This document shows positions 1 through 64,000 of a DNA stretch of 64,000 bases, one piece after another. Both the position numbers and the translations under genes were made by a program. Numbering within the stretch: the stretch's first letter is position 1; each line of letters begins with the position of its first letter. Origin of the DNA: Chloranthus sessilifolius (Eukaryota; Streptophyta; Magnoliopsida; Chloranthales; Chloranthaceae). The notes under the pieces were generated by a model. That model ran no database searches and was not told where the DNA came from. It was given only the letters and a program-made list of their open reading frames with translations. The stretch spans positions 86,832,097 to 86,896,096 of the forward strand of contig CM037590.1 in assembly GCA_021018995.1 (NCBI GenBank). Reading direction: 5' to 3'.

Positions 1-429
1 GCTCCATAATTCTCACTCTATCTTTCATCCATTTTTTATTCATCTCATTCTTATCACTGTCTTCAATAAAGTCAGTAGCAAGCACTTAAAAAATACATCA
101 ACATTCTACCATCCATCTTCCTCCATCTTTTAGACTTAGTTTTTCATTTCTATTTTGTAGATTAATTAGATCTAGTGACACCCGAAAAGCTCTTTCTTCT
201 TAGAATTATCAGATCTGTAGCCAGATCTGGAGGTCTACTATACACCTTCTAGGTTTAGATCACTACTCCCTGTGGGACAAACTCTTACTTATCAAAACTT
301 ACTATAAATGGACCTTGTATCTTGCAGGTCTAGGATATTTTAGATGTGCTGAATCCATCTCTATTTTACTTTATTTTTATTTTGTTTTTATCATTACACA
401 ATAATCAGCACACTAGAAATCCCCCAACA
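1..429 (+). repeat. LARD-A 5' LTR, 3' part only
   Basis: This stretch closely repeats 6300-6735, the end of the downstream LTR of the same element, including the 'gtgacacccgaaaagctct' block and the terminal CCCCAACA. Six bases separate it from the primer site. It therefore represents the R-U5 part of the 5' LTR; U3 lies before the window. Confidence 0.9.
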
Positions 430-435
430 AGTTTT

Positions 436-453
436 TGGCGTCGCTGTCGCGGA
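436..453 (+). other. Primer binding site, aspartate tRNA type (LARD-A)
   Basis: The 18 bases tggcgtcgctgtcgcgga lie six bases after the LTR end. They are complementary, with a few changes, to the 3' end of plant tRNA-Asp, whose classic site reads TGGCGCCGTTGCCGGGGA. The better preserved copy is at 48880. Athila-type elements use this primer. Confidence 0.85.
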
Positions 454-1930
454 GTTTTGATCTTGATAGTAGATCTGAGTTTTTCATTTTGTAGATCTAT
501 ATATATTTTTTTTATAGATTTTTACATTACATTCCACTAGTTTGATTTAATGTCTGCTACAATTTTTGTATAGAAAACCTATTTTACTGTAGCGAAAATT
601 CTGAATTTTTTGAGTTTTTATTCTTTGCGTTCTAGATTTTTGAATAAATGTTATTGTCACCTTTTTACCTTTTTGTAAAAATGAGGCAGTGGCTTGAGTT
701 TTCCTTTTTATTTTGTTTATTATATTCAATAAGCTTGCATATGGTACTACTGCAATTGTTGGATTTTTACAGATTTGGAACAGTGGCCACAAGAGGAGTA
801 TTTGGATTGCAGCTGGAGCAGATCTGCCTGAGTTTGCATCCCCTTCCCCCTTGCATTCATTTTCAATTTTTTAGATTCTTAAAAAAAAAAAAACAGCAGT
901 TTTGCTTGGTTTTTGTCATGATTTTAATTTTTGCTGTCATTTAAGGGATGCTGATTTTTTTCTCTTAAAATACCAAAACCAAATACAAAAATAAAAGAAA
1001 ATGTAAACCCAAATACAAATTTTCTTATTTGTTTCTTATTATTTTTCAGCAGTAGTACATAAGGGCTCTTGTGGAGCCCAGGCTGCTCAAAAACCACATA
1101 AAAAGTAAAAAAATATAAAAACATAAAAAATTCTTCAAATGGGATATTTCTCTTTGCTTTCATTCGTGAACCCCCATCGGACCATGCTGAGATCATGGCC
1201 TTTCATTTTGAGGAATCATGTAGGATAATGAACAGTGGATCATATGTTGTTTTGCGAATTTAATGGAGCCATTGATTTTATTTTCCGTCACTATTAAATG
1301 GATCTCAGCTATGTATGAATCTTAACTGTGTACATCCATGCCTCATCAATTTAAAATTCATATTGATTCATACACTTCTGCACTACTGAGCAGCATAGGG
1401 GTACTTACAACACACAGGGGGTTTCTTTTGGCACAGGTGGGTTGAAGTTTTCTTTTGGGATTTTTTGTTTAGGAATTTTAGGTTAAATTCTGTTTTTAGA
1501 TTGCTGATTTTTCTTTCCTAGGTTAGTGTATGTTTTGTTTTACTAACTTTCTGCATTTTTATTCAGTTTCTAACTTTCTTTTCCTATTTTTATATCTGCA
1601 TTTTTCTGTTTTTGTAGTTTTGTGTTCAGTTCCTTACTTTATTGTTGCTATTTTTCTGTTATGAGCATTAGTTTCCTTTCATTTCCATAGCAGTTCTTTT
1701 ATTTTTTCTGTTCTTCAGTTTTTAGTTTTTTTTATTTTGTAGTAGTTTTAGCTTTGTTTTGCTATTTTTTCTGTTTTACCAATAATTTCCTGCATTTGTA
1801 TATCATTTTTTTTCATTTTCATGTTTATGTATTCAGTTCTGCATTTTTTTTCTGCTGCATATAGCTGTAATTTTTTTGCTTATTTTTCTTTCTCATGTTT
1901 ACCCTACTGCCCCTGGTTACTCACTGTATA
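454..1930 (+). other. LARD-A leader, T-rich, noncoding
   Basis: No credible coding region. The stretch is rich in T runs and short 'tttctg' and 'ttttatt' repeats. It aligns by eye with 48898-50482 of LARD-B, so it is a conserved part of this non-autonomous family rather than random filler. It takes the place where gag-pol would lie in an autonomous relative. Confidence 0.7.
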
Positions 1931-1971
1931 GAACATTGAGGACAATGTTCATCTTAGGTTTGGGGGTATGG
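1931..1971 (+). promoter_or_regulatory. Hairpin plus internal G-run motif (LARD-A)
   Basis: GAACATTG and CAATGTTC form a perfect 8-bp inverted repeat around AGGA (1931-1950). It is followed at once by atcttaggtttgggggtatgg, a purine-rich tract resembling an internal polypurine tract. The same pair of signals occurs at 50483 (LARD-B), 30551-30587 (Athila-1, minus) and 44029-44061 (Athila-2, minus). It could prime a second plus strand or act as an RNA signal; the role is not shown. Confidence 0.7.
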
Positions 1972-3550
1972 CAGGTGTGCCAATGAAATAAGTTAATGCT
2001 AGTGCAACTATGTTGAAAAAGTTTTCAAAAATAAAGTGATTTCTCACTTGAATTTTGAAAAAAGAGGAAATTAAAAACATTTTGAAACTGAAATGAGTTG
2101 TAGTTTTAATATTCTCATGAAGCAAATGTCAAGAATTTTCAAAAATTGATGTTTAGTAAACCTGAAATGAGAGAAAACTATGAGGATACACCCCAGAAAG
2201 TTTGATGGAAGGCCATACCCAGTGAGATTTGGGGCCTGAAAATTTTTCTTGAAGAGTGTCTTGGCAATTTTTCTACTCTAAGCATTGATTGAACCTACTT
2301 TTGATCACTAGAAGTTAGGCAAATCTAAGTTAAAAGAGCTTGACAACGTTCATGACATTGAGGACATGATGTAAGGCCATCCCTTGGACAGTTTGAGCTT
2401 AAAATTTCCCACCTTTGAACTGCCCTTGATGCACCCCTTTTGAGCCTTAAAAATCCTAGTTTTCTTTGAAAACCATAAAAATTTAAACCCAAAATCTCTT
2501 GACCTATTTTAGTTCACCCTCAATATGAGAAATCAGGAAATAGAAAGATAAATGAGGTTAAAGGAGCAAGTTTGACAATTTGGTGAAAGAAGAAGAGAAT
2601 ACATTTGAAGGCAAGTGTGATGTATAGTTGTGGCATTCCAACCCATAAAAAGAAAAATAGAGAAAAATACAAAACAAAAAGTAAAACAAAAAGAGTAAGA
2701 AAGAGAAGTCATTTCATTGAAAGATTGAAATGAGGATTCGAAACTAATCACTTCAAATCTGAAAATTCAAGAAGTAGATGGATTTATACTGAAATGAAGA
2801 AGGTGTACATGTCACCTCCTTACCTTACTGATTTCTCAATTTTGACCCTTTCCTACCCTTTCATTCTTTATAAACTTCACCCATACATTACAAACCAATA
2901 AAAGTCCTTACTAATATGAAATTAATTGAGTTGTCATGTGGAGATGAGGATTTGTTTGATCTATGGTGAAAAGAGTTAGAAAATTTTAGAAATTAGAGTA
3001 ATGCCTATGCTCATGCTTGCAGTCCAATTTGAGAGCGGCAACTGCTCTTGAGCTGTGTGAAATGATGCACCCTTCTACTTTTGTTGTGAGTAAATAGCCC
3101 TGGTAAGACTTGGGTCGGAAATCTAATTTGGTTGGGGCATTATCAAAACAAAATTCTTAAATTAAAGGTGAGCTTTGCATTAATTTTCAGGCACAATGCC
3201 TTGACATGAGATGATTGAGAGTGAAGGAATTACAAAAGAAATTTAGATTTAAATTGCTATTTTTCTACTAAGAATCCCCTAAAATTGAATGAACATGGTG
3301 TGGAATTTAGTTTATTTGATTTAAACTCAGTTTTATCATGTTGCATGATTATTAACTGATTTTATTGGAGAAGTTAGGGGGTACCTTCACTGAAAACCCT
3401 CAGGAGACTCCACTCCTCCACTAGGGATCACCTAGGGGTTTAAAAGGCTTGGTGCATGTGCCAAATGCACCCGTGTTCCCTACGAAAGTGGCATTTAATT
3501 TCATAGGTTAGTTGCTTTAAAATTCACTTTGCTCGAGGACTAGCAAAGGT
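1972..3550 (+). other. LARD-A conserved 3' noncoding region
   Basis: About 1.6 kb between the internal G-run and the terminal polypurine tract. It matches 50524-51589 (LARD-B) directly, and 26837-28280 plus 30404-30550 (Athila-1) on the other strand. An example is 'gtggcattccaacccataaa' at 2630, found inverted at 27730. It has no protein-coding signal. Conservation across elements that differ elsewhere suggests it is kept for the RNA or DNA itself. Confidence 0.75.
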
Positions 3551-3564
3551 TAGATTTGGGGGTG
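3551..3564 (+). other. Polypurine tract of LARD-A
   Basis: tagatttgggggtg sits directly before the 3' LTR start TGTTGAGCACTG, the expected place and composition for the plus-strand primer. The counterparts at 26823 and 42370 (minus strand) have the same 'ggtttgggggta' character. Confidence 0.8.
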
Positions 3565-3980
3565 TGTTGAGCACTGTTTTATACCATTTTCTACCCCTTT
3601 AAACTTGGCTTTTGATATGACTTAGAGTATTTAATACTTGCTTTTGATGTTGTTTTGTAGAAAGGAGGTAATTATGTCCTTAGTACAGTTCTCTAGTAAA
3701 AAGTGACATTTAGAGGAGTTTTGGAATTAAGCAATAGTTGGAAATGAAATGATGTTGTGTTTAGTTGATGAGGAAGCACCCAGCAGCTACACATTTCAGC
3801 AAGTGCATGCACATGAGTTGCACACATGCAAAGCTCCAATTCAGCATCTTCTTAAAAGTAAAAGTTGCCACCTCAAACCTTGCGGATTGGTGCTGAATTG
3901 GAAGCACACTCCAGCAGCAAAAGAGAATGCAGCCGCACTCCCAGCCTTTAGATACTCAAGTTGCAGAATTACAAGAGATG

Positions 3981-3983
<3 letters not shown>

Positions 3984-4029
<46 letters not shown>
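3984..4029. repeat. (TA)n microsatellite
   Basis: About 23 TA units in U3 of the LARD-A 3' LTR; not present in the LARD-B LTR. Confidence 0.95.
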
Positions 4030-4033
<4 letters not shown>

Positions 4034-5708
4034 TTTGGGGATACATGCTCAAGCAGGAGATTGATGGGCAACAGCTATAGTTAAAATGCAAGCATTGGAT
4101 GAACACTCCAACCTGCCAAAGTGGTGCTTTAGAAGCTTGAGATCATCTAGCTACACCACCTATCTAGTTGCACCATTAAAAGGGCAATTGCAGCAATAAA
4201 TCTATCGAGAACAACCATGCAGCAGCAATCTGTCAAATGGTGTCAAATAATTCAGATTCGAGTTATTGAACTACAGCAGCATAGAGCACCTTCAAGTCAA
4301 ATATGTCGGCATGCAAAGCTTCAACAACCTTCTGATTCCTTTGCCATTTGAATCTATCAACCATTTGCTGTGGAAGCTCCAGATCCTCTTCAGCATGCAG
4401 GCACACCGTCGACAGCTACGTGTGCATACAACTCCATCCTCTCGATTTCAGCATGCTGCACTAGAACCCGTCGACACTTATTTATAGTGCAAAGCCAACT
4501 TCACGAAGAGATGGTGTGTATCTCCATGCATTAAACTTGTCAACAGGTGCTACATCAGCAATCCTCTCAAGCTGTAGCCTCACATTTGCCAATGGTACCT
4601 GTCGACACTTTACTGCAGCCCCACCTTTCCAACCTCTCGACTTCAGCATTGTAGCATCCTGTAAACCAACAGAGTTTCCAGGATTTGATCCTGTCGATGT
4701 ATGCACCCCCAAGTCTATCATCTCAAAAACATTAATACACATAGAGGCAACCTGTCGACTGGAAGATGCTTCAGCTTCAGCACCTGTCGAAGAGGTCACT
4801 TCCCCAGCTAAGCATCCTATCGACTTCAGCAAGAGGAGCTGCAACAACCTCACGAGATCTCTATCTACAAACCTGTCGGCCACTTGAGCCAACAACCTAT
4901 CGATATACAAAACTCCAGCCCTCTATCTGCAAACCTGTCGACCATTGTAAGCTTTAGCCTTCTATATGACAACTTGTCGACAGGAGTCATCACCAAGAAA
5001 ACCTTCAACCTATCGACCTTTGGAAGCTCAAACCTGTCGACAAACAATAGCTTGCACTCCCTCAAACCTCACGACATCTTCAGCTACCTGCACTTGTAGC
5101 CCCTTGAACCTCTCGATCAGCACCTTGCATGCAGTTACAAACATGTCGACCATTTGCTTTGCATCTACAAACCTATCAACCACCAAGTGAGCTTCAACCC
5201 TCCATCATCTAAACCTGTTGAGGAGTTACTTTGCATTTTGAACCTCTCGACCGACAGCAGCTTGGATTCCCTGCAACAATCCTCTCGAGGTCTTCATCTT
5301 CTCGTGTCATCTCCTCCACCACATGGCTGAAACTATAGCAAATTTGAATAAAGCTGCATCAGCCCATGGTTCCTCAAGCTGATCCGACTCGGGTTCCACC
5401 AAATCTAAAGTGAGAAGGCTATTTTGGTCAAGGTTGTAGCTGGAGTGTATTTTCAGGTAAAATATTGTTGGACGGCAGGGGTATTTTGGGGCAGCCAGAG
5501 TAATTAATTTGTGAAGCATTCTCAGCATTTTAGCTGCAATCACTTGAGGTGTGCAGCTAGAAAGAATAACGGACAGCAGGGGCAGCTTGGGTTCATTTTG
5601 TTGACAGAAATTATAAAGAGGTGCAGCTGGGTATTTTTGGGAACTCCAAAGCATCAAATTCTCTCCTCTGATTGGCTGCAATCCAAAGCACACGGATCAC
5701 GGCACTTG

Positions 5709-5717
5709 TATAAATAG
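5709..5717 (+). promoter_or_regulatory. TATA box of LARD-A LTR
   Basis: TATAAATAG, followed within a few bases by a perfect 8-bp inverted repeat. The equivalent box in LARD-B is at 47662-47669. Confidence 0.65.
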
Positions 5718-6735
5718 AACTCCTTGCTGCTGTAATTTCTCAGCAAGGAATCCATGAAATAACTGTGTTTCTCCTTAGCTCATTTAGGTTTTAGTTTTAG
5801 TTTTATTTTTCCTTTTTCTCTTCCCCCTTCTCTCCCTAATTCAGCATGTTGGATTAGATCTAAATAAGCAGTCCAGATCTATTTTCATATTATAAATAAA
5901 GGGTTTTGAAGCTTTGTGAATAGATTGATGTTGCACAGATTGCAGATCTGGGCACAATAGCAGTTATTACAGTAATTGTGGATTTTAAAGGTAATTCTAA
6001 TCTATATTTCACTTCTTCATATTTGATTTCCCTAGATTGGATATTCCTGTGGATGCCAACCAGAAATGGGGAGCTTGATAGCCTGGCACCCGCAGCATCT
6101 GTAATAGTTTACCCGTTCTAATCGAGATCAATGGATTGGAACAATCTCTGGGATTAACTGTATCCAGCAGAATGGCAGATCATCACCTTAGGGTTGTATC
6201 CAGTAGAAGGGCAGATCCTAACCTGAGGATTGCTTCATCCATTAGTGGAGATTGGATTCTTATACCTCACCTCTGTCAGGGAAACCCAGGTAGCTTGGAG
6301 CCATAATAGATGATTGTAGCAAATCAGATCTATACAATGCCTTTGATTCAATCGATTTATAATGAGAACCTGTCCTTGGCTGCCTATTTCTCACCATTTG
6401 ATCTTTATTCTACCATCCATCTTCCTCCATCTTTTAGACTTAGTTTTACATTTCTATTTTGTAGATTAATTAGATCTAGTGACACCTGAAAAACTCTCTT
6501 TCTTCTTAGAATTACCAGATCTATAGTCAGATCTGGAGGTCTACTATACACCTTCTAGGTTTAGATCACTACTCTTTGTGGGACAAACTCTTTCTTATCA
6601 AAACTTACTACAAATGGACCCTGTATCTTACAGGTCTAGGATATATTAGATGTGTTGAATCCATCTCTATTTTAATTTGTTTTTCTTTTGTTTTTATCAT
6701 TACACAATAATCAGCACACTAGAAATCCCCCAACA

Positions 6736-6926
6736 AACCTCACGAGAGCCTCGCGAGGAGATAGGTACTTTGCACATCTAATACTTGCTCCAGATACAGG
6801 TGGGTCCCCCAGCGGGCTTTGAACTTTTAGGTACTATAGTTTTGCCTGGCACGAGTAATAAATGTGCCAAGCTTAGGTACATTAACCTGATGGCTTTTGC
6901 TCAAAATCTACTTTTGGAGTTTGACT
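6736..6926 (+). repeat. Tat-2 5' LTR, left fragment
   Basis: Matches the reverse complement of about 32900-33080. Landmarks are 'caggtgggtcccccagcggg' (relative: ataggtgggacccaccacgg) and a degenerate palindrome 'tggcacgagtaataaatgtgcca'. It ends in gtttgac, which joins in the relative to ttttgaccatcc, the sequence resuming at 58260. Confidence 0.75.
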
Positions 6927-8072
6927 TGTTGGTGTTAGTCACTTATTTTTATCACTTTTTACCCCTTTAATCTGGCTTTTAGTAGGGCTTAGAGTGATTA
7001 ATAATTGCATTTTAGTGGTGTTTTGCAACAAGAAATTGCAGCCTTAGTATAGTTTTTCAGTAAAAAGTACCAATGAGAGGAGTTTTGGGAATCAATCAAC
7101 AGCTGAGAGTGAGAAATGAATGGAGTGGTGTTATGGCATGTTGCTGAGGAAGCAAACAGCAGTAGCAATGTGGAGTTGAGCAAGCCTCAGCACTTTCAGA
7201 TCTTTAGCCCTGTGCACATTGGTAATGAAATAGCAGCAGAACTTTTAGTCGGGTGCATTCAAGCATGCTAATATAGCAACATTTTCAGATATGTGCACTC
7301 ATACTCGTGCACACTTTATCAAGCAACAGTACATATGGAGCAGCCACAGCAGACACTAAAATACTGCAACACTCGAACAATTTGTGGCTGCACATTGGGA
7401 GCATGAGAACTTGAGAACATGAAGCCAATAGCTGCACACTTCAGCAGCTGTAAATACAGCCCATGCAAATGTTGTGCACTAATCAAGACAGCTGCTACAC
7501 CATACACCCAAGAGCTGCACAGATCACTCCCTTGAGCTGATGATTGAAGGCCACGAGTGATTCATTACTGAAAAGTAATCTTCATAAAGACTGTCCACTG
7601 CTAAAAAGTCAACTGGAATTAAACTCGAGCAGTGCTGCAATAAATTGAAGAGGACCTGAACCTATCGAGTGGTTCATTAGGCTGGAAATCCAACCTATCG
7701 AAGAGATGAAGCCTGCATTTAATCTTGTCAAGAGGATCTCCAGCACCTATCGAAGAGTGCAGTCCCAAGCTTCAGCCTCAGCACCTATCGAGCATATCCT
7801 CTACACAAAATAGCCAACCTATCGACATTTCATTGTTGAATAGCCTTCATAAACCTGTTGAGAAGAACAAACTTCCAACCTGTCAACTTACCTGCACTCC
7901 AACCTCTCATTCTAGCAACCTGTCGATTGGAGTAGCAGCTGAAGCACGTCCTATAGACATTTGGCTGAAGCTTGCAGCCAACTGCTCAAGCAGTCCAGCT
8001 TCCCAAATCAAAGGCACTCCAACCTGTCAACTAGTAAGCCACAACCTCTCGAAGGGTAAGTCAGCAGCCACC
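6927..8072 (+). repeat. Solo Athila LTR, left part
   Basis: U3 of an Athila-like LTR. From about 7660 to 8060 it carries repeated cctatcgag/cctgtcgat motifs like those in all other Athila LTRs here. It stops abruptly where the Tat-1 LTR begins. Confidence 0.8.
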
Positions 8073-8150
8073 TATAGACACCCCCATTTTTCCCTCTCGA
8101 AATATACAAATTTGTTCCATCAACCTTTGACCTATTAACCCTGATATGGG

Positions 8151-8880
8151 ACCATATACTGAAACAATAGTATAAGGCTGAACACAGGCTGAAACAATAG
8201 TTCTATGACTCAGGCCCCATACCCCCGACGTGGGAACCATGCACTGAAATAATACTACATAGCTAAACACAGGCTGAAACAATAGCTCTGTAGCTCAGAA
8301 CCTGACGTAGGGAGACTATACACTGAAATAATAGTATATAGTCAGAATGCAGAGTGAAATGATAGTCTCGTATATCAGACCCCTTTGCCCTAATGTGGGA
8401 CCATATACTGAAACAATAGTATATAGCTGGACATAGGCTGAAACAATAGTTTTGTGGCTCAGGCCTCATACCCCCGACGTGGGAACCATGCACTAAAACA
8501 ATAGTACATAGCTGAGCACAGGCTAAAACAATAGCTCTGTAGCTCATATCCCAATGTAGGGAGACTATATACTGAAACAATAGTATATAGTCGGATTGTA
8601 GACTGAAACAATAGTCTCATATTTCAGACCCCTAACCCTAATGAGGGACCATATACTGAAATAATAGTATATGGCTGGACACAAGCTGAAACTATAATTC
8701 TGTGGCTTAGGCCCCATACCCCCGACGTAGGAACCATGCACTGAAATAATAGCACATTGCTGAACACAGGCTGAAATAATAACTCTGTGGCTCAGATCCT
8801 GATGTAGGGAGACTATATACTGAAATAATAGTATATAGTTGAAATGCAGGGTGAAGCAATAGTTTGGCATTTCAGACTCG
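8151..8880 (+). repeat. Three-unit array of 18 hairpins in Tat-1 5' LTR
   Basis: Three tandem units start at about 8152, 8401 and 8649, with a period near 249 bp. Each holds six short inverted repeats (A-F) around the same 8-nt centre, GAAACAAT or GAAATAAT. A is ccatatact/agtatatgg; B cacagg-ct/agttctgtg; C ccatgcact/agtacatgg; D cacaggct/agctctgtg; E gactatatact/agtatatagtc; F gact/agtc. Stems differ between classes while the centre stays nearly fixed. The 3' LTR holds the matching array. It lies upstream of the TATA box, in U3. Confidence 0.9.
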
Positions 8881-9331
8881 ACCCGGACCCGGACAACCCG
8901 AATTAAGCACCTACAACCACGCGCGTAATTCGATTGCACGCCAAATCACAAGTACGCAATCAGTCCCTTCTCAGACCAAACTTCCTTTCCCCAAACCAAC
9001 TCAAGACTTGATCACGCGCCTATCATGAGACGCACGATCAGATTGAGTGCCCCGTCACCGATGCGCAATTGGCCTATGCCCGACCTAGTCTTACCGTCCT
9101 TGACCCCTAAGTTTTCTCGATTAAGCGCTTCAAAAGGAACGTTTAATTGGATTATGTACCTCATAATGGGCACACAATTAGTTCTAACGCTATTAGGACT
9201 AGGAAACTTGCTAAGCAAGTCAGTCGATCGCTCACTGAGTCGGTGACCGACTCAAAGCGATTAAGCACCGGGATACCGGCACGCAATTTGATTAAACGCC
9301 TAAAACAGAGCCCTTTAATTGGAGAAAAACC

Positions 9332-9339
9332 TATAAAAG
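9332..9339 (+). promoter_or_regulatory. TATA box of Tat-1 5' LTR
   Basis: TATAAAAG in 'aacctataaaagattttttt'. The matching place in the 3' LTR reads tataaaaa at 57730-57737. Confidence 0.55.
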
Positions 9340-11051
9340 ATTTTTTTCTAATTTGCCCCGAAGAGGCTGGCAATTTTCAAGAGAGAACGGATTTTTTTTA
9401 GGATTCCGAAACCAGAGAACTCCGAGGACAAACCCATAGAGCAACCTAGTGATGATTTCGAGATTCAAGCTTCGAATCTTCGAGGTTTCCCTCCGCAGCC
9501 CCGGTCCTAGGTAAAAATCTTAGTTTTAGACTTAGGATATTTCTCTTAGTTTTAATTATTACTTTTAATTTTCAATCTTAGACCGTAGCACCCTTTTTTT
9601 TAGACCGTGATTTTTATATCTGGTTCTAATTTTCCGAATTTAGAACCAGTCCTTAATCGAGCGGTATAATTTACCGATCGTAAGCTTTAATTCCATTCTA
9701 AAATCTTAATCTCCAGTCCTGTCATTAATTTTTGGTTCTAGGTCTTAGACCCTAGAACCAGTCCTTAATCATACGGTCTGATTTTCTAATTTCAGACCCG
9801 AATTCAGTCTTAGAAATTTAAATTATGGTTTTAATTCCCTATTTTGATACTTCTAAAAATCCTAAATATTAATTTTAGTTTCTCAATTTCACTCATAATT
9901 ATTACTCCGAAATCGGCTCTAAAAAATCTAAAAATACTATTTTATCATCATGAATCCAATTTATCCTTAATCTCAGCCACCCGATTTGCCCAAGGGAGCT
10001 TACGGAGGGTACTTGAGAACGTGGCCAATCCTCCTTAGCATAGCGGGCCCAAACCCCCTTTTTTTTTAGAATTACTTAGTAGCTTTAATTAGGATTATAA
10101 TATCATTCCATTATTTCTTCTTCGGATTTTAGTATAATCAATTTTCATGCTTTATTTTAATTAAATAATTGCTTCGATTAGAACTCGAATAAAATTAGTT
10201 CCTTTATTTTAATTAGATAATTCTAGCCTAGTTAATTCCTCGCTTTCTTAGATCCCAGTATCAGTAATCAGTCCTTTTATTTCGATTAGAATCTTAGTAT
10301 AATTAATTCATTACTTTGATCATAATTCTAGTCAAATCAGTCCTTTATTTTAATTAGAATCTAGTATGATTAATTCAGTACTTTAATTAGATTTCAAGTA
10401 AGATTAATTCATTGCTCTAATCAGAATTTTAGCAAAATTAGTTTATTTACTTCAATTAGAATTTAAATAAAATTAATTCATTGCTTAAATTAGAGATTTA
10501 GTAAAATCAGTCTTCTATTTTAATTAGAATTCCGGTACAACTAGTATACGTGCTTTACTTAGAATTTCAGTATAACTAGCATGCTTGGTTTAATTAAAGT
10601 TTCATTAAAATTAATGCACCTGCATTCCTAGTACAATTAGGAGACCGATGTTAATTGGACTTTTAGTAGTATTAGGACATTATGTTAATTAGAATTCTAG
10701 TAGTGCTAAGAAACTAAAATTAATTAGACTCCTGATAGAATTAGAAAACTAAATTAAATAAACTATAATAAATTCCCACATAACTAAACTCATAGTAGAA
10801 TTGGGAAGTCTAAACTGATCAAAACTATAACAATAACGGAAAGGGAAGAAAAATGAAACTATCTAAATTATAAGGAAAGACATAGTTACTGACGTTCGTA
10901 GGCGAACGATTCAGTATAGAAGTAACCCACACCCGCTCCAAAGCGTGATCATTGACATGTTACAGCGTCATTAAATATCTGCAGCTGGCGATCGCAATAA
11001 ATTAGGAACCTTCCTAGAAAACCCTTTACTTCTAATATTTCAAACACCGCA

Positions 11052-11070
11052 TCGCTAGAGTCCACTTGGA
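11052..11070 (+). other. Possible degenerate primer binding site of Tat-1
   Basis: tcgctagagtccacttgga resembles the Tat/Ogre-type site TGGCGAGTCCACTGGGGA with several changes, and follows a CAAACA that could end the LTR. The better preserved type is at 59239. This is the only such match between the LTR and gag. Confidence 0.45.
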
Positions 11071-11247
11071 CAAAATTGGAGCCACTAATTCAATGGGGAC
11101 CGAGAGGAACTCAGAAAAGGCGTGCACCAATAGACTGACGATCACGATGGGACACTTTTGCAAACTCTTTTTTCTAGATAGTTAGTTTTTATCTTATCTC
11201 TCTATTTTTCTTTCCATCGTGTCGTTTAGATTCCCTTTTATATATAT

Positions 11248-12985
11248 ATGAGTCTTCGTCAAAGACTCGAGATGTCTAGTATACGAAGAGTGAGTTTAGG
11301 AGACCCACCATTGTGGGGATATTATAACAACCCCACGTACGAAGAAGAACCGCTTCATAATTCCAGCCCACGACAACCGGAGATTAACATGGTCGGCGAG
11401 CAAGAAAATCCCTTCTCCACCCTACACACCGGTAATAATCATAATGGGAGAGATAGTAACACCAGACAAAACCTCACCACTCAACAGATCGTAGAACTTA
11501 GTATTCAAAGAATACAAAGAGGAGATGACGACTCCAAGGAACTGCTTCGAGGGTTAGCCACCGCATACGAAAGCATTAGGTCACGACAATTTTCAGAATA
11601 ACAAGAGCAACAAGAGAGGCCACCTCCTACCCCGAGCACGGTGTTAGCCCGCGCCACACCATTGAGACAACCTGCCCTCACATTCTTCAACGATGACTCT
11701 TTAGACAAGGTTTGCTCATGGGTCGCTCCAAAAGACAGTACCATTAAAATCAAAGATCTCCCTAAAATGCTCGATGAGTACATGGCCAAGAGAGAGCACC
11801 CGGTCACTCATTCGAATTGGACAAATATTGTCGAGACGTCGAGTTTAATTTACCAATAAGATTTAAGCCACCAAAATTTACCAAATATAATGGCATGGGA
11901 AATCCGAATCATCACTTAGCCCTCTTTTGTAATGATTGCCAACCCATACATGATAATCAAGGACTTCTCATTCACTATTTCCAACGCTCATTAGAAGGAG
12001 AAGCTTTAGATTAGTTTGTGGCACTCCTTCTTTATAAGATAAAAACCTTTGATGAATTAGTCAGTCAATTCCTAGACTAATATAAACACTTGATCCAGGA
12101 GACAGTTAGTCTCAGCAATCTAATGGCAGCCAAGCAAGGACCTGATGAAGAATTTACCGACATCATCACCAGATGGAGAAAACTCGCTACTAGGACCGGC
12201 ACCTCAATGAAAGAGAAGGATTCGATAGACATTATCATCAATAACACTAAAGAATCGTTAAAGAGCGCACTTGTCATAAGTGATTGCCCTGACTTCACTG
12301 CACTCCACTCCCGGGCATCCCGATTAGAGCGACACATTAAAGGCGGAGGCCTTGCTTTATCCATAGTCACATCAAAAGTAGACACTTCTAGTGAATCAAA
12401 ATCAAAAAATAATAATAAAGCCTTAGGAATCGAATAGGTCAGCACCGTTATTAATCAAGGACAAAACTCTGGGAACAAAAATTTCCACCCGCGAAACTTC
12501 GGGCAAAATCAAAATCAGCAACATTATACGAACCAGAACCAAGGCACTAATCAGGAAAGATATGAAAACCAAAACCAAAGCCATAACCAAAATTAGAATA
12601 AAAATCAATACCCCAATACCTACCAGAGTCAGAACACGACGCAGAATCGATCGAACCACGTGCCAAATTACAATAGTGTTCCCCCATCGTAGAACTTTAA
12701 CCCAGCCAGAGGCCCCTACCAAACGAGGCGGGAATACTATCCCCCCTTATCAAATATGATTCCCAATATCTTTCGTCTCCTTAACACTCAGAATCTCTTT
12801 TGATTCTCTTAAATCTATACTATAGTAAATACTGTGCCTTCCATCGATACGCAGGACACAACCTAGAAGACTGTTGGGTCCTCAGGGACGTAATCTAAGA
12901 CATGAAGGACTGAAGTCAGATTTATTGGGCAGCACTTAGGAATCCTAACCCTAATAATAACCAACCCCAACAAAATTTAGGGATC
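11248..12985 (+). pseudogene. Tat-1 gag (broken)
   Basis: Encodes the capsid-type protein of a Tat element. The Gag core is readable: FKPPKFTKYNGMGNPNHHL (from about 11865), then a FDELVSQFL helix, then PDEEFTDIITRWRKLA (from about 12142). A long N/Q-rich stretch follows. A Tat-style zinc motif with spacing C-F-H...H...C (CAFHRYAGHNLEDC) is at 12833-12874. The start at 11248 is the first ATG of the open stretch after the LTR. In-frame stops at 11599, 12012, 12078, 12435 and 12594 each fit a lost Gln or Trp codon, and there is a frameshift near 11830. The protein cannot be made whole. Confidence 0.85.
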
Positions 12986-13717
12986 GTTAATAACCCCATG
13001 TCCAACCACAACCAAGCAATACCGGCTCAGGTCACCATCGTAGATCTCTCCGGTCAATCCCCCTTCCAACCTTCGACCTTAATCACTCGCATTCAACCCT
13101 CTGCTACTTTCGCCCCACCAGCGACAACTCCTTCACCCCTCGGCCATGATCACTCACATCGCCTCGTCGAATTCACCTCCTTATCCAAAATTCACTCAGA
13201 TACGAGTCCATTCCTTTAGGGCTAGGAGACCACTCCCCCGGAGTCACCCACCAGAACTTCCAACCCCTCCAAATCTCAAACCAATGTCATTACCGGTCCC
13301 TTTGTCTAATTCTAAACCCGAGTATGGAGAGCACGTTCTCTAAACTGCAGCCCAAATTGTTGCATGGGTAAAAAGTGTCACCCGAAAGACTTCAAGCCAA
13401 GACAACGAAATAACCACTAAGCGTTTGTTGAATCTAAAAGAAAGCGATCCAGAAGAACATCTTGACCCGTGCAAGACGCTAGTCTCTACTTTCCTAGAAG
13501 AGGAAAATTATACATAGTACCTCCCACCTTGGAGTGGCACCATTTAGGTATGCGTTCCAACCTCGAATTTCACCTATTTCACAAATACATCTGAGCCAAG
13601 TCATGTCGGGTTCAGTCAACAACCGACTTGCCCGATTCTCAAATCAGGAACCAATTGCCCACCTCCGCCTTTCCCTTGAAATAAGGATTTCACGAACGCA
13701 CAACCACCAGAGGGGAC
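12986..13717 (+). other. Gag to protease linker of Tat-1
   Basis: Reading continues in shifting frames with Pro/Thr/Ser-rich sequence and a short helical piece near 13360-13500 (LLNLKESDPEEHLDPCKT). No known domain is visible. Several stops interrupt it. Confidence 0.5.
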
Positions 13718-15082
13718 GTGAGAGAAAGAGAAGTTAACTTGCCTCCCTTATCTCACATCATCCCTCCACCAATTTCTACACCTCAACCATTCCAACCACC
13801 AGCACCTAAGGCCCATCGGCCAGGCAAAGAAACTGCGCTCGAGCCAGGGCAAGAATATGACCTTCTGCGGCATCTCCAGAAGATCTCAGCCCAGATATCC
13901 ATACTAGAACTCATCAAGAAATCGCCTAACCATCACCGATTGTTGATAAGGACACTTGAAGACACACAAGTGAATGAGGATACGACCCTACATGAGCTTC
14001 ATCAAATCACTTCGGTCATAGTGCAACATCCGATGCTCACTTTTATATACGCAGACATGCCTAAAGAGTCACTCTGCGGGAGTGCGGCCCCCATATATCT
14101 TACAGTCATAATTAGAGGATTCTTTGTACCACACGCACTCGTTAACACGGGAGCAGGACTTAACATCTGCCCTCTCACCAAGTTAAAAATGCTCGAATAC
14201 ACGGAGTAGGATGTCAGGCCCTCTACACTATCACTCATAGCTTATGATGGGTCATGTCGCTTTGTCAAAGGAACTATCAAGCTACAGGTTCGCCTCGGAC
14301 CTATAACGGAAGATGTTACCTTCCATGTCTCTGATTACGCTAGTACATATAATCTCATTTTAGGAATAAAATGGTTGGAGTCAATGAAGGTCTTCGTATC
14401 CACATACCATCAATGCGTCAAATTCCCTTACGAGGACTCTATCGTCCGTATATACGTTGATGCACCCCTCCAGGAGATGGATAATGATTACCCGGTGAGC
14501 ATACCAACCGCTCACGATTATGTATTAAACACAAGCCACATTTAAAAGACTCGAATCCCTGGTGAGACAATCGTTGCGGAAGTCCGTCCCCCTATCCCTC
14601 CTAGTTCTCCCCCAACGCGTCAACAAAAATTAGTGAGAAGAGAGGTTAGCCCAGACCTCGCCAAACTCTATGTCATTAACCCTACTGTAATAAAAGGGTG
14701 GGACCTTATGTACCAACTTGGATACGTTCCCTACATCGGACTTGGTAAAAATAAGCAAGGTCGTATAGGACCCGTTGTCCCAATGCAAATACGTAATCAC
14801 ATAGGGTTAGGCTACCAATCGGACGGCCCTGCCTCACCAAAATGGTCTCTATATGACCACTTCGCTTATGGGATTACTGAGAAAGTAGATGTGTCAAAGC
14901 ATAAGGAAGTGCCCTTCACTAGATACCAAGAAGTGGAAATTGAGCGAATGACTAAAGCATTCAATGATTTAACCAATTTAAACGACGATATTGATAAACC
15001 GCTAGAAGAAGTCAAGCTCATGTTTGACACTAAAGAATTTCTAGAAGAGAGGAGAGAAGGACCTCCAGAACTCGACCCATGA
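13718..15082 (+). pseudogene. Tat-1 protease and G-patch (broken)
   Basis: Aspartic protease that would cut the Gag-Pol polyprotein. The flap-side motif ALVNTGAGLNICPL is at about 14135-14180. The catalytic D of D-T-G has become N (codon AAC at 14144-14146), so the enzyme would be dead. The later hydrophobic motif YNLILGIKWL is near 14350. After two stops (14206, 14542) a G-patch follows: MYQLGYVPYIGLGKNKQG at about 14708-14761, a mark of Tat/Ogre elements. The tail is acidic and ends at the stop at 15080. Confidence 0.85.
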
Positions 15083-16290
15083 CTAGAAGAGCACTTACGC
15101 TTAACCTGGGAAAGAGATGACACTCCACAAGAAAATACTAACTCATATAACATCCGCCTTGGTCTTGGCCTTGAGGGATGGGAATACCCTTGGGACTCCC
15201 CTTGTATCGCCTACCCATACCAGACTCGCTATATGGCATGCACCAGCATATTAGAATGCTTCGCTAGTTGGATCCGACACTCCACAATAGAAAAATTGAA
15301 TCATTCTAACATCGCGACCACAAACACAAGTAATGACCTACCAGCTCAGCTACCAGCATAAGAAGCAAAAAATCCCAATGGTCATCTGGTTGACCAAGGG
15401 AGAAACACCCAATATGCCCTCATAGAGTTTGAAGAGGAACTTGAACTAGACATTTCTCTGTCTCCAAACATGCCACAACTCCAAATATTTTAGAAATATC
15501 TCGAGAGAGAACCCTCCGAGTGATGACGAGGACTAATGGATAGACCTCCCTACACTCGAGCTAGCGGAGCGGACCAACCTAGGACTTCAAACACTATCAG
15601 ATCAAGAAGATAAATTCGATACCGTCTTCAACTCTAACCTAGAAGGATGGGAATGTCCTTGGGGATCCCCCTGCATTCTTCACCATGATCAACCTCGCTA
15701 TTGAGCATGCACGCTCATCCTAACATATTATAAAGATTAAGGAAAAGAACTCAATACCCCTGAGGATTCTTTGGGAGATCCCCCTTGGTGGTAAGAGCAA
15801 TATTATTACAACCCAGAAGATGATAGTTTAATTGACTACGATCTTCAGCTTCGAAGAAGGGGCGATCAATGTGGCAGGAGAAATCCAAACATTAGTGCCG
15901 CTGTCACCAACATCACTCATTCAAAAGATCTCACCAGATGAGGACTCTAAAAAAAATGCCAAATTCACAACAAGTCTGCATTTCTTGAAGAATCTCTCGA
16001 ACGACTTCAGTAGTCGTCTCGCTCCCTCAACTAGAGGAAGCAGTTCTCCCGGCGCCCCTTAAGGCGACCGACCCTGTACCATATTTATTATCAAAAATAA
16101 AAAAAATAAAAAAAATAGAAAACCCTAAAAATTCAAAAATACAAAATCTAAAAAATAAGAAAACCCCAGAAAAGAAACGAAACTCTTCCTCTCGAACCAA
16201 ATTTGTGGCAAATAAGGAGACTTTTCTCCTAACGTTTCTATCCCATTCCCCGCACAAGGACGTAAAGCATTTCAGTTAAACAACAAGCCA
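15083..16290 (+). other. Tat-1 protease-RT linker with duplicated module
   Basis: Acidic linker broken by stops. A short module occurs twice about 475 bp apart: LEGWEYPWDSPCIAYPY followed by TRYMACTSIL (about 15169-15255), and LEGWECPWGSPCILHHD followed by PRY-stop-ACTLIL (about 15640-15725). I do not recognise the module. The constant residues are G-W-E-x-P-W-x-S-P-C, then R-Y, A-C-T and I-L. A further open piece at 15832-16062 shows no known motif. Confidence 0.55.
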
Positions 16291-17560
16291 ATGATCATAC
16301 CGGACAAGATACTTCATGGTTTTGAGAGAAGAATCAGTAGTCTTGACCTTCACTTCATCGAAGATCTCTTAGTCATAGATTATGCCGATGAAGGGTTACC
16401 TTTTGCAAACTCAGATCCCCTGTGTGACAAATTTGCAGTATACGAACTTATCAAAGACAAAGAAGGAGCACCAACTGTCGAGGAGGCACTGGACTTCCAA
16501 CGGGTATCAAGTGTTTCGATGAGCAAACCCAAGCTACAGCGAAACCCACAGAAAAACTTAACTTTGGCACTAAAAAGAAACCCAAGAAGCTACTGATTAC
16601 TGCAATGCTCAACTCCAAGGAACGCCAAGCACAAGTCCTGTAAGAACACCTCAATTCCTTTGCATGGTCCTATGAGGACATGCCTGGTTAAGACCCAAGT
16701 TTAGTAGAACATCACCTTGTCTTAGAACCCGATGAAAAGCCTATTAAATAGAAACTCTGCAGGATGCACCCACAAACCGCCCTCCAAGTTAAAGAGGAAG
16801 TCGATAAGTTACACAAAGCCAAATTTATCCGAGTCGCTCTTTACCCTAAGTGGGTCGCCAATATAGTACCTATCGCTAAGAAAGACGACAGAGCACGGGT
16901 TTACATCGACTTCCAAAACCTCGACCAGGCATGCCTAAAAGATGACTTCCCACTTTTACACATTGACACTCTAGTCGACAACACTGTTGGACATGAGATG
17001 CTATCCTTTATGGGCGATTTCTTTGGATATAATCATATCAAATTAGCAGAGTTCGACCAAGAGAAGACTTCCTTCACCACACCATGGGGAACATACTATT
17101 ATATCATTATGCCTTTTGAGCTCAAGAACGCAGGAGCCACGTATCAATGCACCATGATGGCTATCTTTCACGACATGATGCATAAGTGTGTAGATGTCTA
17201 CGTCAATGACATACTAGTGAAATCCCAAATGTGAGTAGGACATGTTGGAACTCTTTGACTGGTCTTATAAAGAGCCAAGAAATATCAGCTAAAAATAAAC
17301 CCAAGTAAATATCTCTTCGGGGTCACTTCTGGAAAATTACTTGGTTTCATAGTTAGCAAGCGAGGGATCGAAGTTTACCCTATAAAAGTTAGAGCCATCC
17401 TCGAGATCTCGTATCCCAGTAATATCAAAGAGTTACGAGCCTTGATAGGAAGATTACAATTCATCAGAAGATTTATCTCCCAGCATTCGAACAAATGTGA
17501 TCCTTTCTACAAACTACTTAAAGGAGGAACTGAGTACAAATAGGATGATCAGCGTCAGCA
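16291..17560 (+). pseudogene. Tat-1 reverse transcriptase (broken)
   Basis: RNA-dependent DNA polymerase of the element. Readable landmarks are LQVKEEVDKLHKAKFIR (16780), WVANIVPIAKKD with VYIDFQNL (16850-16920), motif A region LSFMGDFFGYNHIKLAEFD (canonical MDGFSGYN-like, here altered), YYYIIMPFELKNAGATYQ, and motif C YVNDILVKS. The first catalytic Asp of Y-V-D-D is N (codon AAT at 17205-17207). Downstream are KCxFGVxxGKLLGFIVSxRGIE-like and IKELRALIGRLQFIRRFI. Stops at 16688, 16750, 17232 and 17540 and a frameshift near 17260 break it. The upstream ORF 16291-16596 is the pre-RT part. Confidence 0.9.
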
Positions 17561-18640
17561 AGCCTTTGACAACATCAAGAAATACCTCCTTAACCCACCA
17601 ATACTATCACCACCGGTCCCCGAAAGACCCCTAATTCTATACCTCTCAGGGAATAACAAAGCAATGGGAGTAATTCTAGGATAATATAAAGAAGACGGCA
17701 AGAGAGAAGGCTATCCACTACCTCAGTAGGAAGATGGTCGAATACGAACAAAAATATACTTCAATGGAGAAGACTTGCCTCCCATTGGTGTGGGCCTCTA
17801 CCAAATTACAACACTACTTCAGAGCATATAAAATACTAGTACTAGACCGAATGGACCCTTTGAAGTACATATTCGAAAAGCCCGTAACATTAGGAAAGAT
17901 CGCTTGCTGGCATATGCTCCTACAAGAATTCGATACCACTTACATCATGAAAAAATTGATCAAAGGGCAAGCAGTCGCCGATTACCTTGGAGATTTCCCA
18001 CTGCTGAGTGATGAGCCCACGCATGCAGATTTCCCCGATGAGGACCTATTCATGATTCGTAATGAAGAGCTCGATAAGACCTCATGGATCCTTTATTTTG
18101 ATGGTGCTCTAAATCACAAAGGAAAAGGCATCGGGATAGTCCTCCTAAGCCTAAAAGGAGTTGTCATACCTAAAGGCTTTTCAACTAGATTTCCCTATCA
18201 CTAACAATGTCACAGAATACAAAGCCTTTATAGCTGGACTACAAGCAGCACTATAATTAGGTATTAAACAGTTAAAAACTATCGATGATTCCAAACTAAT
18301 AATTTCACAAGTCATAGGAGAATGGAAAACTAAGGAAAGGAGATTAATAGCATACCTAGAAATCGCTTAATATTAAGTAAAGAAATTTGAAATTTAAAAG
18401 AAACTCTTTCACGCACATCCCTAGATTAGAAAACGAGCTCGCAGATTTCTTAGCCACGCCAGCCTCAGTCATTCAAATACCCATCGGACAAGACACTAAG
18501 ACCTTCTTCATTGAAAAGCTGACAGTACCCGCCCGCGAGATAGCATGGACCATCAAGAGAGAATTATCCATCCTCCCTACAAGTACAGGACCGAAAGAAG
18601 AAATCACCTCGGAGAAGCACGTCAAGACATAAACTGAAGT
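17561..18640 (+). pseudogene. Tat-1 RNase H plus second (archaeal-type) RNase H (broken)
   Basis: Two RNase H units follow RT, as known for Tat elements. The first is seen as YTSMEKTCLPLVWASTKL, DPLKYIFEKP and LLQEFDTTYI (17755-17950). The second starts WILYFDGALNHKGKGIGIVL at about 18087 with its first catalytic Asp present. It continues after a frameshift near 18200 with EYKAFIAGLQ, DDSKLIISQV and HIPRLENELADFLA (about 18210-18450). Stops near 17681, 17728, 18255 and 18368 and at least one frameshift prevent expression. Confidence 0.85.
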
Positions 18641-19905
18641 CGCTATGTTCAGATTTGAAAAATCACCGACCGACGATGGATAATCGTGGTATTTTGACAT
18701 CTGAAACTTCTTGAAACATCAACACGTCCCTCCATACGCCATGAAGATTGAATGAAAGACTATAAGGAACCGATGCGCCCGATTTTGCATACGCGGCAAA
18801 ATATTATACAAAAAAACCTTCACTAAAGGAGTACTACTACGATGCATCATGACTGTCGAAGGATAATACATCATTCGAGAAGCACACGTTAGTGCTTACG
18901 GTGCCCACTCTGATAGACTGAGACTTGTCGATCAAGTTATACGACAAGGCTACTTTTTGCCGACAATGAAAGATTGCCACCTCTACGTCCAATCCTGCAA
19001 GCAATGCGAAGAACATGCTGCACTCTTCAAAGCTCCATCAGTTGTATTGAATACTATGACCTCGCCATGGCCATTTTTGATGTGGGCCTTCGATGTCATT
19101 GGACCTTTCGCAGACACCGTTGGGAACACTCACAAGCACGCATTTATACTTACAGCGACCGAATACTACACCAAATGAGTAGAAGTTGAATCCTATGTCA
19201 GAATCACCACTTTAACACTCGTAAAGTTTATCTTTCAAAATATCATCACCAGGTTTGGAGTACCCAGGATATTTTTCACTGACAACGAACCACAGTACAT
19301 CATAGAGAAGACGAAGAAGTTATGCAAGAAGTTTGGCATAACTCTACGCCACTCATCACCATTCTACCCTCAAGGCAATGGACAAACAGAAGCTATGAAC
19401 AAAATGCTAATTCAAATCCTAAAATGCACAGTAAAAATGAGCAATAGAGCCGACTGGCCTGAAGGACTACCAGAAGCACTCTAGGCTTATAGGATCTCTA
19501 TTCGTACAGCCACTAGCCAAACTCCCTACCTCCTTACCTACGGGATGGAGGCAGTCCTACCATATGAGACACAAGTACCATCTTTATGGATTCAACTCGA
19601 TGATGAGCAATCCTTAGATGAGAGGCTAAGGGTAGCTGATCACGCTCAGGTATATCAGAGGAGAGTGGCCAGGGCTTACGATAAGAAAGTCCTTGAATGA
19701 ACCTTTAATATTAGGGAATTAGTCTTATAGAAAATCATACCTTCCAAGCACGCCCATCAGAAAGGAAAATTGAAACCGAACTGGGAAGGAACATATGTCA
19801 TAACAGTCGCATACCCTGGAAATGCCTACATACTGGCGAACCAAGACGGGGAAGAACTCCCTAGCCCTTAGAACGCCATGTACCTTAGAAAATATTATCC
19901 TTAGC
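18641..19905 (+). pseudogene. Tat-1 integrase (broken)
   Basis: Inserts the DNA copy. The zinc-binding N domain has H...H (AHVSAYGAH) and CKQC (18880-19010). The core keeps all three acidic residues: the D in WAFDVIGPF, the D in FFTDNEPQ and the E in QTEAMNKM. The C-terminal part runs through WEGTYVITVAYPGNAYILAN and closes with LRKYYP and a stop near 19905. Stops at 18867, 19176, 19483, 19697 and 19727 replace residues such as Trp in YTKW, LWAY and LWK contexts. Apart from the stops it is the best preserved domain. Confidence 0.9.
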
Positions 19906-21429
19906 CCTGTGATCGTCACATCCCGTGGTTAAATACTTATACTTATCACCCCCGCAATCGTCACGACCCATTCATTGGTCGTATGCCTTCAATTCTCATT
20001 ATATCCTTAAGACCTCTGATTTATCGCCCACCTTTACTCACTCGAGCAATCTGATTAAAGGACTAGTGACCTATCTAACTTCTTTCAAAGGCATAAGTAA
20101 TACCCGATTCTCATTTCCCTTCCCCCACCATTGGGAGAGATGAAGATGCTAGGCTCAATCAAAACTCATTATTCTTGCGTTAGCAGGATGCTTTCAAAAT
20201 ACTTATATAAAAAGAATTGAGCGAGAGCATTATGACGAATGAACAAGCCAATGAGCTCAAGGAAGCATAAGCAGATCATGAGGACATCCCTAGTAAAGTT
20301 ACTAAAAGTGTATAAGCAAGCTACGAGGGCATCCCTGATGTCCCCATACCACTAGATGTCATCATAAGGTGACAAGAGGAGGACAAACCCCTGCTAACCA
20401 TAGAATGTGAGATTTTGATGGCACAAAAATATGACGAAGAGCTCGATCATGGCACCCCGTATCCCCCTGAGAAAAAGATTATTACTCACCCCTTTTGGAA
20501 AGTCTTAGATACAAACTGTTCTCCACATCACTGACCCTTACCCCCCTCTTCTATTTTCATTTCGAATAATAAATCAGAAGCCTTACAGGATGTTTCTAGA
20601 AATGAAACTGAAAACTGATGAATGATGACTAATGCAATCACCTACTATACCTACCATACTTCTCCCTAATAACCATGGGATAGGATGACCACCACCCTAT
20701 GATAGACCCCCATATATGTTGACATAATCAAAGAGACCTCCCCGGTTCGATGATAGTACCGATCAACTTTTCTTCAAAACTAACTCACCAAATACCCATA
20801 ATTGCTTATAGAACCAAAGTGCTCATCGCGAAACCCAAAAAAAAAGCTCCATTGCATCTTGACGCTGGGACATTTTTTTAGATTAAAAGAAGAATCATAT
20901 CAAAAGCATCGGCTTGTGCACAAAGAAGATGAGGAACGATGAAGTTACCATCCAGAAAGTGCTACCGAAGATACCATACTGCCAATCCTACCACGCTCTT
21001 ACACTGGGGTATTTTTATTTTTATTGTTTTGTTATTATTTTTATCTTAGATATTTGCTTTCCCTATTATATTGTTGTCATTTCAAAAAAAACAAAAAAAA
21101 AAAAAGAAAGAAAAAAAAAGAGCACATATCCATCTTTTGCTACCAGACTCCGGTCTGAGACACCCCCTTGACAACTAGCAAGGGGGAGAACAAAAACTAC
21201 TGACAGCATTACTCTCACATGTGCATATACGAAGCAACCTTCAACCATCACCAAGCCAGCTCAGGAAGCATCCAAATCCTAATGACGATCGATGGCGCTA
21301 AAGAAACTAAAAAGCAAGAGTAGATGCAAGAGGTAACTAAAAGAAAAGGAGCCAATCAAGTACATCTAAACCAAAAATCTTTCTATATATATATATATAT
21401 CAAGATCTTTTCATTTCTTTTTACACTTG
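19906..21429 (+). other. Tat-1 region between integrase and antisense gene; no gene seen
   Basis: Short open stretches only (for example 19925-20143 and 20914-21171), none with a recognisable motif. It contains A-rich runs at 21085-21118 and a (TA)9 repeat at 21383-21400. The tail of the antisense PMD gene, including its polyadenylation region, should lie at the right-hand side. Confidence 0.5.
21383..21400. repeat. (TA)n microsatellite
   Basis: Nine TA units in the noncoding part of Tat-1, just beyond the end of the antisense gene. Confidence 0.9.
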
Positions 21430-22889
21430 TCACTGGGGGCATCCCCCCCTATATATGCAATACACACATACCATGAATACAAAAAACACACACACATCCC
21501 TACTCCCTACGATGTCGTTGGGACGGTCAATCACCGCTGTCCCCAGTATCATCAACTCGGAGGTTCGTAGACTAGTCCTCTGAAAATACAATCCTGTGAC
21601 ACCCAGAGTCCTCAGAACCTCTAAACGACGAGGCCCTGCTACATAACCCCCCTCACTCGTTTGGCTAACAGACAGCCTTGATCGAGAATGAGGAGGATAC
21701 CCTGTAAGAATATCACGTACGGCCGAATCCCTATGAGCGTCATCCCTGACGCGATCACATGATGTGCGACGAGACCTACCGAGGAACTTGGGCCCACGAG
21801 CCATCAAGTCGACTAACCAACCATGCACCCTCGTCACCTCGTGCCTCTAACACATCGGTCTGAGTCCTCTGTGTGACCATCATCTCAATGACCAGGTCCT
21901 CGCGACTCTGCATCTCCCCGAGGATCCATCTCGCCTCAGGAGTGGTACGCACCGCCTTTAGGGCGCCTCCTCAAGCTGACAAACCTGCATAACCATACCG
22001 AGTTAAAGAAAGATGACATATATACATGAACATTAAAAGAAGAGGAAAACTTTGAAAAGGAAACAGTCATACCAACTCCAACCTCTCCTCCAGAAGTCGC
22101 TCGACCATCTCCATGGTCACGGGATCAGCGGGCAACACCCGAGGGACATCAAACGTAGATGGCTGCAATGAGAATGAACAAATACATAAGATAAATACTA
22201 TAATGACAAATAAGCCATGAACATAATAACTAAAACATACCTGAGTAGGGATAGGAGCAGACTCCTGAGGGAGAGCTAAGGAGCAGAGTCTGGAACAGCC
22301 TGCACAAGGAACCAAACAAACCAATACAAGACATGTCAGAACAAAATAAAGATGAAATAACCTAAACAGAATTATGCCACATCAAAAAAAAAAACAAAAA
22401 AAAACTATACCTGACTCTCCGGGCATAGAGAGGCAGCAGTCACCTCCCTCGCCTGAAGATCTTCGGCAACCCTACGCTGAAATATCGCATGATATTAGTA
22501 AGCTACTAAGAAGGCGAAACAATGACATCCAACAAACTAATGCAATGATACAAATAAGATAAAAGATTGAAATTAACTTACCCAATGATCTAGCTCGGCT
22601 CAAGGCTTAGCCATCACTAGATCCTCTCGACTGGAGGAAGCAACTGAAGATGGATCAAATGCCCAAAAGGGACCTCCAGCATCGAGCTTGGCTCTCTACA
22701 AATAATAATAAACACATTAGTTGATAAGCTCACAATACTAACAATTAATAAAATCATATTTGTAAAGACACTTATCAATTGATCAATCTTAAAACATAGA
22801 CTAGCCACTGCCTCCCGGTCAGCCAGCTGCTGACTGTGATAGACATCCAGCAGGATCGCCTGACAAGCAACCTCGCCCTCCCTCTCAGA
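21430..22889 (-). pseudogene. Antisense PMD gene, exons 5-10 (C-terminal part)
   Basis: Six small exons on the minus strand follow from GT/AG signals: 22889-22772, 22695-22582 (donor GTAAGTT), 22476-22411, 22299-22241, 22162-22073 (acceptor TTGCAG) and 21984 to about 21430 (acceptor TATGCAG). Short AT-rich introns of about 75-110 bp separate them. Products are helical and charged: SEREGEVACQAILLDVYH, LADREAVASLCFKIDQL, RRVAEDLQAREVTAAS, MEMVERLLEERLEL, LEEALKAV and MQSREDLVIEMM. This fits a coiled-coil tail after the mobile domain. One stop (near 22600) and frame changes in the last exon show decay. The function of this tail is unknown. Confidence 0.6.
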
Positions 22890-22985
22890 CTGTCCAAAAT
22901 AAAATAAAACGAGATACCACAACCATGTTAGAATGACTAAAATACCAAATCCACATAATATAAAAAAAAATATAAATTAACTCAC

Positions 22986-23649
22986 CACGAGTCGTCGAGA
23001 CTCCGCTAGCCGAGCCCCCAACTCATCCTCCGCTGCCCTAGCCTAAGCAACTGAGGAAGCCAAGGAGTGCAGCATCTCCTCATCCAGACGAGGAGCACAC
23101 CACATTCGCTCCATCGCCCTATGGAGGGCGTCTAATTCCCCCGCACGCTCGCGGTGAGATGGCCCTGCTCCAATGCAGCCAGCCTCTCCCTCAAAGCCGA
23201 TGCCGATTCCGGCCCACCAATCGCGAAAGAGCCACTCCCATGGAAGGGACATGTGAAGAGGCACCTGCCACCTAATGCACTGAACCACCGCACATACTCC
23301 CAGGCATCCGCCTCATCACGTGCCCCTGTAACCCTAGTCCCCCCAGCTCTAAAATCTGCTATCTGAAGCGCCATCTACTTCGTAAAATTTCAGCCAGGAG
23401 GGCTGGTCATCCTCTTTGCCACTCTGTGGCGAATCTCTGGGGGGACTCCTTGAGCGAGCCCCAGCTGCTGTACCACTCAAGATGTGTGGATCCTCTCCAC
23501 CCTCTCAAAACAATGGACCCATATGTCCACATCAAAGAAGGGTCGGCCAGATTGAATCACTGGCACGCCCACATCCTCCTCATCCGCATACAGCCTCCAA
23601 ATCACCTCAACCAAGCAAACGAGCTGACCCCTCAATGAAGACTCTGATC
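22986..23649 (-). pseudogene. Antisense PMD gene, exon 4
   Basis: The acceptor TCTTTTAG opens the exon at 23649; the donor GTGAGTT closes it at 22986. It carries the C-terminal part of the mobile domain: VEVIWRLYADEEDVGVPV, then FFDVDIWVHCFERVERIH, then VVQQLGLAQGVPPE. These match the family pattern VIWxPY...V(P)LI..F..VE.H...RV.RQFG..Q.IP. The stop before VVQQLG is TGA in place of an expected Arg (CGA to TGA). After two more stops comes a helical segment, SASALRERLAALEQGH and, in another frame, GELDALHRAMERMW, so there is at least one frameshift. Confidence 0.7.
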
Positions 23650-23699
23650 CTAAAAGACCGAAATGAAACAAAAAAGCACATACACATGACGATCTATAC

Positions 23700-23864
23700 C
23701 TGCCCCGTGTGCATATCCTTAAAGAGACCGCGAGCATTCTGAAGATCCAAAGACCAACGGCGACCCCTCAATGCCTCCCTCCACACATGCATGCACGAAA
23801 ACGTGATACTCACCTCCAACGGAACCCCCGGATGAAGAAAAGTGAAGTGATCATATGCCCAAAA
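23700..23864 (-). pseudogene. Antisense PMD gene, exon 3
   Basis: The acceptor CCTTTCTAG opens at 23864; the donor GTATAG closes at 23700. The exon is open throughout and reads QFWAYDHFTFLHPGVPLE, then REALRGRRWSLDLQNARGLF. The first piece is the Q-x-W-A-Y/W-E/D-H/R motif of plant mobile domains; RGRRW matches the later arginine-rich R-W motif. A second possible donor, GTGAGT, lies inside at 23813, but reading through gives the expected domain. Confidence 0.75.
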
Positions 23865-23958
23865 CTAGAAAGGAAAATAGAGGAAATGCTAAGTTGATGC
23901 TACTATCAAAAGACCAAAAAAAAAGAGAGACACTATGACATTGATTAACTAAACTCAC

Positions 23959-24675
23959 CTAGAGGAAGGGAAGGAAACCTCCGATCGTCGTGACACCCTG
24001 TCCCTGATGGTAAAGCTACTCATAAAGATGTGCCAATGTAGCTGCACCCCACGCATAGGTGGGGACTCGATCCCAGTCTCTGAGAACTATCAAAAATAAC
24101 CCGGTAACGCATCCCCGATTAGAAGAAGAGGAGTACCGCACCAAAGAAGTGCATCAAGAATGCTCAAAGCACCCTATCTGCAATAAACCTCGGCTCCACC
24201 ACGGGCTCCCGGCCCATCACTATCACACATCGCGCCTCATTAGACGCTTTCACCTTTGAATGGTGCCTCGGGGTGACGAAGCCACTCGTAAACGTATCGA
24301 AAAACTAGGTGACTCGAACTACACATGGCCCCGATCCACTCAATCTATACGGCACACCCAAAATCTCCTCACCTCCAAATAATTTCTTGCCATCTGCCCT
24401 GTGATCGGCTCACCCTCGAAACGAAGGCCGGTGATGCGAACCCACTCCTTTGGAGTCGAAATTATCATACCAACTGAAAAGAGAAGCGCCTGATGCCTCT
24501 CCCTCTACCTCTCCAAGATTGCCTCGATCAGGCTACGATCGACCTAAAAGGGCTCCAGTGCTAGGATCACCCTAAAATTGAAACACACCAGCCACGCCCG
24601 TTGAAACTCTGGCAAGGCATGGTACCAAGTATGAGACTCGATCCATGCCGAGCTGATAGCCAGCTGCGGGGGCTC
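23959..24675 (-). pseudogene. Antisense PMD gene, exon 2 (mobile domain core)
   Basis: The acceptor TTCAATAG opens at 24675; the donor GTGAGTTT closes at 23959. It encodes the first half of the plant mobile domain: SHTWYHALPEFQRAW, VDRSLIEAILERWRERHQ, LRFEGEPITG, VRVT, then after frame changes LRDWDRVPTYAWGAATLAHLYE. These correspond to the family blocks D..LI.ALVERWR.E.H.F, L.GL...G.PITG and L.D...I..YSWGAA.LAHLYR.L. Stops (for example ALEPF-stop-VDRS) sit at Trp/Gln-like places. PMD proteins such as Arabidopsis MAIN and MAIL1 act in silencing and gene control; versions captured by Tat elements have no known role. Confidence 0.8.
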
Positions 24676-24852
24676 CTATTGAATGAAACACAAACAATAA
24701 CAGTAAGACTAACACATACCTATGACGAAAGACAAACGAATTTAGAACTAAAAGCAAGTCAAATATGTCCCAAACACAATAACATTTTACAACAAATACA
24801 CAAAACTTGATAAGGGCAACTAAATAGAACATGACCTATCTCTAGATGTTGT

Positions 24853-26822
24853 TGTTGGGCCATTTACCTTATGCTCAAAAAGGGGTTTAAAATTAAACAA
24901 TTATAGAATCTATGGATTGCACACAGACAGAGGCAAACAGACTCACAGACCTGCAAGTATTCAGGGCTATTGTAGCAAGTTTTAAAAGGGTAAGTAAGGG
25001 TATGTCCACAGGGAAATGTGGTCTAACTTTCTGTAAATCTTCAGATCTAGAGTAGATCTGGCACTCTATTCTAATCTAAGAAAGAGCAGAGGTTTTGGGA
25101 TTTTATCACTTTAACTACAAACTACTGAATTAAGTGCTACTGATCCAGATCTAATTCAACACAGAGATCAGGGGAGATATAGAAGAGATGAAAAATCAAA
25201 GGATGAGAATAGTAGCTAGGGGTATTAGTCTGTCACTGACAATCAAAGGAATCGATGGCAATGCTAAGATCTGATTTGCTACAATCCTCTTTTCTGGCTC
25301 CCAACTTCTCAAGTTACCCTGGCAGAGGTGAGGTATAAGAATTCAATCTCAATCAGAGAATTAAAGCAATCCTAAGGCTATGATCTATCCACTTTAATGG
25401 TCACAGACCATCCCAGATATTGTTCCACTTCAAAGATCTTGATTACAATAGGAAAACCATTAGAGATGCTGTAGATGCCAAGATATGAGACCCTCATGCG
25501 CTAACATCTATAGAAATGTCCAACCTAGGGAAAACTAATACGAAAAAGTGAAATATAGATCAAAATCACCTTTAAAATCTATAATTATATTACAAAATTA
25601 CAACACGATTGTGCTCAGATCTGCAATTTGTGTATCTTATAATTTCATATAATGACTTTGAATCTCTCAATTTATAGCTTAAGATCCCACCCTAGCTACT
25701 AAGAAGAGTTTAGCCACTCATGATTGGCTAAAGAGAGAAGAGAGAAAGGAGGAAGAAGAAGGGAGAATTTTGGAAAAATAGATCTCGCCCTAAGCTCTGG
25801 TTTTCTCAATTTCTGGCTCATTTTTTTTGCATTTTCTCCAAGCTTTTATACTCTCCTCCTCTGTCCTCAAATCCGTTTCAGCCAATCAGAATGCAAGGGA
25901 ATAATTCTATTATGCTGATATGGCCGATTTCTCTTCTAGAAGCTCTTCTCCTATTGGCTCTCATCTGACAAGTACATGTGATACCGTTAGGATTTCCGCA
26001 CATGACCCATTGTGTACCAAAAATACCCCCAGTGGTCGCTGACGTGCTTTGGAACATGTGCACAGGCTTCTGGCGTGGACAACTACTGAAGAAAGAATTA
26101 AGAAGTTCTCCAAATTGAGTGTTGAGAGGTTCTGGGATCTTCTTGATAGGTTTTGCCTTACTTTGCATGCATGTCGACAGGTTTGTAGACCTATCGAGAG
26201 GATTGCCAGCGCTTGTCAATAGGATTGATAATTATTTCATTCATCCCCTTGACAGGTTATAGTCAACTCGTCGATTGGTTATAGCAGGTCCTGTCGACAG
26301 CTTCCTTTCATCCTCTCGAGGACTACACGTAGCAGGTATCGATAGGATTGAGTGTACTGCACGACGGGTTCAGTTGAACCTCTCGACATGTGAATTGATC
26401 CTCTCAATATCTTCTCATTTAGGCACCAGATCCTCTCGGCGGCTTAAGAGAACCCCTCGACAGCTTGATTTCTATTCTTTCTTGACTGGCACGCACTTCT
26501 AATGTGTTGTCTTTCATCTGTCTCGCCCTCAGTCACCTCTAGGTGGATTCAATCTTCATCCCTTGGCATTGTACTTGGTCTCATGTGCACCCAATTGGAT
26601 TCATGGCCTTCAATGAGTTTCTAAGGCTTTGTGGATTGTTGGAGTTTGAGCACAGGTTGAGGCTGCAGATTGCTTATTTGGCCCATTTTGTTGGCTATTT
26701 GTGCTAAGGCTGCAATTTATTGCTTATCTACAAAACATACTTAAAACACATTATTAAACACCTCAAGGGCCTTCTAAAGGTTGGGTTAGGAGGTGAAAAA
26801 TAGTATTTTTCACTGCTTAACA
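24853..26822 (-). repeat. Athila-1 3' LTR
   Basis: On the minus strand it starts TGTTAAGCAGTG and ends GGCCCAACA. It pairs base for base with 36715-38683 except for scattered, mostly C/T and G/A, differences. A TATAAAAG box lies near 25844-25851. The short CTRTCGA motif array is at 26170-26470, and a copy of the conserved R-U5 hairpin at about 25378-25415. Confidence 0.92.
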
Positions 26823-26832
26823 TACCCCCAAA
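26823..26832 (-). other. Polypurine tract of Athila-1
   Basis: On the minus strand tttgggggta directly precedes the 3' LTR start TGTTAAG. Confidence 0.8.
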
Positions 26833-26836
26833 CCTA

Positions 26837-28280
26837 AGCTTTGCTAGTCCCTGAGCAAAGGAGAAAGTGAAAATAATTATTGAAAATAAAAAATGCCACT
26901 TTTGTAGGGAACACAGATGCATTTAGCATATGCATCAAGCCTTTTAAACCCCCAGGTGATCCCTACTGGAGGAGTGAAGTCTCCTGAGGGTTTATAGTTA
27001 AGTTACCCACAAACTTCTCCAATAAGGTCAGTTAATATTAGTGCAGAATATTGAAGCAAGCAGCAAGCAATCATAAAGTTCAATCCACACCTTTGTCCAA
27101 CCAGTTTTTAGAGGATTCTCAGTAAAAATATGGCAATTTAAACCAAAGTACTGCTGTGGCTCCTTCATAGTCACTCAGCTCATGTCCAGGTAATTTGTGT
27201 GAAAAATAGTACAAAGTTTACCATTAAATTGAGAATCATGTGCTAATTATGCCCCCAACAAACCTGACTTCAAATCTAAATCTCACTGGGTAGGCACTCT
27301 TAATCAAAAATAGAAGGGTGTACCAATTCACACAGCCCAAGAACAATTACAACCCTCAAATAGGACTGCAAGCATGAGCATAGGCATTGCTCTAATTTCT
27401 GAAATTCCCTAACTCTTTTTACCATAGATTAAAGAATTCCTCATCTCCATATGACAGCTTAATTAATTTCATATCAGTAAGGTCTTTTTATTAGGTTGTA
27501 ATGTGGCTTATGGGTGAAGTTTGTAAAAGAATAAAGGGGTAAAAAGGATTCAAATTGAGAAATTAGTAAAGGTAAGGAGGTGGTTCATGACTTCACCTTC
27601 TTCATTTCAACATATCTTCATTTTATTTTATTTTCAAACTTGAAGTGATCAGCTACATCAGCTTCTTATCTTCTTGTAGCTTTTCAAATGAAGTGACTTC
27701 TCCTTTCTTTTTATTATTATTTTTTTTTTATGGGTTGGAATGCCACAACTATACATCACACTAGCCTTCAAATGTACTTTCTTCTTCATTTAACCAAACA
27801 TCGAACCTTGCACCTCTTACCTCACTTCTCCTTCTATTTCCTGACTTCTCAGATTGAGGGTGAACTGAAACAGGTCGAGAGGTTTTTAGATTCAAATTTT
27901 CTCATTTTTTAGCAAAGAAAAATTGGGAATTTTAAGGCTCAAAAGGTGTGTGTCAAGGGCAGTTCAAAGGTGGGGCATTTTAAGCTCAAACTGTCCAAGG
28001 GATTGTCTTACTTCATGTCCTCAATGTCATGAGTGCTGTCAAGCTATTTCAACTTGGAATTGCCTAAGTTGTAATGATCAGAGTCAGGTCTAATCAGTCT
28101 TTGGAGCAAAAAGAAATGTTGTCAAGACACTCTTCAAAGAAAAAAATTTCAGGCCCAAACCTCACTGGATGTCGTTTCCATCAAATTTCTGGAGTATAAC
28201 CTCACAATTTTCTCTCTTTTTCAAGTTCACAAAGCACTAATTTTTAAAAATTTCTTGACATTTACTTCCTGCACATGTTG
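26837..28280 (-). other. Athila-1 conserved 3' noncoding region
   Basis: The reverse complement matches LARD-A 2150-3550 and LARD-B 50700-51560 over most of its length. It is noncoding on both strands. It is cut at 28285 by the solo LTR insertion and resumes at 30404. Confidence 0.8.
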
Positions 28281-28285
28281 GAACT

Positions 28286-30403
28286 TGTTAAGTGGTGAAA
28301 AATGCCACTTTTCACCCTTTAACCTGACCATTGACAGACCTGTGGGCACACTAATAAGTCTCTGTTGAGTGCCTTTTGTAGATAGCAGTGAAAGCTGGTA
28401 ATAATGCAGAAACAACTTAAGAATGCCCACAAAGAAGCCATCTCTCAGCACTATGCAGACCCAACAACAGCACACCAGAGGGCAGCACATCACTGAGCCC
28501 TTGGAATGCGTGGCTGCAGCAGAACAAAGGAAAGGAGGTGAAGATAGGTCTTAAAACAACCTATCGAAAGGACATCTGAAAGACTTCGATAGGAGCTGAA
28601 GGATAAAAGAGAAGAATTTGTGCAGTTGGAGAAGAGCTCGATAGGATCTGAAGGCAGAAAGAGGAAGACATGTGGTGAAGTGAGGGATTCGATAGGGTCC
28701 CTGAACCTATCGAGCAGATGAATGAAAGAGAAAGCTCATCCTATCGAAAGCTTGCCTGAGGAGAAAAAAAGAACCTGTCGAAGGCTTCCTGAACCTATCG
28801 AAGAATGCTTAAGCCTTTCGATAGGAATGAGAGCCAACCTATCGGGATGACGGCATGCAGAGCTGAACCTGTCGAAAAGGACCTCTGGACCTATCGAACT
28901 ACTCAGCCAACCTATCGAATACTCCAGATAATGGGCTGAGGACCCTGAAGCTTCAAAGAGAAAACCCATCCTATCGGTACCTATCGAAGAGACCAGGGAA
29001 CCTATCGAAAGGGACTACAAGCTTACTTTTAACCTGTCGAAAGCTTCTCCAAACTGTCGAAATCGTGTGCTGAACTTCTCAAAAACTATGCTATGCACAC
29101 GCTGAGACTTGGGAACTTGCTGCATGCAATCCGAGACACTTGATAACCGACACGATGGTTTCAGAAGATGCCCTAGAAAGCCCTAACCGACCCACGTGCT
29201 TTAACAGAACTCTAGCAAACTCTGACGACCTTCTAGAAGGGATTTTTGGCAGAAAAAATAGAGGAGAAAGCTATATATAGAGATCCCCAATTGCCATTGG
29301 GGGAGAGGGAGATCTAAGCCAAAATTCTGGAGATTAGCGCCTACAGAGCAATTCCATTTCCCTCCTTTAGCCCAACCATGGTTGGCTAAATCCCTTAGAG
29401 TAGCGAGGAGCAAAGTTAGATCTGTAATTGGGTGAGGTTATGAGTGCTATTGTAGGTTCCTAGCTGCACAGACTACAGATCTGAGAGTATTTCCATTGTA
29501 AAGTGACCTTGTTTGCAATGATAATGCTATTTTTACTGCTTTAATTAGATTTAAACTTCCTTTGGTTCCATTTGGTGATCGATCAAATTTGTGTAGAGGA
29601 GTTGTAGATCAGCTCACTCACTTAACTGGTAGACCTCTTGGATACCATCTCATCTCCCTGGATATGATACTCCTGTGATTCCTTGAGTCTGTGACCTGGG
29701 AATTGCAGCATCTGTAGTGGTTTTAATTATTCTAATTGAGGCTCTAGCTTTGTAGGAGATCTCTAGGATGGTCTGTGACCATTAAAGTGGACATATCATA
29801 ACCTTAAGATAAATCTAAGCTCAGGCCTCAATTGGATTCATTTGTTGTAATCCATGGATTCGATAAAGTCTATAGGATGGCTGTGACCATTAAAGTGGAC
29901 AGATCATAGCCTTAAGACCAGGTGGTTCCTGTGATTTGGAGTGGAAGTTATACCCTGCAGCTGTGATTATAGCTAGCGAGAGAATTGTGTGCTCTGAACC
30001 TCTGTAGCATGATTAATTGAATCTGATTTTAGTGAAAACCAACCTCCAAGCTACTCTTCTCCATTTTTTGCATTTTTCACTCTCTTCCCTTGCAAGATCT
30101 AAGCTCCTAAACTCGATCCAAGATAGCTTATATTTAAATTGTAGCTTAGTTTAAGTGACAACTCATTCCAAACCTCTTCCCTGTCTTTTAACTAAATTAG
30201 TAATAGCTAGGGTGCCAGATCTGACACAAATCTGGAGATTTGTCGTATTTCTAAACAACCTCTCTGTGGACATTCCCCTACTTACCATTCTTTTAAAGCT
30301 TGCTACAACAGATCCTGAATACTTGCAAGTCTGTATGAGTGTGTCTGCCTAGTTTTATTTTTGATTTTAGACCCTCATTTTAGGTAAGGCAACACAAACA
30401 ACA
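28286..30403 (+). mobile_element. Athila-type solo LTR with perfect target duplication
   Basis: Begins TGTTAAGTGGTG and ends CAAACAACA. GAACT lies directly before (28281-28285) and directly after (30404-30408). The uninterrupted relatives (LARD-A near 2060-2140 on the opposite strand) run across this point without a gap, so both ends are well placed. U3 carries cctatcgaa motifs (28557-29060), and TATATATAG lies near 29270. Two copies of the R-U5 hairpin (ggatggtctgtgaccatt...) are at about 29771 and 29876. Confidence 0.95.
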
Positions 30404-30917
30404 GAACTCCAATACTTTTAGTTTAAAAACTTTTCCATTTCCTCTTATAAAAAAAATTAGGTGGGGATTTTCCTTTCATTTTTCACAGATGTTTGTTCAA
30501 TTATGGCTGCACTAACATTAACTATCGTATTAGCAAGGCGTACTTTGCCACACCCCCAAACCTATGAGGAATAGTGTCCTCACTATTCAAAGAGAAGGGT
30601 GTAGTGCAACCTGATAACAACAGAAGGAAAATCGAGAAAAGGAAACATTAGCCAAGCAATCAAATAAATGCAGTACATCAATCGAGAATTACGCAAGTAA
30701 AGGAAAATAGACAATCTATTATATAAAGTAGTACATATATGCCGAAAAATTTAAAATGTGTACAATGACATAATGACAAAAAAAGCGGTAAAAACCTAAA
30801 AAAAAAAAAAAAAATCTAGACACAAGGTATCAAAATGACCCGTAGCCTGCTCCAGGATATCCTCAACTTGTTGCTCCTGGAAGAGGAACTGCAAGCCAAA
30901 GGGGGGGGGGGATGGTT
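30404..30917 (-). promoter_or_regulatory. Athila-1 hairpin plus internal G-run and flanks
   Basis: On the minus strand AATAGTG and CACTATT pair around AGGA (30570-30587), followed by ctcataggtttgggggtgtgg (to about 30549). This is the same layout as at 1931, with a different but still complementary stem. The rest of the stretch is AT-rich and noncoding, with a G12 run at 30901-30912. Confidence 0.7.
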
Positions 30918-31295
30918 TTAAGGGGGAGGAGGCAGGGTAGGGGGTGGAGAGAGTGAGGAGGAAGGGGGAGAGGATGCCGGTGGTTCTAGCTTTTGTTTTT
31001 TCTTCTTTCTCTTATTCTTTTTCTTCTCCTCCTTTGCCAAAATCCATTGCACTTCGTCATAATTGTCCCATAAAAATTGTAATGGATCAGGCTCGACTGG
31101 TGGTGGCGGTGGCGGCCAGACGGGGTAGAATTTGGTTGGCAGATCTTTGGTTTTGTCATCTGCCATGATTGGGGTTATGGAAGGACTGAAGAGGTCAGGA
31201 GGGAATGGATGTGAAAGAGGTGGACGAGTCTGATATTTAAAATGCATGAGCGGTAGAATATGAATCGATATAATAAATCGTTCGCATTCTTCCAA
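30918..31295 (-). pseudogene. Proline/lysine-rich ORF fragment of Athila-1
   Basis: A 125-residue open frame with FLWDNYDEVQWILAKEE, then a lysine-rich run, then Pro/Ser repeats. I do not recognise a domain. It lies between the lost pol and the 3' noncoding region, where Athila elements carry an extra (env-like position) ORF. Athila-2 has a longer ORF at the matching place (44335-46313). No transmembrane segment is evident. It may be the remnant of that gene or chance coding in low-complexity DNA. Confidence 0.35.
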
Positions 31296-31479
31296 GCTTA
31301 ATTGCTGAAAAAGAAGGTGGGAATAAATGGTAAGGCGGTTGCTGTATGGGGTGTTGTGCGAATTAACAGGGGGAATGGAAACGTGGACTGCATGTTGGGC
31401 TATTTTTAGCGATGGTGGTTAAGTCAAGGAAGTATGCGCAATTAATGCTTAGACACTGGCTTGTGAACAAGGATTAAAA

Positions 31480-31850
31480 CGAGCTCCGACAGGATTGGTG
31501 ATGCGGTTTTGACAGGTTGGTGCAACCTGTCGAGGAATTAAAAACTATTAAACCCGTTGAGAGGTTCACTCCATCCTGTCGATGGAGTTTGGCTTTAGAC
31601 AAAATCATGTCGAGAGGTTCTTAGAATTCAGGTACGTTCACGACCTCTCGACAGGTTCTCTTTTCAACAGACATCATCTTGAGAGATTCGTAAAACCACT
31701 CGACCAGTACTCTGAACCTGTCGAACGTACCACTAATTATTAGAACTTATCGACAATCTTTTTTTTTTTCTGTTTTTTTTAATCCTGTCGACAATTGCTT
31801 CATACCTCTTGACAAGTTAAAATGCAATTCAACTCGATTTAAATTATTCC
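31480..31850. repeat. CTRTCGA motif cluster inside Athila-1
   Basis: Many copies of acctgtcgag/cctctcgac-type motifs, spaced 20-40 bases apart, in both orientations. Such clusters otherwise lie in Athila LTR U3 regions. Here no LTR ends are visible, so it may be an LTR remnant or part of the noncoding interior. Confidence 0.65.
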
Positions 31851-31959
31851 TCAGCACCCCTCTTCACATCATTTTGTCGACTCCCAAGTCAACCCACACA
31901 GTTGCTGCTTAAAGTTAGCCAATGAATGACTCCGAAAGAGTGCTTGCATATATTACTCC

Positions 31960-33556
31960 TGTGCGACCGTGGATCCTCTCGAACCCGTCGCGGCGATGCG
32001 CTCACCTTTTAATGAAAATGTAGAGTCGCCACCCGAAGCTTTTGGTGACCCGGGAAACCTTCAAATCGATATTTTGAGCACCGAAGTGCTAAATATGACT
32101 CTGATTTACCGGTCTTTGCCAAAGGCTCTAGGGTAGGGGCTTCGGTTATCGATTGGGAAGGGTTTAGGCACCCGATCAACCCGCACGTAGCGGTCTCTAT
32201 CTATGGCCAAAAATAAAAATAAAAAGGGCGGAGTTTCCCCTTGCCCGAAGGCAATACGGTCCTATCAAGCTTTGAGCCAAACCGAAATTTAGGCGGCGTA
32301 ACGGCTTGAATCCTTGGACGGAGGAGTCACCAAGAAGGTAGAGGAAGAGAGGGGTGAGCCGGAGCTCATGGGCCCTTGTTGCACTGTGGAAGATCTTCGC
32401 TTTGGCGTGCTTCCGATGGCTTAAATGGTGTGAAAATGGGTTCTAATGCTAGGATTCAATAAAGTAGGGGTGTAGAGTGAAGCTAGAGGCTAGGTTTTAG
32501 CTAAAAGGAGTGATCTAATGATGGAAATGGACTGAAATAGGTGAGGTATGCATGCTGGAATTCTAAGAAAATATTGGCATTTTCTCTCACTAGGGTTCTC
32601 TCTTAAGCACTCTCTAATCCTTCAACAAAACTTCAACCTTTTGGGAAGAGGGGGGCCTCTCTATTTATAGAGAAGGGATGGGTTAGGGGCTTACTTAAGA
32701 GCTAATTGATTTAGCAATTAGGTAATCCCCCATCTAAGGTTTTTTGGATTTTCAAGGTCCTAGGGTTTTGGAAAACTGGTTTCAATGGCGGATGATGGGG
32801 TGAGACCATGGGTGACTTAAGGGTTGCCAATAAGCTCAAAGGGGGTGCAACCAATCTCAAGACACCCACCTCAGCCAAGGGGATGGTCAAAAGGTCAAAC
32901 TAGATGGAGGAAATTTGAGCTACTGATGACAGTTACTGTAGCTAAGCTGGGCATATATATTATATATGCCCAGTTTAGGAACAGTAATTTTCACCAAAAT
33001 CAGGGGAGTTTTGAGAAGATGAAGCCCGTGGTGGGTCCCACCTATACTGGGTGTATTTATTATATACGCCTGGCCAAATTTCTCTCAAAATAGGCAGGCG
33101 TATATAATATATACGCCTGACTAATCTGGGGCTAAATTGGCTGGGCGTATGTAATATCCACGCCTGAGTAAAATTTTTATGATTTTATGTGAAACTTCAA
33201 TCGGCCATAACTTTTAAACCGTAGCTCCAAATTGGGTGATCTTTGGCTCGTTGGAAAGCTGAAGAAGTCCTCTTTCCAATAGTATATGGTGCATATATGG
33301 TACTAATCTGCGTGAAATTCTGTAGCTCTCCTCCCATCAACCGCCAGAAGGGTTTAAGTTAGGTCGAGGAAGGGATTCTAGGGTGCAGGGGTGACTTCTA
33401 AGGATTTGGGGAATGGCTCTAAAGGTCTTAAGGTGATTCCTACTAGTCTACGTAGGTTCCTAAGGGTTCAGGGGGGTGCCATCGGAAGCACAGGGGTACA
33501 TCTCTCCCGCAGTACAGATTGATCAGGCCTTGGGCCGAATTTGGGTGTCTTCAACA
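31960..33556 (-). mobile_element. Tat-2-type solo LTR inside Athila-1
   Basis: On the minus strand it runs from TGTTGAAGACACCC (33556) to GGTCGCACA (31960). Its 3' half matches 58260-59236, the Tat-2 LTR, with shared landmarks: ctataaatagagagg, 'ggggcttcggttatcgattg' and the Ser/Arg-like 'gggtttaggcacccgatcaa' block in the + orientation. It carries four AT-rich palindromes. The flanking five bases (actcc, cctta) do not match, so no target duplication is seen. It is the uninterrupted reference that proves the insertion site in Tat-2. Confidence 0.85.
32947..33176. repeat. Four AT-centred palindromes in Tat-2-type LTR
   Basis: Copies lie at 32947-32973 (13-nt perfect arms around one T), about 33050-33074 (imperfect), 33095-33119 (12-nt perfect arms around one A: caggcgtatata/tatatacgcctg) and about 33152-33176 (imperfect). 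Degenerate versions lie at 6848-6870 and in the Tat-2 leader (59985-60110). The arms vary (TGGGCA or CAGGCG) but stay mutually complementary. Confidence 0.85.
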
Positions 33557-33661
33557 CCTTATTTAAAATGCTAAACAGTATTGAACAAAAAGTGAAAACA
33601 GCAACAAAATCAAAACAAAACAACTAGTATACCTAGTGCACATCGTTGAAATTCAGACCTG

Positions 33662-34242
33662 CTATGGGGGTTCATGGAAATGGGTGATCTTCTCAGGTAT
33701 CACTGCATTTTCAAACATATCATCACCATCATTAAGCAGATTATCGTAAGGCAGCAACTTGGGCAAATTATCAGCTACAACCTCACCTAATGCATTAATG
33801 AAAAAGTTACTTCCATGTCCCCTGATCTGCATTGTATGCATGCATTTGCAGTGGCCAAAAATGACATGCCCAGGATCACAGGGATAAAAGTAGCACATTT
33901 GCTCGGCTCCATATCAAGCACCAGAAAATCAGCAGGATAAAAAAATTTGTCAACCCCAACCAAGATATCTTCTATGATCCTCACAGGTTTCCTCTCAGAT
34001 CTGTCAGCTAGTTGTAAGACCACATGTGTGGGCTTCAATTTTCTTAAGCCCAGCTTCTCATATACTGAATATGGAAGAAAATTTATACTATGTCCCAGAT
34101 CTAATAAGACTTTTTCAATGGTATGATCCCCAATGATGCAGGGGATAGTGGAGACTCCAAGGTCTTGGAGCTTTGTTGGGGTTACAATATTCAGTATCTG
34201 CTTCACTTTATCTGCTGAAAAGGGTTTCTTGGAAAGATGCAT
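33662..34242 (-). pseudogene. Athila-1 protease (broken)
   Basis: Aspartic protease domain with the Athila-style active site DLG: KVLLDLGHSINFLPYSVYEKLGL, then THVVLQLADRS, then a hydrophobic strand ending FIPVILGMSFLATANA. In Athila the residue after DLG is usually A; here it is H. Frame changes at about 33890 into a second open piece to 33662 (DLPKLLPYDNLL-like tail, ending in a stop). Beyond it the minus strand becomes T-rich and noncoding, then meets the solo LTR at 33556. Pol is missing. Confidence 0.85.
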
Positions 34243-34601
34243 CCTCGATTGTCTTTTGTGGGTGGAAAGGTCTTTTAAAAACTTGGCATAGGCTAGAACT
34301 TACTTGATTACATCAAGTAAAGGAAAATTGATCTTACTTGTTTAAAGGTTTTCATCATTTCCTCTACTTTGGCATGCCCTTTATCAAAGGGGGAAGGTAC
34401 TTACATTGCCCTAGGAAATGGAAAATGTGGGATTGCTCCCCCATTTGCAGCCTTAACCAACTCATCATCTTTCTTTTTGTTTTTATGTTTTTGTTGAGGA
34501 TCATCATCTTCCTCTTTATTCAACATGAGTTGCTCTTGCTGTACATTCTCTGTAGTTACTTCTTTTTCTTTTTCTGAATTTTTCACAGGCCCACAGCTTA
34601 C

Positions 34602-36046
34602 TTAATTGTCCACCAGCCTTCCACTTCTCAATGTAGTAATAGATTTAGCTTCCTCATGAGAAGAGGAGACCTCATCGACTACATATTGTCTCCTTGGGTT
34701 GTCCATGGGTTGGCTAGATACCCTCCCTTTCTCTCTCTTGGTCAAAGCATTAGACAGCTGGCCAAGATGGTCTTCTATCTTTTTAATGCTTTGGCTATGA
34801 GAGTGTACAGTTTGAGACAAGGGCCCTAAATTCTTTAATGAGGCTAAAACTTGTTCCTCAAAAGAAAGTGATCTAGCAGTTGGAGGGGGTGCAGTTTGTT
34901 GTACAAGCTGAGCCATGGCCTGTTGGTAATGGGGCCTTGGAAAGTAATTTTGTTGGTAGGGCTGAGCATTTTTATAAGGCATGCACTGTTGTGGCTGCTG
35001 TTGAGTAGCAGCCACATGTTCCATCACAAGATCTGGAAATTGGATAGATGAAGGGCATTCGTCAAGGGAGTTAGTGGGGGACTGGCATATAACACATGCC
35101 TCCTCTACTTTAGCCGCCATGGGTGACCGCATTGCTCCCATGAGCTTATCAAATTTTTGGGTTAAGCTGTCCACTTTCCTCTCTAAATCATTGTGTCCAC
35201 TCACCTCATACATTTTTCCTCTTGTGGTATTATCTCTCACCATTCTAGGAGTTTCACAATCCCTGACCAATGTCTCTCTTTGCATAGAGTTCTCACTGAT
35301 GATATCAAATAGTTCCCAAGCCTCCTCAGTAGTTTTGTGGAGGTAGGTACCACCACAAAAGGCATCTACCATATCTCTGCTTTTAGAGTCAATTCCCTGA
35401 TAGAAACTTTGATCAAGTTGCCATTTAGGGATTTGATGATGAGGACATTGTTTCAGGAGCTCCTTGAATCTCTCCCATGCTTGGTGAAAGTCCTTAGTTG
35501 GGGCTTGAGCAAATGAAATAATGTCCTTCCCCAACTGACTTGTCTTGGACATGGGAAAAACTTAGCCAAAAACTGACATTGAAGGTCACTCCAGGACTGA
35601 ATACTGTTGGTTGGGAGCATTGACAACAATGTTCTGGCTCTATCCTTTAGTGAAAAAGGAAAGAGTCTCATCCTAGTTGCTTCCTCCCCCAAACCTGCAA
35701 TATTGAATGTGGTACACAGTCCTAGAAATTCATCAATATGCTTATATGGGTCTTCTTTGCTCAAGCTATGGAATGAGGGTAGCATTTGGATAATGGATGA
35801 CTTGATCTCATAGTTCCCTTGAACAACAGGGAATTGAATGCAGAAGGGAGAAATGTAAACCCCTGGTCCATAGAATTCCTTCAAGGTCCTAGGTTGCTCA
35901 CCCATTGCAGAATTATCAAAATCAAGAACAGAAGTGTGTAAGGGGTGCTTAGGTCTGAGAAGTCTTTCAACCTCAGGATCCAAAGGAGCAATCTCAGGAT
36001 TAAGAGATCTCCCAAGTATACACACGTCAAGGATCAAGAACAACAC
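34602..36046 (-). pseudogene. Athila-1 gag (single frameshift)
   Basis: Capsid-type protein. N part: EIAPLDPEVERLL, FYGPGVYISPFCIQFP, HIDEFLGLCTTFNIAG, LFPFSLKDRARTLLSMLP and LQCQFLAKFFP. The frame then changes near 35556, inside a T5 run, into SQLGKDIISFAQAPTKDFHQ, WERFKELLKQCPHHQIP, FYQGID and VDAFCGGTYLHKTTEEAWEL. A cysteine knuckle CVICQSPTNSLDEC and a Gln/Pro-rich linker follow, then LEEQVLASLKNLG-like helices to the stop at 34602. This is close to a full-length Athila Gag. One extra or missing T is enough to split it. Confidence 0.9.
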
Positions 36047-36600
36047 AACAAATCATAGTGCAAGGAACAGCAATTCAATCACAAGATAAACAACTACACA
36101 ACTATTGATATACAAAACTACAAATCTAAAAATAGAAACAGAGTTAAGAGATACAAACTTAAGTAATGATTTCTTTTCCAAGTGATAGAGAGCTCCTCTT
36201 AGCTCTACAGATCTAGGTGATAGAGAGCTCCTCTTAGCTCTACAGAAATTATTGCAAACTTAAACAATGATTTCTTTTCCAAGTGATAGAGAGTTCCTCT
36301 GAAAAGTCTTTCAACCTTAGGATCCAAAGGAGCAATCTCAAGATTAAGAGATCTCCTCCCAAACATACACACCTCAAGGATCAAGAACAACACAACAAAT
36401 CACAGTGCAAGGAACAACAATTCAATCACAAGATAGACAACTGCACAACTATTGATATACAAAATGACAGATCTAAAAATAAAAATAGAGTTAAGAGATT
36501 GAAACTTAAGCAATAATTTATTTTCCAAGTGATAGAGAGCTCCTCTTAGCTCTACAGATCCAGATCTGAAACAGAGTTAAACTACAGCAAAAACTAAAGC
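35957..36600. repeat. Tandem duplication of about 344 bp at the Athila-1 gag start
   Basis: The stretch from 'aagtctttcaacctcaggat' (35960) through 'agctcctcttagctctacag' recurs from 36305. It holds the gag start codons and the N-terminal EIAPLDP coding segment twice. The upstream copy (36393-36205) soon leaves frame, so only the copy at 36046 joins the full gag. A further partial repeat of the 'agtgatagagagctcctctt' part lies between (36180-36300). Confidence 0.8.
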
Positions 36601-36690
36601 ATCAATTAATCAAACACTTGTCAAACAATTAAAAATGTTAACCAAAAAAAAAATGAGAAAAACTTAGATCTACCAAGTTAGAAACACAGA

Positions 36691-36708
36691 TCCCCGACAG
36701 CGGCGCCA
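36691..36708 (-). other. Primer binding site, aspartate tRNA type (Athila-1)
   Basis: On the minus strand TGGCGCCGCTGTCGGGGA follows the LTR end after a six-base spacer, identical to the LARD-B site at 48880. Confidence 0.92.
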
Positions 36709-36714
36709 AAAACT

Positions 36715-38683
36715 TGTTGGGCCATTTACCTTGTGCTCAAAAAGGGGTTTAAAATCAAATAATTATAGAATCTATGGATTGCACACACACCAAGGCAAAT
36801 AGACTCACAAACCTGTAAGTATTCAGGGCTATTGCAGCAAGTTTTAAAAGGATAAGTAAGGGTGTCCACAGAAAAATGTAGTCTAACTTTCTGTAAATCT
36901 CCAGATTCAGAGTGGATCTGGCACTCTATTCTAATCTAAGAAAGAGGAGAGGTTTTAGGGTTTTATCACTTTAACTACAAACTATAGAATTAAGTGCTAC
37001 TAATACAGATCTAATTCAACACAAAGATCAGGGGAGATATAGAAGAGATGAAAAATCAAAGGATGAGAACGACAGCTAGCCGTATTGGTCTCTAACTGAC
37101 AATCAAAGGAATCGATGGCAATGCTAAGATCTGATTTGCTACAGTCCTCTTTTCTGGCTCCCAGCTTCTCAGGTTACCCTGGCAGAGGTGAGGTATAAGA
37201 ATCCAATCTCAATAAAAGAATTGAAGCAATCCTAAGGCTATGATCTATCAACTTTAATGGTCACAGACCATCCTAGAGATTATTTCGCTTTAAAGATCTT
37301 GATTAGAACAAGAAAACTATTGCAGATACTGTAGATGCCAGGATATGAGACCGTCATAGGCTAATATCTACAGGAATATCCAACCTTGGGAAAACAAATA
37401 TGAAAAAGTGAAATATAGATCAGAATCACCTTTAAAATCCACAATTATATTGCAAAGTTACAATATGATTGTGCTCAAATCTGCAATCTGTGTATCTTAT
37501 AGTTCCATATAATGCCTTTGAATCTCTCAATTTACAGGTTAAGATCTCACCCTAACTACTGAGAAGAGTTTAGCCCCTCATGATTGGCTAAAGAGAGAAG
37601 GGAGAAAGGAGGAAGAAAAAGGGAGAATTCTGGAAAAATGGATCTCGCCCTAAGCTCTGATTTTCTCAATTTCTGGCTCATTTCTTTTGCATTTTCTCCA
37701 AGCTTTTATACTCTCCTCCTCTGTCCTCCGATCCGTTTCAGCCAATCAGAATGCAAGGGAATAATTCTGTTATGCTGATGTGGCTGATTTCTCTTCTAGA
37801 AGCTCTTCTCTCATTGACTCTCATCTGACAAGTACATGTGATACCATTAGGATTTTCACGCGTGGCCCATTGTGTGCCAAAAATATCCCCAGGGGTCGCT
37901 GACGTGCTTTAGAACACATGCACAAGCTTCTAGTGTGGACAGCTACTAAAGAAAGAACTGAGAAGTTCCCCAAATCGAGTGTCGAGAGGTTCTGGGATCT
38001 TCTCGATAGGTTTTTCCTTGCTTTGCATGCATGTCGACAGGTTTGTAGACCTATCGAGAGGCTTGGCGGTGCTTGTCGATAGGATTGACAATTATTTCAT
38101 TCATCCCCTCAATAGGTTATAGTCGACTTGTCGATTGGTTATAACAGGTCCTGTCGACAGCTTCCTTTCATCCTCTCGAGGACTACACCTAGTTGGTATC
38201 GACAGGATTGAGTGTACTGCATGACAGGTTTAGTTGAACCTCTCAACATGTGAATCGATCCTCTCAATATCTTCTCATTTAGGCACCAGATCCTCTCAGC
38301 GGCTTAAGATAACCCCTCGATAGCTTGATTTCTATGCTTTCTTGACTGGCACGCACTTCTAATGTGCTATCTTTCATCTGTCTCACCCTCAGTCACCTCT
38401 GAATAGATTCAATCTTCATCCTTTGGCATTGTACTTGGTCTCAGGTGCACCCAGTTGGGTTCATGGCCTTCAATGAGTTTCTAAGGCTTTGTGGATTGTT
38501 GGAGTTTGAGTACAGGTTGAGGCTGCAGATTATTTATTTGGCCCTTTTTGTTGGCTGTCTATGCTAAGGCTGTAATTTATTGCTTATCTACAAAACATAC
38601 TTAAAATACATTATTAAACACCTCAAGGGTCTTCCAAAGGTCAGGTTAGGAGGTGAAAAAATAGTATTTTTCACTGCTTAACA
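36715..38683 (-). repeat. Athila-1 5' LTR
   Basis: Partner of 24853-26822. It is bounded on the + strand by TGTTGGGCC and CTTAACA. CTRTCGA motifs lie at 38030-38330. Several CpG-containing motif copies here read TG or CA in the partner LTR. Confidence 0.92.
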
Positions 38684-39129
38684 GCCATCATGACGCATGA
38701 GTGAGCACACAACCAAGGATCAATTTAGGTTTGACATAAATTAGAAGGGTTTTCAGAGCCTAATACGCCTATGTCGTATCCTAAATGGCTAAGAAAATGA
38801 ATGAACTCTTGCTCATGGGTGCTTACATGGCCTCCAGCTAAGAAATACTCCAGCAGGAAGTGTCTACGATCTCGATGCTCCGCACCCTCAGGGATCTCAC
38901 CCTCAACTCTCTCACCCTCATCCTCAGTGACCCCCTGCTCAATCTCGAGCACCTCCTCCCTAACCCCCGACTGGTCAACCTCTAGTACCTCCTCTCTAAC
39001 CACCTCCCCAACATCCACCTCCCCGACTACGTCGATTTGAGCCTCAGAAGTCTCGCCTATCTCTGCCCCTAATATCCTCTCTAACTCAGAAATAGTAAGA
39101 TCACACCCACCAATACCTTCACCCTCCAT
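38684..39129 (-). pseudogene. Antisense PMD gene, exon 1
   Basis: Starts at the ATG at 39129 and is open to 38725 for 134 residues. It is very acidic (MEGEGIGGCDLTISELERIL, runs of E and V), then HFLLEYFLAGGHVSTHEQEF and IHFLSHLGYDIGVLGSENPS. A TAA stop in LCQT-stop-IDPW follows (Gln to stop by C to T). The frame then continues to the Athila-1 border at 38684. The expected donor is at or inside the border, so the exact exon end is unclear. A TATA box lies about 160 bp upstream. The acidic N-terminus is not part of the known mobile domain; I do not recognise it. Confidence 0.65.
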
Positions 39130-39286
39130 CCTAGAATGAAGAGCTCAAAAAACTGAAGAGAACAAAGGAAACGGATGGGCGGATAAAAAAATATCACGAA
39201 AACATGAAAATTAGAGCACAAAGAATTAAGGAAATAGAGAATCGAAGACTAAAATGGATCATGCAACAAAAATGAAAAGTTTTGAA

Positions 39287-39295
39287 CTATTTATA
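39287..39295 (-). promoter_or_regulatory. TATA box of the antisense PMD gene
   Basis: TATAAATAG on the minus strand, about 158 bases upstream of the ATG at 39129, with an A/T-rich leader between. It suggests the antisense gene has its own promoter inside Tat-1 rather than relying on the LTR. Confidence 0.55.
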
Positions 39296-39700
39296 AAACA
39301 TACCCAAATCGCGCGCATAAATTCATGCACTCAAACCAATCACGCACCACTGTCACCGCGTAAAATTCAGATCACACGACCGGTCTTGAGCGCATAACCT
39401 AATCGTCGCCCGCTCAAACTAACCCAGCCATCTAGTTGCGCGCAACCTACAAAGAGCATAATCACTTCAAGAGTCGACATAGTGGCACGCGAATGCCAAT
39501 GGTCACCCGTGCCAGCCACCACCCTAATCACGCGCCCGGTACCATGCATTTAACTCGGTCAAACGACCAGAAACTGGCACTGAAAGATATTCTGATGCTC
39601 TGAACGCGCGTCCACCCTTTGTCACACAATTAATTTATGCGCTCAGAGTGAAGCACGCAATTCCCCATAAATACAAAGAAGGAAAAATGCTCAGGGCAGT
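39296..39700. other. Tat-1 noncoding region with cgcgc-type motifs
   Basis: No gene seen. Repeated short motifs such as aatcacgcgc, caatcacgca, gcgcgcaacc and catttaactcggtc recur every 30-60 bases. They resemble those in the Tat-1 LTR (8910-9320) and at 53985-54360. It sits upstream of the antisense gene promoter and is cut by Athila-2 at 39701. Confidence 0.6.
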
Positions 39701-42369
39701 TGTTGCTGGATCCTTTGGAGCTATTGTTTATTGTGTGGTGGAAACCAATGAAAAACAAAGTAAAATAAAAGAATGAATTCAACACAACCAAAGTAATCCT
39801 TACCTGCAAGATATAGGGTCTAGTATAGCAAATTTTGATAAGAGTTTATCCTACAGGGAAATTAATCTAGAACCCCAAATGGGCTATAATAGTAGGCCTC
39901 CAGATCTGGCTACAGTTCAGGCAATCTTAAAGAAAGGGAGCTGGGTGTCACGACTACGCTAAATTAATCCTAACAACAGAGAAATAAAATATAGCCCTAT
40001 CCTAAAGAAAGGGTTAAGAAGAAGATGGTGCTAGTGTGTACCAAAATAAAATATCAAAATTGGTGAGAAGTAAGCAGGTTAAGTTCAGAGTTAAAGCAGT
40101 AATATAACTCAAATTTAGTCTGTCTCTTCAGTGCTCCTTAATGAGACGCTATCAAAAGCCTCTACAAGGTAGAAGTGTCCAACTTAACCCATGCCATTTG
40201 GGGTTCTCTTAAGGCTATAGGCTGTCCACTCAAATGATCACAGCATATCCTATAGAGTCTGTCAAATCCCATTGCAAGCCAGAAGTTGCTAATCTAATCC
40301 AGAGGAGTGGACTGATCATTTCCCCAGCCATTGGACCAGACCAGGCCATGAATACTATTGCAATACTATGTAATGTCAGTGCTACAAGCTCCCCAGATTT
40401 GTGCAAAGATCTTACTGACATCCATAGGTATTCCAACCCATAAGATCCTAAGTGCTTTGCCAAGGCCAACGGCTCACTGGTGCCCACAAAAAGGACCATG
40501 CAACAGGTTGAATAGGGATTTAAATTCAGCTGGTCATTGCTACAAATGGCCTGTAATGACTCAGCCTGAAGCTATAATTACTACAGAGAGATCAGATCTA
40601 ACATATGATATCATCTAGGTAAAACAGAGGGGAGCCAGTTCCTGTACAAACCTCCTCATAAGGCTCTAGAAGCTCATGTGCAGGGGAGAAGAATCTTTCT
40701 CAAACATGTGAATGGACAACACCTTAGGGCTATACTCTGTCCACTCGAATGGTCATAGGGTATCCCATTGGTCTGTCCATACCACAGAGATCTGAGAAAA
40801 AACATGTAAACTACTGTAACCACCATGCTCTATAGGCCTCCGAGCTCTCCAGATCTCACTACAGATCCAGCATTGCTTTCCATGGGGCTATCAAACTAAG
40901 GGAAATCAGATGGTAAACAGTAGATTTACTAGAAACTGAATGGGCTAATCCCAAATACATGGATCCTATAGACATCAAAAGAAACCATAAGATCTTTATA
41001 ATTAATTAGGCATTAAAACAGTAATCCATTGATAAACACAAAACTGATAATGAACTGTCTCCAGGCTCCAGCCTATACACAACTGCTCATCCAAAATCCC
41101 AATGTATATTAAACCTATTACAAACTGAAATAAAGTAAACGTAACTGCTTACAGGGGGATTAGCCAGCAAGTGCTGGGCTAAGAGAGAAGAAAAATAGAA
41201 AAAAGAGGTGATCAAACCCTAACCCTAGCCTGCTGGAGCTCTCAACTGACAGAGGATGAAAAGAAGGGTCGATGCAAAACTAAACTCTAAGTATAGCTTA
41301 TATACTCTATCCATACAGCCTTGGCTCTGAAGAGATTAACCCTAATTTTTCCAGCAGACGTGGCACTGTTACAACCCTTGAATGCCTTGAGATGCATGCC
41401 TCGAAATTCATGCCTCAGGATGTGTGCCCTAGCCTTGGGAAATTCCCAAAAGGTCCTTGAGTTAAAATTAAGAAGTGCGGAGCTCGTGCTTCACGGGGCT
41501 GGCATATGCATTCATTCATTCGTGCAGTTGTAGAGCCTTCATGAAGTAGCTTTTGGTTGGTAGGAAGTGCTCACTCGCGCAATGAATCTTCAGTTAATCA
41601 CGCAGTTCCTTTGCACTGCACTGCCGTCGCGGAGATGATCTGGAGTGCCTAGACTTCTCGCACAGTAGAGCTTCAGAAGCTCTCTCTCTCACTAGGTACT
41701 CACGCAGGTCTGCTCCTGCGCTCGCGTAGTAATTGGTAAGGCTTCAAAGTGCACAAGATCTATGCAAGGAGAATTTTGGGCGTCTCTCTCTTCCAGGGCC
41801 ACGCATGAACTCTGCGAGGTGAAATTTTGTTCAGTACACACATGGACTCGCTATGTTCTTTGCGTGGCTACTTTAAGGCTTGATCTCTACAAGAGCTTCG
41901 CGACCACAAATTTTGAGGATTTTAATTTATGAGATCTTTGCGATGTCTTTACAGCTCTCCTCTTGACTGCGCATCCTATCTGCGCGAGGGCATCTTCCAC
42001 TACATCCTTAGTTTCGTGAGCGAGCTTCTTAACTCTGCGAATTCTTTCTTTCTATGCTCTGATGCATTGCACTTACTGCTGTTACAATTTTTCCATTCTC
42101 AGCCAACTTCATCCATCTGCTAGGCTTTTGGTCAATGATGACCAGTAAATGAGTCACCATGGTGAGCACTACTAGGGTGTTTCATTAGGCAGCTATCATC
42201 TTTGCATGTCTTCTTCCTCTTCTTTAGGCCAATAAGGATGGATTTTATATTAAGCTGCACAGATTATTGCTAACTACAAAACACACTTAACAAATGATTA
42301 TTAGTCTGCTTTAAGGTCTATCAAAGGCTAGGTTATGAGGTGAAAAGTGATACTTTTCAATGAATAACA
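39701..42369 (-). repeat. Athila-2 3' LTR
   Basis: The + strand ends are TGTTGCTGGATCC and GAATAACA. It holds two variants of the R-U5 hairpin (about 40208-40258 and 40728-40775). A cluster of TCGCG/TGCGNGA motifs (about 41570-42040) replaces the CTRTCGA motif of the other Athila LTRs. The right-hand 520 bases match 51590-52114. Confidence 0.85.
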
Positions 42370-42380
42370 CACCCCCGAAC
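42370..42380 (-). other. Polypurine tract of Athila-2
   Basis: On the minus strand ttcgggggtg immediately precedes the LTR start TGTTATTC. Confidence 0.75.
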
Positions 42381-44028
42381 CTAATTTTTGCTAGTCCCTA
42401 TGCAAAGAAAAATTTAAAACAACTATTCTAAGAATGTAAATGCCACTATTGTAGGGAGCACAGATACATTTAGCACATATACCAAGCCTTTAAACTCCTA
42501 GGTGATCCCTAGTCGAGGTGTGATGTCTCCTGAGGGTTTTCAGTGAAGATACCCACAAACTTCTCAATAAAATAATTAACAAATGTGCAAAATTATCAAG
42601 TTAGCTGTCAAGAAACAGTGTATTAGTTCACCTTTGGTTCAACAAAAGAAAATCTATGAGGAATTTGAACATATGATTATGCACAGACATTTTCTCATCA
42701 CAGCTTCTACATAGATGCACATCATTTCCAATTAGCTCACAGCAGGGGAAAACATCACATGTAGGTCAGTACTGAATTCATCATTAATTCAAAAATTAGG
42801 TTCTAGGTCGTGCCCAATACATTTAACATCAGACCCAATGCTTACCAAGGCATACTTCTCACAAGGAACTTCGAGGGTTTCTATTTTCTCTCAAGCTCAA
42901 GAGCAGTTAAAGGCCTCAAATGGGTCTGTAAGCATGAGCATAGGCATAGCATCTAAGTTCTAGCATCATTGGCTAATCCTTACCATAGATTAGACAGCTC
43001 TTTGTCTCTGCATGATAGCTCATTCAACTTTGGATCACAGAGACTTTTAACTGGGTTGTAATGTGGCTTATGAGATAGGTTATAAAGAATGAGTGGTTGA
43101 AAAGGGAGTCAAAATTAAGAAATCAGTAGGTGAAGGAGGTGATTCATGACTTCACCTTCTTTAGTTCAGCACCTTTCCTTGTCTTTAAAAATTATTTTGA
43201 CTTGATGTGGCCAGCTTCTCCTCTTATTTTTTATTTTTCAAGGAACTTTTTCTCTTATTTCTTCTCTTATTCCTCTTCATTATTATTTTTTTCTTTCTTT
43301 TTGGATACATTTTTCTTTTTGTTTTTATTTTTCTGACTTGCCACCTCTCTCCTTAGTTGCTACACTACTAAGTTTTAAGTATCCCTTCTCCATTCACCCA
43401 ATGTTGACCTTATCTTGTCCATCTTCAGCTCCTTTTCCTTTACCTTCTGATTTCTCAGAGTGAGTGTCTGTTTGAATCAGGTCCATAGGTTCAGGTACAA
43501 GTACTCAGGTGTATTTTGAAGAAAATTAGAAATTAAGGCTTAAAAAGTGTGTGCACAAGGGCAGTTAATTAACGTATGGTCTGTTTAAGCTCAAACTGTC
43601 CAAGAGAAGGTCTTGATCCTTTCCTAAGTGTCATGAGTACTGTCAGTTGTTTCAACTTGGAGGTGCCTAACTTCTAGTGAGGGAACAAACTTAGCTAGTT
43701 CTTAGGGCTAGAAGAATTGCCTCAGTTACTCCTTAAAGAAAGGAAAAAAAAATTGTAGGCCCAAATCTCACTAGTTATGGTCTTCTATTGAGCTCTTAGG
43801 CATGTCCTTACCCTTTTCTCTCTTTAATAATTCACTAAGTATTGATACAAGTGAGTTTTCTTGGTATTCACATCATGGAAATACTAAAATTTAAAAGCTT
43901 GTGATGCCTCAAGGTCTGCAAAATATTTTTTTTTTTATGATTATTAAGTGAACATGGATCCATTTCTATCTTACTCACTTGATTCTACTGCACTTAAGTT
44001 AACTACTTTATTGGCTGAGCTTGCCATA
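42381..44028 (-). other. Athila-2 conserved 3' noncoding region
   Basis: Related to 26837-28280 and, inverted, to LARD-A 2150-3550; for example 'gtgatccctagtcgaggtgt' at 42500 and 'gcatgagcataggcatagc' at 42935. No coding signal. Confidence 0.75.
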
Positions 44029-44061
44029 CCCCCAATCCTATGAGGAGCAGTGTCCTAACTG
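44029..44061 (-). promoter_or_regulatory. Athila-2 hairpin plus internal G-run
   Basis: On the minus strand CAGT and ACTG flank TAGGAC (44048-44061), followed by ctcataggattgggggtatgg. The stem is shorter than in the other three elements but the AGGA and the G-run keep their places. Confidence 0.55.
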
Positions 44062-44334
44062 ATTCAAAGTTATATGTGGTTGTGCAGCAGGCTCAAGACA
44101 TAGACATTAACAGAACATAAACTACAAGAGAGAAAAACACATAACAAATAATACATAAACAAACACCCAGAAATAAGATAGTGAACAAAACATTATAATA
44201 TCTAAAGTATGTACAAAGTAAGGGAAAGAAAAGTATAAAATTCACAAACTACTGCCTAACTAAATACATGTGCACAATTTAATCGCCATCTGAGTCTGTG
44301 GCTAAATATATGTTGGGTCATCTTTAATTTAGAC

Positions 44335-46313
44335 TCATTTCCCTTTCTCGGACTTCCCAACAGCAGGTGGATGTATTCTCCCAGTTGCTAGAGCTAATTG
44401 CCTTTCAAGGACTTCAGCTTTTTGTTCCGCCAATTCAGCTCGGGATATAAGGAGCTCCTTGATCTCCTTTAAAGCAGTCAACCTCTTCTCTAATCCATCA
44501 GCTCTCAGCTTTTTTATTGCAGCAGCCATTTTCTCTTGTTCAGCATTCAGCTTCTCTTGGGCAGCTATACTCTCTTGGGCTTTATTTAAACGCAACAATT
44601 GTCTCCACCCTTTTGCAATGTTCTTGAGCTGCATCTCATTATCCAATTTTATGCGATGGGTCCTTTCTTCATAGGGTATCCTGATGGATGTTCTGATAGT
44701 AGTCATCCATCGAATGACATCCTTTTTAAGGTAAGGATTAGATTGTATTACATGAAGGAGGGTGGAGAGGGGGGATGGACAAAGAAGAGGCAGGAATCAA
44801 AGGCTGGTCCTCACTTGAAGAAGGGCTAGTCAGGAATGAAAAAGGAATGGGTTGGGGAATTACATATTAAAGCTCAGGTTGGGGTTCTAGATCTTGTTCT
44901 ATTTGGATTGACTTGGAAGAGGTGGGTATTAGGTCATCCACTTCTGTTGCAGCATCGGAGGTGGCTACGACAGGGGGAGTATCTGGGTCAGTTAAGGTGG
45001 AGGCTTCAGTGTAAGTAGGAGGGGGTGTGGTGGCTGCTATAGATAAGGGTTGGGGTAAGGTAGCTAAAGTTGATTGGATGGCTTGGAAGCAAGTTTGTAG
45101 GTAGGCTTGCTTTTGGAGAGTGGAGGTTAGGGATTGAATGTATGTCTCAATGGAGGCTTGGTTTTGGGTGTTAGCCAGCATTTGAGACTGTAGGGAGAGT
45201 AAGAGGTGTAGGATTTGAGGTAAGAGGTCTGGTATGATATTGGGTGTAGGTTGGATAGGTGAAACTAGCTGGAAGGGAGATATGGATCTATGAGTGAAGG
45301 TAGTGGCCTGTGGTGGTGTCTGTTGTGGAGGGGTAAAGTGTGGAGGGTGAGGTGAGTCTGGGAAAGGTGTATACTCAAGGCTGATGTCACCTAGGACATG
45401 GACATCATAGTGGAAAATTCCTCTCCTAAAAATGGCTCATGGTCATGGGAGAAGGGAATGGATTGGTCTACAGGCTCACCAATGATAGGTATAAAAGGTG
45501 GGGAAATCTCAATGGAATAATGTGAGACTTCGAAGGTATGGGGTTCAGGTTCATAAGGTGTGGGTATGGGGTCTGGAATGGTTGTAGTTTCAGGGATTGG
45601 AATTATTTGGGTGATATAGGTGGGATGGGGTGCAGTAGGGGTTTTGGTAGTTTTTTTTTTCTTCTGGTATGGGGTCTTGACAGGTGGGCTAGGGTGGGCT
45701 AGAAAAATAAGTAGGGGTGCAGAAATAGGTAGGGTGATTGTGGCTATGGTGATTAGTGATATAGGGTCAGGTAAGGGTAGTGGGCTTGTGATGGGCTGTG
45801 ATGTCTGAGTTGAAGGTGGAGCTGGCATGGAGTTAGAGGTAATGGATGAGGAGGTGAGTGATGTGCTGGCTGGCACAAGTGAGGTGGAGGTTGCAACAGT
45901 AACAGTTGTAGCAGCAACTACTTCATGAATGGTGGGGGCTGCTTCTCTCAGTAACTTCTCCCTCTTCTTCTTCTTCTTCTTCGCTACCATGGTGCCACTG
46001 ATTCCCCACTGTTTCTTCCCACTCTGTTTGGAGTTCAGTTCCATAGTCTCCTCCTCCCTTTTAAATGGGTACTTCTCCCACTTCAGCAATGCAGTAATCA
46101 ATCTACAGTAGGAAAGGGCATGAGGTTTCTTCATTATTTTCACCTTCTCGCATAAATCTATAATCCTCTCAAAAACTAACTTGGCGGCATCTAAGTAGTG
46201 GTTTCTGTGAAATGAGAAGAGGGCATCAGCTATGGGGTACCTCCTCTCCTGCTCATGCCCAGAGCAATATATATTTTTTCGCAACACAGCATCCATTAGC
46301 CTAAGGTTGGGGT
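44335..46313 (-). pseudogene. Extra ORF of Athila-2 (putative plant transposon protein), truncated
   Basis: The upstream piece, 46313 to 45391, reads LRLMDAVLRKNIYCSGHEQE, LDAAKLVFERIIDLCEKVK and HALSYCRLITALLKWEKYPF. This is like the end of the 'putative plant transposon protein' domain found in Athila-like elements. A Lys-rich run and a long Pro/Thr/Ser region follow. After frame changes come 45181-44867 and then 44706-44335, a strong coiled coil (LNKAQESIAAQEKLNAEQEK, LEKRLTALKEIKELL) ending KSEKGK and a stop. The 5' end is lost at the LARD-B insertion. The role of this ORF is unknown. It occupies the env position but shows no membrane segment. Confidence 0.65.
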
Positions 46314-48873
46314 TGTTGAGCACTGAAATATACCACTTTCTACCCCTTAACCTGGCCTATGACGGACCTGTGAGCATGTTAATAATGTCTTTTAAGTGTG
46401 TTTTTACAGATAACAGCAAAATACAAGCTTAATGTTGCAATCCATGCTTTTAAAGCCAAGAAGAAGGAGTTTTGTGTTTAGCAGTGGAGCTGATGGATTT
46501 ATTGAAAAGGCACTATGGTGGTTCACACCATTGGGGCTTTTTAGCATGCTTTGGGGGCCTTTGAAGACCTACTGAGAGAGAGTGGTGAAGCCCAAGTTTT
46601 ATGGACTGCTGCTACAACGAATTTAGCAAATCGGCAATTTAGCAATTTATATATTCAGCAGTGCAGCAGTTCAAGTGGCACTTGTGCAGCTTTGGTTAAA
46701 GCAATCTTTGAAGCATAAAAGCAGCTGATACCATTAAAGATGTGAGCACTTTAGTGCTGATGCACCAAGCCATAATACTACAAAGCCAGCATGCATAGCT
46801 GCCTTGAAGAACTTGAACAGTTGGCTGAAGTGTCACTGCAGCACTCAGCAATTTTAGTGCCGCAAACCAAGTCCTTCAAGCAGGTTTATTGCTAGAAAAT
46901 GAGCCACAATAGTAGCACAACTGCTGTATTTGAAGGACTAGAGAAGATGTCAAAGCGGGAATGTGGATTGTAGAGCTGTTATGTGTTGAAAATAAACTCC
47001 ACGAGGGGTTGTTTTAAACCCCACAAGCTACAGTGTTGAAAAAAAGGCTAAAATTGAACCTGTCGCAACCTATCGAATGGTTTTTTAAACCTGTCGCAAC
47101 CTATCGAATGGTTGTTTGAACCTGTCGAGAACCTGTCGAGAGGTTCTGATGCTGAAAATGAACCTATCGAGCATCCTGTCAAATGGTTGAATGAACCTGT
47201 CGAGATCCTGTCGAATGCACACCTGAAGCCCATCCAACCTATCGAACAGATGCCTGAACCTATTGAGATCAAAGTTCTAAAGCTCCAACCTATCGAACAG
47301 ATGCCTGAACTTGTCGAGATCGAAGTTCTGAAGATCCAACCTATCGAGGCACGGGTTTCAGCCATCTATTTCACACTTTAGGGACATTTTGGGGATTCCA
47401 ATGCTTCTAGGGCACACATCCCAATGTCCCACACATCTCAGGGATTTATCTCGAGTTCCATTAGCAAATATCAATGGTCGGTAGGGGCATTTTTGAGAGC
47501 TACAAAAACACATCACCTGGGTACAAATTTCTGCACATGGGATAGCAATCCACATGTGATTTTCCTTGGCCGAAATAAAGACACCTCAGCTATGCATAAT
47601 AGAACTGAGTCCTCTGCTCTCTGATTGGCTGTAACTCAAGGCACATGGATCGATGCATATGTATAAATACCCATCTATTCTGATGTTTTTCTTCAGCAAG
47701 GAAAGTAGGAACAAAGGAATAGCCTGAGTTCTCCTTAGCTCAGTTAGGTTTAGTTTAGGTTTTTATTTTCTTTTTCTCTTCCCCCTTCTCTCTCTAATCT
47801 AGCATGTTGGATTAGATTTAGATAGTAGCTCAAATCTGGTTTGTAATTGTAATTTCGGCATGAAGAAATGAGGATCGATGCACAGACTACAGATCTGGGA
47901 ACAAGTTTATTGTAAGTTGTTTTGTTTGAAGCAATAAATTATTGATTTTAAAGCCTAGTTAAATCTAAAGATCTTGTGGTCCCATTAGATTCTTGATCGG
48001 ATTTCTGTAGAGGGGCCAAGGCCCACCCGCTTAACTGGTAGATCGCTTGATGACCATCTAATTTCCCTGGGTTTGATATGCCTGTGGGTGTCTGTGCCTG
48101 TGGCCTTGTATCCACAGCATCTATAGTGATTTTAATGCTCTGATCGAAGCCATTGGAATGGAGGAAATCTATTGGATGATCTGTCACCATTTAAGTTGAC
48201 AGATCATAGCCATAAGAGCAATCCAAACTAGGGATGGAGGAAAACTATTGGATGGTCTGTAACCATTTAAGTGGACAGATCATAGCCATAAGATGAATCC
48301 AAACCACCGGTCTAGATCGGATTCTTCTACCTTAATCCTTTGGATTGGATGAAGTCTATAGGATGATCTGTGACCATTCAAGTGGACAGATCATACCCTT
48401 AAGATCAGTTCAAGCCTTTGGTGTAGAGTGGATTCTTCTACCTTGCATTTGTGCTTGTAGCCAAATGAAGGATGGTTGCATATCCTCAAATCTTGATATA
48501 TTTTGCAATAAGAACCAGGTCCTGGCTGCCTATTTCTCACCATTTGATATTTATTTTTCCATCCATTTTCCTCCACCTTTTAGTTTAGTTTCATTTCAGT
48601 TTTATAGAATTAGATCTAGTGACACCCGAAAAGCTCTCTTTCTTCTTAGAATTGCCAGATCTATAGCTAGATCTGGAGGTCTACTATGCACCACTTAGGT
48701 TTAGATCACTACTCCATGTGGGACAAACTCTTATTAAAACTTGCTTCAAAGGACCCTGTATCTTGCAGGTCTAGGATATTTTAGTTGTGCTTAATTCACC
48801 CTCTATTTTACTTTGATTTTATTTTCTTTCTTTTCATTACACAATAAATCAGCACACTGAAAATCCCCCAACA
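46314..48873 (+). repeat. LARD-B 5' LTR
   Basis: TGTTGAGCACTG to CCCCAACA, as in LARD-A. Aacctgtcgag/cctatcgaa motifs lie at 47050-47350 and a TATA box TATAAATA at 47662-47669. Three tandem copies of a long inverted repeat lie in R-U5 (48176-48394). The last 350 bases match the LARD-A LTR end. Confidence 0.92.
48176..48394 (+). repeat. Three R-U5 hairpins in LARD-B LTR
   Basis: Copy 1 (48176-48207) has perfect 10-bp arms ATGATCTGTC and GACAGATCAT. Copy 2 (about 48250-48284) and copy 3 (48363-48394) keep the core gaccattnaagtggacag with small arm changes. Related copies lie in every other Athila LTR here. The place, downstream of TATA and upstream of the primer site, fits a packaging, dimer or translation signal; none is shown. 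Confidence 0.8.
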
Positions 48874-48879
48874 AGTTTT

Positions 48880-48897
48880 TGGCGCCGCTGTCGGGGA
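48880..48897 (+). other. Primer binding site, aspartate tRNA type (LARD-B)
   Basis: TGGCGCCGCTGTCGGGGA, two changes from the usual plant tRNA-Asp complement, six bases after the LTR end. Confidence 0.92.
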
Positions 48898-50482
48898 GTT
48901 TTGATCTAGATAGTAGATCTAAGTTTTTCAATTTTGTAGATCTGATTTTCATTTTAGTTTTTGCTTTAAACCTGCACATTGCATTCCAAGTGCTTGATTA
49001 AATGTCTACTGTAGTTTTTGTATAGAAAACCTGTTTTACTACAGCAGAATTTTTGATTTTTCTGAGTTTTTATTCTTTGCCTTCTAGTTGTTTGAATAAA
49101 TGTTGTTGTCACTCTTTTGTCATTTGGCAAAAATGAGGTAGTGGCCTGAGTTTTTCTTTTTGTCACTATACTTGAATAAGGTACTGCTGCAGTTTTTGGA
49201 TTTTTACAGATCTGGAACAGCTGCCAAACAAGGAGCATCTGGATTGCAGCAGGAGCGGATCAGCTTGAGTTTGCATCCCCTTTCTCCTTTTGCATTCATT
49301 TTATATTTTTTGAATTCTTGAGAACCAGTTGTTTTGTTGTGTTTGATGTTTGTTTTGATTATAATTTCTCCTGTCTTTTAGGCATGCTGATTTTTTTTTA
49401 TAAAACTAAATACAAAAATAAAAGAAAATGAAAACACAAATAGAAAATCTCTGAGTTGTTTCTTATTATTTTTTTAGTAGTAGTAAATAAGGGCTCTTGT
49501 TGAGCCCGGGCTGATCCAAAACAAATTTTAAAAAATAGAAAATTATAAAAACATAAAAAAATATCTTCCAGATGGGCTATTTTTCTTTGTTTCTATCCAA
49601 TTTTCTCATCTGGACCTACTGAGATCATGTTTTTTTCATTTTTAGGAATCATGTAGGATAATGAGCAGTGGCTCATAGGTTGTTTTGAATATTCAATGGA
49701 CCCACTGATTTTATTTTCCCTCGAGATTCCTTCATTATTAATGGGTCTCAGCTGTGTATGAACCCTATTTTTAATGTGTGCTCCCATGCTTCATTATTCT
49801 TTTTGATTCATACACATCATCAACAAAAGGGGTCAGTCTTATGAATCTTGCTTTTCACTGTATGTTTCTCCTGCTGATCATTTTTATAATCACTTAGATT
49901 CATAAGTATCTCAGGCTTTTGGGGTTTTCTTTGGGCTTAGGGGCTTTATGATTTGGTATTAGGATTTTCTGTTTTAGGAATTTTAGTTTAAAATTCTGTT
50001 TTTAGATTGCTGTTTTTCTTTCTTAGGTTAATGTGTCCTAGTTTTACTGATTCCTTACATTTTTCTGCGATTATAGTTACTTTCTAACCTTGTCTTCCTA
50101 ATTTTGTGTTTAGAATTTTGTTTTTGTATCTGCATTTTTCTTTTTCTTTTTAGCTTTGTATTCAGTCCCTTACCTTGTTTTTACTATTTTTCTGTTATTA
50201 GAATTAGTTTGCTGTCATTTCCATAATAGTTCTTTTATTTTTCTATTCATATAGTCAGTTGGTAGTTTGTATTTGGTAGTAGTTATAGTTTTGTTTTGCT
50301 ATTTTTCCTATTTTATTAGTAATTTTTTTGCATTTATATAGTATTTTTTCCATTTTCCTGCTCATATATTCAGTTTTATTTTTATTTTTTTTATTATTTT
50401 CTGCTGCATATTGCTCTAATTTTTTTTTTCTTTCTGCTTAGTTTTATTTTTACCCTACTGCCCCTAGTTTCTCATTGTCTAG
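48898..50482 (+). other. LARD-B leader, T-rich, noncoding
   Basis: Aligns with 454-1930 of LARD-A, including 'agcccgggctgatccaaaac' (LARD-A agcccaggctgctcaaaaac). No gene. Confidence 0.75.
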
Positions 50483-50523
50483 AACATTGAGGAGAATGTT
50501 CATCTTAGGTTTGGGGGTATGGC
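50483..50523 (+). promoter_or_regulatory. Hairpin plus internal G-run motif (LARD-B)
   Basis: GAACATTG, AGGA, GAATGTTC (one broken pair compared with LARD-A), then atcttaggtttgggggtatgg. Confidence 0.65.
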
Positions 50524-51589
50524 AGGTGTGCCAATGAAATGAGTTAATGCTAGTACAGCTATGCTGAAAAAAAACTAAAAAAAAAAAGTGATTTCCCACC
50601 TGATTTTTAGAAAAAGAGGAAACTAAAAACTTTTTGAACCTGAAATGAGCTGTAGTTTTAATATTTTTCATGAAGAAAATGTCAAGAATTTTCAAAAATT
50701 AATGTTTAGTGAACCTAAAATGAGAGGAAACTATAAGGATACACCCCATAAAATTTGATGGAAGGCCATACCCAGTGAGATTTGGGCCTGAAAAAACTTC
50801 TTGAAGAGTGTCTTGGCAATTTTTCTGCTCTAAGGACTGATTGGATCTAGTTTTGATCACTAGAAGTTAGGCAGATCCAAGTTGAAATAGCTTGACAGCA
50901 TTCATGACATTGAAGACATGAAGTAAGGTCATCCCTTGGACAGTTTGAGCCTAAAATGTCCTACCTTTGAACTGCCCTTGATACACACATCTTAAGCCTT
51001 AAAAGTCCCAATTTTCTTTGACAAAAAAAATTAGAAATTTTGAACTCAAAACCTCAGTGACCTGATACAGCCTAACCCTCACTCTGAGATTTCAGAAGGT
51101 AGAGCTGGTTTGATGATTGGTTGAGAAAGAAGAAAACACATTTGGTGGTATTGTGGCATTCCAGTTCATAAAAAGATAAAAAAAGTGGAGAAAAATACAA
51201 AAAAAAAAAACTGAGCAAAAGGATGAGAAAGTGAAGTCACTTCATTTGAAAATCTACAAGAAGATAAGAAGCTGATGAAGCTGATCACTTCAAGTCTGAA
51301 AATTCAAAAAGAAAGTGAAGAGGTGCTAAAATGAAGAAGGTTGAGTTGCAAATCACCTCCTTACCCTTACTGACTTCTCAAATTTGAATCCCTTTTACCC
51401 TTTATTCTTTTACAAAATTTCACCCATAAGCCACATTACAACCCAATAAAGAGACCTTACTGATTTGAAATGGATTTAGCTGTCATGTGGAGATGAGGAT
51501 TTGTTTGATCTATGGTGAAAAGAATTAGAAAATTTCTAAAGTTCGAATGCCTATGTTCATGCTTGCAGTCCTATTTGAGGGTTGTACTG
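50524..51589 (+). other. LARD-B conserved 3' region, truncated
   Basis: Matches LARD-A 1972-3040, from 'caggtgtgccaatgaaatga' to 'catgcttgcagtcctatttg'. It ends at the deletion join. Confidence 0.75.
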
Positions 51590-52114
51590 TTCTTCATGCG
51601 GCTGCTTTAAGGCTTTATCTCCGTGAGAGATTCGTGACCATAAATTTTGAGGATTTTAATCTATGAGATCTTCGCAATGTCTTTACAGCTCTCCTCTTGA
51701 CTACGCGTCCTATCTGTGCGAGGGCATCTTCCATTGCATCCTTAGATTTGCGAGGGAGCTTCTCAACTCTGTGAAATCTGTCTTTCTATGCTCTGATCAA
51801 TTGCACTTGCTGCTGTTGCAGGTTCTCCATTCTCAGCCAACTTCATCCATCTACTAGGCTTTAGGTCAATGATGACCAGCAAATGAGTCACCATGGTGAG
51901 CACTATCAAGGAGTTCCATTAGGCTTTAGCTCAGCTGTCATCTTTACATGTCTTCTTCCTCTTCTTTGAGCCAATAAGGATGGATTTTGTATTAAGCTAT
52001 ACAGATTATTGCTAACTATAAAACACACTTAACAAATGATTATTAGTCTGCTTCAAGGTCTATCAAAGGTTAGGTTAAGATGTGAAAAGTGGTACTTTTC
52101 AGTGAATAATAACA
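51590..52114 (-). repeat. Athila-2 5' LTR remnant
   Basis: Matches 41850-42369 closely ('attttgaggattttaatcta', then GAATAATAACA at the end). It is in the same orientation, so this is the U3 start of the minus-strand 5' LTR. Its other 2.1 kb are missing at the join with LARD-B. Confidence 0.8.
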
Positions 52115-53984
52115 GCATGCTCACAGGCCTAAATTGAGTGATCTCTGATACTGATTATTAGCCTAAACCACGCCCTTGTTAATCCTAGTCCAAAACATTC
52201 CAGACTTAAAGAAATATCCACTCCGATAACTAAAAGAAAATGCACTAGACCAAACCAAAAATGAAAAAAAAATGCCCCAACATCACCTACACACTCCAAC
52301 TAATACCAAGACTAAAGAAAAAAAATGCCCCCATCATTTATGCACTTGAACCTAAACTAAACCAAAAACTTGTTGCAGAACACCCCAGATTAAAATAAAT
52401 AAATAAGATCAGACCAAATTTAAATAAATAAGCCTCACACACAAAACAAATCGAAGCAAGCTACCAAATAAACCAAAATTTATTAAATAGAAATTGCCAT
52501 AAATGAAATAAAAAACATAATCATTTCATAAATAAATAAAATAATTACAGAATACGCCGAGGGCATACCCTCTGAATATACAACTTAAAACAAGAAACTT
52601 AAAATCCGCACATTCAGGCAATGCCTGAATCCGGATTTATTTGGGAAACCAAAAATCCCATCTTCCCCTCTTCCCTTAGCATGGTAACAATTCGACTGCT
52701 ACCTTGCATTCCCAATCCCGTACATTCTCAATAATCCACGTAATAAACACAACTCTTAGGGTCCAACACCCGGGATACAAAAAAGAACGGAAGAAAAGAC
52801 ATTAATGAACAAGAAAATACCCAAAACAAAAAATGCCCAAAACTTTTAATCCCAAATTTGGAATAAAATTCAAAACACCAAAAACCCAAAACTTTTAGCT
52901 CATACATTTATAAACTACACCTTGAAACCCTTCCAATCTAATTAAATCTAAACCAAACACATACTCCCCTGAAAGACCACAATCCATGACAAACCTAGAT
53001 GAACCAATAATCACACAACACTTATCCCTTTAAGGAAACACGAACCCCAAAGCAAAGTAAACAAGCCGATAAGAGTTGAACACTTAACACCCATCCAAAA
53101 CTTTTGAAAACTCACACCTTTTTAACAAGTGTCACCTCAAGTCAAACAAAAGGCTAAAACAAAATACCTTAAACCTTAAATTCAAAAAAAGAAACTCTCT
53201 AAAAAATGAGACCCTAAATTGTTCGGATCCCCGCCAAGAAAAATGCCCCCAACCAAACCCGTTAGAACCAAGTAAAACTTCAAAACCAATTCTCTAAAAA
53301 GACAAACTAATCTTGAAAAAGAAAAGAACCCATAGCTTAACTAAATCCTAAAATAAGTCAAACAAATCAAATAACACCAACTAATCCATTAATAAGCTTA
53401 AATGAATAAACAAGCACGACAAAACAAAAAAAAATGCCTCTTCATTTATAATTTAAAGTCTTCCATACCTCCTGAATTTACAACCCAAAATGAAAACCTA
53501 AAACTTTAATCTACAACCCAAAATGAAAATCTAAAACTTTAACCTACAATCCAAAACGAAGACTGGGGACCCAAAACGAACACAAAGCAAGGAGCAGAGC
53601 ATCCAATCGAGCAATCAGAAGAAGAAATGGAGGATTGGTTGGTGAACACATCCCTCCACTTTTTGCTCCTTCTCTTCCACCATCTTCGCCTCCTCTGCCA
53701 CCGCCTCCTCTACGCTGTCTTCACTGCTCCCTAAAAGGGATCGATGTGAAAACTAGTGCCCTCATTCCCAATACTGCCCATTCTCAGAATAATACCATCC
53801 TCAAGCATTACCTCGAGACAGAGATCACGCGAAATGACGAATATAAGAAGAAACGACATCCCAATTAGATGATTAGATCGCCCAATATCACTAAAATACG
53901 AATTTTAGAATAAAAGACATTCAGAAAGGTCCAAACTCGAGATGAAATTAGAGAATGAAAAACAAATGAAGGCTCCCTCGCTAA
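52115..53984. other. Tat-1 3' noncoding region, first part; no gene seen
   Basis: A-rich on the + strand with repeated 'aaaaatgcccccatc' and 'aaaacccaaaacttt' phrases and no coding signal. One short open stretch (53635-53868) begins with a Pro/Leu-rich run; I do not regard it as a gene. Confidence 0.5.
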
Positions 53985-54845
53985 TATAGTGTACGGACTC
54001 AATCACGTGCCAGAGCACATACGTTTAACTCAATCACACGCTAGGCACACTGCACACAACTTAAAACACGCGCTACTACCCAAGCGCTTAATGAAACCAT
54101 CACCCGAGCCAACAGTGCGATGCTCCGATCGCGTGCACTCCATGAACCGCATAAATTTATCAAACGACACACTACCGTCGCATGACCAAAAAGGTCACCC
54201 ATACATTGACCTGGTGACACCTCGATCACGCGCCATGGTTATAGCGCGTAATACAATCACACATATACTTGCATGCGCGTAAATGGCCCCTTAAGCCTGC
54301 GATCGCACGCCCGAAAATAGGCACGCAATCATATTGAGCAACCTAAAATAGGCACGCAATACCTGCCTTTGGATGAAATCTATACCCTCACACCTTTTTA
54401 TCACATCGCGATCAAAGTTCTTATGTCCCATTGTGTAGCCTCACAAGCTGTTCCAACAAAAAAGAAAGACCTCCTCACCCATCGCATACCCTTGCATGAG
54501 AAGGAAGCATCGACAGCACCCGTCCCCATCACGATAATGTGTACACATGTGATATGACCTTAATATCCAGCCCCATCATAATAAATTAACCATACCCACA
54601 TAACTCATCGCGAGAAGCCAAAAGCAAATCTCCTTAAAACTCGGGCACACTGCCCAAAAAAAAAATTAAGTTAATCACGACGCAACCACAACGTGATTCT
54701 TTTATAACCCAAGATCTGCCAAAGAAAGAAACAAGACACACTCATCACACAAATATCTTACCAACGTCCCATCGCGCAAATATCTCACCAGGGTCCCATT
54801 GCTAACTGTGTCCAGTCGACATCCCATCGCGAACATTACTACCTG

Positions 54846-54879
<34 letters not shown>

Positions 54880-55240
54880 CAGACAGCACATGCCACGCCG
54901 TATGACGAAAAGAGGGAAAGCTTGAGCATCTCCCATCGCTAAGAGCCCTCTCTCTCCCGAATTGATCCCCACGTCCCACCAGGACTCACCCAGCATGAAG
55001 CCAAAGAAAGGGAGAATTCTCAGATCCCATCGCGACATCATTTCTCTCAAGACATCACATCATAACCACCAAGCTTTGCCATAGCGGACCCGAAGAGAAG
55101 AAAGCTCCAAAGTCCCATCGCGGTACCACCCCCAACAACATCACCAATCCTGCCACAAGCTACGCATAACTTAGGTAAGTATCACCCCAAGTTACGCACT
55201 ACCCACTTTTCAATTACTCGATATTCCCTATAAAATTATA
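53985..55240. repeat. Tat-1 3' region with atcacgcgc and cccatcgcg motif arrays
   Basis: From 53985 to 54360 short aatcacgcgc/gcgcgtaa motifs recur. From 54400 to 55115 the motif tcccatcgcg occurs about nine times with variants (cccattgtg, cccatcgct). An A32 run lies at 54846-54877. Nothing is coding. Confidence 0.65.
54846..54877. repeat. Poly(A) run of 32
   Basis: Pure A32 within Tat-1 noncoding DNA. It could be expansion of a shorter run; no retroposon body with a target duplication is visible next to it. Confidence 0.95.
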
Positions 55241-55247
55241 GTTAGCT

Positions 55248-55478
55248 ATGATTAAGTCAAACATTTTCAAAACTCATCTCTCTCGACTTACGAATCACGG
55301 TAGTCCTCTCATAAGAGACAATCATCAGTATTCGTCGAGAAGGTTAGACGGAGTACCTGGTATGCCAAGTGTTGTCTTGACAACCACATCAATGGTCGGG
55401 TCTTTAAATCTCGTACCGGAGGATCTGCTCAGCGACGTCTCTGAAGCCACATTTTCCACTGTTTTACCACCAAATTAA
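55248..55478 (+). other. Small open frame, unknown
   Basis: A 76-codon open frame near the end of Tat-1, reading LVPEDLLSDVSEATFSTVLPP near its stop. It is not low complexity, unlike its surroundings, but no domain is recognised. It may be a small sense ORF of the element or chance. Confidence 0.2.
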
Positions 55479-55729
55479 TCTTAAGTTAAAATCCCTAAAT
55501 TTTCAAATTTTAAAAACTCTCAAATTTTCAAAATCTCCTTACTAAAAAAAGTCAAAAAAAAAGAAGAAAAGAAGAACAAAATAACAAGATAAATAGACCC
55601 GACTCACCTTTCTTTAAATACCAAAAAAAAAAATTGATTAAGCGCCCCATCACCCACACGTAATAAATTATACTTAAACCTGGCATTTAACTCGTAAGAT
55701 CCCTGAACTCGCAATCAAGTGCATATCCC

Positions 55730-55905
55730 ACTGTGTAGAATTGGATCAAGCGCATACGCCATTGCGCAAGATCGTTTGTTCAAACACATTAGGACTAGAA
55801 TTCCCAACTAAGACCGTCTAAACTCACAATCAAACGCACACTCCACTACGCAGAATTGTTTGTTCAGACACATTAGCACTAGAATTCCCAACTTAGAGGC
55901 CGACT
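55730..55905. repeat. Two-copy direct repeat of about 84 bp
   Basis: 'gtttgttcaaacacattagg' (55774) recurs as 'gtttgttcagacacattagc' (55858), each followed by 'actagaattcccaact' and preceded by a gcgca-type motif. It lies in Tat-1 before the 3' LTR. Confidence 0.75.
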
Positions 55906-56476
55906 GCAGATGAATCAAGCACACGCGCCACTGCACAGAATTCAATTGAGCACACCTCACAAGACTCCCACCTCTAATCTCGCCCAAACCAGCCATTCTC
56001 CTAGAAAACTGAACATTGAGTATATTTAATCTAAGAACTTACAAACGCCTATTGGAAATGGAAAGCCTGACGCACATTGGTGTGAGCAATAACGTGCCCG
56101 GTCTGACATGACTTGCAAAAGCCTTTGATACTAAATGATACTTTATTTTATTATTATCGGTTCCTGAACCTTGTTTTAGACATTTGATTGACTCCCCAAT
56201 ACCTCGATTGCATAAAATCCCTCTATTAGTCGATGCCATACGACGGGATGCGCCATGCACTCACAGACCCGAAATGTGCCCTTCGACAGCTATCATTTAC
56301 CCGTTAAATGTTCCATTTTAGCTTGCACTGATAGATAAGAAAGCCAAGCATATCATGTCAGCATCCCCAATTCACATTTGTGATTTCCCAAGAAAAATGA
56401 GAAGACACCTCGAATGAGGGGTGCCTACTTCTTCGACACGTTCTTACTTCGCAAGAGCGCATCGAAGAAGGGCATC
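55906..56476. other. End of Tat-1 interior; no clear polypurine tract
   Basis: No gene seen. The bases just before the LTR (gcgcatcgaagaagggcatc) include gaagaaggg, a weak polypurine candidate. Confidence 0.4.
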
Positions 56477-57925
56477 TATAGACACCCCCATTTTGCCCTC
56501 TTGGAATATACAAATTTTTTCGGTCAACCTTTGACCTCTTAACCTTAATATGAGACCATATACTAAAATAATAGTATATGGCTGAACACAGGCTGAAACA
56601 ATAGTTCTGTGGCTCAGACCCGACGTGGGAACCATGCACTGAAATAATAGTACATGGCTGAATACAAGCTGAAATAATAGCTCTATGGCTCAGATCCCGA
56701 CGTAGGGAGACTATATATTGAAATAATAGTATATAGTTGGAATGAAAACTGAAATAATAGTCTCACATTTCAGACCCCTTTACCCTAATGTGGGACCATA
56801 TACTGAAATAATAGTATATGGCTGGACACAGGCTGAAACAATAGTTCTATAACTCGGGCCTCATACCCCCGACGTGGGAATCATGCACTAAAATAATAGT
56901 ACATGGCTGAGCACAGGTTGAAACAATAGCTCTGTGACACAGATCATGACGCAGGGAGACTATATACTGAAACAATAGTATATAGTCAGAATGCAGACTG
57001 AAATAATAGTCTCGCATTTCAAACCCCTAACCCTAATGAGGGATTATATACTGAAACAATAGTATATGTCTAGACACAGGCTGAAACAATAGTTCTGTGG
57101 CTCAGGCTCCATACCCTCGACGTAGGAACCATACACTTAAACAATAGTACATGGTTGAACACAAGCTGAAATAATAGCTCTATGGCTCAGATCCCGATGT
57201 AGGGAGACTATATACTGAAATAATATTAGTATATAGTCGAAATGCAGGCTGAAACAATAGTTTGCCATTTCAGACCCGACTCAGACCCGGACTACACCGA
57301 ATTAAGCACCTACAACCATGCGCGTAATTAGATTGCACGCAAAATCACAAGCGCGCAATCAGTACCTTCTCAGACCAGACTTTTTTTCTCCAGACCAATT
57401 CGAGACTCGATCACGCTCCTATCATGAGACACGCGATCGGATTGAGCGCCCCATCACCAGCACGTAATTGGCCTATGCCCGACCTAGTCTTGCCATCCTT
57501 GAACCCTAAGTTTCCTCGATTTAACGCTTTAAAAGGAACGTTTAATTGGATTACGCACCTCACAATTGGCGCCCAATTAGTTCTAACGCTATTAGGACAA
57601 GGAAACTCGCTGAGTAAGTCAGCCGGTCGCTCACAAAGTTGGTGACTGACTCAAAGCAATTAAGCACCGAGATACCGGCATGTAATTTGATTAAACGCCT
57701 AAAACAGGGCATTTAATTAGAGAAAAACCTATAAAAAAAAAATTTCTAATTCGCTCCGAAGAGGCTAGCAATTTTTGAGAGAGAACAGATTTTTTTTTTG
57801 GATTTTGAAACCAGAGAACTCCGAGGACAAACCCATAGATCAACCTAGTAATGATTTTTAGATTCAAGCTTCGAATCTTCGAGGTTTCTCACCCCAGCCT
57901 CAGTCCTAGGTAAATATAGTTTTAC
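56477..57925 (+). repeat. Tat-1 3' LTR, truncated
   Basis: Follows the 5' LTR from tatagacacccccatttt through the hairpin array (56555-57276), the CG-rich part and the TATA region to 'gtcctaggtaaatatagttt'. The remaining 1.5 kb (equivalent of about 9527-11046) is missing. The join to the Athila LTR is within TAGTTTTA. Confidence 0.85.
56555..57276 (+). repeat. Three-unit hairpin array in Tat-1 3' LTR
   Basis: Units start at about 56556, 56796 and 57043, each with the same six hairpins as 8151-8880. The perfect 11-bp stem gactatatact/agtatatagtc is near 56959. Centres are GAAACAAT or GAAATAAT, occasionally aaaataat. Confidence 0.88.
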
Positions 57926-58259
57926 CATCCATCTTCCTCAATCTTGTAAATATAGTTTTATAATTATGTTTTATAAAATTAGATCTAGTGACACCCGAAA
58001 AGCTCTCTTTCTTCCTAGATTAGGCTAGAAGTGCCAAATCTGTAGCAGATCTAAAGGTCTACTATATAGCCTATAGGTTTTAGATCACTACTCCCTGTGG
58101 GACATACTCTTACTTTTAAAACTTGCTACAAAAGGACCATGTATCTTGCAGATCTTAATATTTTAATGTGCTGAATCCATCTCTGTTTTACTTTTGATTT
58201 AATTTGTTTTCACCAACTGATTTTTATATAATAAATCAGCACCTGAAATATACTCAACA
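57926..58259 (+). repeat. Solo Athila LTR, right part
   Basis: Matches the last part of the LARD-A LTR (6405-6735): ccatccatcttcct, gtgacacccgaaaagctctc, ggtctactata, agatcactactccctgtggg, and end CTCAACA. Confidence 0.85.
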
Positions 58260-58935
58260 GTTGACCATCTAAATGTTTAGGGTGGGTGTCATTAGGATTG
58301 TTGTACCCTCATTTACCCTATTTGCAATCCTCTAGCCATTTGAAATCCCACCCTATCATCTATCATTGAACCCTATTGCCCACTTTTTCAAGCTCTCAAA
58401 ATCCTAGGACACCTTAGGTTAGAGATTACCTAATTGTTAACCCAATTAGCCCATTTAACCTCTCACTAATCCTCCCATTCTCTATAAATAGAGAGCCACC
58501 CCTCTTGTTTAAGGGTTGGAAAATTTTTAAGGAGAGAAAATTCTAGTGAGCACCCCTCCCATTTGCCTCCACTAAACCCATATAATTCCAGCACCCTAGT
58601 TCATCCTTGACACCCCATTATCTATCATAAATCAGTGAGTTTGAGCTAGATCTAGCCCCTAGCCTTCTTCTCCTACCCTTTAGCTTCCTAGCCTTAGAGT
58701 TTAGAACCCATCCAACAACCCATTTGCTATCGGAAGCTCACTGTTGTCGCTCTCGCGTGAAGGATCATAGTGGTGCTACACTGGCCCGAGAGCTCTGCCT
58801 CTCCCCTCTATCCCTCTACCTTCTTTGCTTTTCCTCTATCCTAGAATTGAGCCATTACGCTATCCAAATTTCGGTAAGCAGGAAGGGCTCAATAGGATCG
58901 GTGTGCCTTTGGGCAAGGGGAAGTGCCGCTCATTT

Positions 58936-58983
<48 letters not shown>

Positions 58984-59236
58984 CACATCCAAACTGCCAT
59001 AGTAGAGACTGCTTACGAGCGGATTGGTCGGGTACCTAACACCTTCTCAATCGATAACCGAAGCCCCTACCGAATAGCCTTTGGCGTAAACCAGAATTAG
59101 AGTTATATTTTTGCACTTTGGTGCTTTCAATATTGATTTAAGGTTTCCCGGAACACTAAAAGCTCCGAGTGGCAACTCTATATTTTTCACAAGAGCACAT
59201 TGTCGCGACGGATCGTTAAAAATCTACGATTGCACA
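58260..59236 (+). repeat. Tat-2 5' LTR, right part
   Basis: Resumes at ttgaccatctaaatg and runs through a TATA box (TATAAATA at 58483-58490), a (TA)18 run (about 58941-58976) and the 'ggtacctaacaccttctcaa' block to GATTGCACA. It matches the reverse complement of 31960-32900. The end is fixed by the primer site two bases later. Confidence 0.85.
58941..58976. repeat. (TA)n microsatellite
   Basis: About 18 TA units inside the Tat-2 LTR. The related solo LTR at 31960-33556 lacks a run this long, so it expanded after they separated. Confidence 0.9.
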
Positions 59237-59238
59237 AA

Positions 59239-59256
59239 TGGCAACTCTGCTGGGGA
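59239..59256 (+). other. Primer binding site of Tat-2, Tat/Ogre type
   Basis: tggcaactctgctgggga, close to the common Tat/Ogre form TGGCGACTCCGCTGGGGA, whose first bases complement the acceptor end of an arginine tRNA (…GGAGTCGCCA). Confidence 0.75.
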
Positions 59257-60490
59257 GTAGCTAGTAGAGCTTCCCCTTGATATTTGACTTTTTTTTTATT
59301 ATTTACTAACGTTTGTTTGTTTTCTCTTAGTTTTTACTCACCCCTATGGTTCCTTCGATTTTCTCACCCCTACTTTCTATCATTTACGTGCCTTAGCCGA
59401 TTGGCGTGCCTACTTGCGCATTGTCTTTACAATTCCTTACTTTCTGTCGATTACATGCCTTAGCCATTTGGTGGGCCTACATGAGTATTTATTTTATTGC
59501 AATCATATCCTACCAATGGACGTCGGCCGGTAGAGGCGGCACGAGACCATCACTATCCATTTTTGGACTTTAAGAAAACTCCCTTAAATTTTGAAATTAA
59601 AATTGAATCAAGAGGGGGACTTAATTGAATTTTTACAGGGGTAGATTTTTCAAGGGTTGAGAATTTTAGGCAAAGATACAAATGCCCGGTTCTTAGTACA
59701 ACGGCAGCCCCTAGTGGTGGTGATTCGAAAAAGTATCACCCCATCCAGTATCTGAGAAGGCGCTTGCGACGGAGGTATATAGGTTGGGAGACCGATCCTG
59801 TTACAAAGCTTAAAACCCTTGGGGAGAGCGTTAGTAGTCCCGAATTGACCTTGTATCCCAAGGTTCGGTGAGGAGAGACCCGTTGCAACTAAGAGACCAG
59901 TCGCCGAAAGTATTGCTTCCAGAAAACCAATAGAACAAGACCAATTTCGGGTTGTTGTTCTGCTATCAAAAATATTTTGCCCCACTGTTTATACGCGGCG
60001 CATGTAAAATACGAGCCAAACTTAGTTTTTCTTAGATTTACTTTGGCGCGTGTAATACCTGTGCCAAGCTTAATCTGACCTAATCTAGCCTGGCGCATGT
60101 AATACACACGTCAAGTCTAGACAAAGTTGTGCAGCCCGAATCTGAGGCCTATCTCACCATCCCAAATTCCCCGCTTAGTGGTTTAGAACCTTCGATAAGT
60201 CTCACACTCTCCGACACGCAAGACACCCCCGCCGGTCAAAAGAGGATAACTTCTTATTAACTTGCTCTGGGGGATCGGATTGTTTGCATTGATTCCCGTG
60301 CCTTCAATAGATCAAAGGGTTTCCCTTTGACTCTTTCGAAGCACATCAGGATCTCCCCGTGAGATTTATTTAGGGTACAAACACCACCCGAAATGGGAAT
60401 TCAAGGGCCCCAGAGTTGTTCATCACAAAAATCCATTTACAAAATTTCAAAAAAACTAAATAAACAAAAAATCGAAAAAAGAGGAGTTTT
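59257..60490 (+). other. Tat-2 leader
   Basis: Noncoding leader. At 59985-60110 three degenerate palindromes (gcgcatgtaaaatacgagcc, ggcgcgtgtaatacctgtgcc, ggcgcatgtaatacacacgtc) echo those of the LTR. The 'gacacgcaagacacccccgc' block at 60210 precedes gag. No gene. Confidence 0.65.
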
Positions 60491-62560
60491 GTGGTGTCGG
60501 CACAACGACATCGCCTTACCCTCCATCATCCCGTAGGGGAAGAAGGAGGAAAGTTTACGGGCCCCATCCGAGGCATCTGTACCCCACCCGTCATCAAGCT
60601 ATGTCGTGGGCAGTGGATCCGGCATACGCCGATCCCGACTCATTCCCATGTGGAAGAGATGTTCACATCCATCCCCCTCACCCAATCCCCATTTACCGTC
60701 ACCGGGCACTTCGGTGCACCCATTTTCCCATTCACCACCACTCAAATTGCCCAAAATCCGACTCCCCATTCCCCATCATTTTCCCAAGCCATGCCCAATT
60801 CTCCCATATCCACTCCACACTTCCCCTCCAATCCAAGCCCACCACATATATCCCCGTCTACCCAGGTCATGGCCAATTTTCCCAACCCATCCACCATGAA
60901 AAATTTTCCCCCATTCACATCTAACATACCCCATATTCCCTCTACTTCCATCATACCCAATTTTTCACATCCATCCACACAACATACATCCTAACCCTCC
61001 ACATCCAACCCAAATTTTTATTCCACATCAAATCCTCATAACCCCCATTTTCCCACATACACCCAAGCAATGCCCAATTTATCCCAATCCCTCCAAATAC
61101 TCCCCATTTCCCCTCATTCACCCAAAATCCACCACATTTCCCTCCATCTACCCGGGTCATGCCCAATTTTCTCCAATCCACCCAAACAATGCCCAACTTT
61201 CCCTCATCAATAATGCACAATTTTTCCACCTCTACTCAGATCATGCCCATTTTCTCCCATACGTCCCCCTCATTAGGTGAGACATCCACTTCTAACTCCA
61301 TACCCGACCCCATGTTAATGATGGAGGACATGGTGAAGGCCTACACCATTTGAAAGGCCTCCCAAAGTCATCCTCTTCCACCCTAAATACCCAATCCCCA
61401 AAAAACCCTCCAAAATTGCCATATTTCCTTTCCCCAAAATTCTAATCAACCTCCCATTATCCATCCAAGCCTCCCATCAACTATGGGGTCATTTGAGCGG
61501 GCCTCAAGGTCCAATACCCCAAGCCCATCAAGGCCCAATACTCCAAGCCCATCAAGGCCCAATACCCCATACCCAAGCCCATCAAAGTCCAATACCCCAA
61601 GCCCATCAACGCCTAATACCCCAAGCCCATCAAGGCCTAATACGCCAAGCCCATCAAGGCCTATATGCCCAAAGCCCTTATACCCCAGGCCTAGGAGCTC
61701 AAAGCCCTTATGCCCCAGGTCCACAAGCTCAAAGCTCACAAACCCAAGCCCAAGGCCCATAAGCTCAAAACCCATATTCCCCAGGCCCACAATCCCAAGA
61801 CCCATATGCCCAAGGCGCACAAGCCCAAGGCCCACAAGCCCGAACTGGACCAAGCCCAAGGCCCACATCATCAAACCATCCACAATTCCCCCAATTACCC
61901 GCATTCACTTATACCCAGCAAACCACCATTCACCCTTAAATTGCCAATCCCCCTCGCCCCTCTCATCCAATCTCTCAACCCGGCATGGTCCCCATTTATC
62001 CACATGTCTCACACCCTTCCCAATATGAGGATCTATCACATACCATCAGTCATTCCCAATTTATCCATCCTCTCATCCCCCAACCCAATCAACAAAATTT
62101 TTATCAAGCCCAGTTGCCTCATCAGGCACTTGCCCAAAATCCATAATTCACCCATCCCCTTACCCCACAAATTCATCATCAAAGATTCCCCCACATACAA
62201 TAGTCCCACCAAGAACCCACTCAACCCCTCCAAAATCCCCCATTGATTCATCAAAATCCTCACCAACCCCAATTGCCTCATCAAGCACCTGCCCAACCCA
62301 TTCAGAATCAGCAGGATAACCTCTCCCCTCCTCAACCGTATGTTGATCAATAATACAAGGAAGATGAGATCAAAAATAGTGGGGCCTATGAGGGGGCATT
62401 CGCCAACTTTAATCCCCCACCGCCCACACTTAACAATCCCTAGGCCGTTCAAAATGAAGGGAGGCAGCCTCTTGAGGGAATAACCCCTGCCCCATCATCC
62501 AGAGAATCCGAGCAGTTGAAAGAAGAAATAGATAAAATTTAGAAGCAACTGATGAAGGTA
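60491..62560 (+). pseudogene. Tat-2 gag, Pro/Gln/Ser-rich N-terminal part
   Basis: Low-complexity coding region leading into Gag. It contains degenerate repeats of the type STQxMPNF in two frames (60780-61260), then a 24-bp minisatellite (61497-61690), then a Q/P/H-rich stretch (…QNFYQAQLPHQALAQ…). The best frame starts with the ATG at 60491 and agrees with the minisatellite frame GPIPQAHQ, but it is broken near 60993 and by several later stops. A further frame change near 62560 leads to the Gag core. Confidence 0.55.
61497..61690 (+). repeat. 24-bp coding minisatellite in Tat-2 gag
   Basis: About seven copies of ccaagcccatcaaggcccaa-type units, 24 bp each with one 30-bp unit. They translate as GPIPQAHQ, GPILQAHQ, SPIPQAHQ, RLIPQAHQ, GLIRQAHQ. 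The whole-codon period keeps the frame. Confidence 0.85.
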
Positions 62561-62579
62561 GGGGACCGAGATTTATGCC

Positions 62580-63770
62580 ACAGACTTCTCAGATCTGTGC
62601 CTTTTTGCTGAGGTACCACTGCCACTCAAATTTAAAATGCCTACATTCGACAAATACAATAGCACAGGCAACCCCATTGCACACCTCAAGTTCTACTGCA
62701 AGGACATGTGCCAATACGGTGGAGACAAATGACTCCTTATCATAGTGTTTCAGAAGAGTCTTACGGGCCCAGCTTTGAGATGGTTCACTTCTCTTAAACC
62801 ATCCATGATTAAAAGATGGAAAGATCTTACCCACCTATTCCAAGAGCAGTATGTCTACAATATAGACATTGAACCCCGCAAGTCAGATCTAGCCCGTCTA
62901 AAGTAAAAGTCTAACGAAGCATTCAATGACTACCTTGGGCGATGGAGGGCATTGGCAACTCAAGTCCGAAACAGAATACCCATTGACGAACAAATCGAGA
63001 TGATCTCAAAAAATACTCTACCAGTCATCTCAGACTTCTTGGTATACCAACAGCAGTCTAGCTTTGCTGATTTGGTAAGGAATACCAACCGTTGAGAGGA
63101 CGTAATAAGAGAGGGACGACTGAGCAAGAATATAGCCAGTGGGGTCCACAAATTTTCAGAACAGAGAACCGAGAGAGGAGCAGGGGCAGAGGTTACTGCC
63201 ATAATGGCCACACAGCCCAATACCAACATAGTACCATTCTAATTTGGGATAGCACCGCAAGCCCCAACACCAAAAAATCAGGCTCTAAGGTAGAACAATG
63301 TCCCCTAGGGGCAAATGACCCCTGAGCAAAGAAGGGCTCGATACGACCAAGCATTCACTCCCTTAGGATAATCCCTAAGTGTCCTCTTGCCGTTGCTGAT
63401 CAAGAAGGGTTTGGTTACTCAGCTTCAACCAAGATCCCCACCGAATCCATTCTCAAAAAATTATGATCCCAGCACATATTGCAATTTCCATCAAAAGCTG
63501 AGACATCCAACTGATCGGTGCTTTCGTTGAAACACGCGATAGAGGAATTGATTGAGGCAAGGAAACTCATCCCCCAACACCCCCAAGCTAATCAGCACAT
63601 TAATATCATGCAGGCACCATTACCGCCGCACCTGCAGGGAGGAATGGGCCCAAGGGCCACCATTAACATTGTGGAGGAAGGGATGAAAGAATTTGATCCC
63701 TCTGAATCTATCGCTAAAATAGGGAGTTTCATGCCGCCCGGGCACAAGGTCATAAGAATGAGATCATAGG
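62580..63770 (+). pseudogene. Tat-2 gag core and zinc motif (broken)
   Basis: Capsid core: EVPLPLKFKMPTFDKYN, STGNPIAHLKFYCKDM, FQKSLTGPALRWF, FQEQYVYN, SNEAFNDYLGRWRALATQV, IPIDEQIEMI and FADLVRN. Then a Tat-style zinc motif CNFHQKLRHPTDRC at 63480-63521, followed by KHAIEELIEARKLI and a linker to GSFMPPGHKVIRMRS. Stops at 62731, 62906, 63094, 63241 and 63528 fit Arg, Gln and Trp/Leu codons changed by transitions. It resembles Tat-1 gag in order. Confidence 0.88.
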
Positions 63771-64000
63771 GGTGATCGAGCCATTAAATTTAGCCGATTA
63801 TTTCCCATACCCTATACCGCAAGCAACAACCCTGGATTTAAGGATGTATTTCCCTACACTCGCACTTGTCAACCATGTGGAGCCCAATTTTTACTCACCC
63901 CAAATATTTCAGTCATTCCCAACACCAATAGCTGATCACTACGCGTCACCCAATCCATCGCCAGCACCAATCTAATACAGTTGGCACGATTTTGCTCCAC
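63771..64000 (+). pseudogene. Tat-2 gag to protease linker, runs off the window
   Basis: Open frame from 63772 to 63975 with Pro/Tyr-rich sequence (LNLADYFPYPIPQ). It sits where Tat-1 has its gag-protease linker. No domain seen. Confidence 0.5.

What the first reader, a model, noticed from the sequence alone, without database searches (positions are those of the whole stretch)
8151..8880. LTR array of 18 hairpins with a fixed 8-nt centre (6 types x 3 units)
Seen directly: three units of about 249 bp, each with six different inverted repeats in the same order. All are built around GAAACAAT/GAAATAAT and open with CT...AG next to the centre. Stems differ between types, yet both arms change together (ccatatact/agtatatgg, gactatatact/agtatatagtc, ccatgcact/agtacatgg). 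The same 18 appear at 56555-57276 in the 3' LTR. An ordered hexad of distinct hairpins tripled inside U3 is not a usual promoter repeat. It could be a protein-binding array, a cruciform or RNA hairpin set, or a small-RNA source.
Basis: seen in the sequence. Interest (0 to 1): 0.88.

Follow-up and report, generated by a model that had tools for sequence, protein, structure and literature searches.

The report
Palindrome array in plant retrotransposon promoter
The promoter end of an old, very large plant jumping gene carries 18 evenly spaced copies of one short DNA motif set between mirror-image arms, probably a docking array for a DNA-binding protein, and the same array recurs in many other copies of this element in the genome.

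Summary
The array is real. It lies at 8135-8877 and 56533-57277 in the two LTRs of one old, nested Ty3/gypsy element: three ~249-bp units of six centres per LTR. The true repeat is a dyad: a 9-11-bp palindrome (A) plus a bulged quasi-palindrome (B), both centred on CTRAAAYAATAG.
Genome-wide the 12-mer occurs 38,216 times, the reversed control 609 times. Spacing is near-constant in 38 further places. Centre number ranges from 2 (single-dyad subfamilies) to 35.
Constraint is nevertheless visible: relative to spacers, stems and core change less on internal branches and before insertion in five LTR pairs (36:237 against 45:96, P=1.2e-5). For stems, an 18-array replicate was not significant. There is no G.U versus A.C strand bias (P=0.81), so RNA hairpins are not favoured.
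Best reading: an amplified U3 array of protein-binding sites, analogous to Sirevirus palindromic boxes but in an unrelated element with a different core.

The parts
8073..9528 (+). 5' LTR, part shared with the window's 3' LTR; starts TATAGACA (TGTAGA in L039 and L040); U3 with the array, then promoter region. The LTR runs on to at least about 10327
   Evidence: 86.8% identity between 8069-9528 and 56473-57924; boundaries by comparison with L039/L040
8135..8877 (+). Array in the 5' LTR: three units of about 249 bp, 18 centres, 9 A-B dyads
8152..8177 (+). Unit 1, type A1 palindrome, centre 12-mer 8159-8170
   Evidence: fold of the type
8178..8213 (+). Unit 1, type B1 bulged quasi-palindrome, centre 8189-8200
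8237..8262 (+). Unit 1, type A2, centre 8244-8255 (the type usually has a C/A mispair at pair 4)
8263..8298 (+). Unit 1, type B2, centre 8274-8285
8314..8343 (+). Unit 1, type A3, 11-bp arms, centre 8323-8334
8341..8380 (+). Unit 1, type B3; its outer left arm overlaps the right arm of A3, so both cannot be fully paired at once; centre 8354-8365
8378..8625 (+). Unit 2: same six types in order, centres at 8408, 8438, 8493, 8523, 8572, 8603
8626..8877 (+). Unit 3: same six types, centres at 8656, 8686, 8741, 8771, 8820, 8851
9332..9339 (+). Probable TATA box (in CCTATAAAAG), 498 bp after the last centre found at no more than one mismatch
   Evidence: sequence; a box within one mismatch of CCTATAAAA lies 438-576 bp downstream of the last such centre in 14 of 21 copies examined
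14546..19484 (+). Decayed pol of the same element, in pieces: G-patch, RT, RNase H, integrase zinc finger and integrase core, in Ty3/gypsy order
   Evidence: integrase core 29.3 bits, below Pfam's 32.6 cut-off; collinear with L042/L043
24849..38683 (.). Stretch absent from the collinear copy, read as a nested insertion (flanked by a 91%-identical repeat pair)
39699..52120 (.). Second stretch absent from the collinear copy, read as nested insertion(s)
56473..57924 (+). 3' LTR, cut short at its U5 side
   Evidence: W5 and W3 are sisters in the array tree
56533..57277 (+). Array in the 3' LTR: the same 18 centres

Best explanation
The array is an amplified cis-regulatory block in the U3 promoter region of a giant Ty3/gypsy (probably Tat-type) plant retrotransposon. 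Each centre, CTRAAAYAATAG with flanking palindromic arms, is read as a binding site on double-stranded DNA for a sequence-specific protein. That protein is probably a host transcription factor that docks as a dimer or in pairs on each A-B dyad, whose two centres lie about 30 bp (about three helical turns) apart. An ancestral single dyad about 0.55 kb upstream of the TATA box was tripled into a 249-bp unit and the unit was then multiplied, raising site number and hence promoter output or robustness. Shown here: anatomy, genome-wide recurrence, single-dyad relatives, variable centre number, and less change in stems and core, relative to spacers, before insertion than after. Inferred: the direction of growth, the protein, dimer binding, the enhancer effect, and an advantage of more copies.
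For: Position in U3 upstream of a TATA-like box found in 14 of 21 copies. 38,216 exact cores in the genome against 609 for the reversed pattern. Near-constant spacing 30/55/30/49/31/53-55 in 40 arrays. On internal branches of a 37-array tree, 8 of 12 core positions show 0 changes and another shows 1; the most telling, by their terminal counts, are G12 (0 internal, 43 terminal), T10 (0, 15), T2 (0, 14) and C1 (3, 53); R3 (18, 94) and Y7 (77, 128) do change. Internal/terminal ratios: stems 0.136 and 0.160, loop without Y 0.144, spacer 0.288; site-permutation P 5e-5, 3.5e-4, 0.0037; on a second alignment of the same arrays P 0.0003, 0.0004, 0.012. Tree-free test with five LTR pairs: hairpins without Y 36 fixed to 237 post-insertion, spacer 45 to 96, odds ratio 0.32, P=1.2e-5. 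In four single-dyad LTRs the dyad is 81% identical against 52% outside it, gaps counted as differences. No G.U over A.C bias, internal 108:83 against terminal 447:362, P=0.81, as expected for a DNA-level constraint.
Against: In a second set of 18 seven-dyad arrays the stems were only slightly slower than spacers (P 0.29 and 0.15; loop P 0.06). The LTR-pair test rests on five pairs; three further candidate pairs were left out because they were not sisters in the tree. Most A positions of the core also change little after insertion (1-7 terminal changes), so their zero counts say little. A plain dimer site does not explain why A and B arms differ yet both tend to be self-complementary around an asymmetric centre. 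Another U3 block, the LTR 5' end, is as conserved as the dyad (0.82). No binding protein was identified and no expression, footprint or methylation data were available.
Confidence: 0.55

Rival explanations
1. RNA hairpin array. U3 is transcribed at the 3' end of the genomic RNA, and 18 stem-loops presenting AAAYAA loops act there, for example in packaging, export or stability.
For: Both arrays fold well beyond shuffles. On the + strand the R3-T10 pair can close the loop with G.U or A-U, and R3 is one of only two freely changing core sites. Across nine A-type sequences 11 G.U against 3 A.C cells occur, and three pair sites show changes on both sides.
Against: No strand preference on internal branches, 108:83 against 447:362, P=0.81. 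The A2 type usually carries a C/A mispair, 14 of 17 copies in the loci that read. Arms conserve sequence, not only pairing; within-type covariation is absent overall (one pair of B3 had 5 double changes against 1.05 expected). A3 and B3 arms overlap and compete.
Confidence: 0.15
2. Hairpin-derived small-RNA hotspot: the array matters mainly as a target of host silencing, as proposed for maize Sirevirus palindromes.
For: Maize Sirevirus LTR palindromes are small-RNA mapping hotspots (PMC5311732 and PMC10760457, passages read). C>T and G>A make up 58-69% of terminal changes in every category of the array, spacers (58%) included, as expected of methylated DNA.
Against: Silencing alone should select for loss of the array, not for its retention and constraint. 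No small-RNA data here.
Confidence: 0.1
3. Anti-silencing array bound by a protein that the element itself encodes, like VANC on VANDAL repeats.
For: VANC targets are short motifs gathered in noncoding tandem repeats that vary between related elements (PMC5735166, passages read). A related copy carries an antisense plant-mobile-domain ORF between integrase and 3' LTR.
Against: The VANC21 motif YAGTATTAY is not enriched in the window, 2 found against 2.1 expected. No evidence that the antisense protein binds DNA. Not shown that the ORF is conserved in other copies.
Confidence: 0.1
4. Selfish tandem amplification without function: slippage and unequal exchange during reverse transcription multiply a sequence that happened to be palindromic, and template switching keeps the arms alike.
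For: Centre number varies widely. Recurrent 11-nt shortenings (30 to 19) suggest slippage within repeats. Weak constraint signal in the second array set.
Against: Constraint of core and stems before insertion; the dyad is retained in diverged single-dyad relatives; the usual A2 mispair argues against active palindrome correction.
Confidence: 0.1

Closest known systems
Palindromic repeated motifs (RM boxes) in the LTRs of Sirevirus Ty1/copia elements
   Same: Multi-copy palindromic boxes with short centres, clustered in the upper half of the LTR upstream of a TATA box, up to 32 copies per element (PMC2829016, abstract, sections 9 and 19 read)
   Different: Those are Ty1/copia, 12 of 13 with a CGG-CCG core, and form CpG islands; here the element is Ty3/gypsy, the core is CTRAAAYAATAG, the array is CpG-poor (0.29 and 0.45 observed/expected), and distinct palindromes recur in a fixed order in a higher-order repeat
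VANC-binding tandem repeats of VANDAL DNA transposons
   Same: Short motif accumulated by tandem-repeat formation in noncoding DNA, varying between related elements (PMC5735166, passages; PMC10398659, abstract)
   Different: DNA transposon (recalled), element-encoded binding protein known; the VANC21 motif is not enriched here
Retand/Tat-type Ty3/gypsy elements
   Same: Long internal region with antisense ORFs between pol and 3' LTR (PMC11963269, abstract and term hits read); gag, RT-RNase H-integrase order and an antisense ORF here
   Different: The tandem repeats described in that abstract lie between pol and 3' LTR, not in U3; 'palindrom' occurs in that text only in the reference list and 'hairpin' not at all
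Tnt1 box I and similar U3 activator repeats
   Same: Symmetric regulatory sequence in a plant LTR (mentioned in PMC2829016; otherwise recalled)
   Different: Far fewer copies and no ordered higher-order array (recalled)

Membership tests
Sirevirus RM box arrays | Element is Ty1/copia | tested here: not met
   RT-RNase H precede integrase in the window: Ty3/gypsy order; gag and integrase core also in a collinear copy (both integrase-core matches are below Pfam's cut-off)
Sirevirus RM box arrays | At least eight palindromic boxes, clustered in the LTR upstream of the TATA box | tested here: met
   18 centres, nine of A type, upstream of CCTATAAAAG
Sirevirus RM box arrays | CGG-CCG core (12 of 13 elements in Table 3) | tested here: not met
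   Core is CTRAAAYAATAG; table read
Sirevirus RM box arrays | Boxes form CpG islands | tested here: not met
   CpG observed/expected 0.29 and 0.45 in the arrays, 1.27 and 1.21 in the U3 stretch after them
Sirevirus RM box arrays | Small-RNA hotspot over the palindromes | not testable with these tools
   No small-RNA data
Tat/Retand-type Ty3/gypsy | Ty3/gypsy gene order with gag, RT, RNase H, integrase | tested here: met
Tat/Retand-type Ty3/gypsy | Second (archaeal-type) RNase H | tested here: inconclusive
   A WILYFDGALNHKG stretch is present but gave no Pfam match, and a later piece matches RVT_3 only at E=0.16, below its cut-off; that this domain marks Tat is recalled
Tat/Retand-type Ty3/gypsy | Long pol-3' LTR region with antisense ORF | tested here: met
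   Antisense plant mobile domain ORF, E=9.8e-20, in L042; the TRP28 domain named for Retand was not looked for
VANC-type anti-silencing repeats | YAGTATTAY motif in noncoding repeats (VANC21) | tested here: not met
   2 matches in the window, 2.13 expected
VANC-type anti-silencing repeats | Element-encoded protein that binds the repeats | not tested
   No binding assay possible; the antisense ORF is only a candidate

The most novel reading that the evidence does not exclude
An LTR retrotransposon carries its own sequence-specific anti-silencing system: a protein from its antisense ORF binds the dyads of the U3 array and keeps the promoter open. Growth from 1 to 9 or more dyads would then record an arms race with host methylation, a VANC-like system arisen in a wholly different kind of transposon.
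Probability: 0.1. Interest if true: 0.82.

Novelty: new variant of a known kind. Interest (0 to 1): 0.52.

Why it matters
It looks like a second, independent case of plant LTR retrotransposons building large palindromic arrays upstream of their promoters, this time in a Ty3/gypsy element with a different core. That suggests convergence on one promoter design. With forms of 2 to 35 centres in the same genome, it offers a natural series for asking whether site number drives transposition or silencing. It also shows how old insertions can separate pre-insertion constraint from later decay, so that a noncoding motif can be shown to have been under selection without any expression data.

Tried and rejected
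Private tandem duplication: rejected. Strong arm covariation within types: not found overall. RNA strand signature: not found. VANC21 motif: not enriched. The core elsewhere in public collections: the pattern of two cores 15-45 nt apart gave 0 places in viral contigs and 3 in genome contigs, all titled as bacterial MAGs or uncultured bacteria and not examined further. Rfam at gathering threshold: one hit, outside the array. Literature: the 12-mer forms as text gave 15 papers, none with a title on this subject; searches for palindromic or hairpin arrays in gypsy LTRs (0 papers; 15 of 206 listed; 11; 6) gave no such array in the listings; the 2016 Sirevirus paper is not held. A first classification script read only part of the loci because of a naming error; one search repeated it on all 30 plus the window. 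The closed-loop count is not used, because on the + strand an extra G.U pair closes the loop.

Rows dropped: L084, L088, L089 (more than three units) were left out of the 37-array tree, as were L108 and L109 from the 18-array set. Columns with more than 10% gaps were left out in the grouped part and more than 15%. In one search, 199 of 606 loose matches were kept (arm similarity at least 0.65). In one search five of eight candidate LTR pairs were used; the other three (L064/L066, L058/L073, L052/L054) were not sisters in the tree. In one search L022 was left out of the single-dyad alignment.

Full report
WHAT IS THERE. The window holds two copies of a promoter-bearing LTR stretch, 8069-9528 and 56473-57924, 86.8% identical. 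Each has three ~249-bp units with six centres related to CTGAAAYAATAG, 18 per LTR. By chance 16.7 matches at up to two mismatches are expected in the window and 51 are found; 23 are exact and all of those lie in the two arrays, on the + strand. Two kinds of site alternate. A-type sites (CCATATACT/AGTATATGG, CCATGCACT/AGTACATGG, GACTATATACT/AGTATATAGTC) have 9-11-bp arms, the second with one mispair. B-type sites have short inner stems, a one-base bulge on the 3' arm and outer pairs. A and B centres are about 30 bp apart, and three A-B dyads make one 249-bp unit. A count of near-perfect ungapped palindromes gives 6 and 5 per array against about 0.1 in shuffles; outside the arrays the window has 54 such sites, 39 of them in two AT runs.

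THE ELEMENT. A neighbouring copy on another contig (L039, L040, L042, L043) is collinear, in pieces, with window 8075-24848, 38684-39698 and 52121-57026. The window's element is therefore read as one insertion broken up by two long inserted stretches. The arrays of the two window LTRs are sisters in a tree of 37 arrays, as expected of a 5'/3' pair. In L039 and L040 the LTR starts TGTAGA, and in L039 it continues to at least the equivalent of 10327, so the window's 3' LTR is read as truncated. Pfam finds a G-patch, reverse transcriptase and RNase H in the window's own element, an integrase zinc finger and, below the curated cut-off, integrase core after them, and gag, integrase core (again below cut-off) and an antisense plant mobile domain ORF in the collinear copy. 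This is Ty3/gypsy order. A Tat-type second RNase H is suggested but not established (RVT_3 E=0.16).

HOW WIDESPREAD. The genome held for the window is 2.17 Gb in 32 contigs. The exact core occurs 19,349 + 18,867 times, the reversed pattern 314 + 295 times. All 30 clusters among the 100 places that the answer listed, all on contig 1, were fetched. By cores and similarity, 20 of 30 belong to this LTR family and 10 of 30 look like isolated matches. A search with the whole array had 7,283 first-look candidates, 40 scored, 46 matches at 82-100% including the window's own. From that list 38 further places were fetched: 35 show three units in the stretch fetched, three of them (L065, L074, L076) with a further centre at an edge, so they run on; two show four units and one shows six (35 centres). 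Spacing is near-constant, with occasional small insertions and deletions. One search lists only the stronger strand; both strands were counted for the window (one weak minus-strand match inside the 5' array) and for 20 arrays (none on the other strand in 18, one in 2). A second search from another array gave 6,907 first-look candidates, 40 scored; 20 of its places were fetched, 18 of them with 13-14 centres in a seven-dyad layout. A search from a single-dyad LTR gave 3,332 first-look candidates, 40 scored: itself and 39 others at 80-87%. That several thousand LTRs carry the array is inferred from these numbers. Only exact cores were counted over the whole genome.

HOW IT GREW. L014 (two places), L030 and L036 hold a single A-B dyad, and L022 two dyads, in LTRs that otherwise align only in patches. 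In an alignment of the four single-dyad LTRs the dyad is 81% identical and the rest 52%, gaps counted as differences; one other block, the LTR 5' end, is equally conserved. That the single dyad is the older state is inference. Some unit differences are shared by both window LTRs (9, 3 and 3 sites for units 3, 1 and 2), so the units diverged before insertion, although 15 further two-state sites show groupings that do not fit one simple history.

DO THE ARMS COVARY? Within types, not overall. In 199 sites 1819 of 2279 pair cells are Watson-Crick against 1808.5 expected from independent arms, with 25 double changes against 22.7; one pair of B3 stands out with 5 against 1.05. Between types and subfamilies the evidence is thin. 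Nine A-type sequences have 83 Watson-Crick and 11 G.U cells of 99 and three pair sites changed on both sides (none when the partner is slid by 1-3), but a sequence's own arms pair hardly better than arms of different members (83.8% against 80.1% Watson-Crick). Six of those nine are single genomic copies.

IS IT CONSTRAINED? Most variation should be decay after insertion, so I separated the two phases. In a 37-array tree, changes on internal against terminal branches were 128/444 in spacers, 35/258 in A stems, 86/537 in B stems and 19/132 in the loop without Y. The ratios are 0.288, 0.136, 0.160 and 0.144, with site permutation P 5e-5, 3.5e-4 and 0.0037; a second alignment of the same arrays gave P 0.0003, 0.0004 and 0.012. 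Eight of 12 core positions had no internal change and a ninth had one; the others were C1 (3), R3 (18) and Y7 (77). The A positions change little on terminal branches too (1-7), so the telling ones are G12 (0 against 43), T10 (0 against 15), T2 (0 against 14) and C1 (3 against 53). A tree-free version on five LTR pairs gave 36 fixed to 237 within-pair for hairpins without Y and 45 to 96 for spacers, odds ratio 0.32, P=1.2e-5, site permutation P=1e-4; three other candidate pairs were not sisters in the tree and were not used. Against this, 18 seven-dyad arrays gave stem ratios 0.252 and 0.232 against 0.294, not significant (P 0.29, 0.15), and loop 0.163 (P 0.06). Pooled by stratum the stems and loop remain low, z -3.35, -3.78 and -3.02. 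That pooling treats changes as independent and mixes the slightly different filters.

DNA OR RNA? If + strand RNA hairpins were selected, internal changes should favour G.U over A.C. They do not: 108:83 against 447:362 on terminal branches, P=0.81 (both array sets). The A2 type usually carries a C/A mispair, 14 of 17 copies in the loci that read. The arms conserve sequence and not just pairing. All this fits recognition of double-stranded DNA better. Two facts keep RNA alive: the freely changing R3 leaves a G.U or A-U closing pair on the + strand, and A-type sequences show more G.U than A.C cells (11 to 3, few independent events).

HOW IT PROBABLY WORKS. The array sits in U3 with a TATA-like box 438-576 bp after the last centre in 14 of 21 copies examined; in five no such box was found and in two the nearest lay further off. 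I read it as a promoter-proximal array of protein-binding sites. The identity of the protein, pairwise binding on A-B dyads and a dosage effect of centre number are inference.

COMPARED WITH WHAT IS KNOWN. The nearest kind is the palindromic box array of Sirevirus LTRs (abstract and sections 9 and 19 of PMC2829016 read), with small-RNA hotspots reported for maize Sireviruses (passages). It works like those by layout, but it is not a member: Ty3/gypsy rather than Ty1/copia, no CGG-CCG core, CpG-poor. VANC repeats (passages) are a second analogue for motif gain by tandem repetition; the VANC21 motif is not enriched here. Four literature searches listed no paper on such an array in gypsy LTRs; one search listed only 15 of 206, and only open-licence papers are held, so this does not show that none exists.

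VERDICT. A genuine, abundant and in part demonstrably constrained cis-element array; a new variant of a known kind.

Noticed in passing
position 7 of the 12-mer in each centre, e.g. 8165: The Y (C/T) position changes far more than any other core site (77 internal, 128 terminal changes; internal/terminal 0.60 against 0.29 in spacers, 65 and 146), apparently in both directions. Methylation decay alone explains C>T but not the many T>C.
   Followed up: partly
L013, L039, L063, L064, L077, L085, L097: The same 11-nt shortening (centre spacing 30 to 19) recurs within a dyad in seven arrays, possibly slippage between the repeated GCTGAA stretches.
   Followed up: no
L084 (G000:C15:84343271-84344832); L088, L089: Arrays with six and four units, so the array can grow well beyond 18 centres.
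   Followed up: partly
window 9503-10838 and 57924; L041 near 3608: L041 lacks the stretch equivalent to 9503-10838, and the window's 3' LTR breaks off near the same point, next to a CTAG/GTAAA splice-donor-like sequence. It might reflect a spliced leader.
   Followed up: no
L042:3455-4108 (+), antisense to pol: Antisense ORF with a plant mobile domain (PF10536, E=9.8e-20) between integrase and 3' LTR.
   Followed up: partly
8878-9330 and 57278-57735: The U3 stretch after the array is not CpG-depleted (observed/expected 1.27 and 1.21) although the window is (0.49).
   Followed up: no
103-430, 6407-6736, 48553-48874, 57920-58248: A repeated segment with a sharp left edge (TTCTACCATCC or close to it) occurs four times in the window; one copy abuts the truncated 3' LTR.
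   Followed up: no
24852-26822 and 36714-38683: Repeat pair (91% identical), read as LTRs of an element nested in this one, with gag and protease on the minus strand at 33787-35561.
   Followed up: no
35431-35491: Rfam snoR71 match just above threshold (40.2 against 40 bits), opposite a gag ORF; probably chance.
   Followed up: no
L032 near 2510 (G000:C1:34981100-34986100): One exact core lies in an unrelated stretch rich in other GATAC/GTATC-type inverted repeats with a different bulged stem; no similarity to this LTR family was found.
   Followed up: no
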